Shown piece after piece: positions 1 through 64,000 of a DNA stretch of 64,000 nt. The DNA comes from Myxococcota bacterium (GTDB lineage: Bacteria; Myxococcota; B64-G9). The position numbers and the translations under genes were made by a program. Below the pieces are notes generated by a model. It was given only the letters and a program-made list of their open reading frames with translations, did no database searches and was not told the origin of the DNA. Position 1 is the first letter of the stretch. Every line of letters begins with the position of its first letter. Location: assembly GCA_022710975.1 (NCBI GenBank), contig JAKLGA010000005.1, positions 124,001 to 188,000 on the forward strand, written 5' to 3'.

Positions 1-224
1 AGCCGCTTCAGCTCCTTCACGAAGCCCGTGCCGGAGTCGACCTCCTCCATCATGAGATCGGCGAGGATCAGATCCGGCCTGGCCCGCTGGAAGACCTTCA
101 ACCCCTCGGCGGCCGTGGGCGCCGACACGAAGGTGTAACCGGCCGCCTCGAGCACCACCTTGAGCGACTCGAGGATGTCGGGGTCGTCGTCCACGCACAG
201 GATCACGTGCTTGCCGTTCTTCAT
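1..224 (-). CDS. Response regulator receiver protein, partial (C-terminus outside window)
   Basis: The gene starts with ATG at 224 and runs off the left edge, leaving about 74 residues. The visible part is the first half of a CheY-like receiver. It has the acidic pair in [12 protein letters not shown] and the phospho-acceptor Asp in PDLILADLMM, followed by a longer-than-usual EEVDSGTGF turn. A histidine kinase would phosphorylate it. No output domain can be judged because the rest is missing. It diverges from the formate dehydrogenase operon across about 220 bases, so it may or may not be related to it. Confidence 0.85.
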   Translation of the reverse strand, partial: MKNGKHVILCVDDDPDILESLKVVLEAAGYTFVSAPTAAEGLKVFQRARPDLILADLMMEEVDSGTGFVKELKR

Positions 225-327
225 GGCGTCTCGCTCCTTGGTCCAGGTCCGCAGGCCCTCCTACCACGCCCCGGACGGCGCGTCGAGGGTTTCGTGGGCC
301 CCCCGCTGAATCCCGTCCGGAGGCCAG

Positions 328-356
328 TTGACCTGCGGGTCGACATCGGCTATTGG
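328..356 (+). promoter_or_regulatory. Candidate sigma-70 promoter for the formate dehydrogenase operon
   Basis: TTGACC at 328-333 and TATTGG at 351-356 are separated by 17 bases, about 90 bases before the fdhB start at 445. The -35 matches 5 of 6 consensus bases and the -10 matches 3 of 6. The 225-444 gap holds no other convincing gene or hairpin. This is pattern matching in GC-rich DNA, so confidence is low. Confidence 0.3.
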
Positions 357-444
357 GGGGGGCGGGCAAGATGTTGGCCGGTTTCTGGTCACCAAGGCGT
401 GCGGCGGGCGCGGCCCGGCGCGCGCGAATCCAGGGAGGTGGCGC

Positions 445-2190
445 ATGATCCTCGCACCCGAGCTCCGCGCACAGATCGAGGAGATCGCCGGGCGCTACCC
501 GGACCGGCGCTCCGCGCTCCTGCCCGCGCTGCACCTGGCCCAGCGCTCGCTGGGCGGCTGCGTGCAGGCCGACGGCGTGGCCGAGGTCGCATCGATCCTG
601 GGCTTGCCGCTGGCGGCCGCCTTCGGCGTCCAGAGCTACTACACCATGTTCAACAGGCAGCCCATCGGCCGCTACCACCTGCAGCTGGACGTGAACGTGC
701 CCGCCATGCTGGCCGGGGCCGACGCGCTGCTCGCCCACCTCGAGCAGGTCCTCGGCATCCGCGCCGGCCAGACCACGCCCGACGGCCTGTTCACCCTGTC
801 CACGGTCCAGGATCTGGGCAGCTGCGGCACCTGCCCGGTGCTGCAGGTCAACGATCGCTACTACGAGAACCTGACCCCGGCCCGGGCCGACGAGCTGCTT
901 ACCCACCTGCGCCGCGGGCAGATGCCGGACTGGCAACCCGAGGCCGCCTGGGGCTCGAGCTGCAACATCCTGCTCAGGCGCCGCGGCAACCCGAAGGCCC
1001 GCGAGCTCGCCGAGTACCGCAAGACCGGCGGCTACCAGGCCCTGGAGAAGGCGCTGGGCATGACCCCCGAGGCGCTGGTGGCCGAGGTCAAGGCGGCGGC
1101 GCTGCGCGGCCGTGGCGGGGCTGGCTTCCCCGCGGGCATGAAGTGGGGCTTCCTGCCCAAGGAGGGCAACCGGCCGGTCTACATGATCTGCAACGCCGAC
1201 GAGGGCGAGCCGGGCACGTTCAAGGACCGGCAGATCATGGAGTTCGACCCCCACCTGCTGCTCGAGGGCTTGACCATCGCCGGCCTGGCCGTCGGCTCCA
1301 GGCTCGGCTTCATCTACATCCGCGGCGAGTTCGCCTGGATCGCCGAGATCCTGGAGCGGGCGGCGGAGCAGGCCCGCCAGGCCAAGCTGCTGGGGAACGA
1401 CATCCTCGGCCGGGGCAAGGAGTTCGAGGTGCTGGTGCACCTGGGAGCCGGCGCCTACGTGTGCGGGGAGGAGACCGCGCTCATCGAGTCGCTGGAGGGC
1501 AAGCGCGGCTGCCCGCGGGTCAAGCCACCGTTCCCGGCCAGCGCGGGGCTGTACGGCTGCCCGACCATCGTCAACAACGTGGAGACCCTGGCCTGCGTCC
1601 CGACCATCGTGCAGCACGGCGCGGAGGCCTTCAAGAAGCTGGGCACGCCCAACAACCACGGGCCCAAGATCTTCGGCATCTCCGGCCACGTGAAGCGGCC
1701 GGGCACCTACGAGCACCCGCTGGGCACCTCGCTGGACGCGCTGCTCGCGGAGGCGGGCGGGGTCCAGGGCAAGCTGAAGGCGATCATCGTGGGCGGGCTC
1801 TCCGTGCCCATCCTGACCGCCGCGGAGGCCGCTGGGCTGAAGATGGACTACGACTCCTGCCTGAAGGCCGGCACCATGCTGGGCTCGGGCGGCGTCATCG
1901 TGATGAACGAGACGACCTCGATCCCCGCGGTGGCCTTGCGCGCCATGGAGTTCTACGCGCACGAGTCCTGCGGCCAGTGCGCGCCGTGCAGCCGGGGTTC
2001 TCACACCGTCCTCGCGCTGCTTCGCCGGCTGGTCGCGGGCCGGGGTAGCCAGGCCGACATCGAGGCGGTCCTCCACCTGTGCAAGCGCATCAAGGGGTCG
2101 ACCCTGTGTCCGACCGGGGACGCCTTCTCGGTGCCCATCGAGGCCATGGTGCGGAAGTTCCGCCCCGAGTTCGAGGCCCTGGTGAGGTAG
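445..2190 (+). CDS. fdhB: NAD-dependent formate dehydrogenase beta subunit, NuoE-NuoF fusion
   Basis: This 581-residue diaphorase subunit would pass electrons from FdhA to NAD+. Residues 1-160 are a NuoE-like domain and residues 190-581 a NuoF domain. The NuoF part keeps the FMN/NADH loops GRGGAGFPAG, CNADEGEPGTF and GAYVCGEETALIESLEGKRG. It also keeps the [4Fe-4S] motif SCGQCAPC with a distant fourth Cys in STLCPTGD. The NuoE part is odd: the usual C-x4-C is Asp82/Ala87 and the next C-x3-C is Asp123/Cys127, so its [2Fe-2S] cluster is probably absent. I chose ATG at 445 because GGGAGG lies just upstream; the longer reading from 328 has no family similarity before it. fdhD follows after 62 bases. 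The fusion resembles subunits of cytoplasmic FDH and bifurcating hydrogenases. Confidence 0.9.
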   Translation: MILAPELRAQIEEIAGRYPDRRSALLPALHLAQRSLGGCVQADGVAEVASILGLPLAAAFGVQSYYTMFNRQPIGRYHLQLDVNVPAMLAGADALLAHLEQVLGIRAGQTTPDGLFTLSTVQDLGSCGTCPVLQVNDRYYENLTPARADELLTHLRRGQMPDWQPEAAWGSSCNILLRRRGNPKARELAEYRKTGGYQALEKALGMTPEALVAEVKAAALRGRGGAGFPAGMKWGFLPKEGNRPVYMICNADEGEPGTFKDRQIMEFDPHLLLEGLTIAGLAVGSRLGFIYIRGEFAWIAEILERAAEQARQAKLLGNDILGRGKEFEVLVHLGAGAYVCGEETALIESLEGKRGCPRVKPPFPASAGLYGCPTIVNNVETLACVPTIVQHGAEAFKKLGTPNNHGPKIFGISGHVKRPGTYEHPLGTSLDALLAEAGGVQGKLKAIIVGGLSVPILTAAEAAGLKMDYDSCLKAGTMLGSGGVIVMNETTSIPAVALRAMEFYAHESCGQCAPCSRGSHTVLALLRRLVAGRGSQADIEAVLHLCKRIKGSTLCPTGDAFSVPIEAMVRKFRPEFEALVR

Positions 2191-2252
2191 TCGCTGGCCG
2201 GGGGGATCCGCCCGGAGGGGCAGGTTCGAGGCGACGCGTGCAAGGATCTCCC

Positions 2253-2966
2253 ATGGAGGCTTCGGTCGCCACCCGCGCGGTCCACGTGACCGGGAGCGCG
2301 TCGAAGCCGACCACCATCCAGCTGGTGAACGAAGCTCCCTTGACGATCGAGGTGCACGGCGAGCCCCTCCTGCGGATCGCCTACACACCCGGCGACGAGC
2401 AGGCGTTGGTCGTCGGCCTGTGCTTCTCCCGTGGGCTCATCGACCAGCTCGAGGACTTCGAGAACCTGGATTTCTTCCGGGAGGGCGAACCCGGCCGGGC
2501 CCGGGTCCGGCTGCGCACCGGGCGAGCCCGGAGGGAGCCCCCGCGCAGCAGGGACAGGGTCCCGGACGAATTCTTCGCCGTCCAGGCGCCCCGCTGCTTC
2601 GAGACCCTGTACCGGCACCAGGCCCTCAAGTCGCGGACCGTCGCAGCCCACGCGGTCGCCCTGCTCGACCGCGAACTCCTGCCACTGGCCGTCAAGGAAG
2701 ATCTCGGCCGGCACAACGCCTACGACAAGGCCATCGGCCAGGCGTTGCTCGATGGGGTCCTGGGGCGGGCCTGGGTCGCGGTGCTCACCTCGCGCGTGGT
2801 CTCGGAGCTCGTCCAGCGGTCGGTCCGGGCGGGTCTGGCCGTTGTCCTCAGCGTGTCCAGGCCCTCGGCCCTGGCCGTTTCCGAGGCCGACCGATCGGGC
2901 TTGATTTTGGCTTGTCTTAGCCGCGAAGATGGGATGTTCGTCTTCAACAAGGGAGAACAGGAATGA
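2253..2966 (+). CDS. fdhD: Formate dehydrogenase accessory protein FdhD (lacks CxxC)
   Basis: FdhD proteins move sulfur from a cysteine desulfurase to the molybdenum or tungsten cofactor of formate dehydrogenase. This 237-residue protein keeps family landmarks: NEAPLTIEVHGEPLL near the N-terminus, a TPGDEQALVVGL block, the EDLGRHNAYDKAIG motif, TSRVVSELVQRS, and SVSRPSALAV. The cysteine loop that normally carries CxxC (C121/C124 in E. coli) is missing. The only cysteines are isolated ones in GLCFS, PRCFE and LACLS. It is a little short for the family (about 270). The start at 2253 follows AAGGA. The stop overlaps the fdhA ATG by four bases, implying translational coupling. Family call is firm; sulfur-transfer competence is doubtful. 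Confidence 0.88.
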   Translation: MEASVATRAVHVTGSASKPTTIQLVNEAPLTIEVHGEPLLRIAYTPGDEQALVVGLCFSRGLIDQLEDFENLDFFREGEPGRARVRLRTGRARREPPRSRDRVPDEFFAVQAPRCFETLYRHQALKSRTVAAHAVALLDRELLPLAVKEDLGRHNAYDKAIGQALLDGVLGRAWVAVLTSRVVSELVQRSVRAGLAVVLSVSRPSALAVSEADRSGLILACLSREDGMFVFNKGEQE

Positions 2967-5650
2967 AGCTGACCATCGATCGGACAACCGTCGAGGCCCA
3001 GCCGGGCCAGACGATCCTTCAGGTGGCACGGGCCCACGGGATCTACATCCCGACCCTGTGCTACCACGAGAAGACGGGCGCCGCATCGAAGTGCCGCGTG
3101 TGCGCCGTGGTGGTCGAGGGCATGCGAGGGCTGCAGCTCGCCTGCTCGGTCCCGGCCAAGGACGGCATGGTGATCCACACGGATACGGCCGAGGCCAGGG
3201 ACACGCAGAGGCTGGTGGTCAACCTGCTGCTGTCCACCGGGACCCACGACTGCCTGGCCTGCGAGAAGAACGGGGTCTGCGAGCTGCAGGACGCCGCTTA
3301 CCACCTGGGCATCATGAAGCCCGCCTTCGTGATCGACTCCGGGCGGGGCGAGGAGCGACCCGATGACTCCTCGGCCTTCATCGTCCGGGATCACGCCAGG
3401 TGCATCGCCTGCGGTCGCTGCGTGGTTTCGTGCAGCAAGAACGTGATCAACCGGGTGCTCGACTTCGGGTACCGGGGCAGCGAGACGCGGGTCATCTGCG
3501 ACGACGATCGGCCGATGGGCGACTCGAGCTGCGTGCAGTGCGGCGAGTGCGTGCAGCTCTGTCCGGTCGGCGCGCTGGTGGAGAAGAAGGCCATCGGCAA
3601 GGCGCGCACCTGGGAGCTGAGCAAGGTCCGCACCACCTGCCCGTACTGCGGGGTGGGCTGCCAGCTCGACCTGCACGTCAAGGGCGAGCAGATCGTCAAG
3701 GTGACCGGGGTGGAGGAAGGCCTGCCCAATCGCGGCTACCTGTGCGTGAAGGGCCGCTTCGGCTACGACTTCCCCTACGCCGAGGATCGGCTGAAGACCC
3801 CGCTCATCAAGGAGAACGGCGCCTTCCGCCCGGCCAGCTGGGACGAGGCCCTCGATCTGGTGGCCAGCAAGTTCAAGGACATCATCGCCCAGTCCGGCCC
3901 GGACGCCGTGGCCGGGGTGAGCTGCGCGCGGAGCATCAACGAGGACTCCTACCAGATGCAGAAGCTCTTCCGGGCGGTGTTCCGGACAAACAACATAGAT
4001 CACTGCGCACGAACTTGACACGCCCCCACGGTCGCCGGTCTGGCGACCTCATTCGGTTCCGGGGCCATGACCAACTCGTTCGGCGAGCTCGCGAACGCGA
4101 AGCTCATCTTCTGCATCGGCACCAACATGACCGAGGCCCATCCGGTGGCCTCCTACTACGTGAAACAGGCCGTGCAGAAGGGCGCCAAGCTGATCGTGTG
4201 CGACCCCCGCAAACACGCCCTGGCCAGGGAGGCCACGATCTTCGCCCAGCTCAAGGTGGGCTCGGACATCGCCCTGCTCAACGGCATCATGAACGTCCTG
4301 ATCTCCGAGGACCTGTACGACAAGGCCTACGTCGCGGCCAACTGCACGGACTTCGAGACGCTCAAGGCCAAGGTGCTGGAGTACCCGCCCGAGAGGGCGG
4401 CCGAGATCAGCGGGGTCCCGGTGGCGACCATCCGTGAGATCGCGCACACCATGGCGGCCATCCACCCGGCCATGCTGTGCTACACCCTGGGGATCACCGA
4501 GCACACCTGCGGCAAGAACAACGTGATGTCCACCGCCAACCTGCAGATGCTGCTGGGCAACGTCGGGGTGGAGTGCGGCGGGGTCAACCCGTTCCGCGGC
4601 CAGAACAACGTCCAGGGCGCCTGCGACATGGGTGCGCTGCCCAACGTCTTCCCGGGCTACCAGAAGGTCGCCGACCCGGCGGCTCGCGAGAAGTTCCAGA
4701 AGGCCTGGGGCGTGGACAAGCTGCCCGACAAGCCGGGCCTCATGATCCCGGACATGCTCGAGGGCCTCCTCAGCAAGAAGGTCAGGGGGTTCTACATCTT
4801 CGGCGAGAACCTGGCTGAGACCGAGCCGAACATGACCCACGTCGAGAAGTGCCTCAAGGCGTGCGACTTCATCGTGTGCCAGGACATCTTCCTGACCGAG
4901 ACCGCGAAGCTCGCCCACGTGGTCCTGCCCGGCACCTGCTGGGGCGAGGACGACGGCACCTTCGCCTCGAGCGAGCGCCGGGTCAGCAGGGTCAGGAAGG
5001 TCAAGAAGCCAGCCTACGATGCACGGCCGAACTGGTGGATCTTCCGCGAGATCGCCAGGCGCCTGGGCCAGGATTGGGCCTCCACCAGCGGCCAGGAGCT
5101 CTGGGACAACGAGGTCAGCGTGCTCGCGCCCGCGCTGGCCGGGATCAAGTACCGGCGGATCGAGAAGAACGGCCTGCAGTGGCCGTGCCCGACGCTCGAG
5201 CACCCGGGCACCGCGGTGATGCACCGGAACGGGAAGTTCACCCAGGGCAAGGGCGTGTTCAAGGCCGTGGACTGGACCCCGCCCGCCGAGGTGCCGGACG
5301 CGGAGTACCCCTTCGTGCTCAGCACGGGCAGGCGGCTGTACCACTACCACACCCGCACGCAGACCGCGCGCTGCGGCATGGACCAGATCCTGCCCGAGGA
5401 GACCGCCGACATCTCCCCCCAGGACGCGGCCCGGCTGAAGATAACCGACGGCGAGCGGATCCTGGTCGCTTCCCGCCGGGGGCAGGTCAAGGTCAAGGCC
5501 CGGGTCACCGAGCAGATGCCGCCGGGCATGGTCTGGATGGCCTTCCACTTCCGCGAGGGCAACGCCAACTGGTTGACCAAGGACGCCTTCGATCCGGAGA
5601 CCAAGACCGCAGAATACAAGGCCTGTGCTGTCCGCATCGCCAAGCTGTGA
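2963..5650 (+). CDS. fdhA: Formate dehydrogenase alpha subunit, selenocysteine-containing (UGA at 4016-4018 read as Sec352)
   Basis: This is the catalytic subunit of a cytoplasmic Mo/W-bisPGD formate dehydrogenase of 895 residues. The N-terminal 220 residues resemble NuoG: a [2Fe-2S] ferredoxin domain (Cys33, 44, 47, 61), a His-Cys [4Fe-4S] motif in HDCLACEKNGVC, and two ferredoxin-type clusters (CIACGRCVVSC and CVQCGECVQLC). The molybdopterin domain opens with CPYCGVGC. At 4016 an in-frame TGA falls in HCART-U-HAPTVAG, exactly where FDHs carry catalytic Sec or Cys. The reading frame continues unchanged to 5650, and a SECIS-like hairpin follows the codon. A conventional caller would split this into two genes (2963-4018 and 4067-5650). 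The ATG overlaps the fdhD stop. No selA, selB, selC or selD is in the window. Pairing with FdhB predicts NAD+ as acceptor. Confidence 0.93.
4016..4048 (+). promoter_or_regulatory. Sec codon and bacterial SECIS hairpin of fdhA
   Basis: The UGA at 4016-4018 is followed after 11 bases by a perfect 7-bp stem, GGTCGCC at 4030-4036 with GGCGACC at 4042-4048, closed by loop GGTCT. The E. coli fdhF SECIS, from memory, has the same 11-base spacing and the same GGUCU apical loop, which contacts SelB. The loop lies in the Gly-Leu codons of the conserved HxPxVAGL motif. The E. coli bulged U is not evident here because the stem is fully paired. Confidence 0.88.
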
Positions 5651-5677
5651 CAAGACGGGTCTTCGCTCTCGCGACCT

Positions 5678-5705
5678 CCCGGGGGCCGCTCTTGCGGCCC
5701 CCGGG
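5678..5705 (+). terminator. Strong hairpin after fdhA, probable terminator or attenuator
   Basis: A perfect 12-bp inverted repeat, CCCGGGGGCCGC at 5678-5689 and its complement at 5694-5705, encloses the 4-base loop TCTT. It lies 28 bases after the fdhA stop and 36 bases before fmdE. There is no U-tract, so it may be a partial terminator or an mRNA-stabilising hairpin. Confidence 0.6.
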
Positions 5706-5741
5706 TCGGGTGGCGAGCCCTCCTCGAGTCGAGGTCATGCC

Positions 5742-6335
5742 ATGGCAGAGCCTGAAGAGATCACCTTCCGATCCCACCCGCTCGAAGAATACGTGCAGAT
5801 GATCGAGCGGTTCCACGGTCACCTGGCGCCAGGGGTGCTGCTCGGCGGGTTCATGGTAGAGCTCGCCTACCAGCAGCTCCCGACCGAGGGGCTGTTCGAC
5901 GCGATCAGCGAGACTCCGACCTGCCTGCCGGACGCGATCCAGCTCCTGACGCCGTGCTCGGCCGGCAACGGGTGGCTCCAGGTCGTCGACAGCGGGAGGT
6001 TCGCCCTCACCATCTTCGAGAAGACCACCGGGGCAGGGGTCCGGGTCCACCTGGACGCCGACCGGCTCACCCCGGGCTCGCAGCTCTCCAACTGGTTCCT
6101 CAAGCTGGTGCCGAAGGCGGAGCAGGACAAGGCGCAGCTCATCGAGGAGATCGTGCAGGCCGGCTCGCGGATCCTGTCTTTCAGGAAGGTCCACGTGGAC
6201 CTCGCCGGCCGCAGGCAGAAGAAGGGAGTCAAGACCCAGATCTGCCCGGTCTGCCGGGAGTCCTACCCGCGGGACCATGGCCCGAGGTGTCGGCACTGCT
6301 CCGGAGAGAGGATGTACTACCGGGACGCGAGCTGA
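5742..6335 (+). CDS. FmdE-family protein with C-terminal zinc ribbon
   Basis: This 197-residue protein matches the formylmethanofuran dehydrogenase subunit E (FmdE) family. The N-terminal core shows FHGHLAPGVLLGGFMV, then ETPTCLPDAIQLLTPCSAGN with the family's conserved cysteines. The C-terminus carries a zinc-ribbon-like CPVC-x10-CRHC. FmdE-like proteins occur beside molybdenum/tungsten enzymes, but their biochemical role outside methanogens is unsettled. Its place right after fdhA suggests a role in cofactor supply or assembly for that enzyme (inference). The ATG at 5742 was chosen because the longer reading overlaps the hairpin and shows no family similarity there. Confidence 0.82.
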   Translation: MAEPEEITFRSHPLEEYVQMIERFHGHLAPGVLLGGFMVELAYQQLPTEGLFDAISETPTCLPDAIQLLTPCSAGNGWLQVVDSGRFALTIFEKTTGAGVRVHLDADRLTPGSQLSNWFLKLVPKAEQDKAQLIEEIVQAGSRILSFRKVHVDLAGRRQKKGVKTQICPVCRESYPRDHGPRCRHCSGERMYYRDAS

Positions 6336-6342
6336 GGCGGGC

Positions 6343-6798
6343 TCAGAAGACCTCTGGGTAGCCGACGTCGATGAAGACGTTCTCCAGCCGGTGCTTGTGC
6401 CCCAGCTCCATGGCGGCCAGGTTGAGGTAGAGGTTCTTGTGCGCCGCGCTCTTGCAGGAGCGGGCCAGGTCCGTGTAGAGCTTCGCCGCGGCCTCCTCCT
6501 TCTTCATGGCCAGAGCGATCGCGTCCCGGGGCTTCATCTCCAGCGAGAGCTCGGGTGTCTGGACGGTCTCCGCGATCTTCCAGTCCTCCACCTTCTCGAA
6601 GTCCATCTGCAAGGTGTCGTCGAACCGGAATCGTTCGAGGACCTCCTGGTGCCCCAGCTCCTGCTTCGCCAGATCCGCGAACAGGTCCTTCACGAAGGGG
6701 TCCTTGGACCTCAGGGCCAAGCCGTTGTAGAACTCCATTGCCTCGACCTCGCGCTCGATTGCCTTGGCGAGCAGCTCACCGAACTCGGCCCTGTTCAT
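6343..6798 (-). CDS. Ferritin-like diiron protein (rubrerythrin-type four-helix bundle)
   Basis: This 151-residue protein has two E-x2-H-type half-sites expected of a ferritin-like carboxylate-bridged diiron fold. The first is AIEREVEAMEFYNGL with KQELGHQEVLERF; the second is MKKEEAAAKLYTDLA with AAMELGHKHRLEN. There is no rubredoxin domain, so it is not a classical rubrerythrin. It may handle peroxide or iron for the oxygen-sensitive formate dehydrogenase next door (inference). The ATG at 6798 follows GAAAGGA; the upstream reading to 6843 is ignored. It converges on fmdE with a 7-base gap and lies downstream of focA on the same strand. Confidence 0.82.
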   Translation of the reverse strand: MNRAEFGELLAKAIEREVEAMEFYNGLALRSKDPFVKDLFADLAKQELGHQEVLERFRFDDTLQMDFEKVEDWKIAETVQTPELSLEMKPRDAIALAMKKEEAAAKLYTDLARSCKSAAHKNLYLNLAAMELGHKHRLENVFIDVGYPEVF

Positions 6799-6862
6799 GT
6801 GCCAGTTCCTTTCTCTCCCGGAGGAGCCAGCGCCTCCGCGCACATCCGACGCTTCCAGTCGA

Positions 6863-6893
6863 AGTATATCGAAGACCCCCGGCAGCGGGGCAA
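6863..6893 (-). promoter_or_regulatory. Candidate promoter for the ferritin-like gene
   Basis: Read on the minus strand, TTGCCC (6893-6888) and TATACT (6868-6863) are separated by 19 bases, 65 bases before the ATG at 6798. The -10 matches 5 of 6 consensus bases and is unusually AT-rich for this genome. The spacing is longer than optimal. Confidence 0.3.
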
Positions 6894-6958
6894 GGTAAAA
6901 AGTGACCGGGCTGGAGCGACCTGAAGGGACGGGGGGAGAGCGGCGGGAGGGCCTGGGC

Positions 6959-7780
6959 TCAGGTCTCCTTGGGGAGCTCGCCCTTGAACGCGTACTGGTA
7001 CACGAAACCGATGAACACCATCCCGCCGATGATGTTGCCGAGGGTGACCGGGGCGAGGTTCCACGCGAGGAAGTCCACCCAGGAGACGTGCGCGCCCAGC
7101 ATGATGCCGGTCGGGATGAAGTACATGTTGGCCACGCTGTGCTCGAACCCGGTGGCCACGAACGCCATGATGGGGAACCAGATGCCGAAGAACTTGCCGA
7201 TCATGTTCTTCGAGGAGAACGCCAGCAGGATGGCCACGTTCACCAGGATGTTGCAGGCCACGCCCTTCAGCATGGCGGACCACCAGCCCATGCCGCCCTG
7301 GGCGATGTACGGCAGCACCTTGCCCTCGGCGATGGCGATGGCGTTCTGGCCGAACGCGGTGAGCTCGGCCCCGCCGCCCTTGACGCAGGGCCCCACGGCC
7401 ATGATGTAGGCCCAGAAGATCGAGCCGACGAAGTTGCCGATGTAGACCCAGAACCAGGCCATCAGCATGCGCTTGACCGCCAGCTTCTTGTTCAGGCAGG
7501 CGACCGGCATGAGCATGCAGTCGCCGGTGAACAGCTCCATGCCCGTGAGCACGATCGCGATCAGGCCGACCGGGAACACCGCACCGGCGATCAGGGACTT
7601 CATGCCCGGAGCGACGCCCGTGTCCAGCCCGGTCCCGCACACCGTGGCCAGGGCGCCGCCGACCGCGATGTACATGCCCGCCATGAACGACCGCATGAGC
7701 CAGTTCGGGACCGAGAGCCCGCCCTTGTAGGTGCCCGCTGTACAGCAGTTCTGGACGATCTCCACCGGTTTGTTCGCCAT
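6959..7780 (-). CDS. focA: FocA/FdhC-type formate channel
   Basis: This 273-residue integral membrane protein belongs to the formate-nitrite transporter family, pentameric channels for formate and related monocarboxylates. It has the expected six hydrophobic segments. The family landmarks are LTGMELFTGDCMLMP in the helix 2/3 loop and the C-terminal signature GFEHSVANMYFIP with the central His. The start at 7780 follows a purine-rich AAGGAAAGGAAAGGAAGG leader. Next to a formate dehydrogenase operon, formate is the likely substrate; nitrite or hydrosulfide cannot be excluded from sequence alone. It is followed on the same strand by the ferritin-like gene after a 160-base gap. Confidence 0.93.
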   Translation of the reverse strand: MANKPVEIVQNCCTAGTYKGGLSVPNWLMRSFMAGMYIAVGGALATVCGTGLDTGVAPGMKSLIAGAVFPVGLIAIVLTGMELFTGDCMLMPVACLNKKLAVKRMLMAWFWVYIGNFVGSIFWAYIMAVGPCVKGGGAELTAFGQNAIAIAEGKVLPYIAQGGMGWWSAMLKGVACNILVNVAILLAFSSKNMIGKFFGIWFPIMAFVATGFEHSVANMYFIPTGIMLGAHVSWVDFLAWNLAPVTLGNIIGGMVFIGFVYQYAFKGELPKET

Positions 7781-7969
7781 GGCCTTCCTTTCCTTTCCTT
7801 GGTCCCAGTATGTTTCCGGGCCAGTCCGTCGCCCGTCCTGGATGATCGAAGATGGCTCATACCGGTTTCCCGGTGGCCTGACAAGTAGATTCTGGAGGTT
7901 CCTCTTCTAAAACAGGACACTAAATAGCCGATTGCCGCGGAGCGTTGCCCCCGGGCGAACGGCTCTGCT

Positions 7970-9121
7970 ATGGTGCCGCCGATGAATGAACGAGTGCCCC
8001 TGCCCGGGCTGCTGCTGGTCGGCTCCGCGAACCGCGGCGCGGGCAAGACCGAGCTCGTCTGCCGCATCCTGCAGCGTTTCTCCGGTCGCTTCGAGCTCAC
8101 CGGCGTGAAGATCACGACCATCCACGAGGGCGAGCCCGCCACGCTCGGTTCGGGCCACGACGGACACCGTGCCTTCACCGGGCCCTGCCGGCTGAGCGAG
8201 GAGGCCTCGGGCGTTGCAGGCAAGGACACCACCCGGATGAAGGCCGCAGGCGCTCGCCGGGTCCTGTGGCTGCGCGTGCGGCGCGAGGAGCTGCGGACCG
8301 GGCTCTCGGCCCTGCGTGAGGCCCTCGGACCCTCCGCCCTGGCCGTGGTGGAGTCGAGCTCGCTGCGCGGCGTGGTCGATCCCGATCTGTTCCTCATGCT
8401 CGAGCGCCCGGGCGCCCCGCCCAAGCCGACCGCGGAGCGCGTGTCGGGCTTCGCCGATCGCCGGGTGCGCTGCTCGGGGACCAGCTTCGACCTGGACCTC
8501 GAGGCCCTCGCCCCCGCGCGGGGGCGCTGGCAGCTCCGCGAACCCGCGACCGCGATCGTGCTGGCCGGCGGGCAGAGCCGTCGGATGGGGATCGACAAGG
8601 GCAGCCTGGAGATCGGCGGGATCCGGCTCCTCGAGCGGGTCGTCGCCAGCCTGCGCCCGCACGTCCGCGAGGTCCTGATCGGCCTCGGGGCCGATCGCCC
8701 CATGCGGGTCGCCGGCACCCGCCCGGTCTTCGATCCCGTCGCCGGGCAGGGGCCGCTCATGGGGCTGGCCACCTGCCTGGCCGCGAGCACGAGCGACCGC
8801 AACCTGGTCGCGGCCTGCGACTTGCCGGACATCCCGCGGCGGCTCGTCGAGCGCCTGCTGGACGAGGCGCTCACCCACGAGGCGGCCGTGCCGCGGGGCG
8901 CGGGCGGCGAGCTGGAGCCGCTGCTGGCGGTCTACCGGCGCCGGCTGCTCCCGGACGTCGAGCGCCTGCTGGCCACTGGCGAGCGGAGCATCCGGCCGCT
9001 GTACGCCGCGCGCCAGGTGAGCTACGTCGAGCTGCCCGCACTGGGCGTCGAGGCCATCCCCAACCTCAACACGCCCGAGGACGTGGCCGCCTTCGAGGCG
9101 CGCCGCCGGCGGCCGGGCTGA
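7970..9121 (+). CDS. mobA: MobB-MobA fusion, molybdenum cofactor guanylyltransferase
   Basis: This 383-residue protein is predicted to attach GMP to molybdopterin, giving the bis-MGD cofactor FdhA needs. Residues 1-180 are a P-loop domain (GSANRGAGKTEL) like MobB, although the rest diverges from typical MobB. Residues 188-383 are a MobA-type nucleotidyltransferase with AIVLAGGQSRRMGIDKG, then DPVAGQGPLMGL and a CDLPDIPRR metal-binding loop. The N-terminal domain keeps several Cys residues (CRI, GPCRLS). Start choice is uncertain between ATG 7970 and ATG 7982; neither has a clear ribosome-binding site. It ends 9 bases before the convergent sigma-54 activator gene. Confidence 0.88.
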   Translation: MVPPMNERVPLPGLLLVGSANRGAGKTELVCRILQRFSGRFELTGVKITTIHEGEPATLGSGHDGHRAFTGPCRLSEEASGVAGKDTTRMKAAGARRVLWLRVRREELRTGLSALREALGPSALAVVESSSLRGVVDPDLFLMLERPGAPPKPTAERVSGFADRRVRCSGTSFDLDLEALAPARGRWQLREPATAIVLAGGQSRRMGIDKGSLEIGGIRLLERVVASLRPHVREVLIGLGADRPMRVAGTRPVFDPVAGQGPLMGLATCLAASTSDRNLVAACDLPDIPRRLVERLLDEALTHEAAVPRGAGGELEPLLAVYRRRLLPDVERLLATGERSIRPLYAARQVSYVELPALGVEAIPNLNTPEDVAAFEARRRRPG

Positions 9122-9130
9122 GCCGCCCCC

Positions 9131-10864
9131 TCACCCCAGCCCGAGCTTCTTCAGCTTGCGGTAGAGCGTCACGCGATCCATGCCCAGCGCCCGGGCCGCG
9201 GCCGAGCGGTTGCCGGCGTGCCGCTCGAGCGCCTCCCGGAGCCGCGCCGACTCGTCCTCCGGCCCCCGCTCCGCGGCCGAGTAGCGCACCCGGCCGCCCG
9301 CGAGCTCAGGGGGCAGGTCCTCGGGCCGGATGCGCCGGCCCGGGGCGAGCGCCACCGCGAACTCGAGCGCGTTCGCCAGCTCCCGCACGTTGCCCGGCCA
9401 GGGGTGCTGGGCCAGCCGGGCCACGGCGGCCGGGGTGAGCGCCAGGCCGGGCCGCCCGCGCGCGGCCGCGATGGACTCCAGCAGCTCGGCCGCCAGCAGC
9501 GGCACGTCGTCGCGCCGCTCCCGCAGCGGCGGCAGCGCGATGGGGATGACCCGGATGCGGTAGTAGAGATCCTCGCGGAACCTGCCCTCGGCCACGGCGC
9601 GGGCCAGGTCGCGGTTGGTGGCCGCCACGACCCGCACGTCCGCGGCGCGGGTGGCGCTCTCGCCCACCCGCTGGTACTCGCGCTCCTGCAGGAAGCGCAG
9701 GAGCTTCGCCTGGGTGGCCGGGCTGAGCTCGCCCACCTCGTCCAGGAAGAGCGTGCCCCCCTCGGCCGCCTCGATGCGCCCGGCGCGATCGCGCAGCGCC
9801 CCGGTGAAGGCGCCCTTCACGTGGCCGAAGAGCTCCGACTCGAGCAGCGTCTCCGGCAGCGCCGCGCAGTTGATGGCCTCGAACGGCCCGGCCCGCCGGC
9901 CCGACAGGCGGTGCAACGCGCGGGCCACCATCTCCTTGCCCGTGCCGCTCTCCCCGGTCACCAGCACGGTCACGTCCGTTCCGGCCACCTGCTCCACCAG
10001 CCGGAACACCCGGCGCATGGCCTCGCTGCGCCCGATCATGCCGCCGAAGGAGGATCCGCGGCGGGCCTCCTGGGCGGCGCCGGCCTCGCGCCGGTCCTCC
10101 AGCAGCAGCACCGAGCCGAGCGCCTGCCCGTCGGCGTCCTTGAGCGGCACGGCCACCTCGGCCACCGCCAGCGGCCGGCCATCGCGCCCCTCGAGCTCGG
10201 TGGTGCGCGCGGCCTCGGCGGCGCCGGTCTCCAGGCAGTGCTGGGCCGGGCAGTCTCGCTTGCACAGCCCGGAACGGAGCACCTCGTGGCAGAAGCGGCC
10301 CAGCGCCTCGGCTGCCGGGATGCCGGTCAGCACCTCGGCCCTCCGCGAGAAGGAGGTGATGCGCCAGTCGCGGTCGATGGTCACCACCCCCTCGCGGATG
10401 CTGCCCAGCACGGCCGCCTGCAGCCGCTCGCGCTCGGCGATGGTCTCGCCCTGGGCCCGGCAGCGGTCGATCTGGGCGGTGAGCGCGCTGTCGTCCCGGA
10501 GCCACTCCACCCCTCCCACGAGCTGGCCGCGCTCGTCCCGCAGCGCGAAGGCGTTCTTGGTCACCAGGCGCTCCTCGCCCGCCTTCGTCCGCAGCCGGAC
10601 CTGCGCGCCCTCCACCGCGCCCCGCTCGAACAGGCCGCAGGCGGCCAGGCAGTTCTCGCAGCGGATGCCCGCCAGGCAGTGCCGGCCCAGCACCTCGCCC
10701 GCCGGGAAGCCCGTCAGGCGCTCGGCCTGGCGGTTCCAGAAGACGATGTTCTGCTCCCGGTCCACCACGTACAGCGCGTCCCCGATCGAGTCGAGGAACT
10801 CCCGCAGCACGCCCGGCTGCGCGCCGAGCAGCGCCAGGATGTCGAGCGACTCCGGTTTCTTCAC
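9131..10864 (-). CDS. PAS-domain sigma-54-dependent activator, Fis-type
   Basis: This 577-residue protein has two PAS domains, a sigma-54 AAA+ domain and a Fis-type helix-turn-helix. The first PAS (about 20-130) and second PAS (about 150-265) each contain a cysteine cluster: [12 protein letters not shown] and [13 protein letters not shown]. The AAA+ part has Walker A GESGTGKE, the sigma-54 contact loop GAFTGA and Walker [10 protein letters not shown]. The C-terminus ends in [20 protein letters not shown]. There is no receiver domain, so sensing is probably direct through the PAS domains, perhaps redox through the cysteines (inference). I chose GTG at 10864, five bases after GGAGG; the longer reading lacks similarity. 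Divergent genes at 11041 and 11429 are the obvious targets. Confidence 0.9.
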
Positions 10865-10877
10865 GGGCACCTCCGGA

Positions 10878-10924
10878 TGTTGCACGAACTGTTGCACATC
10901 CTGCAGCAACTGTCCAAGGCAACA
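10878..10924. promoter_or_regulatory. Nested dyad, candidate upstream activator site
   Basis: TGTTGC occurs at 10878-10883 and 10890-10895, and its complement at 10906-10911 (GCAACT, 5 of 6) and 10919-10924 (GCAACA). The four arms form two inverted repeats with nearly the same centre (about 10901). The site is just upstream of the activator's own start and about 70-110 bases before a candidate -24/-12 element, typical for an enhancer-binding protein. It could serve both the divergent operon and autoregulation. Confidence 0.55.
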
Positions 10925-10990
10925 GCTCGCAACCCCGGAGAAGAACCCTGGAACCAAAAAATATCATTTCAAATCAAAGGAAATCACATG

Positions 10991-11006
10991 TGGCATACAG
11001 CTTGAA
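10991..11006 (+). promoter_or_regulatory. Candidate sigma-54 promoter (-24/-12) for the ccdA operon
   Basis: TGGCAT-N5-TTGAA has the correct spacing for the sigma-54 consensus TGGCAC-N5-TTGCA, with GG-N10 before the -12 element. The -12 dinucleotide is GA rather than GC, a real weakness. It sits in an AT-rich stretch 35 bases before the ATG at 11041 and beside a sigma-54 activator gene. Confidence 0.45.
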
Positions 11007-11040
11007 TCGTCTTCCAACGACCAAGCCTTGGAGGGCTCCC

Positions 11041-11439
11041 ATGAGGACCATGCTCGCCAACAAGTACCTCCTCAACGGCCAGGCGGCGCGGGCGCTGGGG
11101 CTCTACCAGGCGGATCTCGCCGAGCGGCCCGAGCAGCCCGAGCTACGCTGCCGGCTGATCCTGGCCCAGCTCGAACTCGAGCGGGTCGAGGAGGCCGCCG
11201 GCCTCCTGCTCGAGGTGCTGGCGCAGCGCGGGCCAGGGGCGCTGGCGCTGCTGGTCGGGGGCTGCCAGGGCTTCGTACCCGCGGGCGCCGCGGACGAGCC
11301 GCCGGCCCTGGCCGGGCTCCGGGCGGTGCTCGGCGGCCGGCTCGAGGCCGGACGAGACCTCCTGCGGGCCGCGGACCCAGACCGTTACCCGCGGCTGGCC
11401 CACCTGGCGCGGGCGCTGGAGGACAGCCATGATCCCTGA
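11041..11439 (+). CDS. Small TPR-like protein of unknown function
   Basis: This 132-residue protein is not one I can name. It is rich in Ala and Leu and reads as short helical hairpins (LLNGQAARALGLYQADLAER, then LRCRLILAQLELERVEEAAG), so a tetratricopeptide-like fold is likely. It has no signal peptide, so it is probably cytoplasmic. The ATG at 11041 follows GGAGGG; ATG 11050 is an alternative. Its end overlaps the ccdA-like start by 11 bases, so the two genes are translated together and may work together. Confidence 0.7.
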   Translation: MRTMLANKYLLNGQAARALGLYQADLAERPEQPELRCRLILAQLELERVEEAAGLLLEVLAQRGPGALALLVGGCQGFVPAGAADEPPALAGLRAVLGGRLEAGRDLLRAADPDRYPRLAHLARALEDSHDP

Positions 11440-12640
11440 CCTGCTCGGCATCCTGGGCGCGGGGGCGCTCACCTTCCTCACCCCGTGCGTGCTGCCGCTG
11501 GTGCCCATCTACCTCTCGGCCCTGGTGGGCGGGGACTTCCGCCAGCTCCAGGGCGGCGCGGCCCGCGGTCAGCTCGTGCTGCGCGCGGCCTGGTTCGCGC
11601 TGGGCTTCGTGGTGGTGTTCACCCTGCTGGGGCTGGCGGCCTCCGGCCTGGGGGCGTTCCTGGCCTCGCACAAGACCGGGGTGCAGGCCTTCGGCGCCTT
11701 CCTGATCGGGCTGTTCGCGCTCAAGTTCCTGGGAGTGATCCAGATCCCCTGGCTGGAGCGCACGCTGCGGCCGGGCAGCCAGCGGCTGGCCACCCGGGTG
11801 GGCTGGCTGAACGCCTTCGCCATGGGGCTGGTGTTCGCCGCGGGCTGGTCGCCGTGCGTCGGGCCGGTGCTGGGCTCCGTGCTGACCTACACGGCCTCCG
11901 CCACCTCGAGCCCGCTCCAGGGCGCCCTGTACCTCGCGGTCTACGGGCTCGGCTTCGCCTTGCCGCTGCTCGGGGTGGCGCTGTTCGCCGAGGCGAGCGC
12001 GCGCCTGCTCACCCGGCTGGGCGGGCACGTCCGCAAGATCGAGCTGGTCCTCGGCGGGCTGCTGCTGCTGCTGGCCGGCTCGATGCTCTTCGGCGCGCTG
12101 CCAGCTCCTCCCTCCCCCGCCGGGCCCGCGGTGGCGGTCGCGACCGGGCCCGCGGCGGCCCCGGACGGCCTGGAGGGTCAGTCCCTGCCGCCGGAGGTCC
12201 AGCCCAGCCTGACCGCCTTCGTCTCCCGGGACTGCGCGGTCTGCCAGCGCATGAAGCCCACCATCCAGTCCCTGGTTGAGCGCTGCGACGGGAACAAGGT
12301 GCGGGTGCGGGTGGTGGACGTCTCGCAGCCCGAGAACCGCGGGGAGATCGCCGAGCACCGCCTGGTGGGCGTGCCCACCTTCGTGTTCGAGGCGCCCGAC
12401 GGGCACGAGGTGGCCCGCCTGGTGGGCGAGCAGACCGAGGACACCCTGCGCCAGGCGCTCTCGGCGCTGCGCGGCGAGCCGTGCCCCGGGATCAGCGAGC
12501 TGCCCGGGGCTGCCACGCCCCTCGGCGAGCCGCCGCCCGAGCCGCCCGTGGCCTGCAAGACGGGCCTGCCCGGCGAGCCGCCCGCGGACGAGTCCAGCCG
12601 GCCACCGGCGTTCAGCGATCCCGCCACCTGCGGCGGCTGA
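11429..12640 (+). CDS. ccdA: CcdA/DsbD-type membrane reductant transporter fused to a thioredoxin-like domain
   Basis: This 403-residue protein has an N-terminal six-helix CcdA domain (about 1-235) that would carry reducing power across the inner membrane. The paired transmembrane cysteines are seen in LTPCVLPLVPIYL and GWSPCVGPVLGS. A thioredoxin-like domain (about 255-345) follows with active site CAVC and the cis-Pro in GVPTF. The last 55 residues are Pro-rich with three more cysteines. This joins transporter and acceptor in one chain, similar in logic to DsbD. It would serve cytochrome c maturation or periplasmic disulfide reduction. The end overlaps the convergent gene by 29 bases. A sigma-54 promoter upstream suggests condition-dependent expression. 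Confidence 0.87.
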   Translation: MIPDLLGILGAGALTFLTPCVLPLVPIYLSALVGGDFRQLQGGAARGQLVLRAAWFALGFVVVFTLLGLAASGLGAFLASHKTGVQAFGAFLIGLFALKFLGVIQIPWLERTLRPGSQRLATRVGWLNAFAMGLVFAAGWSPCVGPVLGSVLTYTASATSSPLQGALYLAVYGLGFALPLLGVALFAEASARLLTRLGGHVRKIELVLGGLLLLLAGSMLFGALPAPPSPAGPAVAVATGPAAAPDGLEGQSLPPEVQPSLTAFVSRDCAVCQRMKPTIQSLVERCDGNKVRVRVVDVSQPENRGEIAEHRLVGVPTFVFEAPDGHEVARLVGEQTEDTLRQALSALRGEPCPGISELPGAATPLGEPPPEPPVACKTGLPGEPPADESSRPPAFSDPATCGG

Positions 12641-14390
12641 CGCGCTCCAGCCGCCAGAGCACGAGCAGGCCGAGCACCCACGCCAGCGAGCCGGCCACCC
12701 CCGGCGCGCCGCATCCGCCGGCCACGTCGCCGCCCGGGCCCTCCCCATCGTCGCTCAGGCCGCCTCCGTCATCGCCCTGGCCGCCGCCGTCCACATCGGC
12801 GTCGTCCAGGCCCGAGCCGTCCCCGGCGGAGTCGCCCTCGCCGGCGCCGTCCTGGCCCGCGCCGTCCTGGTCGCCGCCGTCCTCGTCCCCGGCGTCGCCT
12901 CCGTCGGGGTCCGTCCCCGTGGACACGAGGAGATCGCTCCGGCCGTAGACGGTCGCGTCCGGGTCGGCGGAGAAGGTCAGGTGGTAGAGCCCGGCCAGGC
13001 CGAAGGTCGCGCGGTAGCGCCAGTGGCACAGATCGCCCGGGTCCGCCACGCACGCGCCGTCGATCCCCATCAGCGCGGAGGCCAGCGAGCCGCCCGGCCC
13101 GTCGATGCCCAGGCCGATGTTCGTGTGGCCCACGTGCCCGGCCACGTCGATGTCCACCGCCTCGCCCGCCACGGGCGCGGCCGGCTCGAAGGCGAAGGTC
13201 ACCTGCCCGTCCGGACAGGGCGGATCCCCGCCGGCGCAGTCCTGGTCCACGCCGTCCCCGCACACCTCGCTGGCCCCGGGGTGGACGTCCGGCCGCGCGT
13301 CGTCGCAGTCGGCCGGCGGCGAGTAGCCGTCCTGGTCCTGGTCGGAGACCGGCCCGCCGGGACAGCCCGTGGTCCAGCGGCGGCCGGTGGCGATGGCCCC
13401 GCGCAGATCGTCCAGCAGCGGCCCACTGCAGCCGATGCAGAAGTCGCGCCCCGAACCGTCGTCGTTGCGCGTCCAGCGGTAGGGGGTCAGCGCACGGACG
13501 AGCTGATCCGGGTGGGCCAGGTTCCAGGCGTGCACCTCCTCGTACAGCGCCTGGAAGTAACCCAGGTTCTGGTCCGGGTACGGATCGCAGGGCGGATCGC
13601 ACACGTTGCCCGCCTCGGTGATGTACAGCGGGACGTCCAGGATCCCGCGCGCGCGCAGCGCCCCGAGCACGTCCTGGTACACCCGGAACTGGAAGTGCCA
13701 GGTGTGCACGCCGTCGGGCCACATGGCCTCCGACGAGGCCGCCGCGGGCTCGAACGAGCGCGTGTAGGCGTGGATGGCGAAGCCGTCGTGACGGCCGGCC
13801 AGCTCATCCAGCACCGCGCGGAAGTAGTCCTCGAGCCAGTCGCCGTACAGCTCGGGCAGGTCAGCCCAGATGCCCGGCGGGGCCACCAGCACCTGGTCGC
13901 CCGCGCGCCCCGGCAGCGCGTGGACCGCGTCGCGCACGGCCAGGTAGGCCCGCGCGTAGTGCGCGGGCGGGAGGGCTCCGTGGCCCCAGTCCAGGTTGGG
14001 CTCGTTGCCCACGATCCACACGTGGGCCCCGCCCCGGGAGCGGGACACGTAATCGGCGAAGGTGCTGGCGAAGGCAGGGAGATCGGCCTCGCTCCGCGGC
14101 ACGGTGTCGCTCCAGGTGTCGTCCAGGCGCACGATCACGCCCAGGCCGCGGGAGGTCAGCGGTCCGAAGTCGGCCGAGCCCGCGTAGCCCTGGTGGCCGA
14201 TGGCCTCGGCGTGCAGGAGCCAGCCGCGGGCGCAGTCCGAACCCGCGCTGGCCTGGATCAGGAACTCGGCCGAGTCGGTCGTCCAGTCGTGCAGGCCGTA
14301 GAGGTAGGGCGACTCCCCCGGCTCCACGGCGGCGCCGGACCGCGCGGCCAGCAGTCCGAGCAGCAGCACCGCGTGCGCGGGCGGACGCAT
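12612..14390 (-). CDS. Secreted glycoside-hydrolase-like protein with MopE motif and MYXO-CTERM-like tail
   Basis: This 592-residue protein starts with a signal peptide (HAVLLLGLLAARSGAAV). The next 350 residues resemble TIM-barrel glycoside hydrolases of the GH5/GH39 sort: VGNEPNLDWG gives a candidate acid/base Glu and PLYITEAGN a candidate nucleophile Glu. A MopE-like metal-binding motif follows (DQDQDGYSPPADCDDARP, then CGDGVDQDC). Then comes a beta-sandwich-like stretch, a Gly/Asp linker of about 50 residues (DNA about 12745-12915 is low-complexity), and a tail GGCGAPG plus one hydrophobic helix and RRRWRDR, the MYXO-CTERM plan for myxosortase anchoring. The ATG at 14390 follows GGAGG. 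Substrate is unknown. Confidence 0.8.
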   Translation of the reverse strand: MRPPAHAVLLLGLLAARSGAAVEPGESPYLYGLHDWTTDSAEFLIQASAGSDCARGWLLHAEAIGHQGYAGSADFGPLTSRGLGVIVRLDDTWSDTVPRSEADLPAFASTFADYVSRSRGGAHVWIVGNEPNLDWGHGALPPAHYARAYLAVRDAVHALPGRAGDQVLVAPPGIWADLPELYGDWLEDYFRAVLDELAGRHDGFAIHAYTRSFEPAAASSEAMWPDGVHTWHFQFRVYQDVLGALRARGILDVPLYITEAGNVCDPPCDPYPDQNLGYFQALYEEVHAWNLAHPDQLVRALTPYRWTRNDDGSGRDFCIGCSGPLLDDLRGAIATGRRWTTGCPGGPVSDQDQDGYSPPADCDDARPDVHPGASEVCGDGVDQDCAGGDPPCPDGQVTFAFEPAAPVAGEAVDIDVAGHVGHTNIGLGIDGPGGSLASALMGIDGACVADPGDLCHWRYRATFGLAGLYHLTFSADPDATVYGRSDLLVSTGTDPDGGDAGDEDGGDQDGAGQDGAGEGDSAGDGSGLDDADVDGGGQGDDGGGLSDDGEGPGGDVAGGCGAPGVAGSLAWVLGLLVLWRLERVSRRRWRDR

Positions 14391-14487
14391 GAGTTTCCTC
14401 CGGGAGGCGCAGGCCGAGTATACCAGAAGCCGTGGGTGGACCGGCGCCCCGCCTGGCAGCGCGGGCGGTTCCGTGCCATCCTGCCCC

Positions 14488-14503
14488 TGTTCCACGTGGA
14501 AAG
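14488..14503. other. parS-like palindrome (possible ParB-binding site)
   Basis: TGTTCCACGTGGAAAG matches the general chromosomal parS pattern TGTTNCACGTGNAACA at all but two of its specified positions (the last two). The core TTCCACGTGGAA at 14490-14501 is a perfect 12-bp palindrome. It lies between two divergent genes, directly before the AAGGAG ribosome-binding site of the 14514 gene. It could instead be a local operator. Confidence 0.45.
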
Positions 14504-14513
14504 GAGCCGGGAC

Positions 14514-17500
14514 ATGCCCGCCACCCATGCTCGCCTTGGTGCCGCCGCCCTGCTCGCGCTGCTGGTCGCAGGCTGCGCGGCCTCCCCCGGCCGGCCCGCG
14601 CCGGTCCACGCGGACGGGCGCAGCCCGCGCCTGCTCGAGGGCCTGCTGGCCGGCCCGCTGCCATCCCTGGAGGGCCGGCTCGCCGAACTCGCGGCCGAGG
14701 CCAGCCACGCCTTCACCCGCGCCGACTTCGGCGCCGCGCGGCGGCTCGCGCTCGAGGCCCTGCGGGCCGCGCCGGCGGACCAGGCCGGCTGCGACGGGCG
14801 CGGGCCGCTCGGCTACCTGGCCTGGAAGGCGAGCCGGCTGGGCGGCGGGGACGCCGAGGAGGCGCTGGCCGAGCTGCGCTCCGCCTGCCTGGCGCTCGAG
14901 CTGCCCGAGGGAAAACGGGAGCTGCAGACCTTCCTCGGGCTGCTGGTCGAGCTGGAGGGCGCGCGCGGCGCGGGCTGGAGCCTGGACGGGCTGCCGGACG
15001 GCTGGGTCACCCGCCGCGGACGGGCGCGGGCCCTCGAGGAGCTCCGAGCGCGGGCCGCGGGCGTCCAGGGCGCGCGGGGCGAGCTCGTCCACGCCCTCCT
15101 GGCCGAGCTGGAGGCCACCTTCCGGCCCACCCAGGACGTGTGCGACGAGGCCGGAGAGCGGGCGCGGCTGGCGGAGCTGGAGCGGGCCCGGGCCGAGTTC
15201 GTGCGCCTCGGCCGCGAGGACCTGGCGCCCTGGCTGGGGCTCGCGCCGCCCACCGACGCGCAGGGCCGGGTTCAGCTCCCGGCCCTGCGGGCCTACCGCG
15301 AGGCGCTGGACGGCCCCGGGCGGCAATGGCTGAAGTCCACCGGGCTATCCTCGCTGCTCAGCGCGCTGGCCTACCAGGCGATCTCCGGCCTCGAGCCCCA
15401 GCTCGTCCAGCCCCTGTGCGCGGACCTGCTGGCGGAGACCGAGCGCCGCATGCTCCAGGACACCGGGCCGGAGGCGCTCGACAGGAGCACGGACCTCCTG
15501 GTCGGCCTGTCCACCACGACGGCCTTCTGCCCGGACCGCCGGCCCCTCCAGGCGTTGACCCAGCGGCTGCTCGAGCGCGCCACCCAGGACGCGCGCGGTC
15601 GGGTGGCGGTGCTGGGCACCCTGGTCAGCCTGGGCGGCAGCCTGTTCCAGGCGTTGATCAGCGGCCAGGGCAACCAGTTCATGCTCCAGGCCCTGGAGCT
15701 GCAGGCCTCGCTGGAGGCCATCCTGCCGACCCTCGGCGCGAGCGCGGACGAGCAGGCCCTGGCGGGCGTGCTGTCCGCCCTGACCGCCGCCGGTCCCTTC
15801 CTGCAAGGCCAGCCCGAGGCGGGCCTGGCGCGGCTGGTGCGGGCCGAGGCGCTCTTCGACGGGCTGCCCTACCCGCCTCCACAGGACGCGCCCCAGCTCG
15901 TGCGGCTGGCGCCCGGCTTCCGCCTGGTGGCCGACTACGGCCGGGCCCTGGCGGAGCAGCTCCTGGGCCGCGCCGAGGCGAGCCAGGCCAGCCTGGCCCG
16001 CCAGGCCGCGCGCCTTGCGTCCGACGTGCCCCTGCTCATGCAGGCCCTGGACGTGGGCCGGCTGAGCGAGGACGCCACCCGCCTGGCCGGCGCGCTCCAC
16101 TCGCTGGCCGCCCACCTGCTGGGCGCCGGCCCCGATCTGGCCGCGCTCCGCGCCCGGATGGCCGAGGCGCGCCCCACTCCACCCGAGCATGGCGACGCCT
16201 GGGACCTCGGGCTGCTGGTCGGTCACGCCCTGCTGTGGGACGTGGTCGGCCTGCTGGGCGAGGGCCCCGAGCGCTTCCCGCCGCTGGCCGAGGCGCGGGC
16301 CGAGCTCGACCAGGCCGTGCGCCAGGGGCTCGCCTGGTACGCGCCCGGGGACGCGGGCGCGGACTACCTGCGCCTGCTGCCGCTCGCCCACCAGCTGGCC
16401 GAGCGCGCGCTGGCCAGCCCGGAGAGCGAGCCCTGGCCGGCCGTGCTGGCCGCGGGCGAGGAGGTGCGCCCGGAGCTCGAGAAGCTGCTGGCCGAGCTGG
16501 CCCCCGCCCACCCGGCCGCGGGCCGGGTCGAGCGCCTGGCGCGCGAGGGGGGCCTGCCCGAGCTGGTCATGGAGGCCCTGTGGGTGGGGCGCGAGGTCGG
16601 CTTCGCCCCGCTATCGGCCGGCGAGCCGCGGGCCGTGGCCACGGCGCAGCAGCGGCTCGGCGAGCTGGACGAGGCCCTCGGGCGGGCCGACCGCGCGGAT
16701 CTGCGCATCATGCTGGGCCTGACCGCGGCCATCCTCTACCACGGCGCGGGGCGCACCGCGGACGGCGTGGCCTGGCTAGAGCGCTCGCAGCGGGCGATCG
16801 CCGGCACCGAGCTGGAGGGCCACCCTTACCTGTTCTCGCTGATCGCGGCCTCGATGCGCGATCGGGACGGCGATCAGGCCGGGGCGCTGGCCGCGCTGCG
16901 CGCGGCCCTGACGGCCGGAGAGCCGGCCCACGCCTGCGGCAAGGCGCACCCGGTCGACGCCCTGCGCCTGCCCGAGGCCGTGCTGCTCTGGCGCCTGGGG
17001 AAACCCGGGCAGGCCCGCGCCGCCCTGGCGCGCTACCGCGAGGCGCTCGCGCGGGGCTCGGGGGGCGAGGGCCGCCTGCGGCTGCTCTACAAGTACCGAA
17101 AGGACCTGACCGTGGTCCAGGTGGACATCAGCAACGAGCTGGTCAACATGCTGCTCAGCACCCACCAGGGCGGCACGTTCCAGGTCGGGCTGGGTTTCCA
17201 GGGCGAGCCTGCCAACCGCGAGCTGCTCACCTTCGAGGGGGTGGACGTGGGCCACAGGCGCTGGGACCGGGTGCTGCAGGCCGCGCTCCTGGAGGCTGCC
17301 CTGGCGCTCGGCGAGGGCCAGGACGCCGCCGCGGACGAGGCGCTCAGGGAGGCGCGCGCCGCCCTGGCGCGCATCCAGAACGGCCAGATCGCCAGCCTGG
17401 GCACCTTCGAGGCGGGCGGCCTGGACACCAGCCGCCAGGCGAATACGCCGGAGCTGCTCTTCTGGGTGGGGGTCATGGCCACGCTGCGCGGCCACACCGA

Positions 17501-18560
17501 CGTGGGCGAGGAACTGGAGGCCGCCGCGCGCGCCGCGCTCGGCGACCAGCCCGCGCAGGCCGTGCTGCCCGACGGCCAGCCGCCCGTCCACCTGCGCGGG
17601 GTGGCGGCGCTCGCGCCCCTGATCCCGGTCGTGCGCCTGTGGGCCAGCGCGAACCCGCGCCTGACGCCGCCCAGCGCCGAGCTGCTGGCGGCGCTGCGGC
17701 CGCTCGCGGCCGGCCCGGGGACGCTCGCGCTCCCGGGCAGCCCGGCCCTGCTGAGCGCGCTGTCCGCGCTCAACCGCGGCGATCCCAAGGGCATGCTGGC
17801 GGCCCTGGCCGCCGCCCCGCGCGCGGCGCGGGAGCACCCGGCGCTGCGCCGCCTGCGCACGCTGGGCGCGTCCTTCGAGGCGGGCTGGCCGGCGCCGGCG
17901 GCGCTCCAGGCCCAGGCCGAGGAGCTGGTGCGGGCGGGCTACGGGGCCGAAGCGGTGTCGCTGGCCGTGCTGGGCGCCGGGGCGCACGCGGCCGGCGGCC
18001 TGGAGCCGGCCATGGAGCCCGTGCTGAGCGTGCTGCACGCCATCGCGCCGCCGGTGGATGGGTTGACCCGGGCCCAGGCCTACCGGGCCCTGTCCGCGCT
18101 GGCCGTTACCGCCGGCCGCCACCCGCTCGGCGCGCGCCTGCTCGCAGAGGCGCTGGACTCGGGCGGGGGCCAGGTCCCGCTGGCGCAGGAGATCTCCGAG
18201 GAGGCCAGCCTGCTGCACCTGCGCTGGCTGGCGAACGAGGCGGGCCCGGCCCGCGAGCGGCTCGCGCGCAGGCTGCCGCTGTTCACCGGCGCCTACGGCT
18301 GGCGGTCGGAGATCGCGCTCCAGCTCCAGGCGGTGGGCGCGGCGCTCGGGGTGGTGACGGGCGAGCCCCCGACGGCGGCCGAGGTGGGCGCCATGCTCGA
18401 GCGCTCGGCGAGCGAGCAGCCCCAGGACCTGGGCACCCCGGAGTTCCTGCGCGCGCTGCAGGCGGAGCTGGCCACCGGCCGCGACGGGCGGGAGCTCTGC
18501 CAGCGCTACCTGGGGGCCATGTTCCCCGCGCCGGGCCAGCCGCCCGCCGGGACGAATTGA
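14514..18560 (+). CDS. Giant lipoprotein with TPR-like helical repeats, unknown function
   Basis: This 1348-residue protein begins with a lipoprotein signal (LLALLVAGC) whose Cys follows Leu-Val-Ala-Gly, so it is probably anchored to a membrane and exposed to the periplasm or surface. The remainder is almost wholly Ala/Leu-rich helix with repeat-like units (ADFGAARRLALEALRAAPAD near the start; GDQAGALAALRAALTAGEPA in the middle), as in tetratricopeptide scaffolds. I recognise no catalytic motif. The ATG at 14514 follows AAGGAG and a parS-like palindrome. An OmpA-like gene follows after 52 bases, so the pair may form an envelope operon. Function is unknown. Confidence 0.8.
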   Translation: MPATHARLGAAALLALLVAGCAASPGRPAPVHADGRSPRLLEGLLAGPLPSLEGRLAELAAEASHAFTRADFGAARRLALEALRAAPADQAGCDGRGPLGYLAWKASRLGGGDAEEALAELRSACLALELPEGKRELQTFLGLLVELEGARGAGWSLDGLPDGWVTRRGRARALEELRARAAGVQGARGELVHALLAELEATFRPTQDVCDEAGERARLAELERARAEFVRLGREDLAPWLGLAPPTDAQGRVQLPALRAYREALDGPGRQWLKSTGLSSLLSALAYQAISGLEPQLVQPLCADLLAETERRMLQDTGPEALDRSTDLLVGLSTTTAFCPDRRPLQALTQRLLERATQDARGRVAVLGTLVSLGGSLFQALISGQGNQFMLQALELQASLEAILPTLGASADEQALAGVLSALTAAGPFLQGQPEAGLARLVRAEALFDGLPYPPPQDAPQLVRLAPGFRLVADYGRALAEQLLGRAEASQASLARQAARLASDVPLLMQALDVGRLSEDATRLAGALHSLAAHLLGAGPDLAALRARMAEARPTPPEHGDAWDLGLLVGHALLWDVVGLLGEGPERFPPLAEARAELDQAVRQGLAWYAPGDAGADYLRLLPLAHQLAERALASPESEPWPAVLAAGEEVRPELEKLLAELAPAHPAAGRVERLAREGGLPELVMEALWVGREVGFAPLSAGEPRAVATAQQRLGELDEALGRADRADLRIMLGLTAAILYHGAGRTADGVAWLERSQRAIAGTELEGHPYLFSLIAASMRDRDGDQAGALAALRAALTAGEPAHACGKAHPVDALRLPEAVLLWRLGKPGQARAALARYREALARGSGGEGRLRLLYKYRKDLTVVQVDISNELVNMLLSTHQGGTFQVGLGFQGEPANRELLTFEGVDVGHRRWDRVLQAALLEAALALGEGQDAAADEALREARAALARIQNGQIASLGTFEAGGLDTSRQANTPELLFWVGVMATLRGHTDVGEELEAAARAALGDQPAQAVLPDGQPPVHLRGVAALAPLIPVVRLWASANPRLTPPSAELLAALRPLAAGPGTLALPGSPALLSALSALNRGDPKGMLAALAAAPRAAREHPALRRLRTLGASFEAGWPAPAALQAQAEELVRAGYGAEAVSLAVLGAGAHAAGGLEPAMEPVLSVLHAIAPPVDGLTRAQAYRALSALAVTAGRHPLGARLLAEALDSGGGQVPLAQEISEEASLLHLRWLANEAGPARERLARRLPLFTGAYGWRSEIALQLQAVGAALGVVTGEPPTAAEVGAMLERSASEQPQDLGTPEFLRALQAELATGRDGRELCQRYLGAMFPAPGQPPAGTN

Positions 18561-18612
18561 CAGCCCCGCCGATCTGCGCGAATTTCAGGTCGTCGGCCCC
18601 TGGAGGCACAGC

Positions 18613-19449
18613 ATGCGCAACCCCGTCTGGCCCCTGGCTTGCTCGTTCGTGCTGGCCGCGCTCCTGGCGCACGGCCCGGCCCGCGCCCAGGAAGACGCGG
18701 CCGGCGCCAAGGAGCACGCGCTGCTCTCGCGCCTGGAGGGCTTCTACATCGCCGAGCAGGAGAGCGGCCAGGGCGAGGAGAAGTTCTACACCGCCCGCAA
18801 CCGCACCGAGGCGGTCGAGGGCCAGCGCACCGCGACCGAGTACCGGCCGCGGGACAACGCCCCGCGCAGGAGCCCGACCACCATCCTCCAGGAGCAGGTG
18901 GAGGCCTTCCGCCTCCTGGGCGCCCAGGTGCTGCACCAGGGGGACACCGTCCGGGACGACCTGTACGCCAGCATGAAGCTCACCCGCGCCGGCAAGGAGA
19001 TCTGGGCCTCGGTCCTGCCCGGGGACGAGGGCTACCGCCTGGTGATCGTGGAGCGCGTGCTGGTGAAGCCCGAGATCACCGCGGACGAGATCCGCTCCGC
19101 GCTGAACGCCGAGGGCTTCACCGCGGTGCCGCTGAAGTTCGTGCCGGGGAAGCCCGTCCTGCACGCCCGCTCCCACGAGGTGGTGGCCCAGATCGCCGCC
19201 ATGCTCAAAACCGACACCGACCTCAAGCTGAGCATCGAGGGGCACACCGACAACCGCGGCAACCCCAAGGCGCTCAAGGCGCTGAGCGAGAACCGCGCCA
19301 AGACCGTGCTGCAGGCGCTCACCCGGGTGGGCATCGACCCGAAACGCCTGAAGGCGGTCGGCTGGGGCTCCGAGAAGCCCGTGGCCGACAACCGCACCCC
19401 CGCGGGCCGCGCCCGCAACGAGCGCATCGAGCTCGTCCGCCAGCAGTGA
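18613..19449 (+). CDS. OmpA-family protein with periplasmic peptidoglycan-binding domain
   Basis: This 278-residue protein has a Sec signal peptide ending near AHGPARAQ and a mature N-terminal half of unknown type (about 25-170). Residues 175-278 are an OmpA/MotB-like domain with the signature LSIEGHTDNRGNPKALKALS, then RAKTVLQAL and a C-terminal RARNERIELV. Such domains bind peptidoglycan peptides. There is no obvious beta-barrel, so it is more a soluble periplasmic tether than a porin. It sits directly after the giant lipoprotein gene and is followed by a strong hairpin. Confidence 0.87.
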   Translation: MRNPVWPLACSFVLAALLAHGPARAQEDAAGAKEHALLSRLEGFYIAEQESGQGEEKFYTARNRTEAVEGQRTATEYRPRDNAPRRSPTTILQEQVEAFRLLGAQVLHQGDTVRDDLYASMKLTRAGKEIWASVLPGDEGYRLVIVERVLVKPEITADEIRSALNAEGFTAVPLKFVPGKPVLHARSHEVVAQIAAMLKTDTDLKLSIEGHTDNRGNPKALKALSENRAKTVLQALTRVGIDPKRLKAVGWGSEKPVADNRTPAGRARNERIELVRQQ

Positions 19450-19476
19450 CCCTGCCGCGGGTCTGGAAATGGAAAG

Positions 19477-19510
19477 GACCGCCGGGCGGAGGGAGAATCG
19501 CCCGGCGGTC
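19477..19510. terminator. Bidirectional terminator between ompA-like and YHS genes
   Basis: A perfect 12-bp inverted repeat, GACCGCCGGGCG at 19477-19488 and its complement at 19499-19510, has a 10-base purine-rich loop. It lies between the convergent ends of the OmpA-like gene (19449) and the YHS gene (19543), so it could stop transcription both ways. No U-tract is present. Confidence 0.7.
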
Positions 19511-19542
19511 GCGAAACGGGCCGAACCCTCGGCCCGCGACTC

Positions 19543-19872
19543 TCACTTGTCGGCGAACTTGGCCGGATCCGCGTCGAACTTGGGCTTGCAACCCGGGCAG
19601 CAGAACACGTAGTGCTTGCCCTTGTACTCGGCGCGCGGGCTGTCGGCCTTCACCGTGAACGCCTCTCCCATCACCGGGCAGGTGGCCTGGGTGCCGACCG
19701 CCGGCGGGCTGGTGAACGACCTGGGCGCCTCGGCCGCCTTGGCGGCCTTGGCCTGCGGGCACTCGGCCTTGGCCCGGTCGCACCCGCAGCCGCCCGCCTG
19801 GGCCTCCACGGGAGCCGCCAGCACCAAGGCGAGCGCTGCCACGACCATCAGGATTCCCGAGCTGACTTTCAT
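19543..19872 (-). CDS. Secreted YHS-domain metal-binding protein
   Basis: This 109-residue protein has a clear Sec signal peptide (GILMVVAALALVLAAPVEAQA), a Cys-rich segment (GGCGCDRAKAEC) and a C-terminal YHS/TRASH-like domain, TCPVMGE then YVFCCPGCKPKFDADPAKF. YHS domains bind heavy metals such as copper. The protein would act in the periplasm or outer face. It diverges from a two-component operon that also contains a copper-chaperone-like gene, which suggests a metal-related role (inference). Confidence 0.85.
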   Translation of the reverse strand: MKVSSGILMVVAALALVLAAPVEAQAGGCGCDRAKAECPQAKAAKAAEAPRSFTSPPAVGTQATCPVMGEAFTVKADSPRAEYKGKHYVFCCPGCKPKFDADPAKFADK

Positions 19873-19974
19873 GCGTTCCTTACCTCCTGTTCCGGAGTCG
19901 GCCTCCCTTGCCGCCCGCTTACGCGCAAGCCAGCACGCAAGACCCGTGCCCCGACCGACAGGGCGTGGGAACGC

Positions 19975-19990
19975 TGGTACGCCCCGTGCT
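19975..19990 (+). promoter_or_regulatory. Candidate sigma-54 promoter of the kinase/NtrC operon
   Basis: TGGTACGCCCCGTGCT fits the consensus TGGCACG-N4-TTGCW except for two positions, and keeps the essential GG-N10-GC spacing (GG at 19976-19977, GC at 19988-19989). The predicted start near 20001 would leave a leader before the gene and rule out ATG 19908. The downstream operon encodes a sigma-54 activator, so positive autoregulation is plausible. Confidence 0.55.
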
Positions 19991-20066
19991 AAGAGTGGTC
20001 GCTCGGTCAGCCGGGCTGGAGAAAGCTCTGCACTGGGACGGCGACCAAGCCAGGGAGTGTAGAGAA

Positions 20067-21151
20067 TTGTTCAAAGGTGAAGACAATCCGACGGCTCCTG
20101 GTCGCCTGCGTGGCGCCTGGCCCTGGATGGCCGTGGCGGGCGGGCTGGGGATCATCACCGCCCTGCACTACCTGACGAGCCCCGAGCTGGCCACGGCCCA
20201 CAACATCTACAGGCGGCTCTACTACCTGCCCATCGTCGGCGCGGCCTTCGCCGGCGGGCTGCGCGGCGGGCTGCTCGCGGCCGTGGCCGCCGCCGCGGTC
20301 TACACCCCGCACGCCTTCTTCATGCACCACCACCTCGACCCGGCCCCGACCGCCGAGAAGCTCTCGGAGCTGCTGCTGTTCTTCGGCGTCGGCGGGCTCG
20401 CGGGCGCCCTGGTCGACCGCGAGCGGGCGCTGCGCTGGCGTGAGCAGGGCCAGCGGCTGGCCCAGCTCGAGGCCGAGGCGCGCGCGGAGCGGCTGGCCGG
20501 GCTGGTCCACCTGGCCCGCGGCCTAGCCCACGAGCTGCGCAATCCCCTGGGCGGCCTGCAGGGCGCGGTGGAGATCGCCGCGGAGGCCGTGCCCCCGGGC
20601 GATCCACGACGCGGCATGGCGCGCCTGGCGCTGGCCGAGACCGCGCGCCTGAACCGGGTGCTGGAGGAGTTCCAGGACTTCGCCCGCCCCCGCGCGCCCG
20701 ATCCCCGCCCCTTCGAGCCCGGGGACGTGCTGCGTCACACCGCCGAGGTCCTGGCCCCGGAGGCCCGCGAGCGCGGGCTGGCGCTGCGGGTGCGCCCGGG
20801 CCAGGCCCCCCGGGTGCTCGCCGACCCGGAGCAGGTGACCCAGGTGCTGGTGAACCTGGTGAAGAACGCCCTGCAGGCCACCCCGCACGGCGGCTGGGTC
20901 GAGCTCGAGGCGTCGCCGGCGGGGGAGAGCGTGCGGCTGCGGGTGAGCGACACCGGGCCCGGCGTCCCGGCGGCGCTCGGCGACTCCATCTACGACCCCT
21001 ACGTCACCGGCCGTGAGGGCGGCAGTGGGCTCGGGCTGGCCATCTCGGCCATGCTCGTGCGCCAGAACCACGGCAGGCTGGGTCACGCGGCGCGCCCTGG
21101 CGGCGGGGCCGTGTTCTCCATCGAGCTGCCCTGCGCCACAGGAGGCCCGGC

Positions 21152-21155
<4 letters not shown>
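20067..21155 (+). CDS. Membrane sensor histidine kinase (NtrB-like)
   Basis: This protein of about 362 residues has an N-terminal membrane region of about four helices (from WMAVAGGLGIITALHYL to LLLFFGVGGLAGALV). A HisKA domain with HELRNPLGG (phospho-accepting His) and an ATPase domain with NLVKNALQA, DTGPGVP and GSGLGLAIS follow. It would phosphorylate the NtrC-type regulator whose start overlaps its stop (ATGA). The start is uncertain. I favour TTG 20067, nine bases after AGGGAG, because it fits the sigma-54 promoter. ATG 20127 and ATG 19908 are alternatives in the same frame. The ligand is unknown; neighbours suggest metal or sulfur status. Confidence 0.85.
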
Positions 21156-22597
<1,442 letters not shown>

Positions 22598-22606
22598 GGA
22601 GGAACC

Positions 22607-22810
22607 ATGGCGCTCACCCTGAAGGTCGAGGGCATGACCTGCCCACACTGCGTGGCCCACGTGAAGCGCGCCCTGGAGGCGGTGCCCGGTGTCACCCGTG
22701 CCAGCCCCGATCTGGAGACCGGCCTGGTGACCATCGAGGGGCGGCCGGAGAAGCCCGAGCTGCTCGAGCAAGCGGTGGAGCAGGCCGGCTACCGCGTGGC
22801 GCGAAGATGA
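22607..22810 (+). CDS. CopZ-like heavy-metal-associated domain protein
   Basis: This 67-residue protein is a single HMA domain with the metal-binding motif GMTCPHCVAHVKRAL. Such proteins carry Cu(I) to efflux ATPases or sensors. The ATG at 22607 follows AGGAGG, nine bases after the regulator stop, so it is probably in the same operon. No copper ATPase is present in the window. His between the two cysteines (CPHC) is common in bacterial copper chaperones. Zinc or mercury binding cannot be excluded. Confidence 0.88.
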   Translation: MALTLKVEGMTCPHCVAHVKRALEAVPGVTRASPDLETGLVTIEGRPEKPELLEQAVEQAGYRVARR

Positions 22811-22878
22811 ACTGGGGGCTTGCCTGTCTGGCGGGCAGACTCTAGGCTACGGGTCTGGTGGAAGGAAGGCAGGTGCCC

Positions 22879-23112
22879 ATGGACATCCAGGTGACCTTCC
22901 TCGGTCCGATCCGGCGCCCGTGGCCCGAGACCAGCCGCCGGCTGAGCGTGGAGCCGGGCACCACCGCCGAGGCGTTGCTGGTCGGGCTGGGCTACGAGCC
23001 CCAGGACCTGCAGCGGGTGGCCCTGGTCATCAACGGCAAGCGGCAGAAGCCCCAGGTGGAGCTGGCAGAGGGCGACCAGCTCCGGGTGGTGCTGCTGGCC
23101 GGGGGCGGCTGA
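22879..23112 (+). CDS. ThiS/MoaD-like ubiquitin-fold sulfur carrier
   Basis: This 77-residue protein has a ubiquitin-like pattern (VTFLGPIRRPWPE, then VALVINGKRQKPQVELAEGD) and ends in LLAGGG, giving the C-terminal Gly-Gly that is adenylated and thiocarboxylated in sulfur carriers such as MoaD and ThiS. The ATG at 22879 was preferred over GTG 22858 for its position after a purine-rich leader. It precedes Rrf2, CysE and LarE genes, so a sulfur-transfer role (molybdopterin, thiamine, or cysteine) is reasonable. No activating E1-like enzyme is in the window. Confidence 0.8.
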   Translation: MDIQVTFLGPIRRPWPETSRRLSVEPGTTAEALLVGLGYEPQDLQRVALVINGKRQKPQVELAEGDQLRVVLLAGGG

Positions 23113-23129
23113 GCAGCCGGGAGCGCGCG

Positions 23130-23570
23130 GTGAAGCTGTCGACCAGGGGCCGTTTCGGTCTGCGGGTGCTGGTGGAGCTGGCCGTGCGCCAGGACCAGGG
23201 GCCGATCATGATGGAGCACCTCAACGCGTGCGTGGGCGGCTCGCGCAAGTACCTCTACAATCTCCTGACCACGCTCAAGCACGCGGGGCTGGTGCGGGCG
23301 GTGCGCGGCGCCGGTGGCGGCTACACGCTGGCCAGGCGGCCCGAGCAGATCAGCGTGCACGAGGTGGTGCGCAGCCTCGAGGAGGACAGCTCGCCGGTCG
23401 ACTGCCAGGCCGGCGGGCGGCGCTGCGGGCAGCTCGACACCTGCGCCACCCGCGAGGTCTGGCTCGAGCTCGACCAGACCGTGGAGCGGGTGCTCTCGGC
23501 CATCCGCCTGTCCGAGCTGGCCGAGCGGCAGCAACGCAAGTGCGCCGAGCCGCCCATGTTCCACATCTGA
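23130..23570 (+). CDS. Rrf2-family Fe-S-type transcriptional regulator
   Basis: This 146-residue protein is an Rrf2 family winged-helix regulator, with KLSTRGRFGLRVLVELA at the N-terminus and VRGAGGGYTLARRP in the wing. Three cysteines, in DCQAGGRRCGQLDTC, have C-x6-C-x5-C spacing close to the [2Fe-2S] ligands of IscR. The start is GTG at 23130 after a GGGAG. It lies directly before cysE and larE, and near the end of a metal/sulfur set, which suggests it senses Fe-S or cysteine status and controls these genes (inference). Confidence 0.87.
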   Translation: MKLSTRGRFGLRVLVELAVRQDQGPIMMEHLNACVGGSRKYLYNLLTTLKHAGLVRAVRGAGGGYTLARRPEQISVHEVVRSLEEDSSPVDCQAGGRRCGQLDTCATREVWLELDQTVERVLSAIRLSELAERQQRKCAEPPMFHI

Positions 23571-23592
23571 CCCGCGCGCCGAGGAGGCACCC

Positions 23593-24528
23593 ATGCCACG
23601 CGCCGCACCTCACCAGGAGGCCTTCGAGCTAGACCAGGTGGTCGCGCGGCTGATCGCCAGCGGCGCCGACCTCGCCCGGCGCCAGCGCCCGGCCGGCTGT
23701 CGGCGGATGCTGCCGTCCCGGACCGCCTTGGCAGAGGCGCTGGAGGACCTGCGCGCGGCGCTCTTCCCCGGCTACCACGGCCTCTCGGATCTGGACGAGA
23801 CCAGCCTGCGCTTCCACGTGGGCGCGACGCTCGACCGCGCCCGGCTCCAGCTCGAGGAGCAGGTCCGGCGCGGGCTGTGCTTCGTGTGCGACCTGGACCC
23901 AGTGCGCTGCCCGCAGTGCGTGTCCCAGGCCGCAGAGCTCACCCGGGCGTTCCTGTCGCGCCTGCCCGACATCCGCCGGCTGCTGGCCGGCGACGTGCGC
24001 GCGGCCTACGAGGGCGACCCGGCCGCCGCCAGCCCCGACGAGGCCATCTTCTGCTACCCCGGGCTCCAGGCCATCACCAACTACCGCCTGGCCCACGCCC
24101 TGCACGAGCTCGAGGTGCCGCTCATCCCGCGCATCCTGACCGAGTTCGCCCACTCGGCCACCGGCATCGACATCCACCCCGGGGCGCGCATCGGCGAGAG
24201 CTTCTTCATCGATCACGGCACCGGGGTGGTGATCGGCGAGACCTGCGAGATCGGCGCCCGGGTGCGCCTGTACCAGGGCGTCACCCTGGGCGCCAAGAGC
24301 TTCCCGCTGGACGAGGACGGCAAGCCCATCAAGGGCGTGCCCCGCCACCCCATCGTCGAGGACGAGGTGATCATCTACTCGGGCGCCACCATCCTCGGCC
24401 GGGTGCGCATCGGCCGGGGCTCGGTCGTGGGCGGCAACGTGTGGCTCACCCGCGACCTGCCGCCGGGCAGCCGCATCACCCAGGCGCTGGCCCGGGAGCA
24501 GGACTTCGACGCGGGGGGCGGCATTTGA
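23593..24528 (+). CDS. cysE: Serine O-acetyltransferase-like protein
   Basis: This 311-residue protein belongs to the CysE/EpsC left-handed beta-helix acetyltransferases, making O-acetylserine from serine and acetyl-CoA. The hexapeptide region includes TGIDIHPGARIGESFFIDHG, then VVIGETCEIGARVRLYQG and VPRHPIVEDEVIIYSGA. It is longer at the N-terminus than E. coli CysE and has a Cys pair cluster (CFVCDLDPVRCPQC) that could bind zinc. The ATG at 23593 follows GAGGAGG. Its stop overlaps the start of larE. Cysteine synthesis would feed Fe-S and cofactor sulfur. An epimeric serine acetyltransferase role is uncertain. Confidence 0.85.
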   Translation: MPRAAPHQEAFELDQVVARLIASGADLARRQRPAGCRRMLPSRTALAEALEDLRAALFPGYHGLSDLDETSLRFHVGATLDRARLQLEEQVRRGLCFVCDLDPVRCPQCVSQAAELTRAFLSRLPDIRRLLAGDVRAAYEGDPAAASPDEAIFCYPGLQAITNYRLAHALHELEVPLIPRILTEFAHSATGIDIHPGARIGESFFIDHGTGVVIGETCEIGARVRLYQGVTLGAKSFPLDEDGKPIKGVPRHPIVEDEVIIYSGATILGRVRIGRGSVVGGNVWLTRDLPPGSRITQALAREQDFDAGGGI

Positions 24529-25358
24529 GCCAGGGCGCGGCCAGCCCGGCCTACCGCCGGCTGCTCGACTGGCTGCGGGCGCGCGGCAGCGCGCTGGTGG
24601 CCTTCTCGGGCGGGGTCGACTCGAGCCTGGTGGCCGTGGCCGCCCACGACGCGCTCGGGCCGCGCGCGCTCGCGGTCACCCTGCAGACCCAGCTCACCCC
24701 GGCCGCCGAGGTCGAGGCGGCCCGGGCCCTGGCCGCCGACCTGGGGCTCCGCCACCGGGTGGTCGCCCTGGACGCCCTGGCCCAGCCGGAGGTGCGCGCC
24801 AACCAGCCCGCGCGCTGTTACCACTGCAAGCGGGCGCTGTTCGGGGCCCTGTGCGCGCTGGCCCGGGCGGAGGGCCTGGCCGCGGTGCTCGACGGCACCC
24901 AGGCGGACGACCGCCTCGAGGATCGGCCCGGGCAGCGGGCGCTCCTGGAGCTGGGGGTGGCCTCCCCGCTCCTGGAGCTCGGCCTGGGCAAGCGCGCGGT
25001 GCGAAGGCTGCTCGGCGCGCGCGGGCTGCGCTCGGCCGACCGCCCGGCCGCGGCCTGCCTGGCCACCCGCATCCCCTTCGGCCAGGAGCTCGACCCCGCG
25101 CGCCTGCGGCGGGTGGAGCAGGCCGAGGCGGCGCTCCGGGCCCTCGGCTTCGAGGCGCTCCGGGTGCGCGATCACCGGGAGCTGGCCCGGGTCGAGCTGC
25201 CGCTCCGGGAGCTCCGCCGGGCGCTCGGCGCCGGCCTGCGCGAGCGGCTCGTGGCCGCGCTCCGCCAGGCCGGCTACGTGTACGCGACCCTCGATCTGCG
25301 CGGGTTGCGCTCCGGCTCGGCCGGTGAGGCCCTGCGGCCCCCGAAGGCCGGGGGCTGA
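24525..25358 (+). CDS. larE: LarE-like ATP-dependent sulfur transferase
   Basis: This 277-residue protein matches LarE of the lactate-racemase nickel-pincer cofactor pathway, which sacrifices a cysteine sulfur. It has the PP-loop SGGVDSSLV, the ARCYHCKRALF motif, and AACLATRIPFG late in the sequence. I take TTG 24525 as start because it overlaps the cysE stop and restores the full N-terminal strand. LarB, LarC and LarA are not present in the window, so the sulfurtransferase may serve another cofactor. A hairpin overlaps its 3' end. Confidence 0.85.
   Translation: MSQGAASPAYRRLLDWLRARGSALVAFSGGVDSSLVAVAAHDALGPRALAVTLQTQLTPAAEVEAARALAADLGLRHRVVALDALAQPEVRANQPARCYHCKRALFGALCALARAEGLAAVLDGTQADDRLEDRPGQRALLELGVASPLLELGLGKRAVRRLLGARGLRSADRPAAACLATRIPFGQELDPARLRRVEQAEAALRALGFEALRVRDHRELARVELPLRELRRALGAGLRERLVAALRQAGYVYATLDLRGLRSGSAGEALRPPKAGG
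25337..25355 (+). terminator. Hairpin at the 3' end of larE
   Basis: GCCCCCG at 25337-25343 and CGGGGGC at 25349-25355 form a perfect 7-bp stem with a 5-base loop. The stop codon begins at 25356. It probably reduces read-through into the ammonia-lyase gene, though no U-tract follows. Confidence 0.5.
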
Positions 25359-25438
25359 AACCCCCTCGGCCGCCCTTGCGCCGCCCGGGGAAGCGGGGTA
25401 TTGCAGTCTCCCAGGTGACACCCAAGGAGGCAGGGAGC

Positions 25439-26962
25439 ATGGCGATCATCCTCGATGGTTCCGGTCTCGGCGTGGAGAAGCTGGTGCGCATCGCCCGCGA
25501 TCGGGAGAAGGTGGAGCTCGCGCCCGCGGCCCTCGAGCGCATCAAGATCTGCCGGGCCATGCTCGAGCAGAAGATCGCGGCCCACGAGATCATGTACGGG
25601 GTCAACACCGGCATCGGGGAGTTCTCCGAGGTGGTGCTGAACGACGAGCAGGTGCAGCAGTTCCAGCGCTACCTGATCTACAACCACGCGGCCGGCATCG
25701 GCGAGCCCGTGCCCGAGGAGCAGGTGCGCGCCGCCATGGCCTCCCGCATCAACGTGCACGCCCGGGGCCACTCCGGCTGCCGGCCCGAGATCACCCTGAC
25801 CTACGTGGCCATGCTGAACCAGGGCGTCACCCCGGTGGTCTGCCAGAAGGGCTCGGTGGGCGCGTGCGGCGACCTCGCGCCCATGTCGCAGATCGCGCTG
25901 CTGCTCATGGGCGAGGGCGAGGCCTTCCACCAGGGCGCGCGGCTGCCGGGCAAGCTGGCCCTCGAGCGCGCCGGCATCCCGGTCCCGGGCCTGCAGGCCC
26001 GCGACGGCCTGGCCGCGATCAACGGCTCCAACCTGCTCACCTCGATCAGCGCGCTGACCCTGTACGACATGGACCGGATGCTCAGGCAGGCCGAGATCGC
26101 CTGCGCCATGACGCTCGAGGCCCTGCAGGCCAACATGAAGCCCTACGACGTGCGCCTGCACCAGCTGCGCGGCTTCCCCGGCGCCATCCGCTCGACCCAG
26201 GCGCTGATGAAGATCATGGCCGGCTCGGACCTGGTCACCGGCAAGCTGAAGACCAAGGTGCAGGACGCCTACTCGATGCGCTCCAGCCCCCAGGTGATCG
26301 GCGCGGCCCACGACGCCCTGGCCCACGCCAAGCGCCAGGTGGAGATCGAGCTCAACGGGGTGGGCGACAACCCCATCTTCCTGCCCGAGTTCAAGCTGAC
26401 GCTGACCGGGGCCAACTTCCAGGGCACCCCCGTCAGCCTGCCCATGGACATGGCCGGCATGGCGCTGACCATGGTGTGCGTGCTGAGCGAGCGGCGCCTG
26501 AACCGGCTGACCAACCCCGCCCTGTCCGTGGGCCTGCCCGCCTTCCTGACCAAGGGCGCGGGCATGTTCTCCGGGATGATGCTGTCGCAGTACACCGCCG
26601 ACACGCTGATCGTCGAGCAGCGCATGCTGTCCGCGCCCGCCTGCATCCAGTCCATCCCGGCCGCGGCCGACCAGGAGGACTTCGTCTCCATGGGCATGAA
26701 CACGGCCCTGAAGAACCTCCAGATCCTGGACAACGCCTGCGGCGTGCTGGGCATCGAGCTCATGGCCGCGGCCCAGGCCCTGGATTTCCGCGGCTTCACC
26801 TTCGGCCGGGGCACCCAGATCGCGCGCCAGGTGGTGCGCAAGCACGTCTCCCACCTGGACGTGGACCGGCCGCTGCACACCGACCACAACGCCATGAAGG
26901 CCCTGGTGCGCTCGGGCGAGATCCTCGAGGCCGTCGAGCGTGAGCTCGGCGACCTGGGCTGA
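25439..26962 (+). CDS. MIO-type aromatic amino acid ammonia-lyase with Ala-Cys-Gly in the cofactor loop
   Basis: This 507-residue protein belongs to the histidine/phenylalanine/tyrosine ammonia-lyase family, which eliminates ammonia to give urocanate, cinnamate or coumarate. The catalytic Tyr is Tyr53 (IMYGVNTGIGE). Residues 142-144, which normally form MIO from Ala-Ser-Gly, read Ala-Cys-Gly (GSVGACGDLAPM). His83 (YNHAAGIGEP) and Glu in ADQEDFVSMG favour histidine or tyrosine over phenylalanine. The rest of the fold is intact (NGVGDNPIF, FTFGRGTQ). HAL S143C variants are reported to keep activity, so the natural Cys may still cyclise. The ATG at 25439 follows AAGGAGG. The exact substrate, or an aminomutase role, cannot be told from sequence. 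Confidence 0.87.
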   Translation: MAIILDGSGLGVEKLVRIARDREKVELAPAALERIKICRAMLEQKIAAHEIMYGVNTGIGEFSEVVLNDEQVQQFQRYLIYNHAAGIGEPVPEEQVRAAMASRINVHARGHSGCRPEITLTYVAMLNQGVTPVVCQKGSVGACGDLAPMSQIALLLMGEGEAFHQGARLPGKLALERAGIPVPGLQARDGLAAINGSNLLTSISALTLYDMDRMLRQAEIACAMTLEALQANMKPYDVRLHQLRGFPGAIRSTQALMKIMAGSDLVTGKLKTKVQDAYSMRSSPQVIGAAHDALAHAKRQVEIELNGVGDNPIFLPEFKLTLTGANFQGTPVSLPMDMAGMALTMVCVLSERRLNRLTNPALSVGLPAFLTKGAGMFSGMMLSQYTADTLIVEQRMLSAPACIQSIPAAADQEDFVSMGMNTALKNLQILDNACGVLGIELMAAAQALDFRGFTFGRGTQIARQVVRKHVSHLDVDRPLHTDHNAMKALVRSGEILEAVERELGDLG

Positions 26963-26987
26963 CCGCGCGACCGGGTCCGGAGGAGCC

Positions 26988-27245
26988 ATGCAGAAGAGAC
27001 GCGTCCGCCTCTACGCCCTGAGCACCTGCGGCTGGTGCCGCAAGACCAAGGCCTTCCTCGAGGGCCACCAGGTCGAGTACGAGTGCTTCGACATCGACCT
27101 CCTCGAAGGCGAGGCCAAGGAGGCGGCCCGGGACGCGGTGGGCAAGCTGAACCCGCGCCGCTCCTACCCGACCATCATCGTGGACGACGACGAGGTGGTG
27201 GTGGGCTTCGACGAGGACAAGCTCAAGCAGCTCCTCGGGCTGTGA
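26988..27245 (+). CDS. Glutaredoxin-like protein
   Basis: This 85-residue protein has a thioredoxin fold with CGWC near the N-terminus (ALSTCGWCRKTKAF) and the cis-Pro in SYPTIIVD. Size and motif fit glutaredoxins that take electrons from a disulfide reductase. The next gene, 12 bases downstream, encodes a ferredoxin-type disulfide reductase, so it is probably the electron acceptor of that enzyme. The start at 26988 follows GGAGGAG. Confidence 0.88.
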   Translation: MQKRRVRLYALSTCGWCRKTKAFLEGHQVEYECFDIDLLEGEAKEAARDAVGKLNPRRSYPTIIVDDDEVVVGFDEDKLKQLLGL

Positions 27246-27257
27246 GGTCCCGTCGCC

Positions 27258-27755
27258 ATGGCTGACCACGCGGAAGCCCGCAAGTTGATGGCCCGGCTCA
27301 AGCACGAGGCCGAGCAGGGCGGCTACCTGCTCAACCCGGACGAGGACATGGTCCTGTCGCTCATGGACGGGCTGCTCACCCAGCAACGCCGGTACGGCTA
27401 CCTGGCCTGCCCCTGCCGCGAGGCCTCGGGTGACCGCGCCGAGGACCGCGACATCATCTGCCCCTGCGACTACCGGGATCCCGACCTGGACGAATTCGGC
27501 ACCTGCTTCTGTGCCCTGTACGTCTCCGAGGAGGTCGCCGCGGGCCGCCGCAAGGTGGCCCCGGTCCCGGAGCGCCGGCCCGACCCGGAGGCGCTCGCGG
27601 CCCGGCGGGCGGCGGACCAGGCGCGCGCGTTCCCCGGGGGCTCGTTCCCGGTGTGGCGCTGCCAGGTGTGCGGCTACCTGTGCGCGCGGCCCGAGCCGCC
27701 GCTCAAGTGCCCCATCTGCAAGGTGGACCGGGATCGGTTCGAGCGTTTCGCCTGA
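27258..27755 (+). CDS. Ferredoxin-disulfide reductase catalytic subunit with C-terminal rubredoxin domain
   Basis: This 165-residue protein carries an FTR beta-type domain (about 10-95) with CPC (Cys51, 53), CPC (68, 70) and CFC (83, 85). These residues bind a [4Fe-4S] cluster beside a redox-active disulfide. A rubredoxin-like iron site follows (Cys135, 138, 142, 151, 154, one of them probably spare). Such fusions resemble ferredoxin:disulfide reductases of anaerobes and methanogens, passing single electrons to a thiol protein. It is in line with the glutaredoxin-like gene. It ends 1 base before a convergent gene. Confidence 0.87.
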   Translation: MADHAEARKLMARLKHEAEQGGYLLNPDEDMVLSLMDGLLTQQRRYGYLACPCREASGDRAEDRDIICPCDYRDPDLDEFGTCFCALYVSEEVAAGRRKVAPVPERRPDPEALAARRAADQARAFPGGSFPVWRCQVCGYLCARPEPPLKCPICKVDRDRFERFA

Positions 27756-27756
27756 G

Positions 27757-28341
27757 CTACTCGACCACTTCCACGAATCGCAGCAGGCGGGAGTCCATCT
27801 CGGCGCCCTGGGCCGCGGCGGCCTTCAGGTTGACCAGGATCCAGGGCTTGCCGGCCCGCTGCACCGCGCCGATGGCCGCGCCCTTCCGGACCACCTCGGC
27901 CTCGCCGGCCAGGAGCACCAGCGAGCGCGCCTTGGCCAGGACCACGGCCTTGTCGACCACGTCACCGAGGTTCGGCCCGAGGTACAGGGCGTTGCAGCCC
28001 TTGGTGGCCACGGCCGCTTCGAGCTCCTGGGCGTTGGTCACGCTCAGCGGCTCGACGGAAAGGGCCAGCCCCTTGACCTTCTTGTCGCCAAAGGTGCGCA
28101 TGGCATCGACGGTGGCGGCGCCTTCCTGCTGGCTGGGGCCGTTGCCGGACATCATGACCACGCCAATCTTCAGCCCGTTCGAGCGGTTGGCCTCGAGCTT
28201 GTGATCGTAGGTCAGGGTCTTGAACAGCACGGCCACGCGCAGCTTGGCGGGCAGATTTTCGTCCGCCGCCTGCACCTGGGCGCCCAGGAGCCAGGAGGCC
28301 AGAAGCGCGGTCGCGAGCTGGATTGTGACGGCCTTCCTCAT
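27757..28341 (-). CDS. YfiR/DUF4154-like periplasmic protein
   Basis: This 194-residue protein has a Sec signal peptide (LATALLASWLLGAQVQA) and the pattern of the YfiR family: alternating beta and alpha units with NGLKIGVVMM, ALYLGPNLG and KARSLVLLAGE. In Pseudomonas, YfiR is a periplasmic inhibitor of a diguanylate cyclase. It lies downstream of the chemotaxis operon on the same strand after a 108-base gap. The ATG at 28341 follows GGAAG; the longer reading to 28410 adds a non-signal leader. No cyclic-di-GMP cyclase neighbours it here. Confidence 0.75.
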   Translation of the reverse strand: MRKAVTIQLATALLASWLLGAQVQAADENLPAKLRVAVLFKTLTYDHKLEANRSNGLKIGVVMMSGNGPSQQEGAATVDAMRTFGDKKVKGLALSVEPLSVTNAQELEAAVATKGCNALYLGPNLGDVVDKAVVLAKARSLVLLAGEAEVVRKGAAIGAVQRAGKPWILVNLKAAAAQGAEMDSRLLRFVEVVE

Positions 28342-28449
28342 GCTTCCACCCGACGGGCGTTGCGGGTTGCTATACCAGATTCGGACGATCCAAGAAAGGT
28401 CAAAATGCACGTCCGGCGCCCGGGCCAGGACTCCCGGGTCTGCGCCTCG

Positions 28450-28836
28450 CTAGAACAAGACCTGTTCGCTGATCTCGGACACGCGCTTGACGATCTCGTC
28501 GATCCCAGCGTTCTTGCTCACGTATCCGTCCGCCCCGGCCCGCTCGGCCAGCGCGCTGAGCTCGTCCTCCGGCAGGGTCGAGAACAGCACGATGGGGGTG
28601 GAGCCAGTCTCGAGCTTCTGCTTGAGCACCCGGCACACGTTGTCCCCGCGGATCTCGGGCATGTGGATGTCCGTGAGGATGATGTTGGGCATACCCAGAT
28701 CGAGGGTCTTCTCGAACTCCACCAGCGAGCCGGCGGTCAACACCTCGAAGCCCGCCTCGGTCAGGGCGAGGGCCACCATGTTCAGCACGATCTCGCTGTC
28801 GTCGAGCACCAGGATCTTCAACTTGTTCGCGCTCAT
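28450..28836 (-). CDS. CheY-like single-domain response regulator
   Basis: This 128-residue protein is a receiver with all key residues: Asp pair in VLDDSEI, acceptor Asp in NIILTDIHMP, Thr in LFSTLP and Lys in YVSKNAG. It is the last gene of the chemosensory operon, with its start overlapping the cheR stop. Single-domain receivers at this position often act on motors or as phosphate sinks. Confidence 0.9.
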   Translation of the reverse strand: MSANKLKILVLDDSEIVLNMVALALTEAGFEVLTAGSLVEFEKTLDLGMPNIILTDIHMPEIRGDNVCRVLKQKLETGSTPIVLFSTLPEDELSALAERAGADGYVSKNAGIDEIVKRVSEISEQVLF

Positions 28837-30299
28837 GGTCTGTCTCCCCCGAGCTCGGCCAGCCGGCCTCGACAGGCCTCGGCCAGCGCATCGGATGGTA
28901 GCAGGAAGGCGTCTAGCACCGGATCCTGCAACGTGGTCTGCCCCTTCGCGGCAGCGTCCCGGGCGTTGCGGAAGGCGCGTCGGGCGAGCTCCCGCTCCCC
29001 CAACCGCTCTTGCACCAGCCCGAGGTAGAAGTGCCCCATGGCGAAGCCCGCCTCGAGGTACACGAGCCGGCGCAGCGAGGTGAGGGCCTCGAGATCGTTG
29101 CCCAGCCGGTACTGCAACACCCCCCGCAGGAAGTGGGCACGCGGGTCCATCGGTCGCTCGTCGAGGTACGCCTCCAGCCAGCCCCGGGCCTCCTCCACCC
29201 CGCCGTGATCGGCCGCGGCCAGCGCACGCGTCAGGCGCTCGTCGACCTGAGGGGCCGGCGGGGGCGGGGCCGGGAGGGGAGGCAGCGCCGCGGGCGCGAC
29301 GGGCGGGGCGGCCACGGGCCTCCCGACGTCCGGCCGGCCCGCCCGGTCCGGCGCCGGCCTGGGTCTGGCGGGCGGGGCCACGGGCGGGGCCACGGGCAGG
29401 GGCAGGGGCACCGGCGCCGGGCGTTGCGCCGCAGCCAGGCCGCGGCGGTAGACGAAGGCGTCGGTCGAGCTGACCAGCTCGAACCCCTCGCTCATCTGGA
29501 ACAGCGACTCACACGACCCCAGGAACAGGAAGCCGCCCGGCACGAGCACCGAGTGCATGCGCCCGATGATCTCCCGGACCGTGTCGCGGTCGAAGTAGAT
29601 CAGCACGTTGCGGCAGAAGATCACATCCCAGCCGCCGCTCTCGGGCGTCGGGAAGGGCAGGCTGAGCAGGTTGTGCACCCGGAACTGGATCATCTGGCGC
29701 AGCGCCTGGGCCGCCTCCCAGGCGCCGTCGGGCCGCTCATGGAAGTAGCGCCGTTCGTCCGGGGTGAGCACCTCGAGCCGCTCGGCGTCGTAGCACGCCC
29801 CGGCGGCGCGGTCGAGCGACTGCCGGGCGATGTCGGTCGCCAGGACGCCGGCCTCGACCTCGCTGAAACCCGCCAGCCGGAGCGAGATGGCCAGGCTGTA
29901 GGCCTCCTCCCCGGTAGCGCAGCCGGCGCTCCACAGGTGCACGCGCCGCCCGCAGGCCGAGAGCTCGGGCAGCACCCGGTCGCGCAGCAGCTCGTACTGC
30001 TGCCGATCGCGGAAGAACGAGGTCTTCTGCACCACCAGCAGGGCCACCAGCTCGGCCAGCTCGGCCTCGCCGTCGCGCACGTCCCGCAGGCGCACCAGGT
30101 AGTCCGAGCTCTGGGTCAGCCCGAGCCGCAGCATGCGCTGGCGCACGGCCCGCCGCATGGTGGCCAGGCCGCCCGCGTCCGGCAGCAGGCCCGCGTGCTG
30201 CTTGACCCGGGCCACGAGCTGGATGAGCTCGGCCTGGGCCGGGCCCGCGTCGAGCTCGACCAGCGTGGGGCGAAGGAGTGCGGACGGCACTGCGCTCAT
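28833..30299 (-). CDS. cheR: CheR methyltransferase with C-terminal TPR-like region
   Basis: This 488-residue protein methylates glutamates on chemoreceptors. The SAM-binding CheR domain (about 30-290) shows WSAGCATGEEAYSLAISL and DVIFCRNVLIYFD. A Pro/Ala-rich linker (about 300-380, DNA near 29260-29430) leads to a helical repeat region with AHFLRGVLQYRLGNDLEALT, which looks like tetratricopeptide repeats and may bind receptor clusters. The start at 30299 overlaps cheB by four bases. Confidence 0.92.
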   Translation of the reverse strand: MSAVPSALLRPTLVELDAGPAQAELIQLVARVKQHAGLLPDAGGLATMRRAVRQRMLRLGLTQSSDYLVRLRDVRDGEAELAELVALLVVQKTSFFRDRQQYELLRDRVLPELSACGRRVHLWSAGCATGEEAYSLAISLRLAGFSEVEAGVLATDIARQSLDRAAGACYDAERLEVLTPDERRYFHERPDGAWEAAQALRQMIQFRVHNLLSLPFPTPESGGWDVIFCRNVLIYFDRDTVREIIGRMHSVLVPGGFLFLGSCESLFQMSEGFELVSSTDAFVYRRGLAAAQRPAPVPLPLPVAPPVAPPARPRPAPDRAGRPDVGRPVAAPPVAPAALPPLPAPPPPAPQVDERLTRALAAADHGGVEEARGWLEAYLDERPMDPRAHFLRGVLQYRLGNDLEALTSLRRLVYLEAGFAMGHFYLGLVQERLGERELARRAFRNARDAAAKGQTTLQDPVLDAFLLPSDALAEACRGRLAELGGDRP

Positions 30300-31324
30300 C
30301 CGGTCCGCTCCCCCTTGACGCACTCCAGGATCGCGGCCGACAGGCCCGCCAGATCCAGGGCCTGCTCGGCGGCCCCGTTCTGCATGGCCGCCCGCGGCAT
30401 GCCGAAGATCAGGCTGGAGGCCTCGTCCTGCGCGAGGCACACCGCGCCCGCCTGGCGCATCTCCAGCAACCCATCCGCGCCGTCCTGGCCCATGCCGGTC
30501 AGCACCACGCCCAGGGCCTCGGCCCCGAACACCCTGGCCACCGAGCGGAACATGAGATCGGCGGAGGGGCGCAGGCTCTTGACCGGGGGCTCGTCCGACA
30601 GGCCGACCATGCTGCCCGAGCGCACGACCAGGTGGGCGCCGGTCGGGGCGACCAGCACCTCGCCCGGCCGCAGCGGATCTCCCTCGCGGGCCTCCCGCAC
30701 GGGCATCGAGATCTCCTCGTCCAGCCAGCGGGCGAACGAGCCGCTGAACCCGTCGGGCAGGTGCTGGGTGAGCACCAGCGGCCTGGGGAACTGGGGGGTG
30801 AAGCCGCCCAGGAGCTCGAGCAGCGCCTTCGGCCCGCCCGTCGAGGAGGCGATGGCCACCAGCCGCACCCGCCTGGCCGTCTCGCGCACCCGCCCGACCT
30901 CCACCCTGTCGGGCCGCGGCCGGACGTGGCGGATCACCTTGACCCCGGCCAGCATGCGCACCCGGGTCACCAGCTCCTCGGCGTCCTCGTTGGCCAGCTC
31001 CGGCTTCCGCACCAGGTCCAGGGCCCCGGCCGCGATGGCGCGGAAGGTCTGATCCACCCCCTTGAGCACCGGCGCGGAGGTCACCACCAGGATGGGCACC
31101 GGGTGGCTGGCCATGATGGCCTCGATGGTGGCGAAGCCGTCCATGCCAGGCATCTGGATGTCCATGGTGACCAGATCGGGCAGCAGCTTCCGGTTGAGCT
31201 CGATGGCCTCCTTGCCCCGGCTCGCCAGACCCACCACCCGGATGTCCGGCTGCTGCCCGAGGATGTTGGACAGGAGCTCCCGGCAGACCAGCGAATCGTC
31301 GACGATCAGCACGCGGATGGGCAC
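30296..31324 (-). CDS. cheB: CheB methylesterase/receiver
   Basis: This 342-residue protein demethylates or deamidates receptors. The N-terminal receiver has VLIVDDSLV and LVTMDIQMPGMDG; the C-terminal catalytic domain has Ser in ASSTGGP, His in TQHLPDGF and Asp in GMGQDGADG. Start is GTG at 31324, preceded by GGAGG. It lies between cheA and cheR and is expected to be phosphorylated by the CheA of the same operon. Confidence 0.94.
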   Translation of the reverse strand: MPIRVLIVDDSLVCRELLSNILGQQPDIRVVGLASRGKEAIELNRKLLPDLVTMDIQMPGMDGFATIEAIMASHPVPILVVTSAPVLKGVDQTFRAIAAGALDLVRKPELANEDAEELVTRVRMLAGVKVIRHVRPRPDRVEVGRVRETARRVRLVAIASSTGGPKALLELLGGFTPQFPRPLVLTQHLPDGFSGSFARWLDEEISMPVREAREGDPLRPGEVLVAPTGAHLVVRSGSMVGLSDEPPVKSLRPSADLMFRSVARVFGAEALGVVLTGMGQDGADGLLEMRQAGAVCLAQDEASSLIFGMPRAAMQNGAAEQALDLAGLSAAILECVKGERTG

Positions 31325-31340
31325 GCGAACCTCCGAGGCG

Positions 31341-34028
31341 TCAGGGCAGGAAGCGCCTGACCAGATCGATGAAGGTCTGGCTACCGAACTCGCTCTTGAC
31401 CACGTAACCGTCTGCGCCGGCCTCGAGGCCGCGGCGGCGGTCCTGGTCGCTGCCCAGCGTGGTCACCATGATCACCGGGATGTGCGAGTAGCGCTGGTCC
31501 GCCTTGAGCCGCCGGGTGAACTCCAGGCCGTCCATGCGCGGCATCTCCACGTCGGAGATGACCAGGTCGTACTCGCCCGCGGACATCCGCTCCCAGGCGT
31601 CGAGCCCGTCGCCGGCCTCGTCGACCTGCAGCCCGAAGGAGGCCAGCACCGAGCGCTCGAGCTCGCGGGTGATGAGCGAGTCCTCCACCAGCAGGACGCG
31701 GTGGACCTTGCGCTCCGCGGCCTTCACCGCCTGGAAGGTGCCCTTGCGCAGGCGCGTGCCTGCGCTGGCCAGCTCGCCCGCGTGCAGCACCAGGATGAGC
31801 GTGCCGTCCTCCAGGGAGGCGGCGCCGGACACCGTGCGGATGCCCGACAGGAACGGGCTGAAAGGCTTGATGGTCAGCTCGCGCTCGCCCAGCAGCTCGT
31901 CCACCAGCAGCGCCAGGCTGCGCCCGCTGTGCTCCACCACCACCACCGGCAGCCGCACCGGCAGCGGCGCCTTGCGCTCGAGGCGCAGCAGCTCGGCCGC
32001 GTCCACGGCCAGCACCGTCCGCCCGCCCTCGACCATGGCCTGGCCGGCCGGGGTCTCGATCAGCGCCTCGACGGAGATGCGATCCACGCGCTGTACGAAG
32101 GTGGACAGGATGGCGAAGGTCTGCTCGGCCGCCCGGAACAGCAGCACCCGGGCGATGGCGATGGAGGTCGGCAGCTCCAGGGTGAAGCAGGTGCCCCGCC
32201 CGGTGCGGGAGTCCACCCGCACCACGCCGCCGAGGTCCTGCACCTTGGTGCGCACGACGTCCATGCCCACCCCGCGGCCGGAGATGTCGGACGTGGAGAC
32301 GGCGGTGGTGAAGCCCGGCAGGAAGATCAACTCGATGGCCTCCTGCTCGGTCATCTTCTCGGCGGCCATGCGGGTGATGAGCCCGCGCGCCTGCGCGATC
32401 TGCCGCACCCGCAGCGGGTCGATCCCGTGGCCGTCGTCCTCCACGTCGATCTGGATGCGATCGTTGACCGTGCGGGCCCGCATCACCAGGGTGCCCGAGG
32501 CGGGCTTGCCGGCGGCCGCGCGCTCCTCGGGCGACTCGATGCCGTGATCGATGGCGTTGCGCACCAGGTGCAGCAGGATGTCGCCCATGGCGTCCAGGAT
32601 GGACCTGTCCACCGGGGTGGACTCGCCCTCCAGGCGCACGGTGACCCGCCGCCCGAGCTGCCTGGCGATGTCGCGGGCCGCCGCCCGGTACAGGCCGAAC
32701 AGATCGGCCACCGGCAGCAGGCGGATCTCCGACACCTGGTCCAGCAGCTGGTCGAGCACGGAGGCCATGGCCGAGGTGCGCTCCTGGTACTGGCGCCTCA
32801 GGGTCCCCAGGTTGCGCAGCAGCTCCTGGGCCTGCTCGGCCGAGAGCTCCGCCGGGGCGTCCTTGCGGCCGAGCAGCGTCCCCCGGGCCTCGTTCCACAC
32901 GCCCTCCATGACCCGGCTGAGCTCGTTCACCCGCAGGAAGGAGGAGAACAGATCGCCCACCAGATCGCTCAGGCGATCGAGGTTCTTGGCGTTGACCCGG
33001 ACCACGTTGGAAAGCTTGTACCCGCCGGGCGCGGCGGGGGCCGGGGGCGCAGCGGGCGCGCCGGTCGTCGGCCGGGCCGGACTGGTACCCGCGGTGGCTG
33101 GCAGGGTGGAAGTGCCGCCGCGGGACTCGGTGTGGGCCAGCAGCCGGCCGAGCAGATCCGCGGGCCCGGCCGCCGCGCCGCGCATGATGGCGGCCGAGGA
33201 GGCGTCGATGCTCTCCTGGAACAGCTCCTCGAGCGCCTTGAGCTCCTTCAGCCCCTGCTTCCTGTGGGCCTTGAGGGCGTCCTCCACGGCGTGCAGCAGC
33301 CCACCCACCTCGCCGAAGCCCATCATGCGGCTCTCGCCCTTGAGGGTGTGCAGCTCGCGGGCCAGCTCGGTGGCCAGCTCCTCGTCGCCCGGGGAGGACA
33401 CCAGCCGGCCGAACTGGTCGCTCAGCCGGCCGAGCCGCTCGCCGGCCACCTGGCGGAACTTCTCCAGGAACGCGGACTGGATGCGCGCGGCGTCCGACCT
33501 GGGGGCCGGCGAGGCCGCGCCCGGCGCAGGGGCGGCTGGCGCCTGGGTCGCGGCGGACGGCGCCTGGGCCGGGGCGGACGGCGCCTGGGCCGGGGCGGCG
33601 GCCGGGGCGGCGGCCGGGGCGGCCGCCGGGGCGGCCGCCGGGATGGCGCTGCCGCCCTGGACGTGCGCGTGCAGCCTGGAGACCAGCCCGGCCACGGCCG
33701 GCTCAGCGCCCTTGAGGATGATGGCGTCAACCGCGTCCAGGGTCTCCTGGTAGAGCTCGTCGAGGGAGGCCAGCTCCTTGAAACCCTCGTCCCGGTGGTG
33801 CTTGAAGGCGTCCTCGAGGGCGTGCAGCAGGCGGCCGGCCTCGCCGAATCCCATCATGCGGCTCTCGCCCTTGAGCGTGTGCAGCTCGCGGGCCAGATCG
33901 GTGGCCAGGCCGGCCTCGCCCGGGGCCTTGCGCAGGCCCTCGAGCTGCTCGGCCAGCCTGGTCAGCCGCTCGCCGGCCACCTGCCGGAACTTCTCCAGGA
34001 ACGCTGCCTTGATCTTGTCGGCATCCAT
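31341..34028 (-). CDS. cheA: CheA hybrid histidine kinase with two Hpt domains and a C-terminal receiver
   Basis: This 895-residue kinase has two Hpt domains. His50 and His227 both lie in HTLKGESRMMGFGE, indicating duplication. Between them is a Pro/Ala linker. A short linker leads to the dimerisation and HATPase domains (HLVRNAIDHGIESPEE, DDGHGIDP, GRGVGMDVV), then a CheW-like domain and a receiver (VLLVEDSLI, VISDVEMPRMDG, YVVKSEF). No P2 CheY-binding domain is apparent. Two phosphorylation sites plus a receiver suggest a phosphorelay or phosphate sink. The operon also includes two CheW proteins and several receivers. Confidence 0.94.
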   Translation of the reverse strand: MDADKIKAAFLEKFRQVAGERLTRLAEQLEGLRKAPGEAGLATDLARELHTLKGESRMMGFGEAGRLLHALEDAFKHHRDEGFKELASLDELYQETLDAVDAIILKGAEPAVAGLVSRLHAHVQGGSAIPAAAPAAAPAAAPAAAPAQAPSAPAQAPSAATQAPAAPAPGAASPAPRSDAARIQSAFLEKFRQVAGERLGRLSDQFGRLVSSPGDEELATELARELHTLKGESRMMGFGEVGGLLHAVEDALKAHRKQGLKELKALEELFQESIDASSAAIMRGAAAGPADLLGRLLAHTESRGGTSTLPATAGTSPARPTTGAPAAPPAPAAPGGYKLSNVVRVNAKNLDRLSDLVGDLFSSFLRVNELSRVMEGVWNEARGTLLGRKDAPAELSAEQAQELLRNLGTLRRQYQERTSAMASVLDQLLDQVSEIRLLPVADLFGLYRAAARDIARQLGRRVTVRLEGESTPVDRSILDAMGDILLHLVRNAIDHGIESPEERAAAGKPASGTLVMRARTVNDRIQIDVEDDGHGIDPLRVRQIAQARGLITRMAAEKMTEQEAIELIFLPGFTTAVSTSDISGRGVGMDVVRTKVQDLGGVVRVDSRTGRGTCFTLELPTSIAIARVLLFRAAEQTFAILSTFVQRVDRISVEALIETPAGQAMVEGGRTVLAVDAAELLRLERKAPLPVRLPVVVVEHSGRSLALLVDELLGERELTIKPFSPFLSGIRTVSGAASLEDGTLILVLHAGELASAGTRLRKGTFQAVKAAERKVHRVLLVEDSLITRELERSVLASFGLQVDEAGDGLDAWERMSAGEYDLVISDVEMPRMDGLEFTRRLKADQRYSHIPVIMVTTLGSDQDRRRGLEAGADGYVVKSEFGSQTFIDLVRRFLP
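33536..33645. repeat. Low-complexity GC tandem repeat inside cheA linker
   Basis: The DNA of the Ala/Pro linker between the two Hpt domains is built from repeats of GCGGCCGGGG and a 20-base unit starting GGCGGACGGCGCCTGGGCCG, present twice. It encodes PAAAPAAAP and PAQAPSAPAQ. Slippage could vary linker length. Confidence 0.7.
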
Positions 34029-34062
34029 CGGCCGGTCGGTCTCCGGAGCTTCCGAGGTGGTT

Positions 34063-34437
34063 TCAGCCAGCCCGGTGCAAGAAGTAATCCACCGTCTCGG
34101 TCAGGCGTTCCAGCCCCCAGCCCTTGGAGATGTACCCGTCCGCGCCGCAAGCCTGGGCGCGCATGACCAGCGACTGCTCGTCGATGTCCGAGTACAGCAG
34201 GATGGGCACGTCCACCAGCCCGCGCTCCTCCTTGAAGAAGGTCAGGGCGAAGTCGCCCGTCATCTCGGGCATGTTGATGTCCATGAGGATGAGATCGGGC
34301 CGGTCCCCCGCCAGGGCGGCGTCGAGCTCCTGCCAGTTGGGCAACGCCCGCACCAGGTGACCGGACGCCTCCAGCGCCATGGTGGCCATCGAGCGGATGA
34401 GATCGCTGTCGTCCACCAGAAACACCTTCTTGGCCAT
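34063..34437 (-). CDS. CheY-like response regulator
   Basis: This 124-residue receiver has VFLVDDSDL, acceptor Asp in LILMDINMP, Ser in LLYSDIDE in place of the usual Thr and Lys in YISKGWG. It is 34 bases before cheA in the operon. With the receiver at 28450 it is one of at least two stand-alone outputs. Confidence 0.92.
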   Translation of the reverse strand: MAKKVFLVDDSDLIRSMATMALEASGHLVRALPNWQELDAALAGDRPDLILMDINMPEMTGDFALTFFKEERGLVDVPILLYSDIDEQSLVMRAQACGADGYISKGWGLERLTETVDYFLHRAG

Positions 34438-34483
34438 CGTCTGCTCTCCTCGCCTCGCGCGCGCCGTCCGGCAGGCCCCGGCG

Positions 34484-35269
34484 CTAGCCCTTGCGATCGA
34501 GCTGCAGCAGCCGCTGCATCGAGTCGATCAGCTGGTTGAGCACCAGCGGTTTGTCCAGGAACAGGTTGGCGCCGGCGGCGTACACCTCCCGGCGCACCTC
34601 GTCTCCACCCACGCTCACCGCGATGATCGGCAGGCCGGCCATGTCGGTCTGCCCGCGGATCTTGCGGATGAGCTGGCCGCCGTCCATGACCGGCATGAAG
34701 TAGTCCACGATGGCGATGTCGAACTTCCGCTGGCTGATGTGCTCCCAGCCCCGCTGACCGTCCTCGGCCTCGAACACCTCGAGCACGCGGGCCTTGGGGA
34801 TCTGGGAGGAGTGGTACTTGCGCACGGCGAAGCGCAGCATCTCCCGCACCAGCGGGTTGTCCTCGGCCAGCAGCGCGCGGAAGGGCACGCTGGGCGCGCT
34901 CGGGGCCGGCGAGGGCTGGTGGGCCTGGCGCAGGCGGGTCACCAGGTCCTCGATTCGCTTGCGCTCGGCGTCGGTCTCGAAGATGAGCACCACCCCGATG
35001 CCGGGAATCTGGTCGGCGCCCTGGGCTGGATCCGGGCCCTTGCGCCAGCGCACCTCGGCCCGGCACTGGATGGGCGGCAGCAGCCCCGGGAAGCTCAGGG
35101 AGAAGTCCAGCACGTCGCCCGGGGAGAAGGCCCGGTCGGTGGCGATGAACAGGCCCGTGTCGCTGGCGTTGCAGGTGTAGTCGGCCAGGAAGTCCTCGCC
35201 CGAGGCGTAGTCCACCTTGAGGATGATGGAGATGCGCGGGTGCCTGCGCTTGTTGTCCGTGGAGCTCAT
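34484..35269 (-). CDS. PilZ-receiver fusion protein
   Basis: This 261-residue protein has a PilZ-like domain (about 1-110) with RRHPR and ASDTGLFIATD, of the Myxococcus-type PilZ subfamily, so it may bind cyclic-di-GMP. A linker is followed by a receiver (about 127-255) with ALLAEDNPLV, AIVDYFMPVMDG and LFLDKPL, all key residues intact. It links c-di-GMP level with the chemosensory pathway (inference). Start overlaps the cheW-like stop by four bases. Confidence 0.86.
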   Translation of the reverse strand: MSSTDNKRRHPRISIILKVDYASGEDFLADYTCNASDTGLFIATDRAFSPGDVLDFSLSFPGLLPPIQCRAEVRWRKGPDPAQGADQIPGIGVVLIFETDAERKRIEDLVTRLRQAHQPSPAPSAPSVPFRALLAEDNPLVREMLRFAVRKYHSSQIPKARVLEVFEAEDGQRGWEHISQRKFDIAIVDYFMPVMDGGQLIRKIRGQTDMAGLPIIAVSVGGDEVRREVYAAGANLFLDKPLVLNQLIDSMQRLLQLDRKG

Positions 35270-35688
35270 GGCTGACCCTTCTCCCCTGTCTCTTCAGGCG
35301 CTTGGGCCTCGACCCACTCGGCCAGGCGCGGGAGATCGAGCACCTGCATCACGCCCTCCCCGCCAGCGTAGTACGCCAACCCGGCCAGCGCCGGGACTCG
35401 CAGCCAGCCCTGCAGCAGCTCGGGCACCGGCCGGATGGCCTGGCGCTCGATCTGCCGCTTGGAGATCGACTCGACCACGAAGCCGATGTTGCCCTGTCCG
35501 CGCGCCACCACCAGCGTCCGCCCGGCCGGGCCGGCCGTGAGCCCGAGCAGCTCGGCCAGCACGACCCGCCGGCTCGCCTTGGTGGCCGGCCGCCAGTGCG
35601 CCCCGGCGATGGAGCGCAGGCCGCGGGCCTCGGCGGCGAACGACCGCCCGCCACAGCGGAACTCGATCAGGTAGTCCTCGCGCCCCAT
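35266..35688 (-). CDS. CheW-like adaptor
   Basis: This 140-residue protein resembles CheW: YLIEFRCGGRSFAAEARGL at the N-terminus, then RRVVLAELLGL, GNIGFVVESI and a C-terminal LDLPRLAEWV. It diverges from the neighbouring CheW. CheW-like proteins bridge receptors to CheA. It sits between a PilZ-receiver and the other CheW, overlapping by four bases on one side and leaving 7 on the other. Confidence 0.82.
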   Translation of the reverse strand: MGREDYLIEFRCGGRSFAAEARGLRSIAGAHWRPATKASRRVVLAELLGLTAGPAGRTLVVARGQGNIGFVVESISKRQIERQAIRPVPELLQGWLRVPALAGLAYYAGGEGVMQVLDLPRLAEWVEAQAPEETGEKGQP

Positions 35689-35695
35689 GCATCGC

Positions 35696-36202
35696 TCACC
35701 CGGCCACCACGCGGGCCCGGGACTCCGTCAGGAGCAACCCCAGGTCCAGGCAGTGAACCACGGTCTCGTTCATGCGGAAGTGGGACCTGCACACCTTCAG
35801 CATCGCCTCGGGCAGGTTGCCCAGCGGCGGCTCGAAAGCGCCCACCTCCACCGCCTCGACGCCCACGATGCGATCCGCCCACACCGCCAGGGTGTGCGCC
35901 TCGTGGCGGATCACCACCAGCCGCCGGCTGGCCACGGCCTCGGCCTTGCCCAGGCCGAAGTAGGTCTGCAGCGCCAGCACCGGCACCACGTCGCCGCGCA
36001 CCCCGACCACGCCCTCGATCCAGCCGGGCGCGAAGGGCACCGGGGTCACCTCGAGCTGGCCCAGCACCTCGGCCACCGAGGTGGGCGGCAGGGCGAAGGT
36101 CTGGGCGCCCCGGTGGAAGACGAACATCATCTCCCGGGTGTCGTCCCCGGCCTCGGCCGACCAGGCCATCGAGCCAGTGGAGGTTATCTTGTGCTCGCCC
36201 AT
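35696..36202 (-). CDS. cheW: CheW coupling protein
   Basis: This 168-residue protein couples the receptor at 36232 to CheA. It shows MMFVFHRGAQTFALPPTSVA, GWIEGVVGVRGDVVPVLAL (a typical CheW loop), and RRLVVIRHEAHTLAVWADR. ATG 36202 was chosen; a longer open frame upstream is antisense-type noise over the receptor gene. The gap to the receptor gene is 29 bases. Confidence 0.9.
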   Translation of the reverse strand: MGEHKITSTGSMAWSAEAGDDTREMMFVFHRGAQTFALPPTSVAEVLGQLEVTPVPFAPGWIEGVVGVRGDVVPVLALQTYFGLGKAEAVASRRLVVIRHEAHTLAVWADRIVGVEAVEVGAFEPPLGNLPEAMLKVCRSHFRMNETVVHCLDLGLLLTESRARVVAG

Positions 36203-36231
36203 GCGCCCACCGCCATCCTCCGCACCCGGCC

Positions 36232-37890
36232 TCAGGCCTCCCGCCGCACCTTGAAGCGCCCGATCATCTTGCGCAGCTGGGAGGCCATGTTGCTCAGCTC
36301 CGCCACCGAGGAGGCCGTCTGCCGGATGCCCTCCAGCGACTGCTGCGCCACCTCGGACACCTCGCCCATGGCGGACACGATCTGATCCGTGGCCGTGTGC
36401 TGCTGCTGGGTGGCCACGGAGATCTGCTTGGAGGCCTGGGTGGTCTGCTCGATGGTGTCGACGATGCGCTCGAAGGCGCGCTCGGTCTCCTGGGCCAGCT
36501 CCACGCCGCGCTTGGTGGACTTCATGCCGCTCTCGGTGGCCATCACCGTCGCGTTGGTGGCCTCGGTCACCTCGCCGATGAGCTGCTTGATCTCGGCGGT
36601 GGAGTTGAACACGTTCTCCGCCAGGCGGCGCATCTCGCCGGCCACCAGCAGGAAGCCCTTGCCCGCCTCGCCCGCCTTGGTGCCCTCCAGGGCCGCGTTC
36701 AGCGCCAGCAGATCGCTGCGGTCGGCGATGTTGTTGATGATGTCGATGATGCCGCCGATCTGCTGCACGTGGCGGTTGAGCTGGACGATGTTGTCGTTGA
36801 TCACCTTGTTGCCCTGCTGGATGTCCGAGATGCTGCCGACGAAGGTGGACAGCGCCGTGCGTCCCTGGCCCACCGTGGTGGCCGTGGCCTCGGCCGAGTG
36901 CGTGACGCTCTCGGCGTTGGAGGCGATCTGCCGGGCCGTGGCGGCCAGCTCGCCCATGGTGGCGGTGACCTCGGACACCGTGGAGGCCTCCTCGGCCGCC
37001 CCGGCCTCCTGCTGCTTGGTGGTGGTCAGGATGTTGGCGGTGCGATCGTCCAGCGACGAGGACAGCTCGTCGAAGCGCCGGGCGATCTCGGTGAAGGTGG
37101 CGGCCATGGCGCGGAAGGCGTCGGCCAGATCGCCCTGCACCTCGATGCTGCGGGTCAGGTCGCCCTCGGAGATGGAGCGGGCGTGATCCGAGAGGCTGCG
37201 GAGCTGCTGCAGCAGGTCGTTGTAGGCCTTGCCCAGCGTCCCGATCTCGTCGTCCGAGGTCACCACCAGGGGCTCCTGCTTGAGGTCCCCGGCCGCCATG
37301 TGGTGGAAGGAGCTGGTCATGCGCAGCACCGGCTTGGCGATGCGGCTGCCGACCGCGAACATCATGCCCGAACCGATCACGAAGATGGCCAGGCTGATGA
37401 TCAGCGACATCGTCCACACCTGCGCGGCCTGCTCGCGGAAGGAGTCCAGCACGTAGGTCATGCGCAGCACGCCCACGGCCGCCCCGCCGGCCTCGATGAG
37501 CAGCGCCACCTGGAGCAGCTCCTCCTCGAACACGATGTCCGGCGTCTCGCCGCTGGTGGGCTTGAGCACCTGGACCATGCTGTCGTCCTTCAGGCCGGCC
37601 AGACGCTTGCCCTCCATGTCCTCGACCCGCACGGCCTTGAGCTCCGCGTCCTTGGCCGCGCCGCCGAAGATCTCCTCCACGCCCGCCATCTGCTGAAACT
37701 GCACCGCGGGGGCCAGGCTCGAGGAGAGCATGGTCGCCACGGCGGTCACCTTGGCCCGCAGGCCATCGGCCAGCGCCCGGTTCTGGCTGGCCGGGTAGTA
37801 CGACAGCATCACCAGGGTGATGAGCGCCATCACCAGGGCCGCGCTGCCGAAGAGCTTCCACTTGAGGCTGAGGTTGCGGATGAAACGCAT
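36232..37890 (-). CDS. Methyl-accepting chemotaxis protein
   Basis: This 552-residue receptor has an N-terminal membrane helix (LFGSAALVMALITLVMLSYY), a periplasmic sensor domain of about 140 residues, a second helix (MSLIISLAIFVIGSGMMFA), a HAMP domain, and a cytoplasmic signalling coiled coil. The hairpin tip reads DLLALNAALEGTKAGEAGKG, a variant of the common ALNAAIEAARAGE. It is the only receptor in this operon and probably sets its stimulus. The sensor domain is not a type I recognise. Confidence 0.92.
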   Translation of the reverse strand: MRFIRNLSLKWKLFGSAALVMALITLVMLSYYPASQNRALADGLRAKVTAVATMLSSSLAPAVQFQQMAGVEEIFGGAAKDAELKAVRVEDMEGKRLAGLKDDSMVQVLKPTSGETPDIVFEEELLQVALLIEAGGAAVGVLRMTYVLDSFREQAAQVWTMSLIISLAIFVIGSGMMFAVGSRIAKPVLRMTSSFHHMAAGDLKQEPLVVTSDDEIGTLGKAYNDLLQQLRSLSDHARSISEGDLTRSIEVQGDLADAFRAMAATFTEIARRFDELSSSLDDRTANILTTTKQQEAGAAEEASTVSEVTATMGELAATARQIASNAESVTHSAEATATTVGQGRTALSTFVGSISDIQQGNKVINDNIVQLNRHVQQIGGIIDIINNIADRSDLLALNAALEGTKAGEAGKGFLLVAGEMRRLAENVFNSTAEIKQLIGEVTEATNATVMATESGMKSTKRGVELAQETERAFERIVDTIEQTTQASKQISVATQQQHTATDQIVSAMGEVSEVAQQSLEGIRQTASSVAELSNMASQLRKMIGRFKVRREA

Positions 37891-37931
37891 GGGTCGTCCT
37901 CGCGCGCCGCCCGTCGCGGGCGGCTGGAAAA

Positions 37932-38726
37932 TCACCTGGCCGGCGCGACCAGGGCCTGCAGCGTCTGCAGCAGGCCCTTGGCCGGGAACGGCCGGCGCAG
38001 GAACACGTCCGCACCGGCCTGCAAGGCCCCTTGCTGATCCTCGGGCTTCGAGCCGAGCACGATGGTCGGGATGTGCGCCTGGCCCGGGGCGTCCGTCCGG
38101 GAGCGCAGCAGGGCCAGCAGGTCGCGCTCCTCCTGGCGGCACAGCCGCCACTCGGCGATCAGCAGGTCCACGGGTTCCTGGTTGACCTTCTGCCAGGCGT
38201 CCTCGGCGGTCTCCACCTGGAGCACCCGCAGGCAGCCCCGGCCGGGCACCTTGTAGCCGGCCAGCGCGCTGGCCAGGAGCTGGGCGAAGCTGGTGTTGTC
38301 CTCGGCCAGCAGCACCACGAACTCGCGCTGCTGGCAATCCGCCGGGGACGGGGCCTGGGGCGGCTCCTGGGCCTGGTCGGCGAACTTGCGCAGCAGCTCC
38401 CGCAGCCACTCGCGCTCGAGCGCGTGGGCGTAGTGGAGCTTGACCCCGATGCCCGCAGACTCGTCCGCCCGCAGGCTGCTCCGGCCGCGCCGCCACATCA
38501 CCTGCCCGGCCAGGCGGATCGGCTTGACCAGGCCGGGGAAGGAGATCTCGAAGGAGATCAGATCACCCGCCTTGAGCTCCGCGTCGGTGGCGATGAACAC
38601 CCCGCCCTCGCTCAGGTTCTCGGTGTAGTCCGCCAGCAGCTTCGCGTCGCGGTAGGTGACCTTGAACACGGCCTGGTACCGAGGGTACTCGCGCTGGGCC
38701 GCGAATTTTTCGTCCGAGTCCACCAC
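37932..38726 (-). CDS. PilZ protein with a degenerate receiver domain
   Basis: This 264-residue protein is the first gene of the operon. A PilZ-like domain (about 10-115; REYPRYQ and NLSEGGVFIATDAE) is followed by a receiver-like domain (about 135-262). The acidic pair is kept (VLLAEDNTS), but the acceptor Asp is Glu (LLIAEWRLC) and the switch Lys is Arg (VFLRRPF). It is therefore probably not phosphorylated and may be locked in one state. Start is GTG at 38726 after AGGAGG. It seems a paralog of the intact PilZ-receiver at 34484. Confidence 0.84.
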   Translation of the reverse strand: MVDSDEKFAAQREYPRYQAVFKVTYRDAKLLADYTENLSEGGVFIATDAELKAGDLISFEISFPGLVKPIRLAGQVMWRRGRSSLRADESAGIGVKLHYAHALEREWLRELLRKFADQAQEPPQAPSPADCQQREFVVLLAEDNTSFAQLLASALAGYKVPGRGCLRVLQVETAEDAWQKVNQEPVDLLIAEWRLCRQEERDLLALLRSRTDAPGQAHIPTIVLGSKPEDQQGALQAGADVFLRRPFPAKGLLQTLQALVAPAR

Positions 38727-38773
38727 CGGAAGCCTCCTGGATCCCGCCCCCCCGACGAAGCCCCGCGCCGGCG

Positions 38774-38805
38774 TAATAACGTATCTGTTTGCCCTGGGAA
38801 GTCAA
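38774..38805 (-). promoter_or_regulatory. Candidate promoter of the chemosensory operon
   Basis: On the minus strand TTGACT (38805-38800) precedes an AT-rich stretch at 38783-38774 (TACGTTATTA), with about 16-18 bases between elements. It lies 48 bases before the GTG at 38726. The -10 match is weak, but this is the most AT-rich stretch near the operon head. Confidence 0.35.
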
Positions 38806-38854
38806 GAAGCGAAGGGATTTCACCCCGGTAAAAGAATTCCAGCCGATCCGGTCC

Positions 38855-39682
38855 TCAGCGCATCAGCAGCAGGCTGAGCGCCATGGTCCCCATGCCGGCC
38901 ACCAGCCCGTAGATGGCCAGGTGGCCCTGGCCGTACTCGCGCGCCGTGGGGAAGAGCTCGTCCAGGGAGATGAACACCATGATGCCCCCCACCCCGGCGA
39001 AAAGGTAACCGAACATGGCCGGAGTGAAGAAGGCCTGGAGCAGCAGGAAGCCGACCAGCGCCCCGACCGGCTCGCTCAGGCCGGACAGGAACGACATCCA
39101 GAAGGCGCGCTTCCGGCTGCCCGTGGCGTAGAACACCGGGATCGAGACCGCAATGCCCTCGGGGATGTTGTGGATGGCGATGGCGATGGCGATCGAGATG
39201 CCCATGGCGGGATCCGCCAGCGCCGCGGTGAAGGTCGCCAGCCCCTCGGGAAAGTTGTGGATCCCGATCGCCAGGGCGGTCAGCACCCCCATTCGCATGA
39301 GCTTCTCGGGAGCGGGCCGGGCCGCCCCGCCCTCGCACGTCATCGACTCGATCTTGCGGACCTCGTGCGGGTTCTCGTACGAGGGGATGAGCCGGTCGAT
39401 GATGGCGATGAGCAGGATGCCGCCGAAGAACCCGCCCGCGGCCGCCCAGGCAGCGCCGGACGGCCCGTAGACCGACGCCAGGCTGGCCTGCGCCTTGGAC
39501 AGGATCTCGACGAAGGACACGTAGATCATCACCCCGGCCGAGAACCCCAGCGAGGCGGACAGGAAGCGGGTGGAGGTGCGCTTGGCGAAGAAGGCCATGG
39601 CGCTGCCGATGCCGGTCGACAGGCCGGCCAGCAGGGTCAGCCCGAAGGCGAGCAGGAGCTGGTCCTTTCCCAGGTCGGTCAT
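38855..39682 (-). CDS. zupT: ZIP-family metal transporter (ZupT-like)
   Basis: This 275-residue membrane protein of about eight helices matches the ZIP family that imports zinc, iron or manganese. The two metal-binding motifs are [15 protein letters not shown] and [15 protein letters not shown], with a third [13 protein letters not shown]. The loop between helices 3 and 4 contains a Cys (MTCEGG). It diverges from the nifU operon. Zinc or iron for Fe-S and ferritin use are both possible. Confidence 0.92.
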
Positions 39683-39769
39683 CTCGGTGCTCCGGTTCGG
39701 CTCCCGATCGGATGGTTACGGGATTTCGGGCCGGAGTTCAACCCCGAGGGGGGTGGACAAGGGCGCCCG

Positions 39770-39783
39770 CAAGATGCATCTTG
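39770..39783. promoter_or_regulatory. 14-bp palindrome upstream of nifU, candidate operator
   Basis: CAAGATGCATCTTG is a perfect palindrome in the 217-base gap between zupT and nifU, which diverge. It stands out as AT-rich. It is a candidate operator for a metal or redox regulator controlling either side. No known consensus is matched with confidence. Confidence 0.35.
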
Positions 39784-39899
39784 GGTCACGACGGCGCCCG
39801 GCCGGCGGGCGAAAGGCACCGGCCGGGGGCCGCGACCGAGCCAGAGAATCCCCAGGAGGCGGGACCCGGCGCAGGACCCCGGGCCACGGGAGAACAGAC

Positions 39900-40787
39900 A
39901 TGTGGGATTACAACGACGTGGTGATGGATCACTTCCGCAACCCGCGCAACGTGGGCGTGCTGGAGGACCCGGACGGCGTCGGGCTGGTGGGCTCGATGGC
40001 CTGCGGTGACGCGCTCAAGCTGATGTTCAAGCTCGACGCCGCGGGCCGCATCCAGGCGGTGAAGTTCCAGACCTTCGGCTGCGCCAGCGCCATCGCCTCC
40101 TCCTCGGCCCTGACGGAGATCATCAAGGGCAAGACGCTCGAGGAGGCCGAGCGGGTGACCAACCGGGACATCGCCGAGTACCTGGGCGGGCTGCCGGAGC
40201 AGAAGATGCACTGCTCGGTCATGGGCCGCGACGCGCTGCTGGTGGCCATCGAGAACTACCGCAAGAAGCAGCGCGGCGAGGAGGTGGACTCCGAGATCAA
40301 GGAGGCCTCCGACATCACCTGCGTGTGCTTCGGGGTGACCCGCCAGGAGATCGTGCGCGCCATCCAGGAGAACAACCTGACCACCGTCGAGCAGGTGACC
40401 AACTACACCAAGGCAGGCGGAGGCTGCGGCGGCTGCCGCGACTCGATCCAGTTCCTGCTGGACGACCTGCACAAGGCCAGGGAGAAGGCCGCCGAGGCCA
40501 GGCAGAAGCCCACCAAGCCCCGACGGCTGACCACCATCCAGAAGGTGCAGCTCATCCAGGAGACCATCGAGCGCGAGATCCGGCCCCAGCTCCAGAAGGA
40601 TGGCGGCGACATCGAGCTGGTCGACCTCGACGGGCGCACCGTGTTCGTGTCCATGCGCGGCACGTGCTCGCAGTGCAAGGTGGCCGACTTCACCCTGAAG
40701 GCGGTGGTGCAGGCGAAGCTGCGCGAGTTCGTCGAGCCCGAGCTCATCGTGGTGCAGGCCCCGCTGGCCGAGGAGGAGCAGGCATGA
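39900..40787 (+). CDS. nifU: NifU, three-domain Fe-S scaffold
   Basis: This 295-residue scaffold has the full NifU plan. An IscU-like N-terminal domain carries Cys in SMACGD, FGCAS and KMHCSV. A [2Fe-2S] middle domain has CVCFG and GGGCGGC. A C-terminal Nfu domain has GTCSQC. It assembles Fe-S clusters with the NifS encoded next, whose start overlaps the stop (ATGA). No nitrogenase genes are nearby, so it is probably the general Fe-S system, as in many anaerobes. The ATG at 39900 follows GGGAG. Confidence 0.94.
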   Translation: MWDYNDVVMDHFRNPRNVGVLEDPDGVGLVGSMACGDALKLMFKLDAAGRIQAVKFQTFGCASAIASSSALTEIIKGKTLEEAERVTNRDIAEYLGGLPEQKMHCSVMGRDALLVAIENYRKKQRGEEVDSEIKEASDITCVCFGVTRQEIVRAIQENNLTTVEQVTNYTKAGGGCGGCRDSIQFLLDDLHKAREKAAEARQKPTKPRRLTTIQKVQLIQETIEREIRPQLQKDGGDIELVDLDGRTVFVSMRGTCSQCKVADFTLKAVVQAKLREFVEPELIVVQAPLAEEEQA

Positions 40788-41986
40788 GCCCGGCAGAGCT
40801 CCACTACCTGGACAACAACGCCACCACCCGGGTCGCGCCCGAGGTGGTGGAGGCCATGCTGCCCTTCCACACCGAGCTGTACGGCAACCCCTCCAGCATC
40901 CACCGCTTCGGCGGGCAGGTGCACCGGCACCTCGAGCGCGCCCGCGAGTCGGTGGCCCGCATGCTGGGCGCCCACCCGTCCGAGATCGTCTTCACCGCGG
41001 GCGGCTCCGAGGGAGACAACCTGGCCATCCGCGGCGCGCTGGAGGCCATGGACGGCCGGCGCCGGCACCTGGTCACCAGCCGGGTCGAGCACCCCGCGGT
41101 GCAGGTGGTCTTCCAGCACCTGGCCAAGCAGGGCTACCGGGTGACCGAGATCGGCGTGGACCGCGACGGCGCCCTGGACATGCCCCAGCTCGAGGCGGCC
41201 CTCACCCCGGAGACGGCCCTGGTCAGCCTGATGTGGGCCAACAATGAGACCGGGGTCCTCTTCCCGGTGGAGCGGGTGGCCGCGCTGTGCAAGGCCAAGG
41301 ACATCGTGTTCCACACCGACGCGGTCCAGGCGGCCGGCAAGCTGCCCATCGATCTCTCCAGGGCGCCCATCGATCTGCTGACCATCTCGGGCCACAAGCT
41401 GCACGCGCCCAAGGGCGTGGGCGCGCTGTACGTTCGCCGCGGCACGCGGCTCACCCCGCAGATCCTGGGCGGCCACCAGGAGCAGGGCCGGCGGGCGGGC
41501 ACCGAGAACAGCGCCTCCATCGTGGGGCTGGGCGTGGCCTGCGAGCTGGCGCTGGCCCACATGGACGAGGAGAACGTGCGGGTGCGGCGCCTGCGCGACC
41601 GGCTGGAGGCCGGCCTGCTGGCGAGCTGCAAGGGCGCGCTGGTCAACGGCAAGGTGCGCCTGCCCAACACGCTCAACGTCAGCTTCGAGTTCATCGAGGG
41701 CGAGAGCATCCTGATCATGCTGGACGATCTGGGGGTGGCCGCCTCGTCCGGCTCGGCCTGCGCCTCGGGCTCGCTCGAGCCCTCCCACGTCCTGCGCGCC
41801 ATGGGCGTGCCCTTCACCGCCGCCCACGGCTCGGTGCGCTTCTCGCTGTCGCGCTACAACACCGACGCGGACGTGGACCAGGTGCTCGCGCACATGCCCG
41901 GCATCGTCGAGCGCCTGCGGGCCATCTCGCCCTTCGTGGAGGAGCTCTCGCCGGCCTGCCAGGAGCGCAGCTACAGCAACTCCTGA
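40784..41986 (+). CDS. nifS: NifS/IscS cysteine desulfurase
   Basis: This 400-residue PLP enzyme releases sulfur from cysteine. The Lys that binds PLP is in ISGHKLHAPKG, and the active-site Cys is in SSGSACASGS. Other family blocks include LDNNATTRVAPEV and NNETGVLFPV. It belongs with NifU on the same transcript. It could also supply sulfur to FdhD-type maturation. Confidence 0.95.
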   Translation: MSPAELHYLDNNATTRVAPEVVEAMLPFHTELYGNPSSIHRFGGQVHRHLERARESVARMLGAHPSEIVFTAGGSEGDNLAIRGALEAMDGRRRHLVTSRVEHPAVQVVFQHLAKQGYRVTEIGVDRDGALDMPQLEAALTPETALVSLMWANNETGVLFPVERVAALCKAKDIVFHTDAVQAAGKLPIDLSRAPIDLLTISGHKLHAPKGVGALYVRRGTRLTPQILGGHQEQGRRAGTENSASIVGLGVACELALAHMDEENVRVRRLRDRLEAGLLASCKGALVNGKVRLPNTLNVSFEFIEGESILIMLDDLGVAASSGSACASGSLEPSHVLRAMGVPFTAAHGSVRFSLSRYNTDADVDQVLAHMPGIVERLRAISPFVEELSPACQERSYSNS

Positions 41987-42057
41987 GGGCGGCCGGCGCG
42001 CAGACAGGCCCGGTGAGCTTGGCCGGTGAGCGGAGTGCAGCAGGCAGGGAGTCGAGC

Positions 42058-42570
42058 ATGGCAGGGAAGCGCAGCGTGACGTTGAACGGAGATCGGCTGG
42101 AGCTGGCGGGCGCAGCGGTCAAGGTGGGCGACCGGGCCCCGGACTTCACCGCGCTGGACCAGGAGCTCCAGGAGTTCCGGCTGTCCTCGCTCAAGGGCAA
42201 GGTGCGGGTGCTGGTGTCGGTGCCCTCCCTGGACACCCCGGTGTGCGACCTCGAGACCCGGCGCTTCAACGAGGAGGCCTCCCGCCTGGGCGAGCGGGTG
42301 CGGGTGCTGGTGGTCAGCATGGATCTGCCCTTCGCCCAGAAGCGCTGGTGCGCGGCGGCCGGGGTGGAGCGGGTGCAGACGCTGTCCGACCACCGCGAGG
42401 CGGCCTTCGGCAAGGCCTACGGGCTGCTCATCCCGGCCCTGCGGCTGCTGGCCCGGGCGGTGATCGTGGTGGACGGCGCCGGCACGGTCAGCTACGTCCA
42501 GCTGGTGAAGGAGATCGGCAAGGAGCCCGACTACCAGGCCGTCCTGAGGGCCGTCCAGGAACTGCTGTGA
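42058..42570 (+). CDS. tpx: Thiol peroxidase
   Basis: This 170-residue peroxiredoxin of the Tpx type reduces hydrogen and lipid peroxides with thioredoxin. The peroxidatic Cys is in [14 protein letters not shown] and the resolving Cys in [10 protein letters not shown]. The N-terminal [10 protein letters not shown] and GDRAPDF are typical. The ATG at 42058 was chosen from the family length; an upstream in-frame stretch is not conserved. It starts a run of oxidative defence genes after nifS. Confidence 0.93.
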
Positions 42571-42587
42571 ACCCCGGAGGAGGATCC

Positions 42588-42971
42588 ATGACCGAGCGAA
42601 TGCAGATCTACAAGTGCGAGCGGTGCGGCAACATCGTCGAGGTGCTCCACGCCGGACCCGGCCAGCTGGTCTGCTGCGGGGTGCCCATGAAGCAGTCCGT
42701 GGAGAACACCGTGGACGCGGCCAAGGAGAAGCACGTGCCGGTGCTCACGCGCACCGCCGATGGCTTCAGGGTGGCGGTGGGCAGCGTGGCGCACCCCATG
42801 GAGGAGAAGCACTGGATCGAGTGGATCGAGCTCGTGGCCGACGGGGTCGTGCACCGCAAGTTCCTGAAGCCGGGCGACAAGCCCGAGGCCGTCTTCTGCG
42901 TGAAGGCCCAGGGCGTCAGCGCCCGGGAGTACTGCAACCTCCACGGGCTGTGGAAGGGAGAGGCGAAATGA
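42588..42971 (+). CDS. dfx: Desulfoferrodoxin (superoxide reductase)
   Basis: This 127-residue protein reduces superoxide to peroxide without making oxygen. The N-terminal desulforedoxin centre uses Cys10, 13, 29 and 30 (YKCERCG and LVCCGVPM). The C-terminal neelaredoxin site uses His in [19 protein letters not shown] and CNLHG with its Cys. This enzyme is a hallmark of anaerobes and microaerobes. The ATG at 42588 follows GGAGGAGG. Its stop overlaps the ferritin start. Confidence 0.95.
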
Positions 42972-43498
42972 ACAAGCTCATCGAGAAGGAATTCAATCAG
43001 CAGATCAAGCTGGAGATGGAGTCCGCGTACCTGTACATGGCCATGGGCGCCTGGGCCAAGGCCGAGAACCTGGACGGCCTGGCCACCTGGATGCAGGCCC
43101 AGGCCCTCGAGGAGATGGGGCACGCCATGCGCTTCCACAACCACCTGCTCGATCGCGGCGCGCAGGTGAGGCTGCAGAACCTGGGGATCGAGAAGATCAA
43201 GTGGAGGTCGGCGGTGGAGGCCTTCCAGGACACGGTGAAGCACGAGGAGTTCATCACCTCGCGCATCCACTTCCTGGTGGATCTCGCCAACAAGCACAAG
43301 GACAGCCCGGCCCGCAACTTCCTCGAGTGGTTCGTCAAGGAGCAGGTCGAGGAGGAGGCCACGGCCAACAAGATCCTGGCCGACCTCAGGCGGGTCGGCG
43401 ACTCCGGCCACGGACTGCTGATGATCGACCGAGAGCTCGGCGTCCGGCCCATCGCCCTGCCCGTGCTCGGCCCGACCGAGGCGGGGGCCGGGGCGTGA
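42968..43498 (+). CDS. ftnA: Ferritin
   Basis: This 176-residue protein matches bacterial ferritins: [20 protein letters not shown] with Glu ligands, [15 protein letters not shown] and [11 protein letters not shown]. It stores iron in a 24-mer. It is slightly longer than E. coli FtnA at the C-terminus. It overlaps desulfoferrodoxin by four bases, linking iron storage with superoxide detoxification. Confidence 0.93.
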
Positions 43499-43512
43499 AG
43501 GAGCGCGCCGCC

Positions 43513-44028
43513 ATGGACCAGGCCACGCGCAGGCGCCTCGCCGAGGGGCTGGCCCGCGCCATGCAGGCCGAGGTCGACGGGCACCACTTCTACCGCCTGG
43601 CCGCCCAGAGCACGCCCGACCCCAAGGGGCGCGAGGTGTTCGAGCAGCTCGCCCGCGAGGAGCACGACCACTTCGACTTCCTCAAGGCCCAGCAGCGCGC
43701 GATCCTGGAGACCGGCCAGCCCGACGCCCACGCGCACCTGGGCTCGCAGGCCGCGCTCGAGGGCCCGAGCCCCATCTTCTCCGAGGGCTTCCGGGCGCGC
43801 ATCAAGGAGGCCCACTTCGAGATGACCGCGCTCAGCGTGGCCATCCAGCTCGAGGAGAGCTCCTTCAAGTTCTACGACGCCCAGGCGGCCAAGGCGAAGG
43901 GCCCCGCGGTCAAGGCCTTCTTCAGGCAGCTCGCGGACTGGGAGCGCCGCCACCACGCGGCGCTGCAGCGCCAGCACGAGGCCTACAAGGAAGAGTACTG
44001 GCACGCCTCCGGCTTCTCGCCGTTCTGA
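43513..44028 (+). CDS. Rubrerythrin/ferritin-like diiron protein
   Basis: This 171-residue protein has a ferritin-like bundle: AMQAEVDGHHFYRLA, FEQLAREEHDHFDFLK, and SVAIQLEESSFKFYDAQ with RQLADWERRHHAALQRQ, giving paired Glu/His ligands. There is no rubredoxin domain. It may be a peroxide-consuming or iron-binding partner to the ferritin. I chose ATG 43513 after AAGGAG; GTG 43495, overlapping the ferritin stop, is an alternative. It converges on the kinase gene with a 7-base gap. Confidence 0.86.
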   Translation: MDQATRRRLAEGLARAMQAEVDGHHFYRLAAQSTPDPKGREVFEQLAREEHDHFDFLKAQQRAILETGQPDAHAHLGSQAALEGPSPIFSEGFRARIKEAHFEMTALSVAIQLEESSFKFYDAQAAKAKGPAVKAFFRQLADWERRHHAALQRQHEAYKEEYWHASGFSPF

Positions 44029-44035
44029 GGCCGTC

Positions 44036-47000
44036 TCAGGGTCTCGGGCCCACCCGGCCGCAGACCGGGTGGGCGGCAGGCCTGGGGCGGCGGGCCGGCC
44101 GGCCGTCGGCCCACACGACCGGCACCCCGGCCCACACCTCGGCCAGCAGCTCGCAGTAGCCCATGGCGAACAGGCCCAGATCCCAGTGCACCAGATCGCC
44201 GAGCTCGGTCGTGGCGGTCAGGCGCGCGCCCCAGGCCACGAGCTGCGAGACCGGGCCGTGCAGCTTGAGGTGGTCCAGCCGGGCGCCGCTGCGCAGGTCC
44301 CACAGCCCCACCGTGCCGTTGCCGTAACCAAGGAACAGGCTGTCCATGGGCCCGGGCAGCATGCGCACCACGGGGCTGGAGGGCACCTGGTCCAGGCTCA
44401 GGTTGCGGCCCGCCTGTCCGCCCTCGCGGGCCAGGATCTCCACCGTGCCGTCCGGGTAGCCGAGCGCGATCCAGGCCCCGTCCCCCGCGCCCGCCCGGCC
44501 GCCCGCGAGCAGCGCGCTGGCGCCTGCGCCGCCCGGCAGCTCGGCCCGCGGCGTCCCCTGGAGATCGAACACCCTCACCCCCTGCGGCGTGGCCACCAGC
44601 AGCTCGTCCTGTCCGAGCGAGATGGCGCTGGCCTTCTCGAGCAGCGCGACCGGCGCCGCCCCGGGCCGCAGGAGCCTGACCGCGCCACCGCCGAGCGTCA
44701 GGCAGCCGTCCGGGGTGGCCACCAGCCCGTCCAGCGCGTCCAGCTCGGCCTTGGCCTGCAGCTCGTCCCGGGCCCGGTCCCACAGGCTGACCTCGGCCTC
44801 GCCCGTCCGCAGGCACAGGCTGTCCCCGGCCGCGGAGGTCGCGCGGGCCTGGAGCAGCGCCCGCTGCCAGCGGCGCTCGGGCGCGAGCGGCGCGCCGCTG
44901 TCCTCGCCCCGGAGCAGGCCCTGCGGGGACGCCAGCCAGGGCGGGCCGTCCTGCGCGGGCACCACCAGTGGCGGGCGCCACAGGGGCGCGCGGCTGGCTG
45001 CGTCCCAGACCCGCAGGGTGCCGTCGTCCCCCACGCTGGCCACGGCCCGTCCATCCGGCGTGAAGGCCACCTCGTTCAGGGCGCCGCGGTTGCCGCGCAG
45101 CAGGCGCCGTTCGCCACCCGCCAGGGAGTGGATCTCGACCGTGCCCCCCTCGCTGCCGAAGGCGAAGCTCTGGCCGTCCGGGCTGAAGGCCAGGCTGATC
45201 AGCCGCTCGGCGGCCCGGGCCACCTCGCGTGAGCTGCCGTCCGCGAGGTTCCACAGGCGCACCACCCCGTTCCAGTCCCCGCTGATCAGCCGGCGTCCGT
45301 CCGGGGAGAAGGCCACCGTGTCCAGCTCCGCCGCGTGTCCCACGAGCACCTGGGCGCAGCGGCCCGAGGCGAGCTCCCACACGCGCACGGAGCGATCCCA
45401 GCTCGGGCTGGCGAGCCAGCGGCCGTCCGGGCTGAAGGCCGGGCGGAAGGCCAGATCGGTGTGTCCCACCAGGCGTTGCAGCCGCTTGCCCGTGTCCGCG
45501 CTCCACACCCACACCGAGCGATCGTAGGCCGCGCCCGCCACCCGTCGCCCGCGCGGATCGAGCGCCAGGGGGCTCATGAGATCCGCGGCGCCCTCCAGCG
45601 GCACCTCGCGCAGCGCGCCGCTCTGGAGGTCGAGCGCGTGCAGCACCCGATCCCAGCCGAGCGACCACACCTCCCGGCCGTCGGGGGTGAAGGCCAGCCC
45701 GCGCAGGGTCTCGGTGCCGTGGGTGAGCACCTGCTCCTCGCGCCCGGTGGCGGTCCGCCACACCCGCAGGCTGCCGTCGGCGGCCCCGCTGGCCAGGCGC
45801 TGGCCGTCCGGGCTGACCGCCAGGGCGAACACCTGGTCGGCGTGGCCGTGGGCCACCCGGGCCGGGGTCTGCAGCGGCAGGCGCCACAGGGCCACGCTGT
45901 GATCCTCCGAGCCGGTCACCAGCAGGCGCCCGTCCGGGGAGAAGTCCACCCCGCCCACGTAGTTCTGGTGGGCCTCGAGGTCGGCCAGGGGCTGGCCCTC
46001 CGGCAGCCCCCACAGGCGCACGTGGTGGTCGAAGCTCACCGAGGCGAGCAGCGTCCCGTCCGGGGAGAAGGCCAGATCTTGCACCCCGTCGGCGTGGCCC
46101 GCGAGCGCGAGCTGCGACCGGGGCGACCCGCCGGCGCGCAGCGCGGCCACGCCCCAGACCCGCACCGTCCCCTCCCCGCCTCCGGCCGCCAGCCAGCGCC
46201 CGTCCCGGCTGAACTCCAGGCAGGCGTGCCCGCGCTCCCCCTCCCGCACCGCGCCCAGCGGGGCCCCGGTCCTGGGATCCCACAGCCGGAGCCAGCCCGC
46301 GCGATCCGCGGAGGCCAGCAGCGCCCCGTCCGGGGAGAAGGCCACCGACCAGACGATCTCGGCGTGTCCATCGATCCGCATGAGCTCGGCCCCCGAGGAG
46401 GCCTGCCACAGCCGCACGCTGCGGTCCTGGCCGCAGGAGGCCAGCAGCGCCCCGTCCGGGCTCCAGGCCGCGTCGTGGATGGCGGAGGTGTGCCCGCTCA
46501 GCACCCGCAGGCTGCGGCCGGTGCGGGTGTCCCAGATGCGCAGGGTGCGATCGGCGCTGGTGGACACCAGCCGGCCCCCGTCGGGCGAGTAGCCCACGGT
46601 GGCCACCCAGTCGGTGTGCCCGCGCAGCACCCGCAGCTCGGCCGTGTCCACGTCCAGCAGGTAGATCGAGCGGTCGTGCCCGGCCGCGGCGACCTCGCGC
46701 CCGTCGGGCGAGAAGGCCACGTGGTAGACCAGCGCGCCCAGCGCCTTGCGCCACACCTCGGGCAGGGCGCGCGCCTTGCCCCACAGCACCCGGGAGCCGA
46801 CCGAGTCCGCCTCCTCCAGCGAGGTGCGCAGCTTGGCCCGCGCCTCCAGCAGCTCCCCGCGGGTGAGCGCCGCCCGGGCCCCCTCGCGGTGCGCCTCGGC
46901 CCAGCGGTGGCGCGCCTGCTGCCCGGCCTGCTCGGCCGCGCCGCGCAGGCGCTCGGCGGTCTCCCGCCCGCGCACCTCGTTCAGGTAGGCCCACACGCCC

Positions 47001-48538
47001 AGGCCCGCCAGCAGCAGCAGGAACACGCCCGCCACCGAGAGCGGCAACTTGTGCCGCAGCGCGAAGCGGCCCAGCAGGTCGCCCAGGCCGTACTCGTAGG
47101 CGCGCACCCGGCCGCCTGTCAGGAAGGCGCCCACCTCCTCGGCCAGCGCCTTGGCGCTCTGGTAGCGCTGGGCGCGATCCTTCGACAGGGCCTTCTGGCA
47201 CACCGAGGCCAGCTCGCGGGGCGCCCCGGGGGCGGCGCTGGCCACCCGCACCGGCTCGGCCCGCAGCACCTTGCCCAGCACCTCGAACACCGTGGCGCCC
47301 TCGAAGGGCGGCCGGCCGGTGAGGATCTCGTACAGCACCGCCCCCAGGCTCCACACGTCCGAGCGCTCGTTCACCTCCTCCAGCCGGCCGTCGGCCTGCT
47401 CCGGGCTCATGTAGTTGGGGGTGCCGATCGCGGTGCCGTCCACCGTCTGCCCCGTCTGCACATCGCGGATGCGCGCGGCCTCGCGCGCCAGCTCCTCGCC
47501 GCGGATGTCGGCCGCGCCCAGCACCTTGGCCAGCCCCCAGTCCAGCACCACCGTCTCGCCGAACTCGCCCAGCATGACGTTCTCGGGCTTGAGATCCCGG
47601 TGGACCACCCCGCGGCTGTGGGCGTAGGCCACGGCCTGGCACAGGTCCACGAAGTGCTTCAACAGCTCGAGCCGCCCGGGCAGATCGCGGGCCGCGCGGA
47701 TGGCGTCCCGCAGCGTGCGGCCGCGCACCATCTTCATGGTGTAGTACAGCGTGCCGTCGGCCCGCCGGCCGAGCTCGTAGACCGGCACGATGTTGGGGTG
47801 CTCGAGCTGGCCGGTGACCCGCGCCTCGCGCAGGAAGCGGGCCACGCTGGAGGCGAGCTGGGCCGAGGGCCGGAGGCCGGCCGGGCCCTCCGGCGTGAGC
47901 AGCTCCTTCAGCGCCACCTCGCGCCCCAGGTGCTCGTCGAAGGCCAGCAGCACCCGCCCGATGCCGCCCCGGCCCACCTCGGCCTGGCTACGGTTGCGCG
48001 TGGACGCGGCGGTGGCGCGGTCGCGCAGCACGTAGCGGCCCGCGGCCTCGGGGGTCACCACCGCGGCGTCCGCGCCGGGCGCTGGCCCCGGCGCGACCGG
48101 GGTGAGCGTGGGCCCGGCGGGGGCGACGGGCCCGGCGGGCGCGCGGGCGGGCGGCGCCGAGTCGAAGCCCGACAGGGCTCCCGGCCCGCCGACCACCCAG
48201 CCGCCGCCGGGCGTGGGGTCTTCGCGGGACAGCACCACCGATCCGCCCAGGCTGCGCTCGACCGCCTCCGGCCCGCCGAAGGTCTCGAGGGTCAGGCCCG
48301 CGTCCCCGCCGTGCGCCTCGACCGCCTCCGCCACCATGGCCGACAGCATGCGGTGCATGGGCTCGGGCACCAGCCGGCCCGCCAGCATGCACTCGGCCAG
48401 CCCCCTGGAGCGATCCGCGGCCCAGGCCCCGGCCACCGCCAGGATCTCCTGGGCGGACACCAGTCCGAGCTGGACGGCGAACACCCCGAAGAGCAGATCG
48501 CGCTCGGCGGCGCGCGCGGGCGTGGCGGAGGCATCCAT
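44036..48538 (-). CDS. Ser/Thr protein kinase with transmembrane helix and WD40 propellers
   Basis: This 1500-residue protein starts with about 180 residues of unknown N-terminal region. A Hanks-type kinase domain (about 185-475) follows: VGRGGIGRVLL, Lys211 in VALKEL, Asp315 in HRDLKPEN, DWG at 333-335 instead of DFG, and GTPNYMSPEQ. A membrane helix (about 500-519) and a coiled stretch lead to WD40 repeats from about 600 to the end. At least fourteen clear SPDG/W repeats are visible, then degenerate ones, so two or more propellers. The kinase is cytoplasmic; the WD40 part is probably periplasmic. It is the last gene of a five-gene set. Ligand unknown. Confidence 0.93.
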   Translation of the reverse strand: MDASATPARAAERDLLFGVFAVQLGLVSAQEILAVAGAWAADRSRGLAECMLAGRLVPEPMHRMLSAMVAEAVEAHGGDAGLTLETFGGPEAVERSLGGSVVLSREDPTPGGGWVVGGPGALSGFDSAPPARAPAGPVAPAGPTLTPVAPGPAPGADAAVVTPEAAGRYVLRDRATAASTRNRSQAEVGRGGIGRVLLAFDEHLGREVALKELLTPEGPAGLRPSAQLASSVARFLREARVTGQLEHPNIVPVYELGRRADGTLYYTMKMVRGRTLRDAIRAARDLPGRLELLKHFVDLCQAVAYAHSRGVVHRDLKPENVMLGEFGETVVLDWGLAKVLGAADIRGEELAREAARIRDVQTGQTVDGTAIGTPNYMSPEQADGRLEEVNERSDVWSLGAVLYEILTGRPPFEGATVFEVLGKVLRAEPVRVASAAPGAPRELASVCQKALSKDRAQRYQSAKALAEEVGAFLTGGRVRAYEYGLGDLLGRFALRHKLPLSVAGVFLLLLAGLGVWAYLNEVRGRETAERLRGAAEQAGQQARHRWAEAHREGARAALTRGELLEARAKLRTSLEEADSVGSRVLWGKARALPEVWRKALGALVYHVAFSPDGREVAAAGHDRSIYLLDVDTAELRVLRGHTDWVATVGYSPDGGRLVSTSADRTLRIWDTRTGRSLRVLSGHTSAIHDAAWSPDGALLASCGQDRSVRLWQASSGAELMRIDGHAEIVWSVAFSPDGALLASADRAGWLRLWDPRTGAPLGAVREGERGHACLEFSRDGRWLAAGGGEGTVRVWGVAALRAGGSPRSQLALAGHADGVQDLAFSPDGTLLASVSFDHHVRLWGLPEGQPLADLEAHQNYVGGVDFSPDGRLLVTGSEDHSVALWRLPLQTPARVAHGHADQVFALAVSPDGQRLASGAADGSLRVWRTATGREEQVLTHGTETLRGLAFTPDGREVWSLGWDRVLHALDLQSGALREVPLEGAADLMSPLALDPRGRRVAGAAYDRSVWVWSADTGKRLQRLVGHTDLAFRPAFSPDGRWLASPSWDRSVRVWELASGRCAQVLVGHAAELDTVAFSPDGRRLISGDWNGVVRLWNLADGSSREVARAAERLISLAFSPDGQSFAFGSEGGTVEIHSLAGGERRLLRGNRGALNEVAFTPDGRAVASVGDDGTLRVWDAASRAPLWRPPLVVPAQDGPPWLASPQGLLRGEDSGAPLAPERRWQRALLQARATSAAGDSLCLRTGEAEVSLWDRARDELQAKAELDALDGLVATPDGCLTLGGGAVRLLRPGAAPVALLEKASAISLGQDELLVATPQGVRVFDLQGTPRAELPGGAGASALLAGGRAGAGDGAWIALGYPDGTVEILAREGGQAGRNLSLDQVPSSPVVRMLPGPMDSLFLGYGNGTVGLWDLRSGARLDHLKLHGPVSQLVAWGARLTATTELGDLVHWDLGLFAMGYCELLAEVWAGVPVVWADGRPARRPRPAAHPVCGRVGPRP

Positions 48539-48576
48539 GGGTTCGAGGGCAGTTGAGCACGTCGCCCGTCGGGCGA

Positions 48577-49494
48577 TCAAGCTTTCGGCGGGCGCCGCTC
48601 GAAGGGCACCCCGCCCGCCCGTAACCAGGCGCACAGCTGGCGATAGTTCGCCGCGGTGGAATCCAGCTCGAACCGGGCGCCGGCGCGGGTCCGGATCTCG
48701 AGCGTGCGATCCGCGCCGTTCCACTGCGCTCGCTCCTCCGCGACGGCCAGCTCCTCGCGCGCCCAGGTGCGCCGCCCGAAGGGTCCCCGGCGGGTGAGCC
48801 GCGCGCCGTCGAGCTCGAGGCGCGTCCACGCCCTGAGGAGCGCGGCCCCGCCGGCCCAGGCGAGCCAGGCCCCGAGCCCGCACCCGAGCCCGGCCAGCAG
48901 CCGCATCGGCCCGGCCTGGGTCGCCAGCCCCCAGGCACCGAGCCCCGATCCGGCCGCGCCCATGCCCGCGAGCATCGCCAGACCGCCCCGATCCTGGTCG
49001 CGCTCCTCCACCCGGAAGCGCGCGGGCGGGGCGGGCAGGGCCGCGTCGGCGGGGGGCGCCGGAGGGAGGAGACCGCGCGCCTCCAGCGCGGCCTGCAGCG
49101 CGTGGAAGCCGCGCTCGTAGGACTCGATCACCACCCGGGGGCCTCCCGGCGGCTGCAGGGTGAGCCGCCACACCCCGCCCAGGAAGTTCCGCACCTCCAG
49201 GCGCAGCTCGGCGCGCGTGCCCGGCCCGAGCCGCGCCCGGCGCCGCCCGAGAAGCGAGCGCAGCTCGAGCTCCTCCCCGCGGAGCACTCGCCGCCAAGGC
49301 AGGGCCGCGAGTCCCAGGGCCAGGGCCAGCCCCACGCCCAGGAGCAGCCCGGGGACGAGCCAGCCGTGCCCGGGCGCGGAGGCCGCCTGGTGGCCGGCCA
49401 CCGCCAGGCAGGCGAACGCCACGCCCAGGCCAGGCAGCCGCATCCACACCGGCCAGCGCACCACCACCGGATCCTGGCTCGGCCCGTGGTCCAT
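48577..49494 (-). CDS. Membrane protein of unknown function, possible PH-like domains
   Basis: This 305-residue protein has two hydrophobic pairs (about 20-65 and 170-215) and cytoplasmic segments resembling PH-like domains (ELELRSLLGRRRARL, and TRLELDGARLTRRGPFGRR with a matching spacing). The two halves look like an internal duplication. It lacks known catalytic motifs. It sits 38 bases upstream of the kinase-WD40 gene on the same strand and is probably co-transcribed. Confidence 0.7.
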   Translation of the reverse strand: MDHGPSQDPVVVRWPVWMRLPGLGVAFACLAVAGHQAASAPGHGWLVPGLLLGVGLALALGLAALPWRRVLRGEELELRSLLGRRRARLGPGTRAELRLEVRNFLGGVWRLTLQPPGGPRVVIESYERGFHALQAALEARGLLPPAPPADAALPAPPARFRVEERDQDRGGLAMLAGMGAAGSGLGAWGLATQAGPMRLLAGLGCGLGAWLAWAGGAALLRAWTRLELDGARLTRRGPFGRRTWAREELAVAEERAQWNGADRTLEIRTRAGARFELDSTAANYRQLCAWLRAGGVPFERRPPKA

Positions 49495-49503
49495 GCCCTC
49501 AGG

Positions 49504-49983
49504 TCAGTCCGGAATCGCCAGCGCTCGCCAGGCTCGGCGCACCCGCACCGCGGCCACGATCATGTAGATCTCGGCCACCAGCATGGCGATCCAGATGGGG
49601 GACAGGCTGGCCACCGGCGGGAGAAAGAGGATGCCGATCACCAGCAGGATCCCCAGGCCGATGAGGTACAGGAAGGGCAAGAAGCTCAGGGCCGCGCGCA
49701 CCGTCATCAGGTGTGGCGCGCGCGGGTCGCGGCGCCGCACGGCGCGGAGCGCGAGGGCGGTGAGCACCACCCAGGCGACCGGCAGCAGCACCCACAGGCC
49801 CAGGACAAGCCCCAGCATGGCCCCGTCCTCGGAGTAGGCGCAGGCCCCCATGCCCAGCAGGGCGAACAGCCCCACGATGGACATGCTGAGCCAGCCGGCC
49901 CAGGTGGTGGTCCTGCAGGCGCGCAGGTAGAGCTCCTCGGCCTCCGGCGCGCCCGGGCTCGGCGCGGTGCGGTTCTCGGGCAT
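49504..49983 (-). CDS. Small multi-pass membrane protein, unknown function
   Basis: This 159-residue protein has four predicted helices (WLSMSIVGLFALLGMGACAY, LGLVLGLWVLLPVAWVVLTA, LPFLYLIGLGILLVIGILFL and IWIAMLVAEIYMIVAAV). I see no named family. ATG 49983 was preferred to GTG 49992 because GGGGAGG lies at the right distance. It belongs to the run 52655 to 44036 on the minus strand. Confidence 0.68.
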   Translation of the reverse strand: MPENRTAPSPGAPEAEELYLRACRTTTWAGWLSMSIVGLFALLGMGACAYSEDGAMLGLVLGLWVLLPVAWVVLTALALRAVRRRDPRAPHLMTVRAALSFLPFLYLIGLGILLVIGILFLPPVASLSPIWIAMLVAEIYMIVAAVRVRRAWRALAIPD

Positions 49984-50013
49984 GGCGGCCACCCTCCCCT
50001 CGGCGGGAATGCG

Positions 50014-51435
50014 CTACCAGGCGTCGGGGGTCAGCACCTCGACCTGGCGGCTCTTCGAGTCATACCGCAGCACGCGCTCGCGGCCGTCGAGATCCAGGTC
50101 GCAGCGGGCGTAGGCGGCAAAACCGTCCCCGGTCTGCTCCACCTCGTAGCTGAAGTAGACGGGGTCGAGGGGCTTGAAGCCGAGCTCCTCGAAGCACTTG
50201 TCCCCGGGCCAGGGCTGGCTGTCCTTGCCCGGCGTCTGGAGCGGCACCCGGGCGCAGCCCTTGTAGGCCCCGCGCTCGGTGAAGTAGAGCTCCTCGGCCC
50301 GGGCCAGCGTCCGGAGGTTCTCGCGTCCCTCGCTCTCCTTGGCCTTGCGGGTGTAGTCGATGAAGGCCGGGATGGCCACGGCCGCCAGCACCCCGGTGAT
50401 CATCAGCCCGCCGCGGGTGAGCTTGCTGGGGACCACCAGCCGCACCAGCGCGCCGCTCACCTGGACGTCGGGCTTGCCCTCGGGCCGGGGCAGCAGCGCC
50501 TCGATGGTCTTGACCAGCGCCGGGCGGTTCTTGAGCATGCCCACCACCTGCGGCGGCAGCTCGGGCATGGAGCCCAGATCCAGCGCCAGGGCCGCGTAGG
50601 CGTAGGCGCGCCACACGTAGGTCCCGGCCAGGAAGCTCTCGCCGATGCCCTGCAGCAGCCGGCGGGCCTTCTGGGCCGCGGGCGCGCCCTCGCAGCCGAG
50701 CACGAGCTGCACGCCGTCTTTGCTCACGTCCGCCTGCAGCCAGCGCAGGCCGCCGACCAGGGTGGCCACGGGCACGCTGGGATCCCGCAGCAGCTCCTCG
50801 CGCGCCACGGCCGGCACGGCCACGGCCAGGCGGAACAGGTGCTCCGCGCCGGGCTTGGCGGTCAGCTCGGGCAGCTTGCGGGCCAGCTCCGGGGCGATCT
50901 CCTTGGCCGCCAGGGCCGCGGACAGGCCCTGCGCGTCGTTGGCCGCCAGGATGCGCCGGCCCGCCTCCAAGCCGAAGGCCGCACCGGGCTTGGTGAAGAT
51001 CTCGCGCCCGTCCCGGGTCTCGGCCTGCAGCTCGGGATCGACCTTCTTCGGCAGGTCGCCGGGGATCTTCCCGAGCAGCACGCCCACGCCGCGGGGCTCA
51101 CCGCCCGCAGCCAGGCTGACGCCGATCGCGGCCCAGCCCAGATCCTGGAGCAGGTCCACGCCGTACTGGCTCTTGAGCGTGCCCAGGGCCGACTCGAGCA
51201 GGGTGCGCTGCATGCCGAGCAGGTTCTTCACCTCCGGGTTCTCGGCCACCGCGGGCAGGGCGTCGATCTCGGCCCACATGTCCTTGTAGTACCGGCCCCA
51301 GGCGCCGAGATCGGCCGCGATCACCAGGTCGACGTCTGCCGGCAGCGGCGAGAGCAGCTCGGCCAGATCGGCGGCCGGCGCCGGGGCCGGCAAGAGCAGC
51401 GCGAAGCCGACCAGTCCGCACAGGAGCCGGTTCAT
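50014..51435 (-). CDS. Secreted protein with an internal type IV pilin-like helix, unknown function
   Basis: This 473-residue protein has a Sec signal peptide (LLCGLVGFALLLPAPAPAA). The first 340 residues are paralogous to the lipoprotein encoded just upstream (51432-52655): LPADVDLVIAADLG and DLGWAAIGVSLA. The last 130 residues resemble a minor pilin: GGLMITGVLAAVAIPAFIDY and RENLRTLARAEELYFTER, then a Cys-containing globular tail. A prepilin cleavage motif GFTLIE is not seen. The pilin helix is thus internal, in a secreted protein. Its start overlaps the paralog's stop by four bases. Function unknown. Confidence 0.78.
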   Translation of the reverse strand: MNRLLCGLVGFALLLPAPAPAADLAELLSPLPADVDLVIAADLGAWGRYYKDMWAEIDALPAVAENPEVKNLLGMQRTLLESALGTLKSQYGVDLLQDLGWAAIGVSLAAGGEPRGVGVLLGKIPGDLPKKVDPELQAETRDGREIFTKPGAAFGLEAGRRILAANDAQGLSAALAAKEIAPELARKLPELTAKPGAEHLFRLAVAVPAVAREELLRDPSVPVATLVGGLRWLQADVSKDGVQLVLGCEGAPAAQKARRLLQGIGESFLAGTYVWRAYAYAALALDLGSMPELPPQVVGMLKNRPALVKTIEALLPRPEGKPDVQVSGALVRLVVPSKLTRGGLMITGVLAAVAIPAFIDYTRKAKESEGRENLRTLARAEELYFTERGAYKGCARVPLQTPGKDSQPWPGDKCFEELGFKPLDPVYFSYEVEQTGDGFAAYARCDLDLDGRERVLRYDSKSRQVEVLTPDAW

Positions 51436-52655
51436 GGCGCACCTCCGCCCGAAGGCGGGGCGGGTGGCGCAGCAGGCACGGGAGGCGCGTCGGGCGGCAC
51501 GGCCGCCTTGAGCGACTGGTCGAGATCATCCATGGCCATGCCGATCATCAGCGCCGGCACGATGAACGCGCTGAGCATGCCCGCGGCCACCGCGCTGAGG
51601 GCCACCCAGGTCTTGCGCTCCGAGCGCAGGCTCACCAGGAGCCCTTCCCGGCGCACGTCCGGCAGCGCCGCCGGTGGGGGCAGGAGCACCTCCAGGCTGG
51701 TGGCCAGCGCGGCGTCGTCCTTGAGCAGCAGCCGCACGGGCGCCGGCACGTCGGGCAGCCGGTCGAGGTCCAGCGCGAGCGCGAGCTGGGCGATCGCGCG
51801 GGCGGCGTGCTGGCTACCCATGAGGCCGTCGGCCAGCGCGATCATCAGGTAGTGCCAGCTCTCGGCCGTGCGCTCGTCCGCGGACAGCACGCCCAGGCGC
51901 ACCTCGCGGCCGAGCTCCAGCTCGCAGCGCGCCAGGCCGGTCAGCAGCCCCAGGCCGACCCCCGCGGGCGGCGCCTCCCTGGACAGCTCGGCCTTCAGGG
52001 CGTCCGAGAGGAGGAAGGAGGCGCGCCCCAGGAAGCCCGGCTCGACCTTGCCGGCCAGCGCGGGGTGGCGCGCGAGCAGCGCCTCCAGGCTCTTGCCGTC
52101 GGGTTTCCGCGCCTGGGCCGCCAGCTCCTGGTGGGCCAGCACCACCACGCCGTCCAGCAGCGCGACCTCCAGATCCTTCTCCGGGCGGGCGATCTGCAGG
52201 CCGTCCCGCTCCTCGAGCGGGGCCTCGGGGAAGGCGCGCTTCAGGAAGTCGGGCGGGAAGGCGCCCTGCACCACCACCACCGCGCGCGGCTCGGCGCCCG
52301 GCACCAGGCGCAGGCCCAGCGCGGCCAGGCCGAGGTCCTTGAACGGATCCAGCCCCAGCTTGTCCCGCATGGGCGCGAGCACCTGGTCGAGGGCCGTGCG
52401 CTGGCCCTGGACGAGGTCCTTCAGCTCCTGGCTGGCCTGCAGGAGCGGCAGCAACTGCAGCTCTTCGGCCCAGGCCCGGCCGGTGCGCACCGCCTCGGCC
52501 ACGTCCATGCTCACCACCAGATCGGCGTCGGCCGGCAGCCGCGCGAGCAGCGCGCCGAACGGGCCGGCGTCCTTGCCTCCGCAGCCCGCCACGGCCCACA
52601 GGCCGAGCACCAGCCCCACGAGAGCGGCGCGCCGCCCCAGACGAGAGTACATCAT
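51432..52655 (-). CDS. Lipoprotein paralogous to the pilin-helix protein
   Basis: This 407-residue protein has a lipoprotein signal (GLVLGLWAVAGC). Residues 35-340 align in order with the 50014 protein: LPADADLVVSMDVAEA, DLGLAALGLRL, and LALALDLDRLPDVP. Its C-terminal hydrophobic helix (WVALSAVAAGMLSAFIVPAL) takes the place of the pilin-like helix and ends in a Pro-rich tail. It is first in the minus-strand five-gene run. Two ATGs (52655 and 52652) are equally placed. No family name is recognised. Confidence 0.78.
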   Translation of the reverse strand: MMYSRLGRRAALVGLVLGLWAVAGCGGKDAGPFGALLARLPADADLVVSMDVAEAVRTGRAWAEELQLLPLLQASQELKDLVQGQRTALDQVLAPMRDKLGLDPFKDLGLAALGLRLVPGAEPRAVVVVQGAFPPDFLKRAFPEAPLEERDGLQIARPEKDLEVALLDGVVVLAHQELAAQARKPDGKSLEALLARHPALAGKVEPGFLGRASFLLSDALKAELSREAPPAGVGLGLLTGLARCELELGREVRLGVLSADERTAESWHYLMIALADGLMGSQHAARAIAQLALALDLDRLPDVPAPVRLLLKDDAALATSLEVLLPPPAALPDVRREGLLVSLRSERKTWVALSAVAAGMLSAFIVPALMIGMAMDDLDQSLKAAVPPDAPPVPAAPPAPPSGGGAP

Positions 52656-52799
52656 GCCAGGAGTCCCCTTTCCCCGCGGCCGGAGGGCCACGCGCCTCCT
52701 GGTACCACGACCGCCGTCTGCCCGCAACCAGGACGGCTGACTCGCCGGTCGACCTGCGGACCCAGCGCCCGGGTCGGGCAGGGTTTCCCGACTTCCCGG

Positions 52800-52828
52800 T
52801 TGACATCCCCCGGCTGGAGTAGCAACAT
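52800..52828 (+). promoter_or_regulatory. Candidate sigma-70 promoter of the acyl-CoA synthetase gene
   Basis: TTGACA at 52800-52805 is a perfect -35; CAACAT at 52823-52828, 17 bases on, matches the -10 at 3 of 6 positions. It lies about 90 bases before the ATG at 52917. The 261-base gap 52656-52916 also contains the divergent promoter region of the 52655 gene, for which I see no clear element. Confidence 0.45.
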
Positions 52829-52916
52829 CCCGAACCCAAGTCCGAGGCAGAACAAGCATGGCGAAGCGGGCCCGCGGGCGAGACTGCCCCCAGGACCCCA
52901 CGAGGAGGGAGCCGCA

Positions 52917-54605
52917 ATGACCGAGACCGTCGAGTACCCCTGGTACAAATACTGGCCCCAGAGCGTTCCCAAGAGCCTGACGTACTCCGACAAGCCGCTG
53001 GGCTCCCTGCTCGACGACGCGGCCGAGAAGTACCCCGACAACACGGCCATCATCTTCCTCGACACGCCCGTGACCTACCGGCAGCTCAAGAAGCACGTGG
53101 ACTGCTTCGCCACGGCCCTGTACGACCTGGGCGTGCGCAAGGGCGACGTGGTCGGCCTGCGGCTGCCCAACTGCATCCACTACGTGATCGCCTACTACGC
53201 GGCCATGAAGGTGGGCGCCGTGGTGACGGCCAACAACCCGCTCTACAAGGCGGCCGAGATCGAGCACCAGTTCTGCGACTCCGGGGCCAAGATCCTGGTG
53301 GTCATGGACATCGTGTTCGAGGAGGCCCGGCGGGCGCTGCCCAAGACCCCGGTGCAGAAGGTCATCGGCTGCAACATCGGCGACTTCCTGCCGACCATGA
53401 AGCGCGTGCTGGGAAAACTGCTCAAGAAGGTCCCCGGCGCCCCCATGCCGCCCACCGCGCTGCAGTTCATGGATCTGCTGCGCACGCCGGCCCGGCCCGA
53501 GGTGTTCGAGAGCAAGTGGGACACCAAGGAGGACCTGGCCGTCCTGCAGTACACCGGCGGCACCACCGGCAAGCCCAAGGGCGCCATGCTGACGCACCTC
53601 AACCTGGTGTCCAACGTCCAGATGATCAAGGCCTGGGACTACAAGAGCGTGCCCGGCCAGGACGTGATCGGCGGCATCCTGCCGCTGTTCCACATCTACG
53701 CCATGACGACCGTCATGAACCTGGCCGTCATGAACGGCTGCACCATGCTGCTGTTCCCCAAGCCGCCCGAGGACTGGGGCCAGCTCCTGGAGGCCATCCA
53801 GAAGTACAAGGTCACGCTGTTCCCCGGGGTGGCGGCGCTGTACAACGCCATCAACAACTACCCGCGGGTCAAGGAGTACAACCTGCGCACCATCCGCGCC
53901 TGCATCTCCGGCGCCGGCCCCCTGCCCCAGGAGATCCAGAACCGCTTCGAGGAGCTCAGCGGCGCGCGGCTCATCGAGGGCTACGGCCTGACCGAGTCCT
54001 CGCCGGTGGTCACCGCCAACCCGGTCTACGACCGCCGCAAGCAGGGCACCATCGGCATGCCCATGCCGGACACGATCGCCAAGATCATGGACAAGGAGAC
54101 CGGCACCAAGCAGCTCGGGCCCAACGAGGTGGGCGAGCTGGTCGCCAAGGGTCCGCAGATCATGAAGGGCTACTACCGCACCCAGGAGAACAAGGACGTC
54201 CTGCGTGACGGCTGGCTGTACACCGGCGACCTGGGCATGATCGACGACGAGGGCTACTTCATCATCGTCGACCGCAAGAAGGACCTCATCAAGCGCTCGG
54301 GCTACTCGGTCTTCCCCAAGGAGGTCGAGGAGTACCTGTACCGCAACGAGCACGTGCTCGAGTGCGCGGTGATCGGCGTCCCGGACGAGAAGGCCGGCGA
54401 GGAGATCAAGGCCTTCATCGCGCTGAAGCCCGCCTCCCGCGGCAAGGTGACCGAGAAGGACATCGTCGAGTGGGCCAAGGCCAACATGGCCAACTACAAG
54501 TACCCCCGCCTGGTCGAGTTCCGCGACGAGATCCCCAAGGGCACCGCGGGCAAGATCCTGCGCCGCGCGCTGAAGGAAGAGGAGCAGGCCAAGAACAAGA
54601 AGTAG
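52917..54605 (+). CDS. Long-chain fatty acid-CoA ligase
   Basis: This 562-residue AMP-forming acyl-CoA synthetase activates fatty acids. Key motifs: YTGGTTGKPKGAMLTH (A3 P-loop), EGYGLTESSP (A5), GWLYTGDLG (A7), DRKKDLIKRSGYSVFP (A8) and the C-terminal Lys in PKGTAGKILRR. Length and motifs fit FadD-type enzymes, not acetyl-CoA synthetase. It stands alone in its transcript unit. Chain length of substrate cannot be told. Confidence 0.92.
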   Translation: MTETVEYPWYKYWPQSVPKSLTYSDKPLGSLLDDAAEKYPDNTAIIFLDTPVTYRQLKKHVDCFATALYDLGVRKGDVVGLRLPNCIHYVIAYYAAMKVGAVVTANNPLYKAAEIEHQFCDSGAKILVVMDIVFEEARRALPKTPVQKVIGCNIGDFLPTMKRVLGKLLKKVPGAPMPPTALQFMDLLRTPARPEVFESKWDTKEDLAVLQYTGGTTGKPKGAMLTHLNLVSNVQMIKAWDYKSVPGQDVIGGILPLFHIYAMTTVMNLAVMNGCTMLLFPKPPEDWGQLLEAIQKYKVTLFPGVAALYNAINNYPRVKEYNLRTIRACISGAGPLPQEIQNRFEELSGARLIEGYGLTESSPVVTANPVYDRRKQGTIGMPMPDTIAKIMDKETGTKQLGPNEVGELVAKGPQIMKGYYRTQENKDVLRDGWLYTGDLGMIDDEGYFIIVDRKKDLIKRSGYSVFPKEVEEYLYRNEHVLECAVIGVPDEKAGEEIKAFIALKPASRGKVTEKDIVEWAKANMANYKYPRLVEFRDEIPKGTAGKILRRALKEEEQAKNKK

Positions 54606-54696
54606 CCCCCGGCCCTCCCCCGCCCGGCCGACTCGCCTCCCCCGACACCGCGTCCCGTCAGCCCCCCCTGGGCCGGGTCCAACCCCACCGATCCAT

Positions 54697-54725
54697 TTGC
54701 CTTTGCGGTGGCCGGGTGGTACCGT
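54697..54725 (+). promoter_or_regulatory. Candidate promoter of the hsp20-lon operon
   Basis: TTGCCT at 54697-54702 and TACCGT at 54720-54725 are 17 bases apart, 50 bases before the hsp20 ATG. The -10 match is 3 of 6. No CIRCE-type inverted repeat was found in the 169-base gap 54606-54774. Confidence 0.3.
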
Positions 54726-54774
54726 GCCAGCCTCGGCGGGGTGTGTCACCGCCCCAGATTGGACGAGGTGCCGC

Positions 54775-55214
54775 ATGGGCATCCCCGAGGAGTCCCTCAA
54801 GCGACTGATCGGCCTGCGCGTGGAGCTGGACCGCATCTTCCGCGAGCTGCTCCAGCCCTGGAAGGCCGGCGAGGGCGGCGCCGTCCAGGCCGTGCCGGTG
54901 GTGGTCGACGTGTTCGAGACCGACGGCGAGATCATCGTCGAGGCCGACCTGCCCGGGGTGGCCAGGGAGCACATCGAGCTGACGGTGCTGCGCGACATCC
55001 TGATCCTCGAGGGGACCAAGCCGGCCCCCGCGGCCAGGCCGGACGTCCGCCACCAGTGCGTGGAGCGGGTGGCCGGGCGGTTCCGCCGGGTGGTGGAGCT
55101 GCCCGGGGCGGCCGACACCCGCAACATCCACGCCCGGCTCGAGCGGGGCGTGCTGCGCGTCCGCCTCCCCAAGATCGAGGAGCGCCGCGGCAGCCGGCGG
55201 AAGGTGTCCATCGA

Positions 55215-55218
<4 letters not shown>
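54775..55218 (+). CDS. Hsp20 small heat-shock protein
   Basis: This 147-residue chaperone has an alpha-crystallin domain (about 45-140) with VVDVFETDGEIIVEADLPGV and the conserved GVLRVRLPK tail. Small heat-shock proteins hold unfolded clients as oligomers. It overlaps the lon start by four bases, so holdase and protease are made together. Confidence 0.9.
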
Positions 55219-57602
<2,384 letters not shown>

Positions 57603-57608
57603 ACCGCC

Positions 57609-58316
57609 ATGGTGCAGATCAACCTCGAGGCCCGGGAGATCACCCTCAAGATCGTCTACTACGGCCCTGCGCTCTCCGGGAAGACCACCAACCTGCAGGC
57701 GGTCCACCAGCTCATGGACGCGAACGCCCGCGGGCGGCTGATGATCCTGGACACCTCCGACGATCGCACCCTGTTCTTCGACCTGATGCCGGTCTACTTC
57801 CGCTCCCGGTCGGGCTTCACCGTGAAGGTGAAGCTGTTCACCGTGCCCGGCCAGGTGATGCACAACTCCACCCGGCGCATCGTGCTGCAGGGCGCCGACG
57901 GGGTGGCGTTCGTGGCCGACAGCCAGAAGGAGATGGCCCAGGCCAACAACGACTCCTGGCGGGACATGCAGCAGAACCTCAGGCTGAACGGGCTCGACCC
58001 CACGACGCTGCCCATCGTCATCCAGTTCAACAAGCGCGACATGCCGGACGTGCGCCCGGACGAGGAGCTGGACGAGGTGGCCCGCCGGGGCCGGGAGAAG
58101 GTCTTCAAGGCGGTGGCCATCCGCGGCGACGGGGTGCTGGAGACCCTGGAGGGCATCCTGCGCATGACCTGGCGCTCCCTGGACGAGCGCTACCAGCTCG
58201 CGGAGAAGCTGGGCATCGAGGAGGCGGAGTTCGTGGACAACCTGCTGCGGCGGGGGGGCACGCCGCCCGCCCCGGGCGCCGGCCCGGGCCAGCCGGGGGG
58301 CGGAGGCGCGCCATGA
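57609..58316 (+). CDS. MglA-like small GTPase
   Basis: This 235-residue protein has a Ras-like fold of the MglA group: P-loop [27 protein letters not shown] in switch II and guanine motif NKRD. MglA sets polarity for gliding and pili motility in Myxococcus, acting at the cell pole. This protein has a Gly/Pro-rich C-terminal tail of about 25 residues. It overlaps the next histidine kinase gene by four bases, suggesting a signalling partner. No MglB-type GAP is present nearby. It starts 6 bases after lon. Confidence 0.9.
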
Positions 58317-59731
58317 GCACCCCGGTGTCCCCCCTGCCGACCAGCGCGTCCGTGCTGCAGCGGCGCTTCACCCTGGGCGAGCTCATCGACGTGGCCTCCT
58401 TCCGCGAGGTGTGCGAGTCCTACGCCGAGCTGTTCCAGATCGGCTTCAAGCTGCTCGACGCCCGGCGCGAGATGCTGGTCGACGTGAAGGGCGTGGCCAG
58501 CGACTTCTGCGCGTACGCCTTCAACTTCCCCGCGGGCAAGACCCGCTGCATGCAGGAGGTGCTGCGCATCCGCGACCTGGAGATCCCGGGCACGGACGCG
58601 GTGGCCTTCGACTGCTTCACCGGACTGCGCTACCTGATCGCGCCCGTCGGCCACGACGGCGACCAGGTGGGGCGCATCGTGTACGGGCCGTTCTGGCCGG
58701 CCGGCCGGCCAGCGCCGGAGCCGCTCCAGCTGGGCGAGCGCTTCAACCCCGCGGTGGCCCGGCGCCTGCTGGAGAAGGTCCCCCACGTCCAGCACGAGGT
58801 GGCCCAGCGGGTGGTGCTGCACCTGGCGCGGGTGATCGAGGTGATGCTGTACACCGGCTACAAGCAGATGCTCACCTCGCGGCTGCACGTGGAGTCGGTC
58901 AGCACGTCCTACAACGAGCTGCAGCAGAAGAACCAGCAGCTCAAGGAGTCCTACGAGCGCCTCAAGGAGCTCGACCGGCTCAAGTCGAGCTTCCTGGCCA
59001 CCGTCAGCCACGAGCTGCGCACCCCGCTGACCTCGGTCATCGGCTACAGCGAGATGCTGCTGGAGGGGCTGGCCGGCGCGCTGTCCCCGGAGCAGCACGA
59101 CTACGTCAAGACCATCATGGAGAAGGGCGAGAACCTGCTGCAGCTCATCAGCGGCATCCTGGACTTCTCCAAGGTCGAGTCGGGCAACCTGCGCCTCAGC
59201 CTGGAGCCGACCGATCTCCGGCCCGTGCTGCAGGCGGCGCTCTCCACCGTGTTGCCCATGGCCCGCAAGCAGGAGGTGCAGGTCGAGTCGTTCATCGCGC
59301 CCACGCTGCCCCAGGTGCGCGTGGACGGAGGCAAGCTGCGCCAGTCGATCATCAACATCCTGGGCAACGCGGTCAAGTTCAACCGCCGCGGGGGCAGCGT
59401 GCGCCTGCGGGCCGAGCTCCAGCAGCGGCCCAGGCAGGCCGCGCCCGCGGACGATCTGCCCGCCGCGCTCCAGCCGCCCGACGAGACCTGGCTGCTGATC
59501 GAGGTGGCCGACAGCGGCATCGGCATCCCGCCCGAGCAGGTCGCGCGCGTGTTCGACTCCTTCTACCAGGTGGACTCCTCGTCGACTCGGGAGTACGGCG
59601 GCACCGGCCTCGGGCTGGCCATCGCCAAGAGCTTCATCGAGGCGCACGGCGGGACGATCGTGGTGACCAGCGAGCTCGGCAAGGGCTCCACCTTCAGCAT
59701 CCTGCTCCCGGTGTCAGGGGGATCGCAATGA
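58313..59731 (+). CDS. PocR-domain histidine kinase
   Basis: This 472-residue kinase has an N-terminal PocR-like sensory domain (about 18-135) with Cys34, 66, 79 and 101, a coiled coil (about 195-225), and a HisKA/HATPase kinase core: His233 in [29 protein letters not shown] and [11 protein letters not shown]. No membrane helix is apparent, so it is cytoplasmic. PocR domains bind small molecules such as hydrocarbon derivatives in related proteins. The cysteines may bind a metal or redox ligand (inference). Partner is probably the receiver at 59804. Confidence 0.9.
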
Positions 59732-59803
59732 GGGGCGCTCCCCGCGCCACCGACTGCGCCCCGTGGACGAGGCCGGCCGCGAGTGCTGGGGCATGAGGAC
59801 GGC

Positions 59804-60166
59804 ATGAAGCGCATCCTGGTGGTGGACGACGATCCCGACATCCTGAACCTCGAGCGCCGGGTGCTGGAGCGCGAGGGCTACGAGGTGGTCACGGCCGCCG
59901 AGGGCCTGGCGGCCAAGCAGCTGCTCCAGACCGAGGCCTTCGACCTCGTGCTGCTCGACATCATGATGCCCGGGGCGGACGGGTTCGAGGTCAGCCGCGC
60001 GCTCCCGCGCGCCAAGGGTCAGCGCCACACGCCGGTGGTGTTCGTCACCGCGCGCGACGATCCCCAGGCGCTGCGCGAGGGCTTCCGCTCGGGCGGCACC
60101 GTCTTCCTTACCAAGCCCTTCACCGCGGGCCAGCTGACCCGCATCGTGCACTCGATGCTGGGCTGA
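59804..60166 (+). CDS. Single-domain response regulator
   Basis: This 120-residue receiver has [10 protein letters not shown], acceptor Asp in [13 protein letters not shown], Thr in FVTARDD and Lys in FLTKPF. It has no output domain. I chose ATG 59804 after GAGGA; ATG 59783 upstream is less likely. It is the cognate receiver of the PocR kinase and may pass phosphate to the MCP/CheW system or MglA (inference). Confidence 0.9.
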
Positions 60167-60196
60167 GCCGCCCGGTCGCCCCCTGGAGAGCCGCCC

Positions 60197-61339
60197 ATGA
60201 GCCTGAGCGCCCGCGCCTTCGCAAGCCACCTGGCCACGGCCCTGGCGCCGCTGGCCGCCGGCCTGGCCGGCTTCCAGGCCTGGCCGGGCGAGCGCGCGCA
60301 CGCCGCGCTGGTCGGGCTGGGGGCCGGCCTGCTGGCGGCGGCGCTGGTGGTGGCGCTCGCGCTGCGCCAGGCCGGGCGGCTGGCCCAGCGCCTGGAGACC
60401 CAGGCCGGCCAGGCCCAGGCCAGCGCGGGTACGCTCACCCGGCTGGCCAAGCAGGTGAACGTGTCGGCCGGCGAGATCTCGCGCTCCATGGAGGAGCTGT
60501 CGCGGGGCGCGGGGGCGCAGCGCCAGCTCATCGAGCAGACCTCCGCCCTGCTCGGGGAGATGGCCCGCAGCATCGAGCGCGCCTCGCGCTCGGCCGAGGA
60601 CGCGGCCCGCTCCTCGGCCGAGGCCAGCGCGGTGGCCCAGTCGGGCGGCCAGCTCGCCGGCCAGGCCGTGGAGAAGATGCGCGGCGTGTTCCAGCAGGTC
60701 GAGCGGTACGCCCAGCGCGTGTTCGAGTTCGGCGAGCGCAGCAAGGAGATCGGCAACATCGTGCGGGTGATCACCGAGGTGGCCCAGCAGACCCACCTGC
60801 TGGCCATCAACGCCACCATCGAGGCGGTGCGGGCCGGCGAGGCCGGACGCGGCTTCGCCGTGGTGGCCGAGGAGATCCGCCACCTGGCCGAGAACACCTC
60901 GCGCTCGAGCGAGCGCATCGCGCGCCTGGTGGAGGAGGTGGTGGCCGGCAGCCAGGAGGCGGTCCAGGCCGCCCAGGCCAGCACCCAGCAGCTCAGCGAG
61001 GGCCGCGAGGAGCTGGCCTCCATCCTGGACGCGCTGAAGGCCATCGTCACCAGCGTCACCGCGGGCTCCGATCGGGTGCAGATCATCAACCGCCTGGCCC
61101 GGGAGCAGATCGCCGGCGCCGCCGAGACGGTGCGCGCCTTCGACAACATCGCCCAGGTGGCGCAGAAGAACTCGAGCTCGACCGTCGGCGCGCTGCAGGC
61201 GGCCGAGGCGCAGTCGAACACCCTGCTGGAGATGACCCAGCAGACCGCGCTGCTCGGCCAGATGGCCGCCAGCCTCCAGGCAGAGGCGGCGCGCTACCGC
61301 CGCGCGGAGATCCAAGATGGAAACGCCGAGCGCCGCTGA
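60197..61339 (+). CDS. Methyl-accepting chemotaxis protein lacking a large sensor domain
   Basis: This 380-residue receptor has two close hydrophobic segments ([15 protein letters not shown] and [20 protein letters not shown]) with only a few periplasmic residues, and no HAMP domain I can see. A long signalling coiled coil carries the tip [20 protein letters not shown]. It overlaps CheW by 23 bases. With almost no sensor domain, it probably reads a cytoplasmic or membrane signal, perhaps from the neighbouring kinase. No CheA is encoded here. Confidence 0.9.
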
Positions 61340-61772
61340 GCCCGGGCGCAGCGTGATCTTCCGGCTGGGCTGGGAGCGCTACGGCCTGCCGCTCGCGGCC
61401 GTGCTCGAGGTGCTCGACTCGCCCGCGGGTGCGCTCCGGCCCCTGCCGGGTGCCCCGGACTGGGTGGCGGGGGTGCTCAGCCACCAGGGGCACGTGCGGG
61501 CCGTGGTGCGCACCGCGGCCCTGGTGGCCGGCGAGGATCGCTGGTCCCAGGCCGCGACCGGCCAGATCATCCTGGCGGAGCTGGGCGGCGAGCGGCTGGG
61601 CCTGCTGGTGGATCAGGTGGAGGGGGTGGAGGTCATCCGCACCGCCGGGCCGGCGCGCGAGGACGGCCGGCGCCACGCCTGGCACCACGGCGTGCTCGTC
61701 ATCTTGCTGGATCTGGGGGAGCTGGCGCGGGCCATCGACACCCGGGCCCGCTCCGGGGGTCAGAAGCTGTAG
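61317..61772 (+). CDS. CheW-like adaptor
   Basis: This 151-residue protein has a CheW pattern: [40 protein letters not shown] and [20 protein letters not shown]. It starts inside the MCP gene and so is translated with it. Its end overlaps the convergent cyclase gene by 13 bases. It would bind the receptor and a CheA from elsewhere. Confidence 0.88.
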
Positions 61773-62389
61773 CGCACGCGGTGGGCGGACTTGGCGCCAG
61801 GAGGTACCTCCTCGATCGGCTCGAAGGAGATGCCCTCGGAGGCGCGCAGCCCGCCCTTGACGCTCTCGGTCACCAGGATCTCCCAGGGTCGGGCGATGTC
61901 CTCGCCCAGCTTGCTGGCCGCGTTCACCTCGGCGCCGAACACGTCCTCGTCGCCGATGCGCAGCATCGGGCCGTAACCCAGCCCTACGCACAGCAGGATG
62001 TGCTCGGCCTCGGGGCGCGCCTGGTTGTACTGCTTGAGCAGGCGCTGCATGGCCACCGAGCAGTCGATGGCCTTGGCCACGCTCCGGAAGATGACCAGGA
62101 AGCTGTCGCCCTCGACCTTGAGCAGGATGCCGTCGTGCTGGTCGATGCAGGGGATGAGCAGCCGCTGGGACTCGAAGATGACCTGCAGGAAGTGGATGAT
62201 GCCGAACTCGGCCACCTTGCGCGAGAAGCCTGAGAGATCGGTGAACATGACCGCCCAGGTCTCGCCGAAGAGATCCCAGATGCGCTGGTCGATCTTGTGT
62301 TGATCGGCGCCGGGCTGCAGGCGCTCCTCGATCAGCTTCTCCAGGCGATCCAGCGAGGCGCTGGAGCCGACGCGGAAGGCGTAGGGCAT
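61760..62389 (-). CDS. Class III nucleotide cyclase
   Basis: This 209-residue protein is a stand-alone adenylate/guanylate cyclase catalytic domain: metal-binding Asp in MFTDLSGFS, Lys and second Asp in [11 protein letters not shown], and [13 protein letters not shown] in the transition-state region, where the usual Arg after Asn-x3 is Lys. Adenylate activity is the more likely from the Lys of the substrate pair. It has no membrane segment. The ATG at 62389 follows GGAGG. Such small cyclases are common in myxobacteria. Confidence 0.85.
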
Positions 62390-62480
62390 GCGGGTCCTCC
62401 CTCGGTCAGCCGGCGGTTGCCGGGTTGGGCGAAGTATACTACGACAGGCGAGGGAGCGCACCACGCCCAGGAGGTCCGCC

Positions 62481-62789
62481 ATGCTCGTGGTCCTGGTCCA
62501 GGTCCAGGTGAAGCCCGAACACGTCGAGGCCTTCCGCCAGGAGAGCCTGGCGAACGCCCGCGCGAGCCTCCAGGAGCCGGGCATCGCCCGCTTCGACGTG
62601 CTCCAGCAGCAGGACGACCCCGGCCGCTTCGTGCTGGTCGAGGCCTACCGCACGCCCGAGGCCCCGGCCGCGCACAAGGCGACCGCCCACTACGCCCGCT
62701 GGCGGGACGCGGTGGCCGGCATGCTGGCCGCCCCGCGCACGAGCCTCAGGTACGCGAACGTCCATCCGGACGACGCGGGCCGCTGGTGA
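62481..62789 (+). CDS. Antibiotic-biosynthesis-monooxygenase (ABM) domain protein
   Basis: This 102-residue dimeric ferredoxin-like domain belongs to the ABM family: [40 protein letters not shown] and [14 protein letters not shown]. It resembles LsrG-type small enzymes; substrate unknown. It is likely to be co-transcribed with the alcohol dehydrogenase gene 5 bases downstream, and could act on an aldehyde-related compound (inference). The ATG at 62481 follows AGGAGG. Confidence 0.85.
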
Positions 62790-62794
62790 GGACG

Positions 62795-63949
62795 ATGGCC
62801 TGGGAGTTCGCCAGCGCGGGCCGGGTGTTGTTCGGTCCGGGCGTGTCCGCCGAGGTGCCGCGCCTGGCGGCCGGGCTGGGGCGCAGGGCGCTCCTGGTCC
62901 ACGGACGCCGGGCGGCCCCGGCCGAGCCGCTGGCCGCGGGGCTCGCGGCCGAGGGCCTGGCGGTCGAGCGCCTGGCCGTGCCCGGCGAGCCGGAGGTGGC
63001 CTGGGTGGACCAGGCCGCGGAGCGCGCCCGGGCGGCGGGAGTGGAGCTGGTGGTCTCACTGGGCGGGGGCAGCGTGCTGGACGCCGGCAAGGCGATCGCC
63101 GGCCTGGTGGCCAACGGCGGCCAGGCGCTCGACTACCTGGAGGGCCTCGGCCGCGGCCAGGCGCTCGGGCGGCCGGCCCTGCCGCAGGTGGCCGTGCCCA
63201 CCACGGCCGGCACCGGCAGCGAGGTCACGCGCAACGCGGTGCTGGGCTCCCCGTCCCACCGGCGCAAGGCGAGCCTGCGCAGCCACCACCTGCTGCCGCG
63301 CCTGGCGGTGGTCGATCCGGCGCTCGGCCTGTCGCTGCCCCCGGAGATCACCGCCGCCTCGGGCCTGGACGCGCTCACCCAGCTCCTGGAGGCCTTCGTC
63401 TGCGCGCGCGCGAACCCGCTGGTCGACGCCCTGTGCCGCGAGGGCCTGGCGCGCTCGGCTCGCTCGCTGCGCCGGGCCTGCCAGGCGCCCGGCGACCTGG
63501 CCGCCAGGACCGACCTCAGCCTGGCCGCCCTGCTGTCCGGGCTGGCGCTGGCCAACGCCGGGCTGGGCGCGGTGCACGGGCTGGCCGGCGTGCTGGGGGG
63601 GCTGCTCGGAGCGCCGCACGGTGCGCTGTGCGCCGCGCTGCTGCCGCACGCGCTGCGGGTGAACACCCGGGCGCTCCGGGCGCGCGACCCGCAGGCGCCG
63701 GCGCTGGCGAAGCTCCGCGAGGCGGCCGGCCTGCTCACCGGTCAGGCCGGGGCCGGGCCCGAGGACCTGGCCGACTGGGCCGAGCGCCTGACCACCGATC
63801 TCGAGGTGCCGCGCCTGCGGCGCCTGGGCCTGGCCCCGGAGGCCCACGCCGAGGTGGCCGCCCAGGCCGCCACGGCCAGCTCCATGAAGGCGAACCCGGT
63901 GGCGCTGGACCTGGCCGAGCTGGTCGAGATCCTGCGCGCGGCCGGCTAG
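62795..63949 (+). CDS. Iron-type alcohol dehydrogenase
   Basis: This 384-residue protein is a group III (iron-containing) alcohol dehydrogenase: SLGGGSVLDAGKAIAGL binds NAD(P), and the metal region has ASGLDALTQLLEAF, AVHGLAGVLGG and APHGALCAALLP. One usual His ligand (D-x3-H) is Gln in DALTQ, a variant also found in some family members. It reduces aldehydes or oxidises alcohols in the cytoplasm. ATG 62795 was chosen; GTG 62786 is a close alternative. Confidence 0.9.
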   Translation: MAWEFASAGRVLFGPGVSAEVPRLAAGLGRRALLVHGRRAAPAEPLAAGLAAEGLAVERLAVPGEPEVAWVDQAAERARAAGVELVVSLGGGSVLDAGKAIAGLVANGGQALDYLEGLGRGQALGRPALPQVAVPTTAGTGSEVTRNAVLGSPSHRRKASLRSHHLLPRLAVVDPALGLSLPPEITAASGLDALTQLLEAFVCARANPLVDALCREGLARSARSLRRACQAPGDLAARTDLSLAALLSGLALANAGLGAVHGLAGVLGGLLGAPHGALCAALLPHALRVNTRALRARDPQAPALAKLREAAGLLTGQAGAGPEDLADWAERLTTDLEVPRLRRLGLAPEAHAEVAAQAATASSMKANPVALDLAELVEILRAAG

Positions 63950-63978
63950 ATCATGGTCCGGGTCAAGCGGGTTTCAAG

Positions 63979-64000
63979 ATGAGCGCCCCGAGCGGCGGCA
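63979..64000 (+). CDS. Possible start of a next gene, truncated by the window edge
   Basis: An ATG at 63979 opens MSAPSGG and runs off the end. There is no clear ribosome-binding site (AAGCGG is weak), and only seven codons are visible, so this is a guess. The 29 bases before it contain nothing else of note. Confidence 0.2.

Follow-up and report, generated by a model that had tools for sequence, protein, structure and literature searches.

A type IV pilin module at the C-terminus of putatively exported proteins and lipoproteins in Myxococcota

The protein P0002 carries a type IV pilin module at its C-terminus, behind a probably exported N-terminal domain, and the processing signals of a pilin are absent from it. 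As judged from sequence, this back-to-front fusion is real and recurrent, and fused genes were found in 17 of the 195 genomes of the phylum that were surveyed, under six family labels. P0002 and its tandem paralog P0001 are tentatively read, with a probability of about 0.4, as envelope proteins for lipid or membrane contact, with the pilin helix recycled as a C-terminal membrane anchor.

Organisation of the locus

The window, which is the whole stretch of 64,000 nucleotides that was analysed, is part of contig G000:C25 of a 7.1 Mb genome (G000). Five minus-strand open reading frames are located at 44036-52655. These genes, the features of P0001 and P0002, and the genes on the other side of the pair are listed below. 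Lipoboxes and signal peptides were identified by eye, without a predictor.

51432..52655, minus strand: P0001, lipoprotein paralog, 407 aa, lipobox VAGC with Cys25
51522..51599, minus strand: degenerate hydrophobic helix of P0001, residues about 353-378, in the position that the pilin helix has in P0002
50014..51435, minus strand: P0002, putatively exported, N-domain and C-terminal pilin module, 473 aa
51370..51435, minus strand: Sec-type signal peptide of P0002, residues 1-22, ending APA/AD
50428..51369, minus strand: N-domain of P0002, residues 23-336, predicted TP0453-like fold
50275..50427, minus strand: pilin alpha-1 helix of P0002, residues 337-387, corresponding to about mature pilin residue 11 onwards
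50017..50274, minus strand: pilin head of P0002, residues 388-473, four predicted strands, Cys394 and Cys414
49504 to 49992 (GTG start) or 49983 (ATG start), minus strand: P0003, small polytopic membrane protein
48577..49494, minus strand: P0004, polytopic membrane protein, sub-threshold bPH_6 match (E 0.16)
44036..48538, minus strand: Ser/Thr kinase with C-terminal WD40 propellers (Pkinase E 6.8e-37, WD40 E 3e-107)
52918..54605, plus strand: acyl-CoA ligase, divergent from the pair
54775-58316: Hsp20, Lon and MglA-like GTPase, downstream of the acyl-CoA ligase

The stop codon of P0001 and the start codon of P0002 overlap (ATGA), and a GGAGG stretch was seen by eye inside P0001, shortly before the P0002 start. 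The gaps that follow are 30 nt between P0002 and P0003 (21 nt with the GTG start of P0003), 9 nt between P0003 and P0004, and 38 nt between P0004 and the kinase/WD40 gene. The preliminary description of this DNA had reported small gaps and an overlap on one strand, two membrane proteins and a WD40 kinase. This layout was confirmed. P0003 and P0004 are polytopic, and the kinase and its WD40 region have Pfam matches.

The compact arrangement on a single strand is what a five-gene kinase-linked envelope system would exhibit, as had also been proposed, but such a system is highly improbable. Relatives of P0003 and of P0004 were found only in their own genome (1 of the 195 genomes of the phylum for each), and genes other than these two follow the tandem pair in G004 and G006. 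No link between the kinase/WD40 gene and the pair is in evidence, and the kinase is regarded as a neighbour. The expectation that the genes are conserved together therefore held for the pair of P0001 and P0002, which recurs in three genomes, and failed for P0003, P0004 and the kinase link.

The tandem pair is present in three (G000, G004, and G006) of the six f1 genomes that carry the family. An acyl-CoA ligase gene diverges from the pair in all three and is the sole neighbour common to them. The Hsp20-Lon-MglA block follows the ligase in G000 and G004. The ligase of G006 lies at a contig edge, and a second contig contains the apparent rest of the ligase and the block, so the arrangement is probably the same as in G000 and G004. 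G003 and G007 have the block without the pair.

The tandem paralogs and their N-domain

P0001 and P0002 are paralogs, with 32% identity over 337 aa (E 1e-29). P0001 carries a lipobox, which is absent from P0002; the latter bears an ordinary signal peptide. The earlier view of a lipoprotein with a tandem secreted paralog is supported by these features. It had also been noted that an ordinary hydrophobic helix occupies the place of the pilin helix in the lipoprotein. Such a helix is indeed seen in P0001, with its hydrophobic stretch at residues 353-371, and no pilin match to it was found in Pfam and NCBIfam.

An ancient duplication with orthologous upstream and downstream genes was considered and gained no support from the tree of nine N-domains (0 of 6 inner branches supported). 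DUF3352 was considered as a candidate family. No Pfam match to DUF3352 was obtained for P0001 or P0002 (E up to 1) or for ten relatives (E up to 0.5).

The N-domain of the P0002 type in P0001, P0002 and their relatives matches no family in Pfam or NCBIfam. It is predicted to be an alpha/beta domain with the fold of TP0453. The AlphaFold model of P0002 has a mean pLDDT of 76 and consists of the N-domain (pLDDT mostly 73-93), a single helix at 337-387 and a four-stranded head. Its residues 25-342 match TP0453 with a VIA Z of 12.0 (rmsd 4.9, 209 aligned residues), whereas the next-best family reached a Z of only 4.3. The Foldseek match of the model to TP0453 has an E of 2.4e-5. TP0453 was not among the phmmer matches of P0002 at E up to 10. 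The same fold is assigned to P0001 by its homology to P0002. TP0453 is described in a review as a lipoprotein at the inner face of the outer membrane that inserts into bilayers and as a proposed carrier of lipids and glycolipids (PMC5421087, in the part consulted).

The pilin module of P0002

The C-terminus of P0002 is, by three separate matches, a genuine type IV pilin module, beyond a chance hydrophobic stretch. Residues 345-395 align with residues 11-61 of Myxococcus PilA (PDB 8tj2; phmmer E 3.7e-6), the NCBIfam PilA model NF041775 matches P0002 with an E of 2.8e-7, and a true prepilin of G051 (GFTLIEL) aligns with residues 344-464, including the head (E 1.4e-11). The internal pilin-type helix that had been noticed from the letters of the DNA is borne out by these matches, and the PilA and prepilin alignments speak against an unrelated transmembrane segment. 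The head in the AlphaFold model has a pLDDT of mostly 47-79 and a structure search gave no clear pilin match for it. PHROGs returned a single weak match, within the helix.

The pilin helix starts near mature pilin residue 11, and pilin residues 1-10 are missing. No prepilin cleavage motif or class III signal peptide was found before the helix in P0002 or the aligned members, in agreement with what had been claimed for P0002; the true pilins of the own genome do carry a class III signal with a prepilin peptidase site. The place of Glu5 is taken by Leu339 (counted by hand). Glu5 is usual in type IV pilins but not universal (PMC10191384, as far as the cited text goes). Because the class III signal, the cleavage site and Glu5 are absent and the module lies at the C-terminus of an exported protein instead of the N-terminus, it cannot, to go by its sequence features, be used as a normal pilus subunit.

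Taxonomic distribution of the fusion

Six of the genomes with fused genes bear the label f1, three bear f15 and eight bear others. The C-terminal module has a PilA-type head, a GspG-type head or no head. PilA profile matches as such are present in at least 186 of the 195 genomes.

The N-domain profile of the f1 type was found in 6 of the 195 genomes, each of which bears f1, the label of G000 itself. Seven of the nine close f1 genes carry a recognisable pilin helix. Two of the seven (P0002 and G001) have a PilA-type head, one (G004) has a GspG head that matches Pfam T2SSG above the cut-off (E 1.4e-18), and four (the G004 upstream gene, G005, the G006 downstream gene, and G008) have the helix and a short tail only. 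The remaining two, P0001 and the G006 upstream gene, have a different, ordinary hydrophobic helix at this place. NCBIfam pilin matches were obtained at E <0.01 for five of the nine proteins and at 0.07-0.12 for two (G006 E 0.07, G008 E 0.12); two had none. A tenth, more distant f1 gene (G005) encodes a protein whose C-terminus is an ordinary hydrophobic segment. The f1 members bear a lipobox or a signal peptide as export signal, by eye. A partial match, G006:C357 (E 3.7e-4), was not counted as fused.

The three f15 genomes have an N-domain related to that of f1 (probability 96.6%, E 6e-10), a degenerate helix, and a pilin head with two cysteines.

A second subfamily was identified with the N-domain of G079 as query in 12 of the 195 genomes. 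Eight of these have a PilA module, three (G190, G191, and G192) have the N-domain without a pilin, and one (G146) is a fragment that was not counted as fused. The eight fusions bear the labels f8, f13, f27, and f31. Each of them matches NF041775 and, at E up to 0.1, Pilin_PilA, and a profile built from all eight aligns with 8tj2 starting at PilA residue 8 (E 3.8e-36). All seven members whose N-terminus is intact have a lipobox cysteine.

A single N-domain shared by all fusions was considered and gained no support from the sequence comparison of the two subfamilies: hhalign gave a probability of 0.3%, with no detectable sequence kinship. The models of both N-domains have a similar succession of strands and helices. 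The second-subfamily model (pLDDT 64) reaches a Z of 5.1-5.5 against TP0453, which is no higher than unrelated rows. The fusions may have originated in one event or in several.

The named genomes gave no relative with P0002 as query and one relative, an Archangium MAG, with the second subfamily. This relative and the PilA-type pilins point to Myxococcota as the phylum of G000. No relative was found on the plasmids and viral contigs searched.

Conservation of the helix

Conservation was calculated as mean pairwise identity per window of 16 residues. The helix is the most conserved window in seven f1 genes (0.65, next 0.42), with two degenerate rows left out, and in seven of the eight second-subfamily rows (0.69, next 0.52), with one truncated row left out. 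It scores 0.49 against 0.44 for the next window when all nine f1 genes are included. The head is better conserved than the helix in f15.

These values bear on the reading of the fusion as a decaying relic, in which a single old fusion is losing its pilin part without function. The absence of the head from four of the seven f1 helix genes, the unrecognisable helix of two of the nine close f1 genes and the weak helix of f15 would agree with such decay. However, a relic would not be expected to have a helix that is conserved above everything else, as it is in two subfamilies, and the second subfamily has retained helix, head and cysteines under four family labels. This reading is very improbable.

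The conserved stretch of the helix is the pilin consensus GILAAxAIPxFxxY. Gene conversion from the own pilins was tried as an explanation and rejected, as the best own-genome identity does not exceed that to foreign pilins in the six fused genes compared (G001, for which no own pilins were available, was left out). Recent copying therefore does not explain the conservation of the helix. Both observations favour a docking adaptor, whose pilin module would bind pilins, pseudopilins or the platform and so recruit the exported domain without polymerisation. Heads of PilA or GspG type would suit it, as would the type IV pilus cluster of the own genome on contig C1 (PilB, PilT, PilC, sensor, regulator, four pilins, and PilD, by eye). 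We consider docking unlikely on balance. No pilus or T2SS genes lie beside fused genes in the neighbourhoods examined; second-subfamily genes adjoin alpha-2-macroglobulin-like genes in G145 and G148 (by eye) and have other contexts elsewhere. The usual docking elements of pilins, residues 1-10 and Glu5, are missing, and the helix-only members have no head.

Hydrophobicity, cysteines, and topology

Hydrophobicity was expressed as a sum on our own simplification of a hydrophobicity scale, on which lower values are more hydrophobic. The helix of P0002 scores 0.93, and no window of its N-domain scores below 3.9. The segments of the polytopic neighbours range from -2.2 to 3.0, and the P0002 helix lies inside this range. 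The fused helices (0.1 to 2.3) are of marginal hydrophobicity and less hydrophobic than three pilins of the own genome (-1.3 to -1.9). The f1 helix-only members score 0.1-1.4, and their C-termini are short charged tails that resemble those of anchors; the head-bearing second subfamily scores 0.9-2.3.

The cysteine pair of the P0002 head is shared with G001 and is also present in three f15 proteins. The second subfamily has an N-domain cysteine pair in 8 of 8 members and six head cysteines in 6-7 of 8. The mean identity of its heads is 0.36. A cysteine occurs at about the same head place in two of four own-genome pilins (by eye).

If the helix spanned the membrane after an exported N-domain, the head would be cytoplasmic. 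With conserved cysteines before and after the helix, both sides look extracytoplasmic, and in the second subfamily these cysteines are at odds with a simple membrane-spanning anchor. This leaves a peripheral helix in head-bearing members, cysteines that do not form disulfides, or an unusual topology. The proteins would be fully extracytoplasmic if the helix is packed against the N-domain, mediates dimerisation or rests on the membrane surface, with the head in the oxidising periplasm. Besides the flanking cysteines, the low helix hydrophobicity of the second subfamily and the one straight helix that AlphaFold places after the last N-domain strand are consistent with this arrangement, whereas the more hydrophobic f1 helix-only members with their anchor-like tails are not. 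We regard it as rather improbable.

Discussion

We infer that P0001 and P0002 are exported, anchored in a membrane and engaged in lipid handling. They would be envelope proteins built on the TP0453-like alpha/beta domain, most likely on the periplasmic side of a membrane, where they would handle or sense lipid. P0001 would be held by its N-terminal lipid and perhaps also by its C-terminal hydrophobic helix. P0002 would have lost the lipid or never had it. Its C-terminal type IV pilin module was captured by gene fusion. The conserved helix (pilin residues about 11-35) would most likely be reused as a C-terminal membrane anchor.

The anchor role is tentatively favoured for the f1 pair because plain hydrophobic helices are found in the paralogs and the head is often lost. 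The head appears to be dispensable, since four of the seven f1 helix genes lack it and one has the GspG type. The anchor reading is weakened by the cysteines of the head in P0002 and G001 and of the head and N-domain in the second subfamily, by fused helices that are less hydrophobic than the own pilins, and by a conservation of the helix above the need of a mere anchor. The envelope-contact reading as a whole is weakened by the second-subfamily N-domain, which exhibits neither sequence kinship nor a Z above unrelated rows, and by f15, where the helix is degenerate and the head better conserved. The lipid role is weakened because the link to lipid is limited to one neighbouring acyl-CoA ligase.

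The proteins might instead be inverted modular pilins, that is, Sec-exported proteins or lipoproteins whose C-terminal pilin module comes in from the outer side of the inner membrane and is under strong selection to contact pilins or the platform without a class III signal or PilD. We hold this to be doubtful. If it is true, there is a route to the filament machinery or to the membrane on which a pilin module needs neither that signal nor PilD. If the module works in its C-terminal position, pilin helices are able to function without the prepilin pathway, and the fusions are a natural experiment on the portions of the helix that membrane insertion and docking each require. If the module is only an anchor, the fusion exemplifies domain recycling and cautions against taking every annotated pilin hit for a pilus subunit. 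Both the definition of pilins and the searches for them rely on the N-terminal signal. Surveys that require this signal would miss the inverted architecture by design, and the modular-pilin survey was defined by N-terminal IPR012902 (PMC8179133, as far as its methods are given in the part consulted).

Comparison with known systems

The G004 copy is similar to GspG pseudopilins in its T2SSG match above the Pfam cut-off. Its score against the GspG equivalog of NCBIfam is 71 bits, below the cut-off of 88.85, and unlike in GspG its N-terminus is replaced by an exported domain. Myxococcus xanthus PilA (8tj2, NF041775) shares the helix with the fusions, and helix and head with the second subfamily. 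Unlike this PilA, the fusions have no leader, cleavage site or Glu5, and their module is C-terminal in an exported protein or lipoprotein.

TP0453 of Treponema pallidum (PDB 3k8g-3k8j) is similar to P0002 in the predicted fold of the N-domain. TP0453 is a lipoprotein, as P0001 appears to be, whereas P0002 has no lipobox. P0002 has a pilin module and TP0453 has none, as far as the PDB chains show.

A literature search of limited coverage found no description of a C-terminal pilin in Myxococcus lipoproteins or of a similar architecture. The modular type IV pilins, such as PilB of Streptococcus sanguinis, have an N-terminal pilin module with a class III signal, followed by an extra domain (PMC8179133, in the part consulted). 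Modular pilins and P0002 are alike in that a pilin module is joined to an unrelated folded domain. However, the pilin comes first in modular pilins, whereas P0002 has a separately exported N-domain first and the pilin last. The fusion is thus close to the known modular pilins, but its order is reversed and the defining signal is absent.

Pilin heads and neighbours of the fused genes

Matches to the pilin head, the part C-terminal of the alpha-1 helix, are present in many genomes of family f8. The small proteins at four loci of f8 genomes (L025, L027, L039, and L041) exhibit a plain hydrophobic helix followed by a head of the same type and lack a prepilin motif. These proteins are a further use of the pilin head outside pilins. 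Alpha-2-macroglobulin-like genes lie directly downstream of the fused lipoprotein gene of the second subfamily at L125 and L126, an arrangement that covers two f8 genera (both by eye). The fused gene of G008 (L047, 7583-8752) adjoins a gene (526-7386) for a 2286-residue repeat protein that looks, by eye, like the TPR type.

Other genes in the window

The cluster at window 39900-44028 is an oxidative-stress and iron-sulfur group that consists of NifU-like, NifS-like, thiol peroxidase, desulfoferrodoxin-like, and two ferritin/rubrerythrin-like genes (named by eye). The formate-dehydrogenase-like frame at window 2963-5650 is interrupted by a TGA (4016-4018) after DHCART. The same reading frame resumes past it with HAPTVAGLATSFG, and the TGA is read as an apparent selenocysteine codon.
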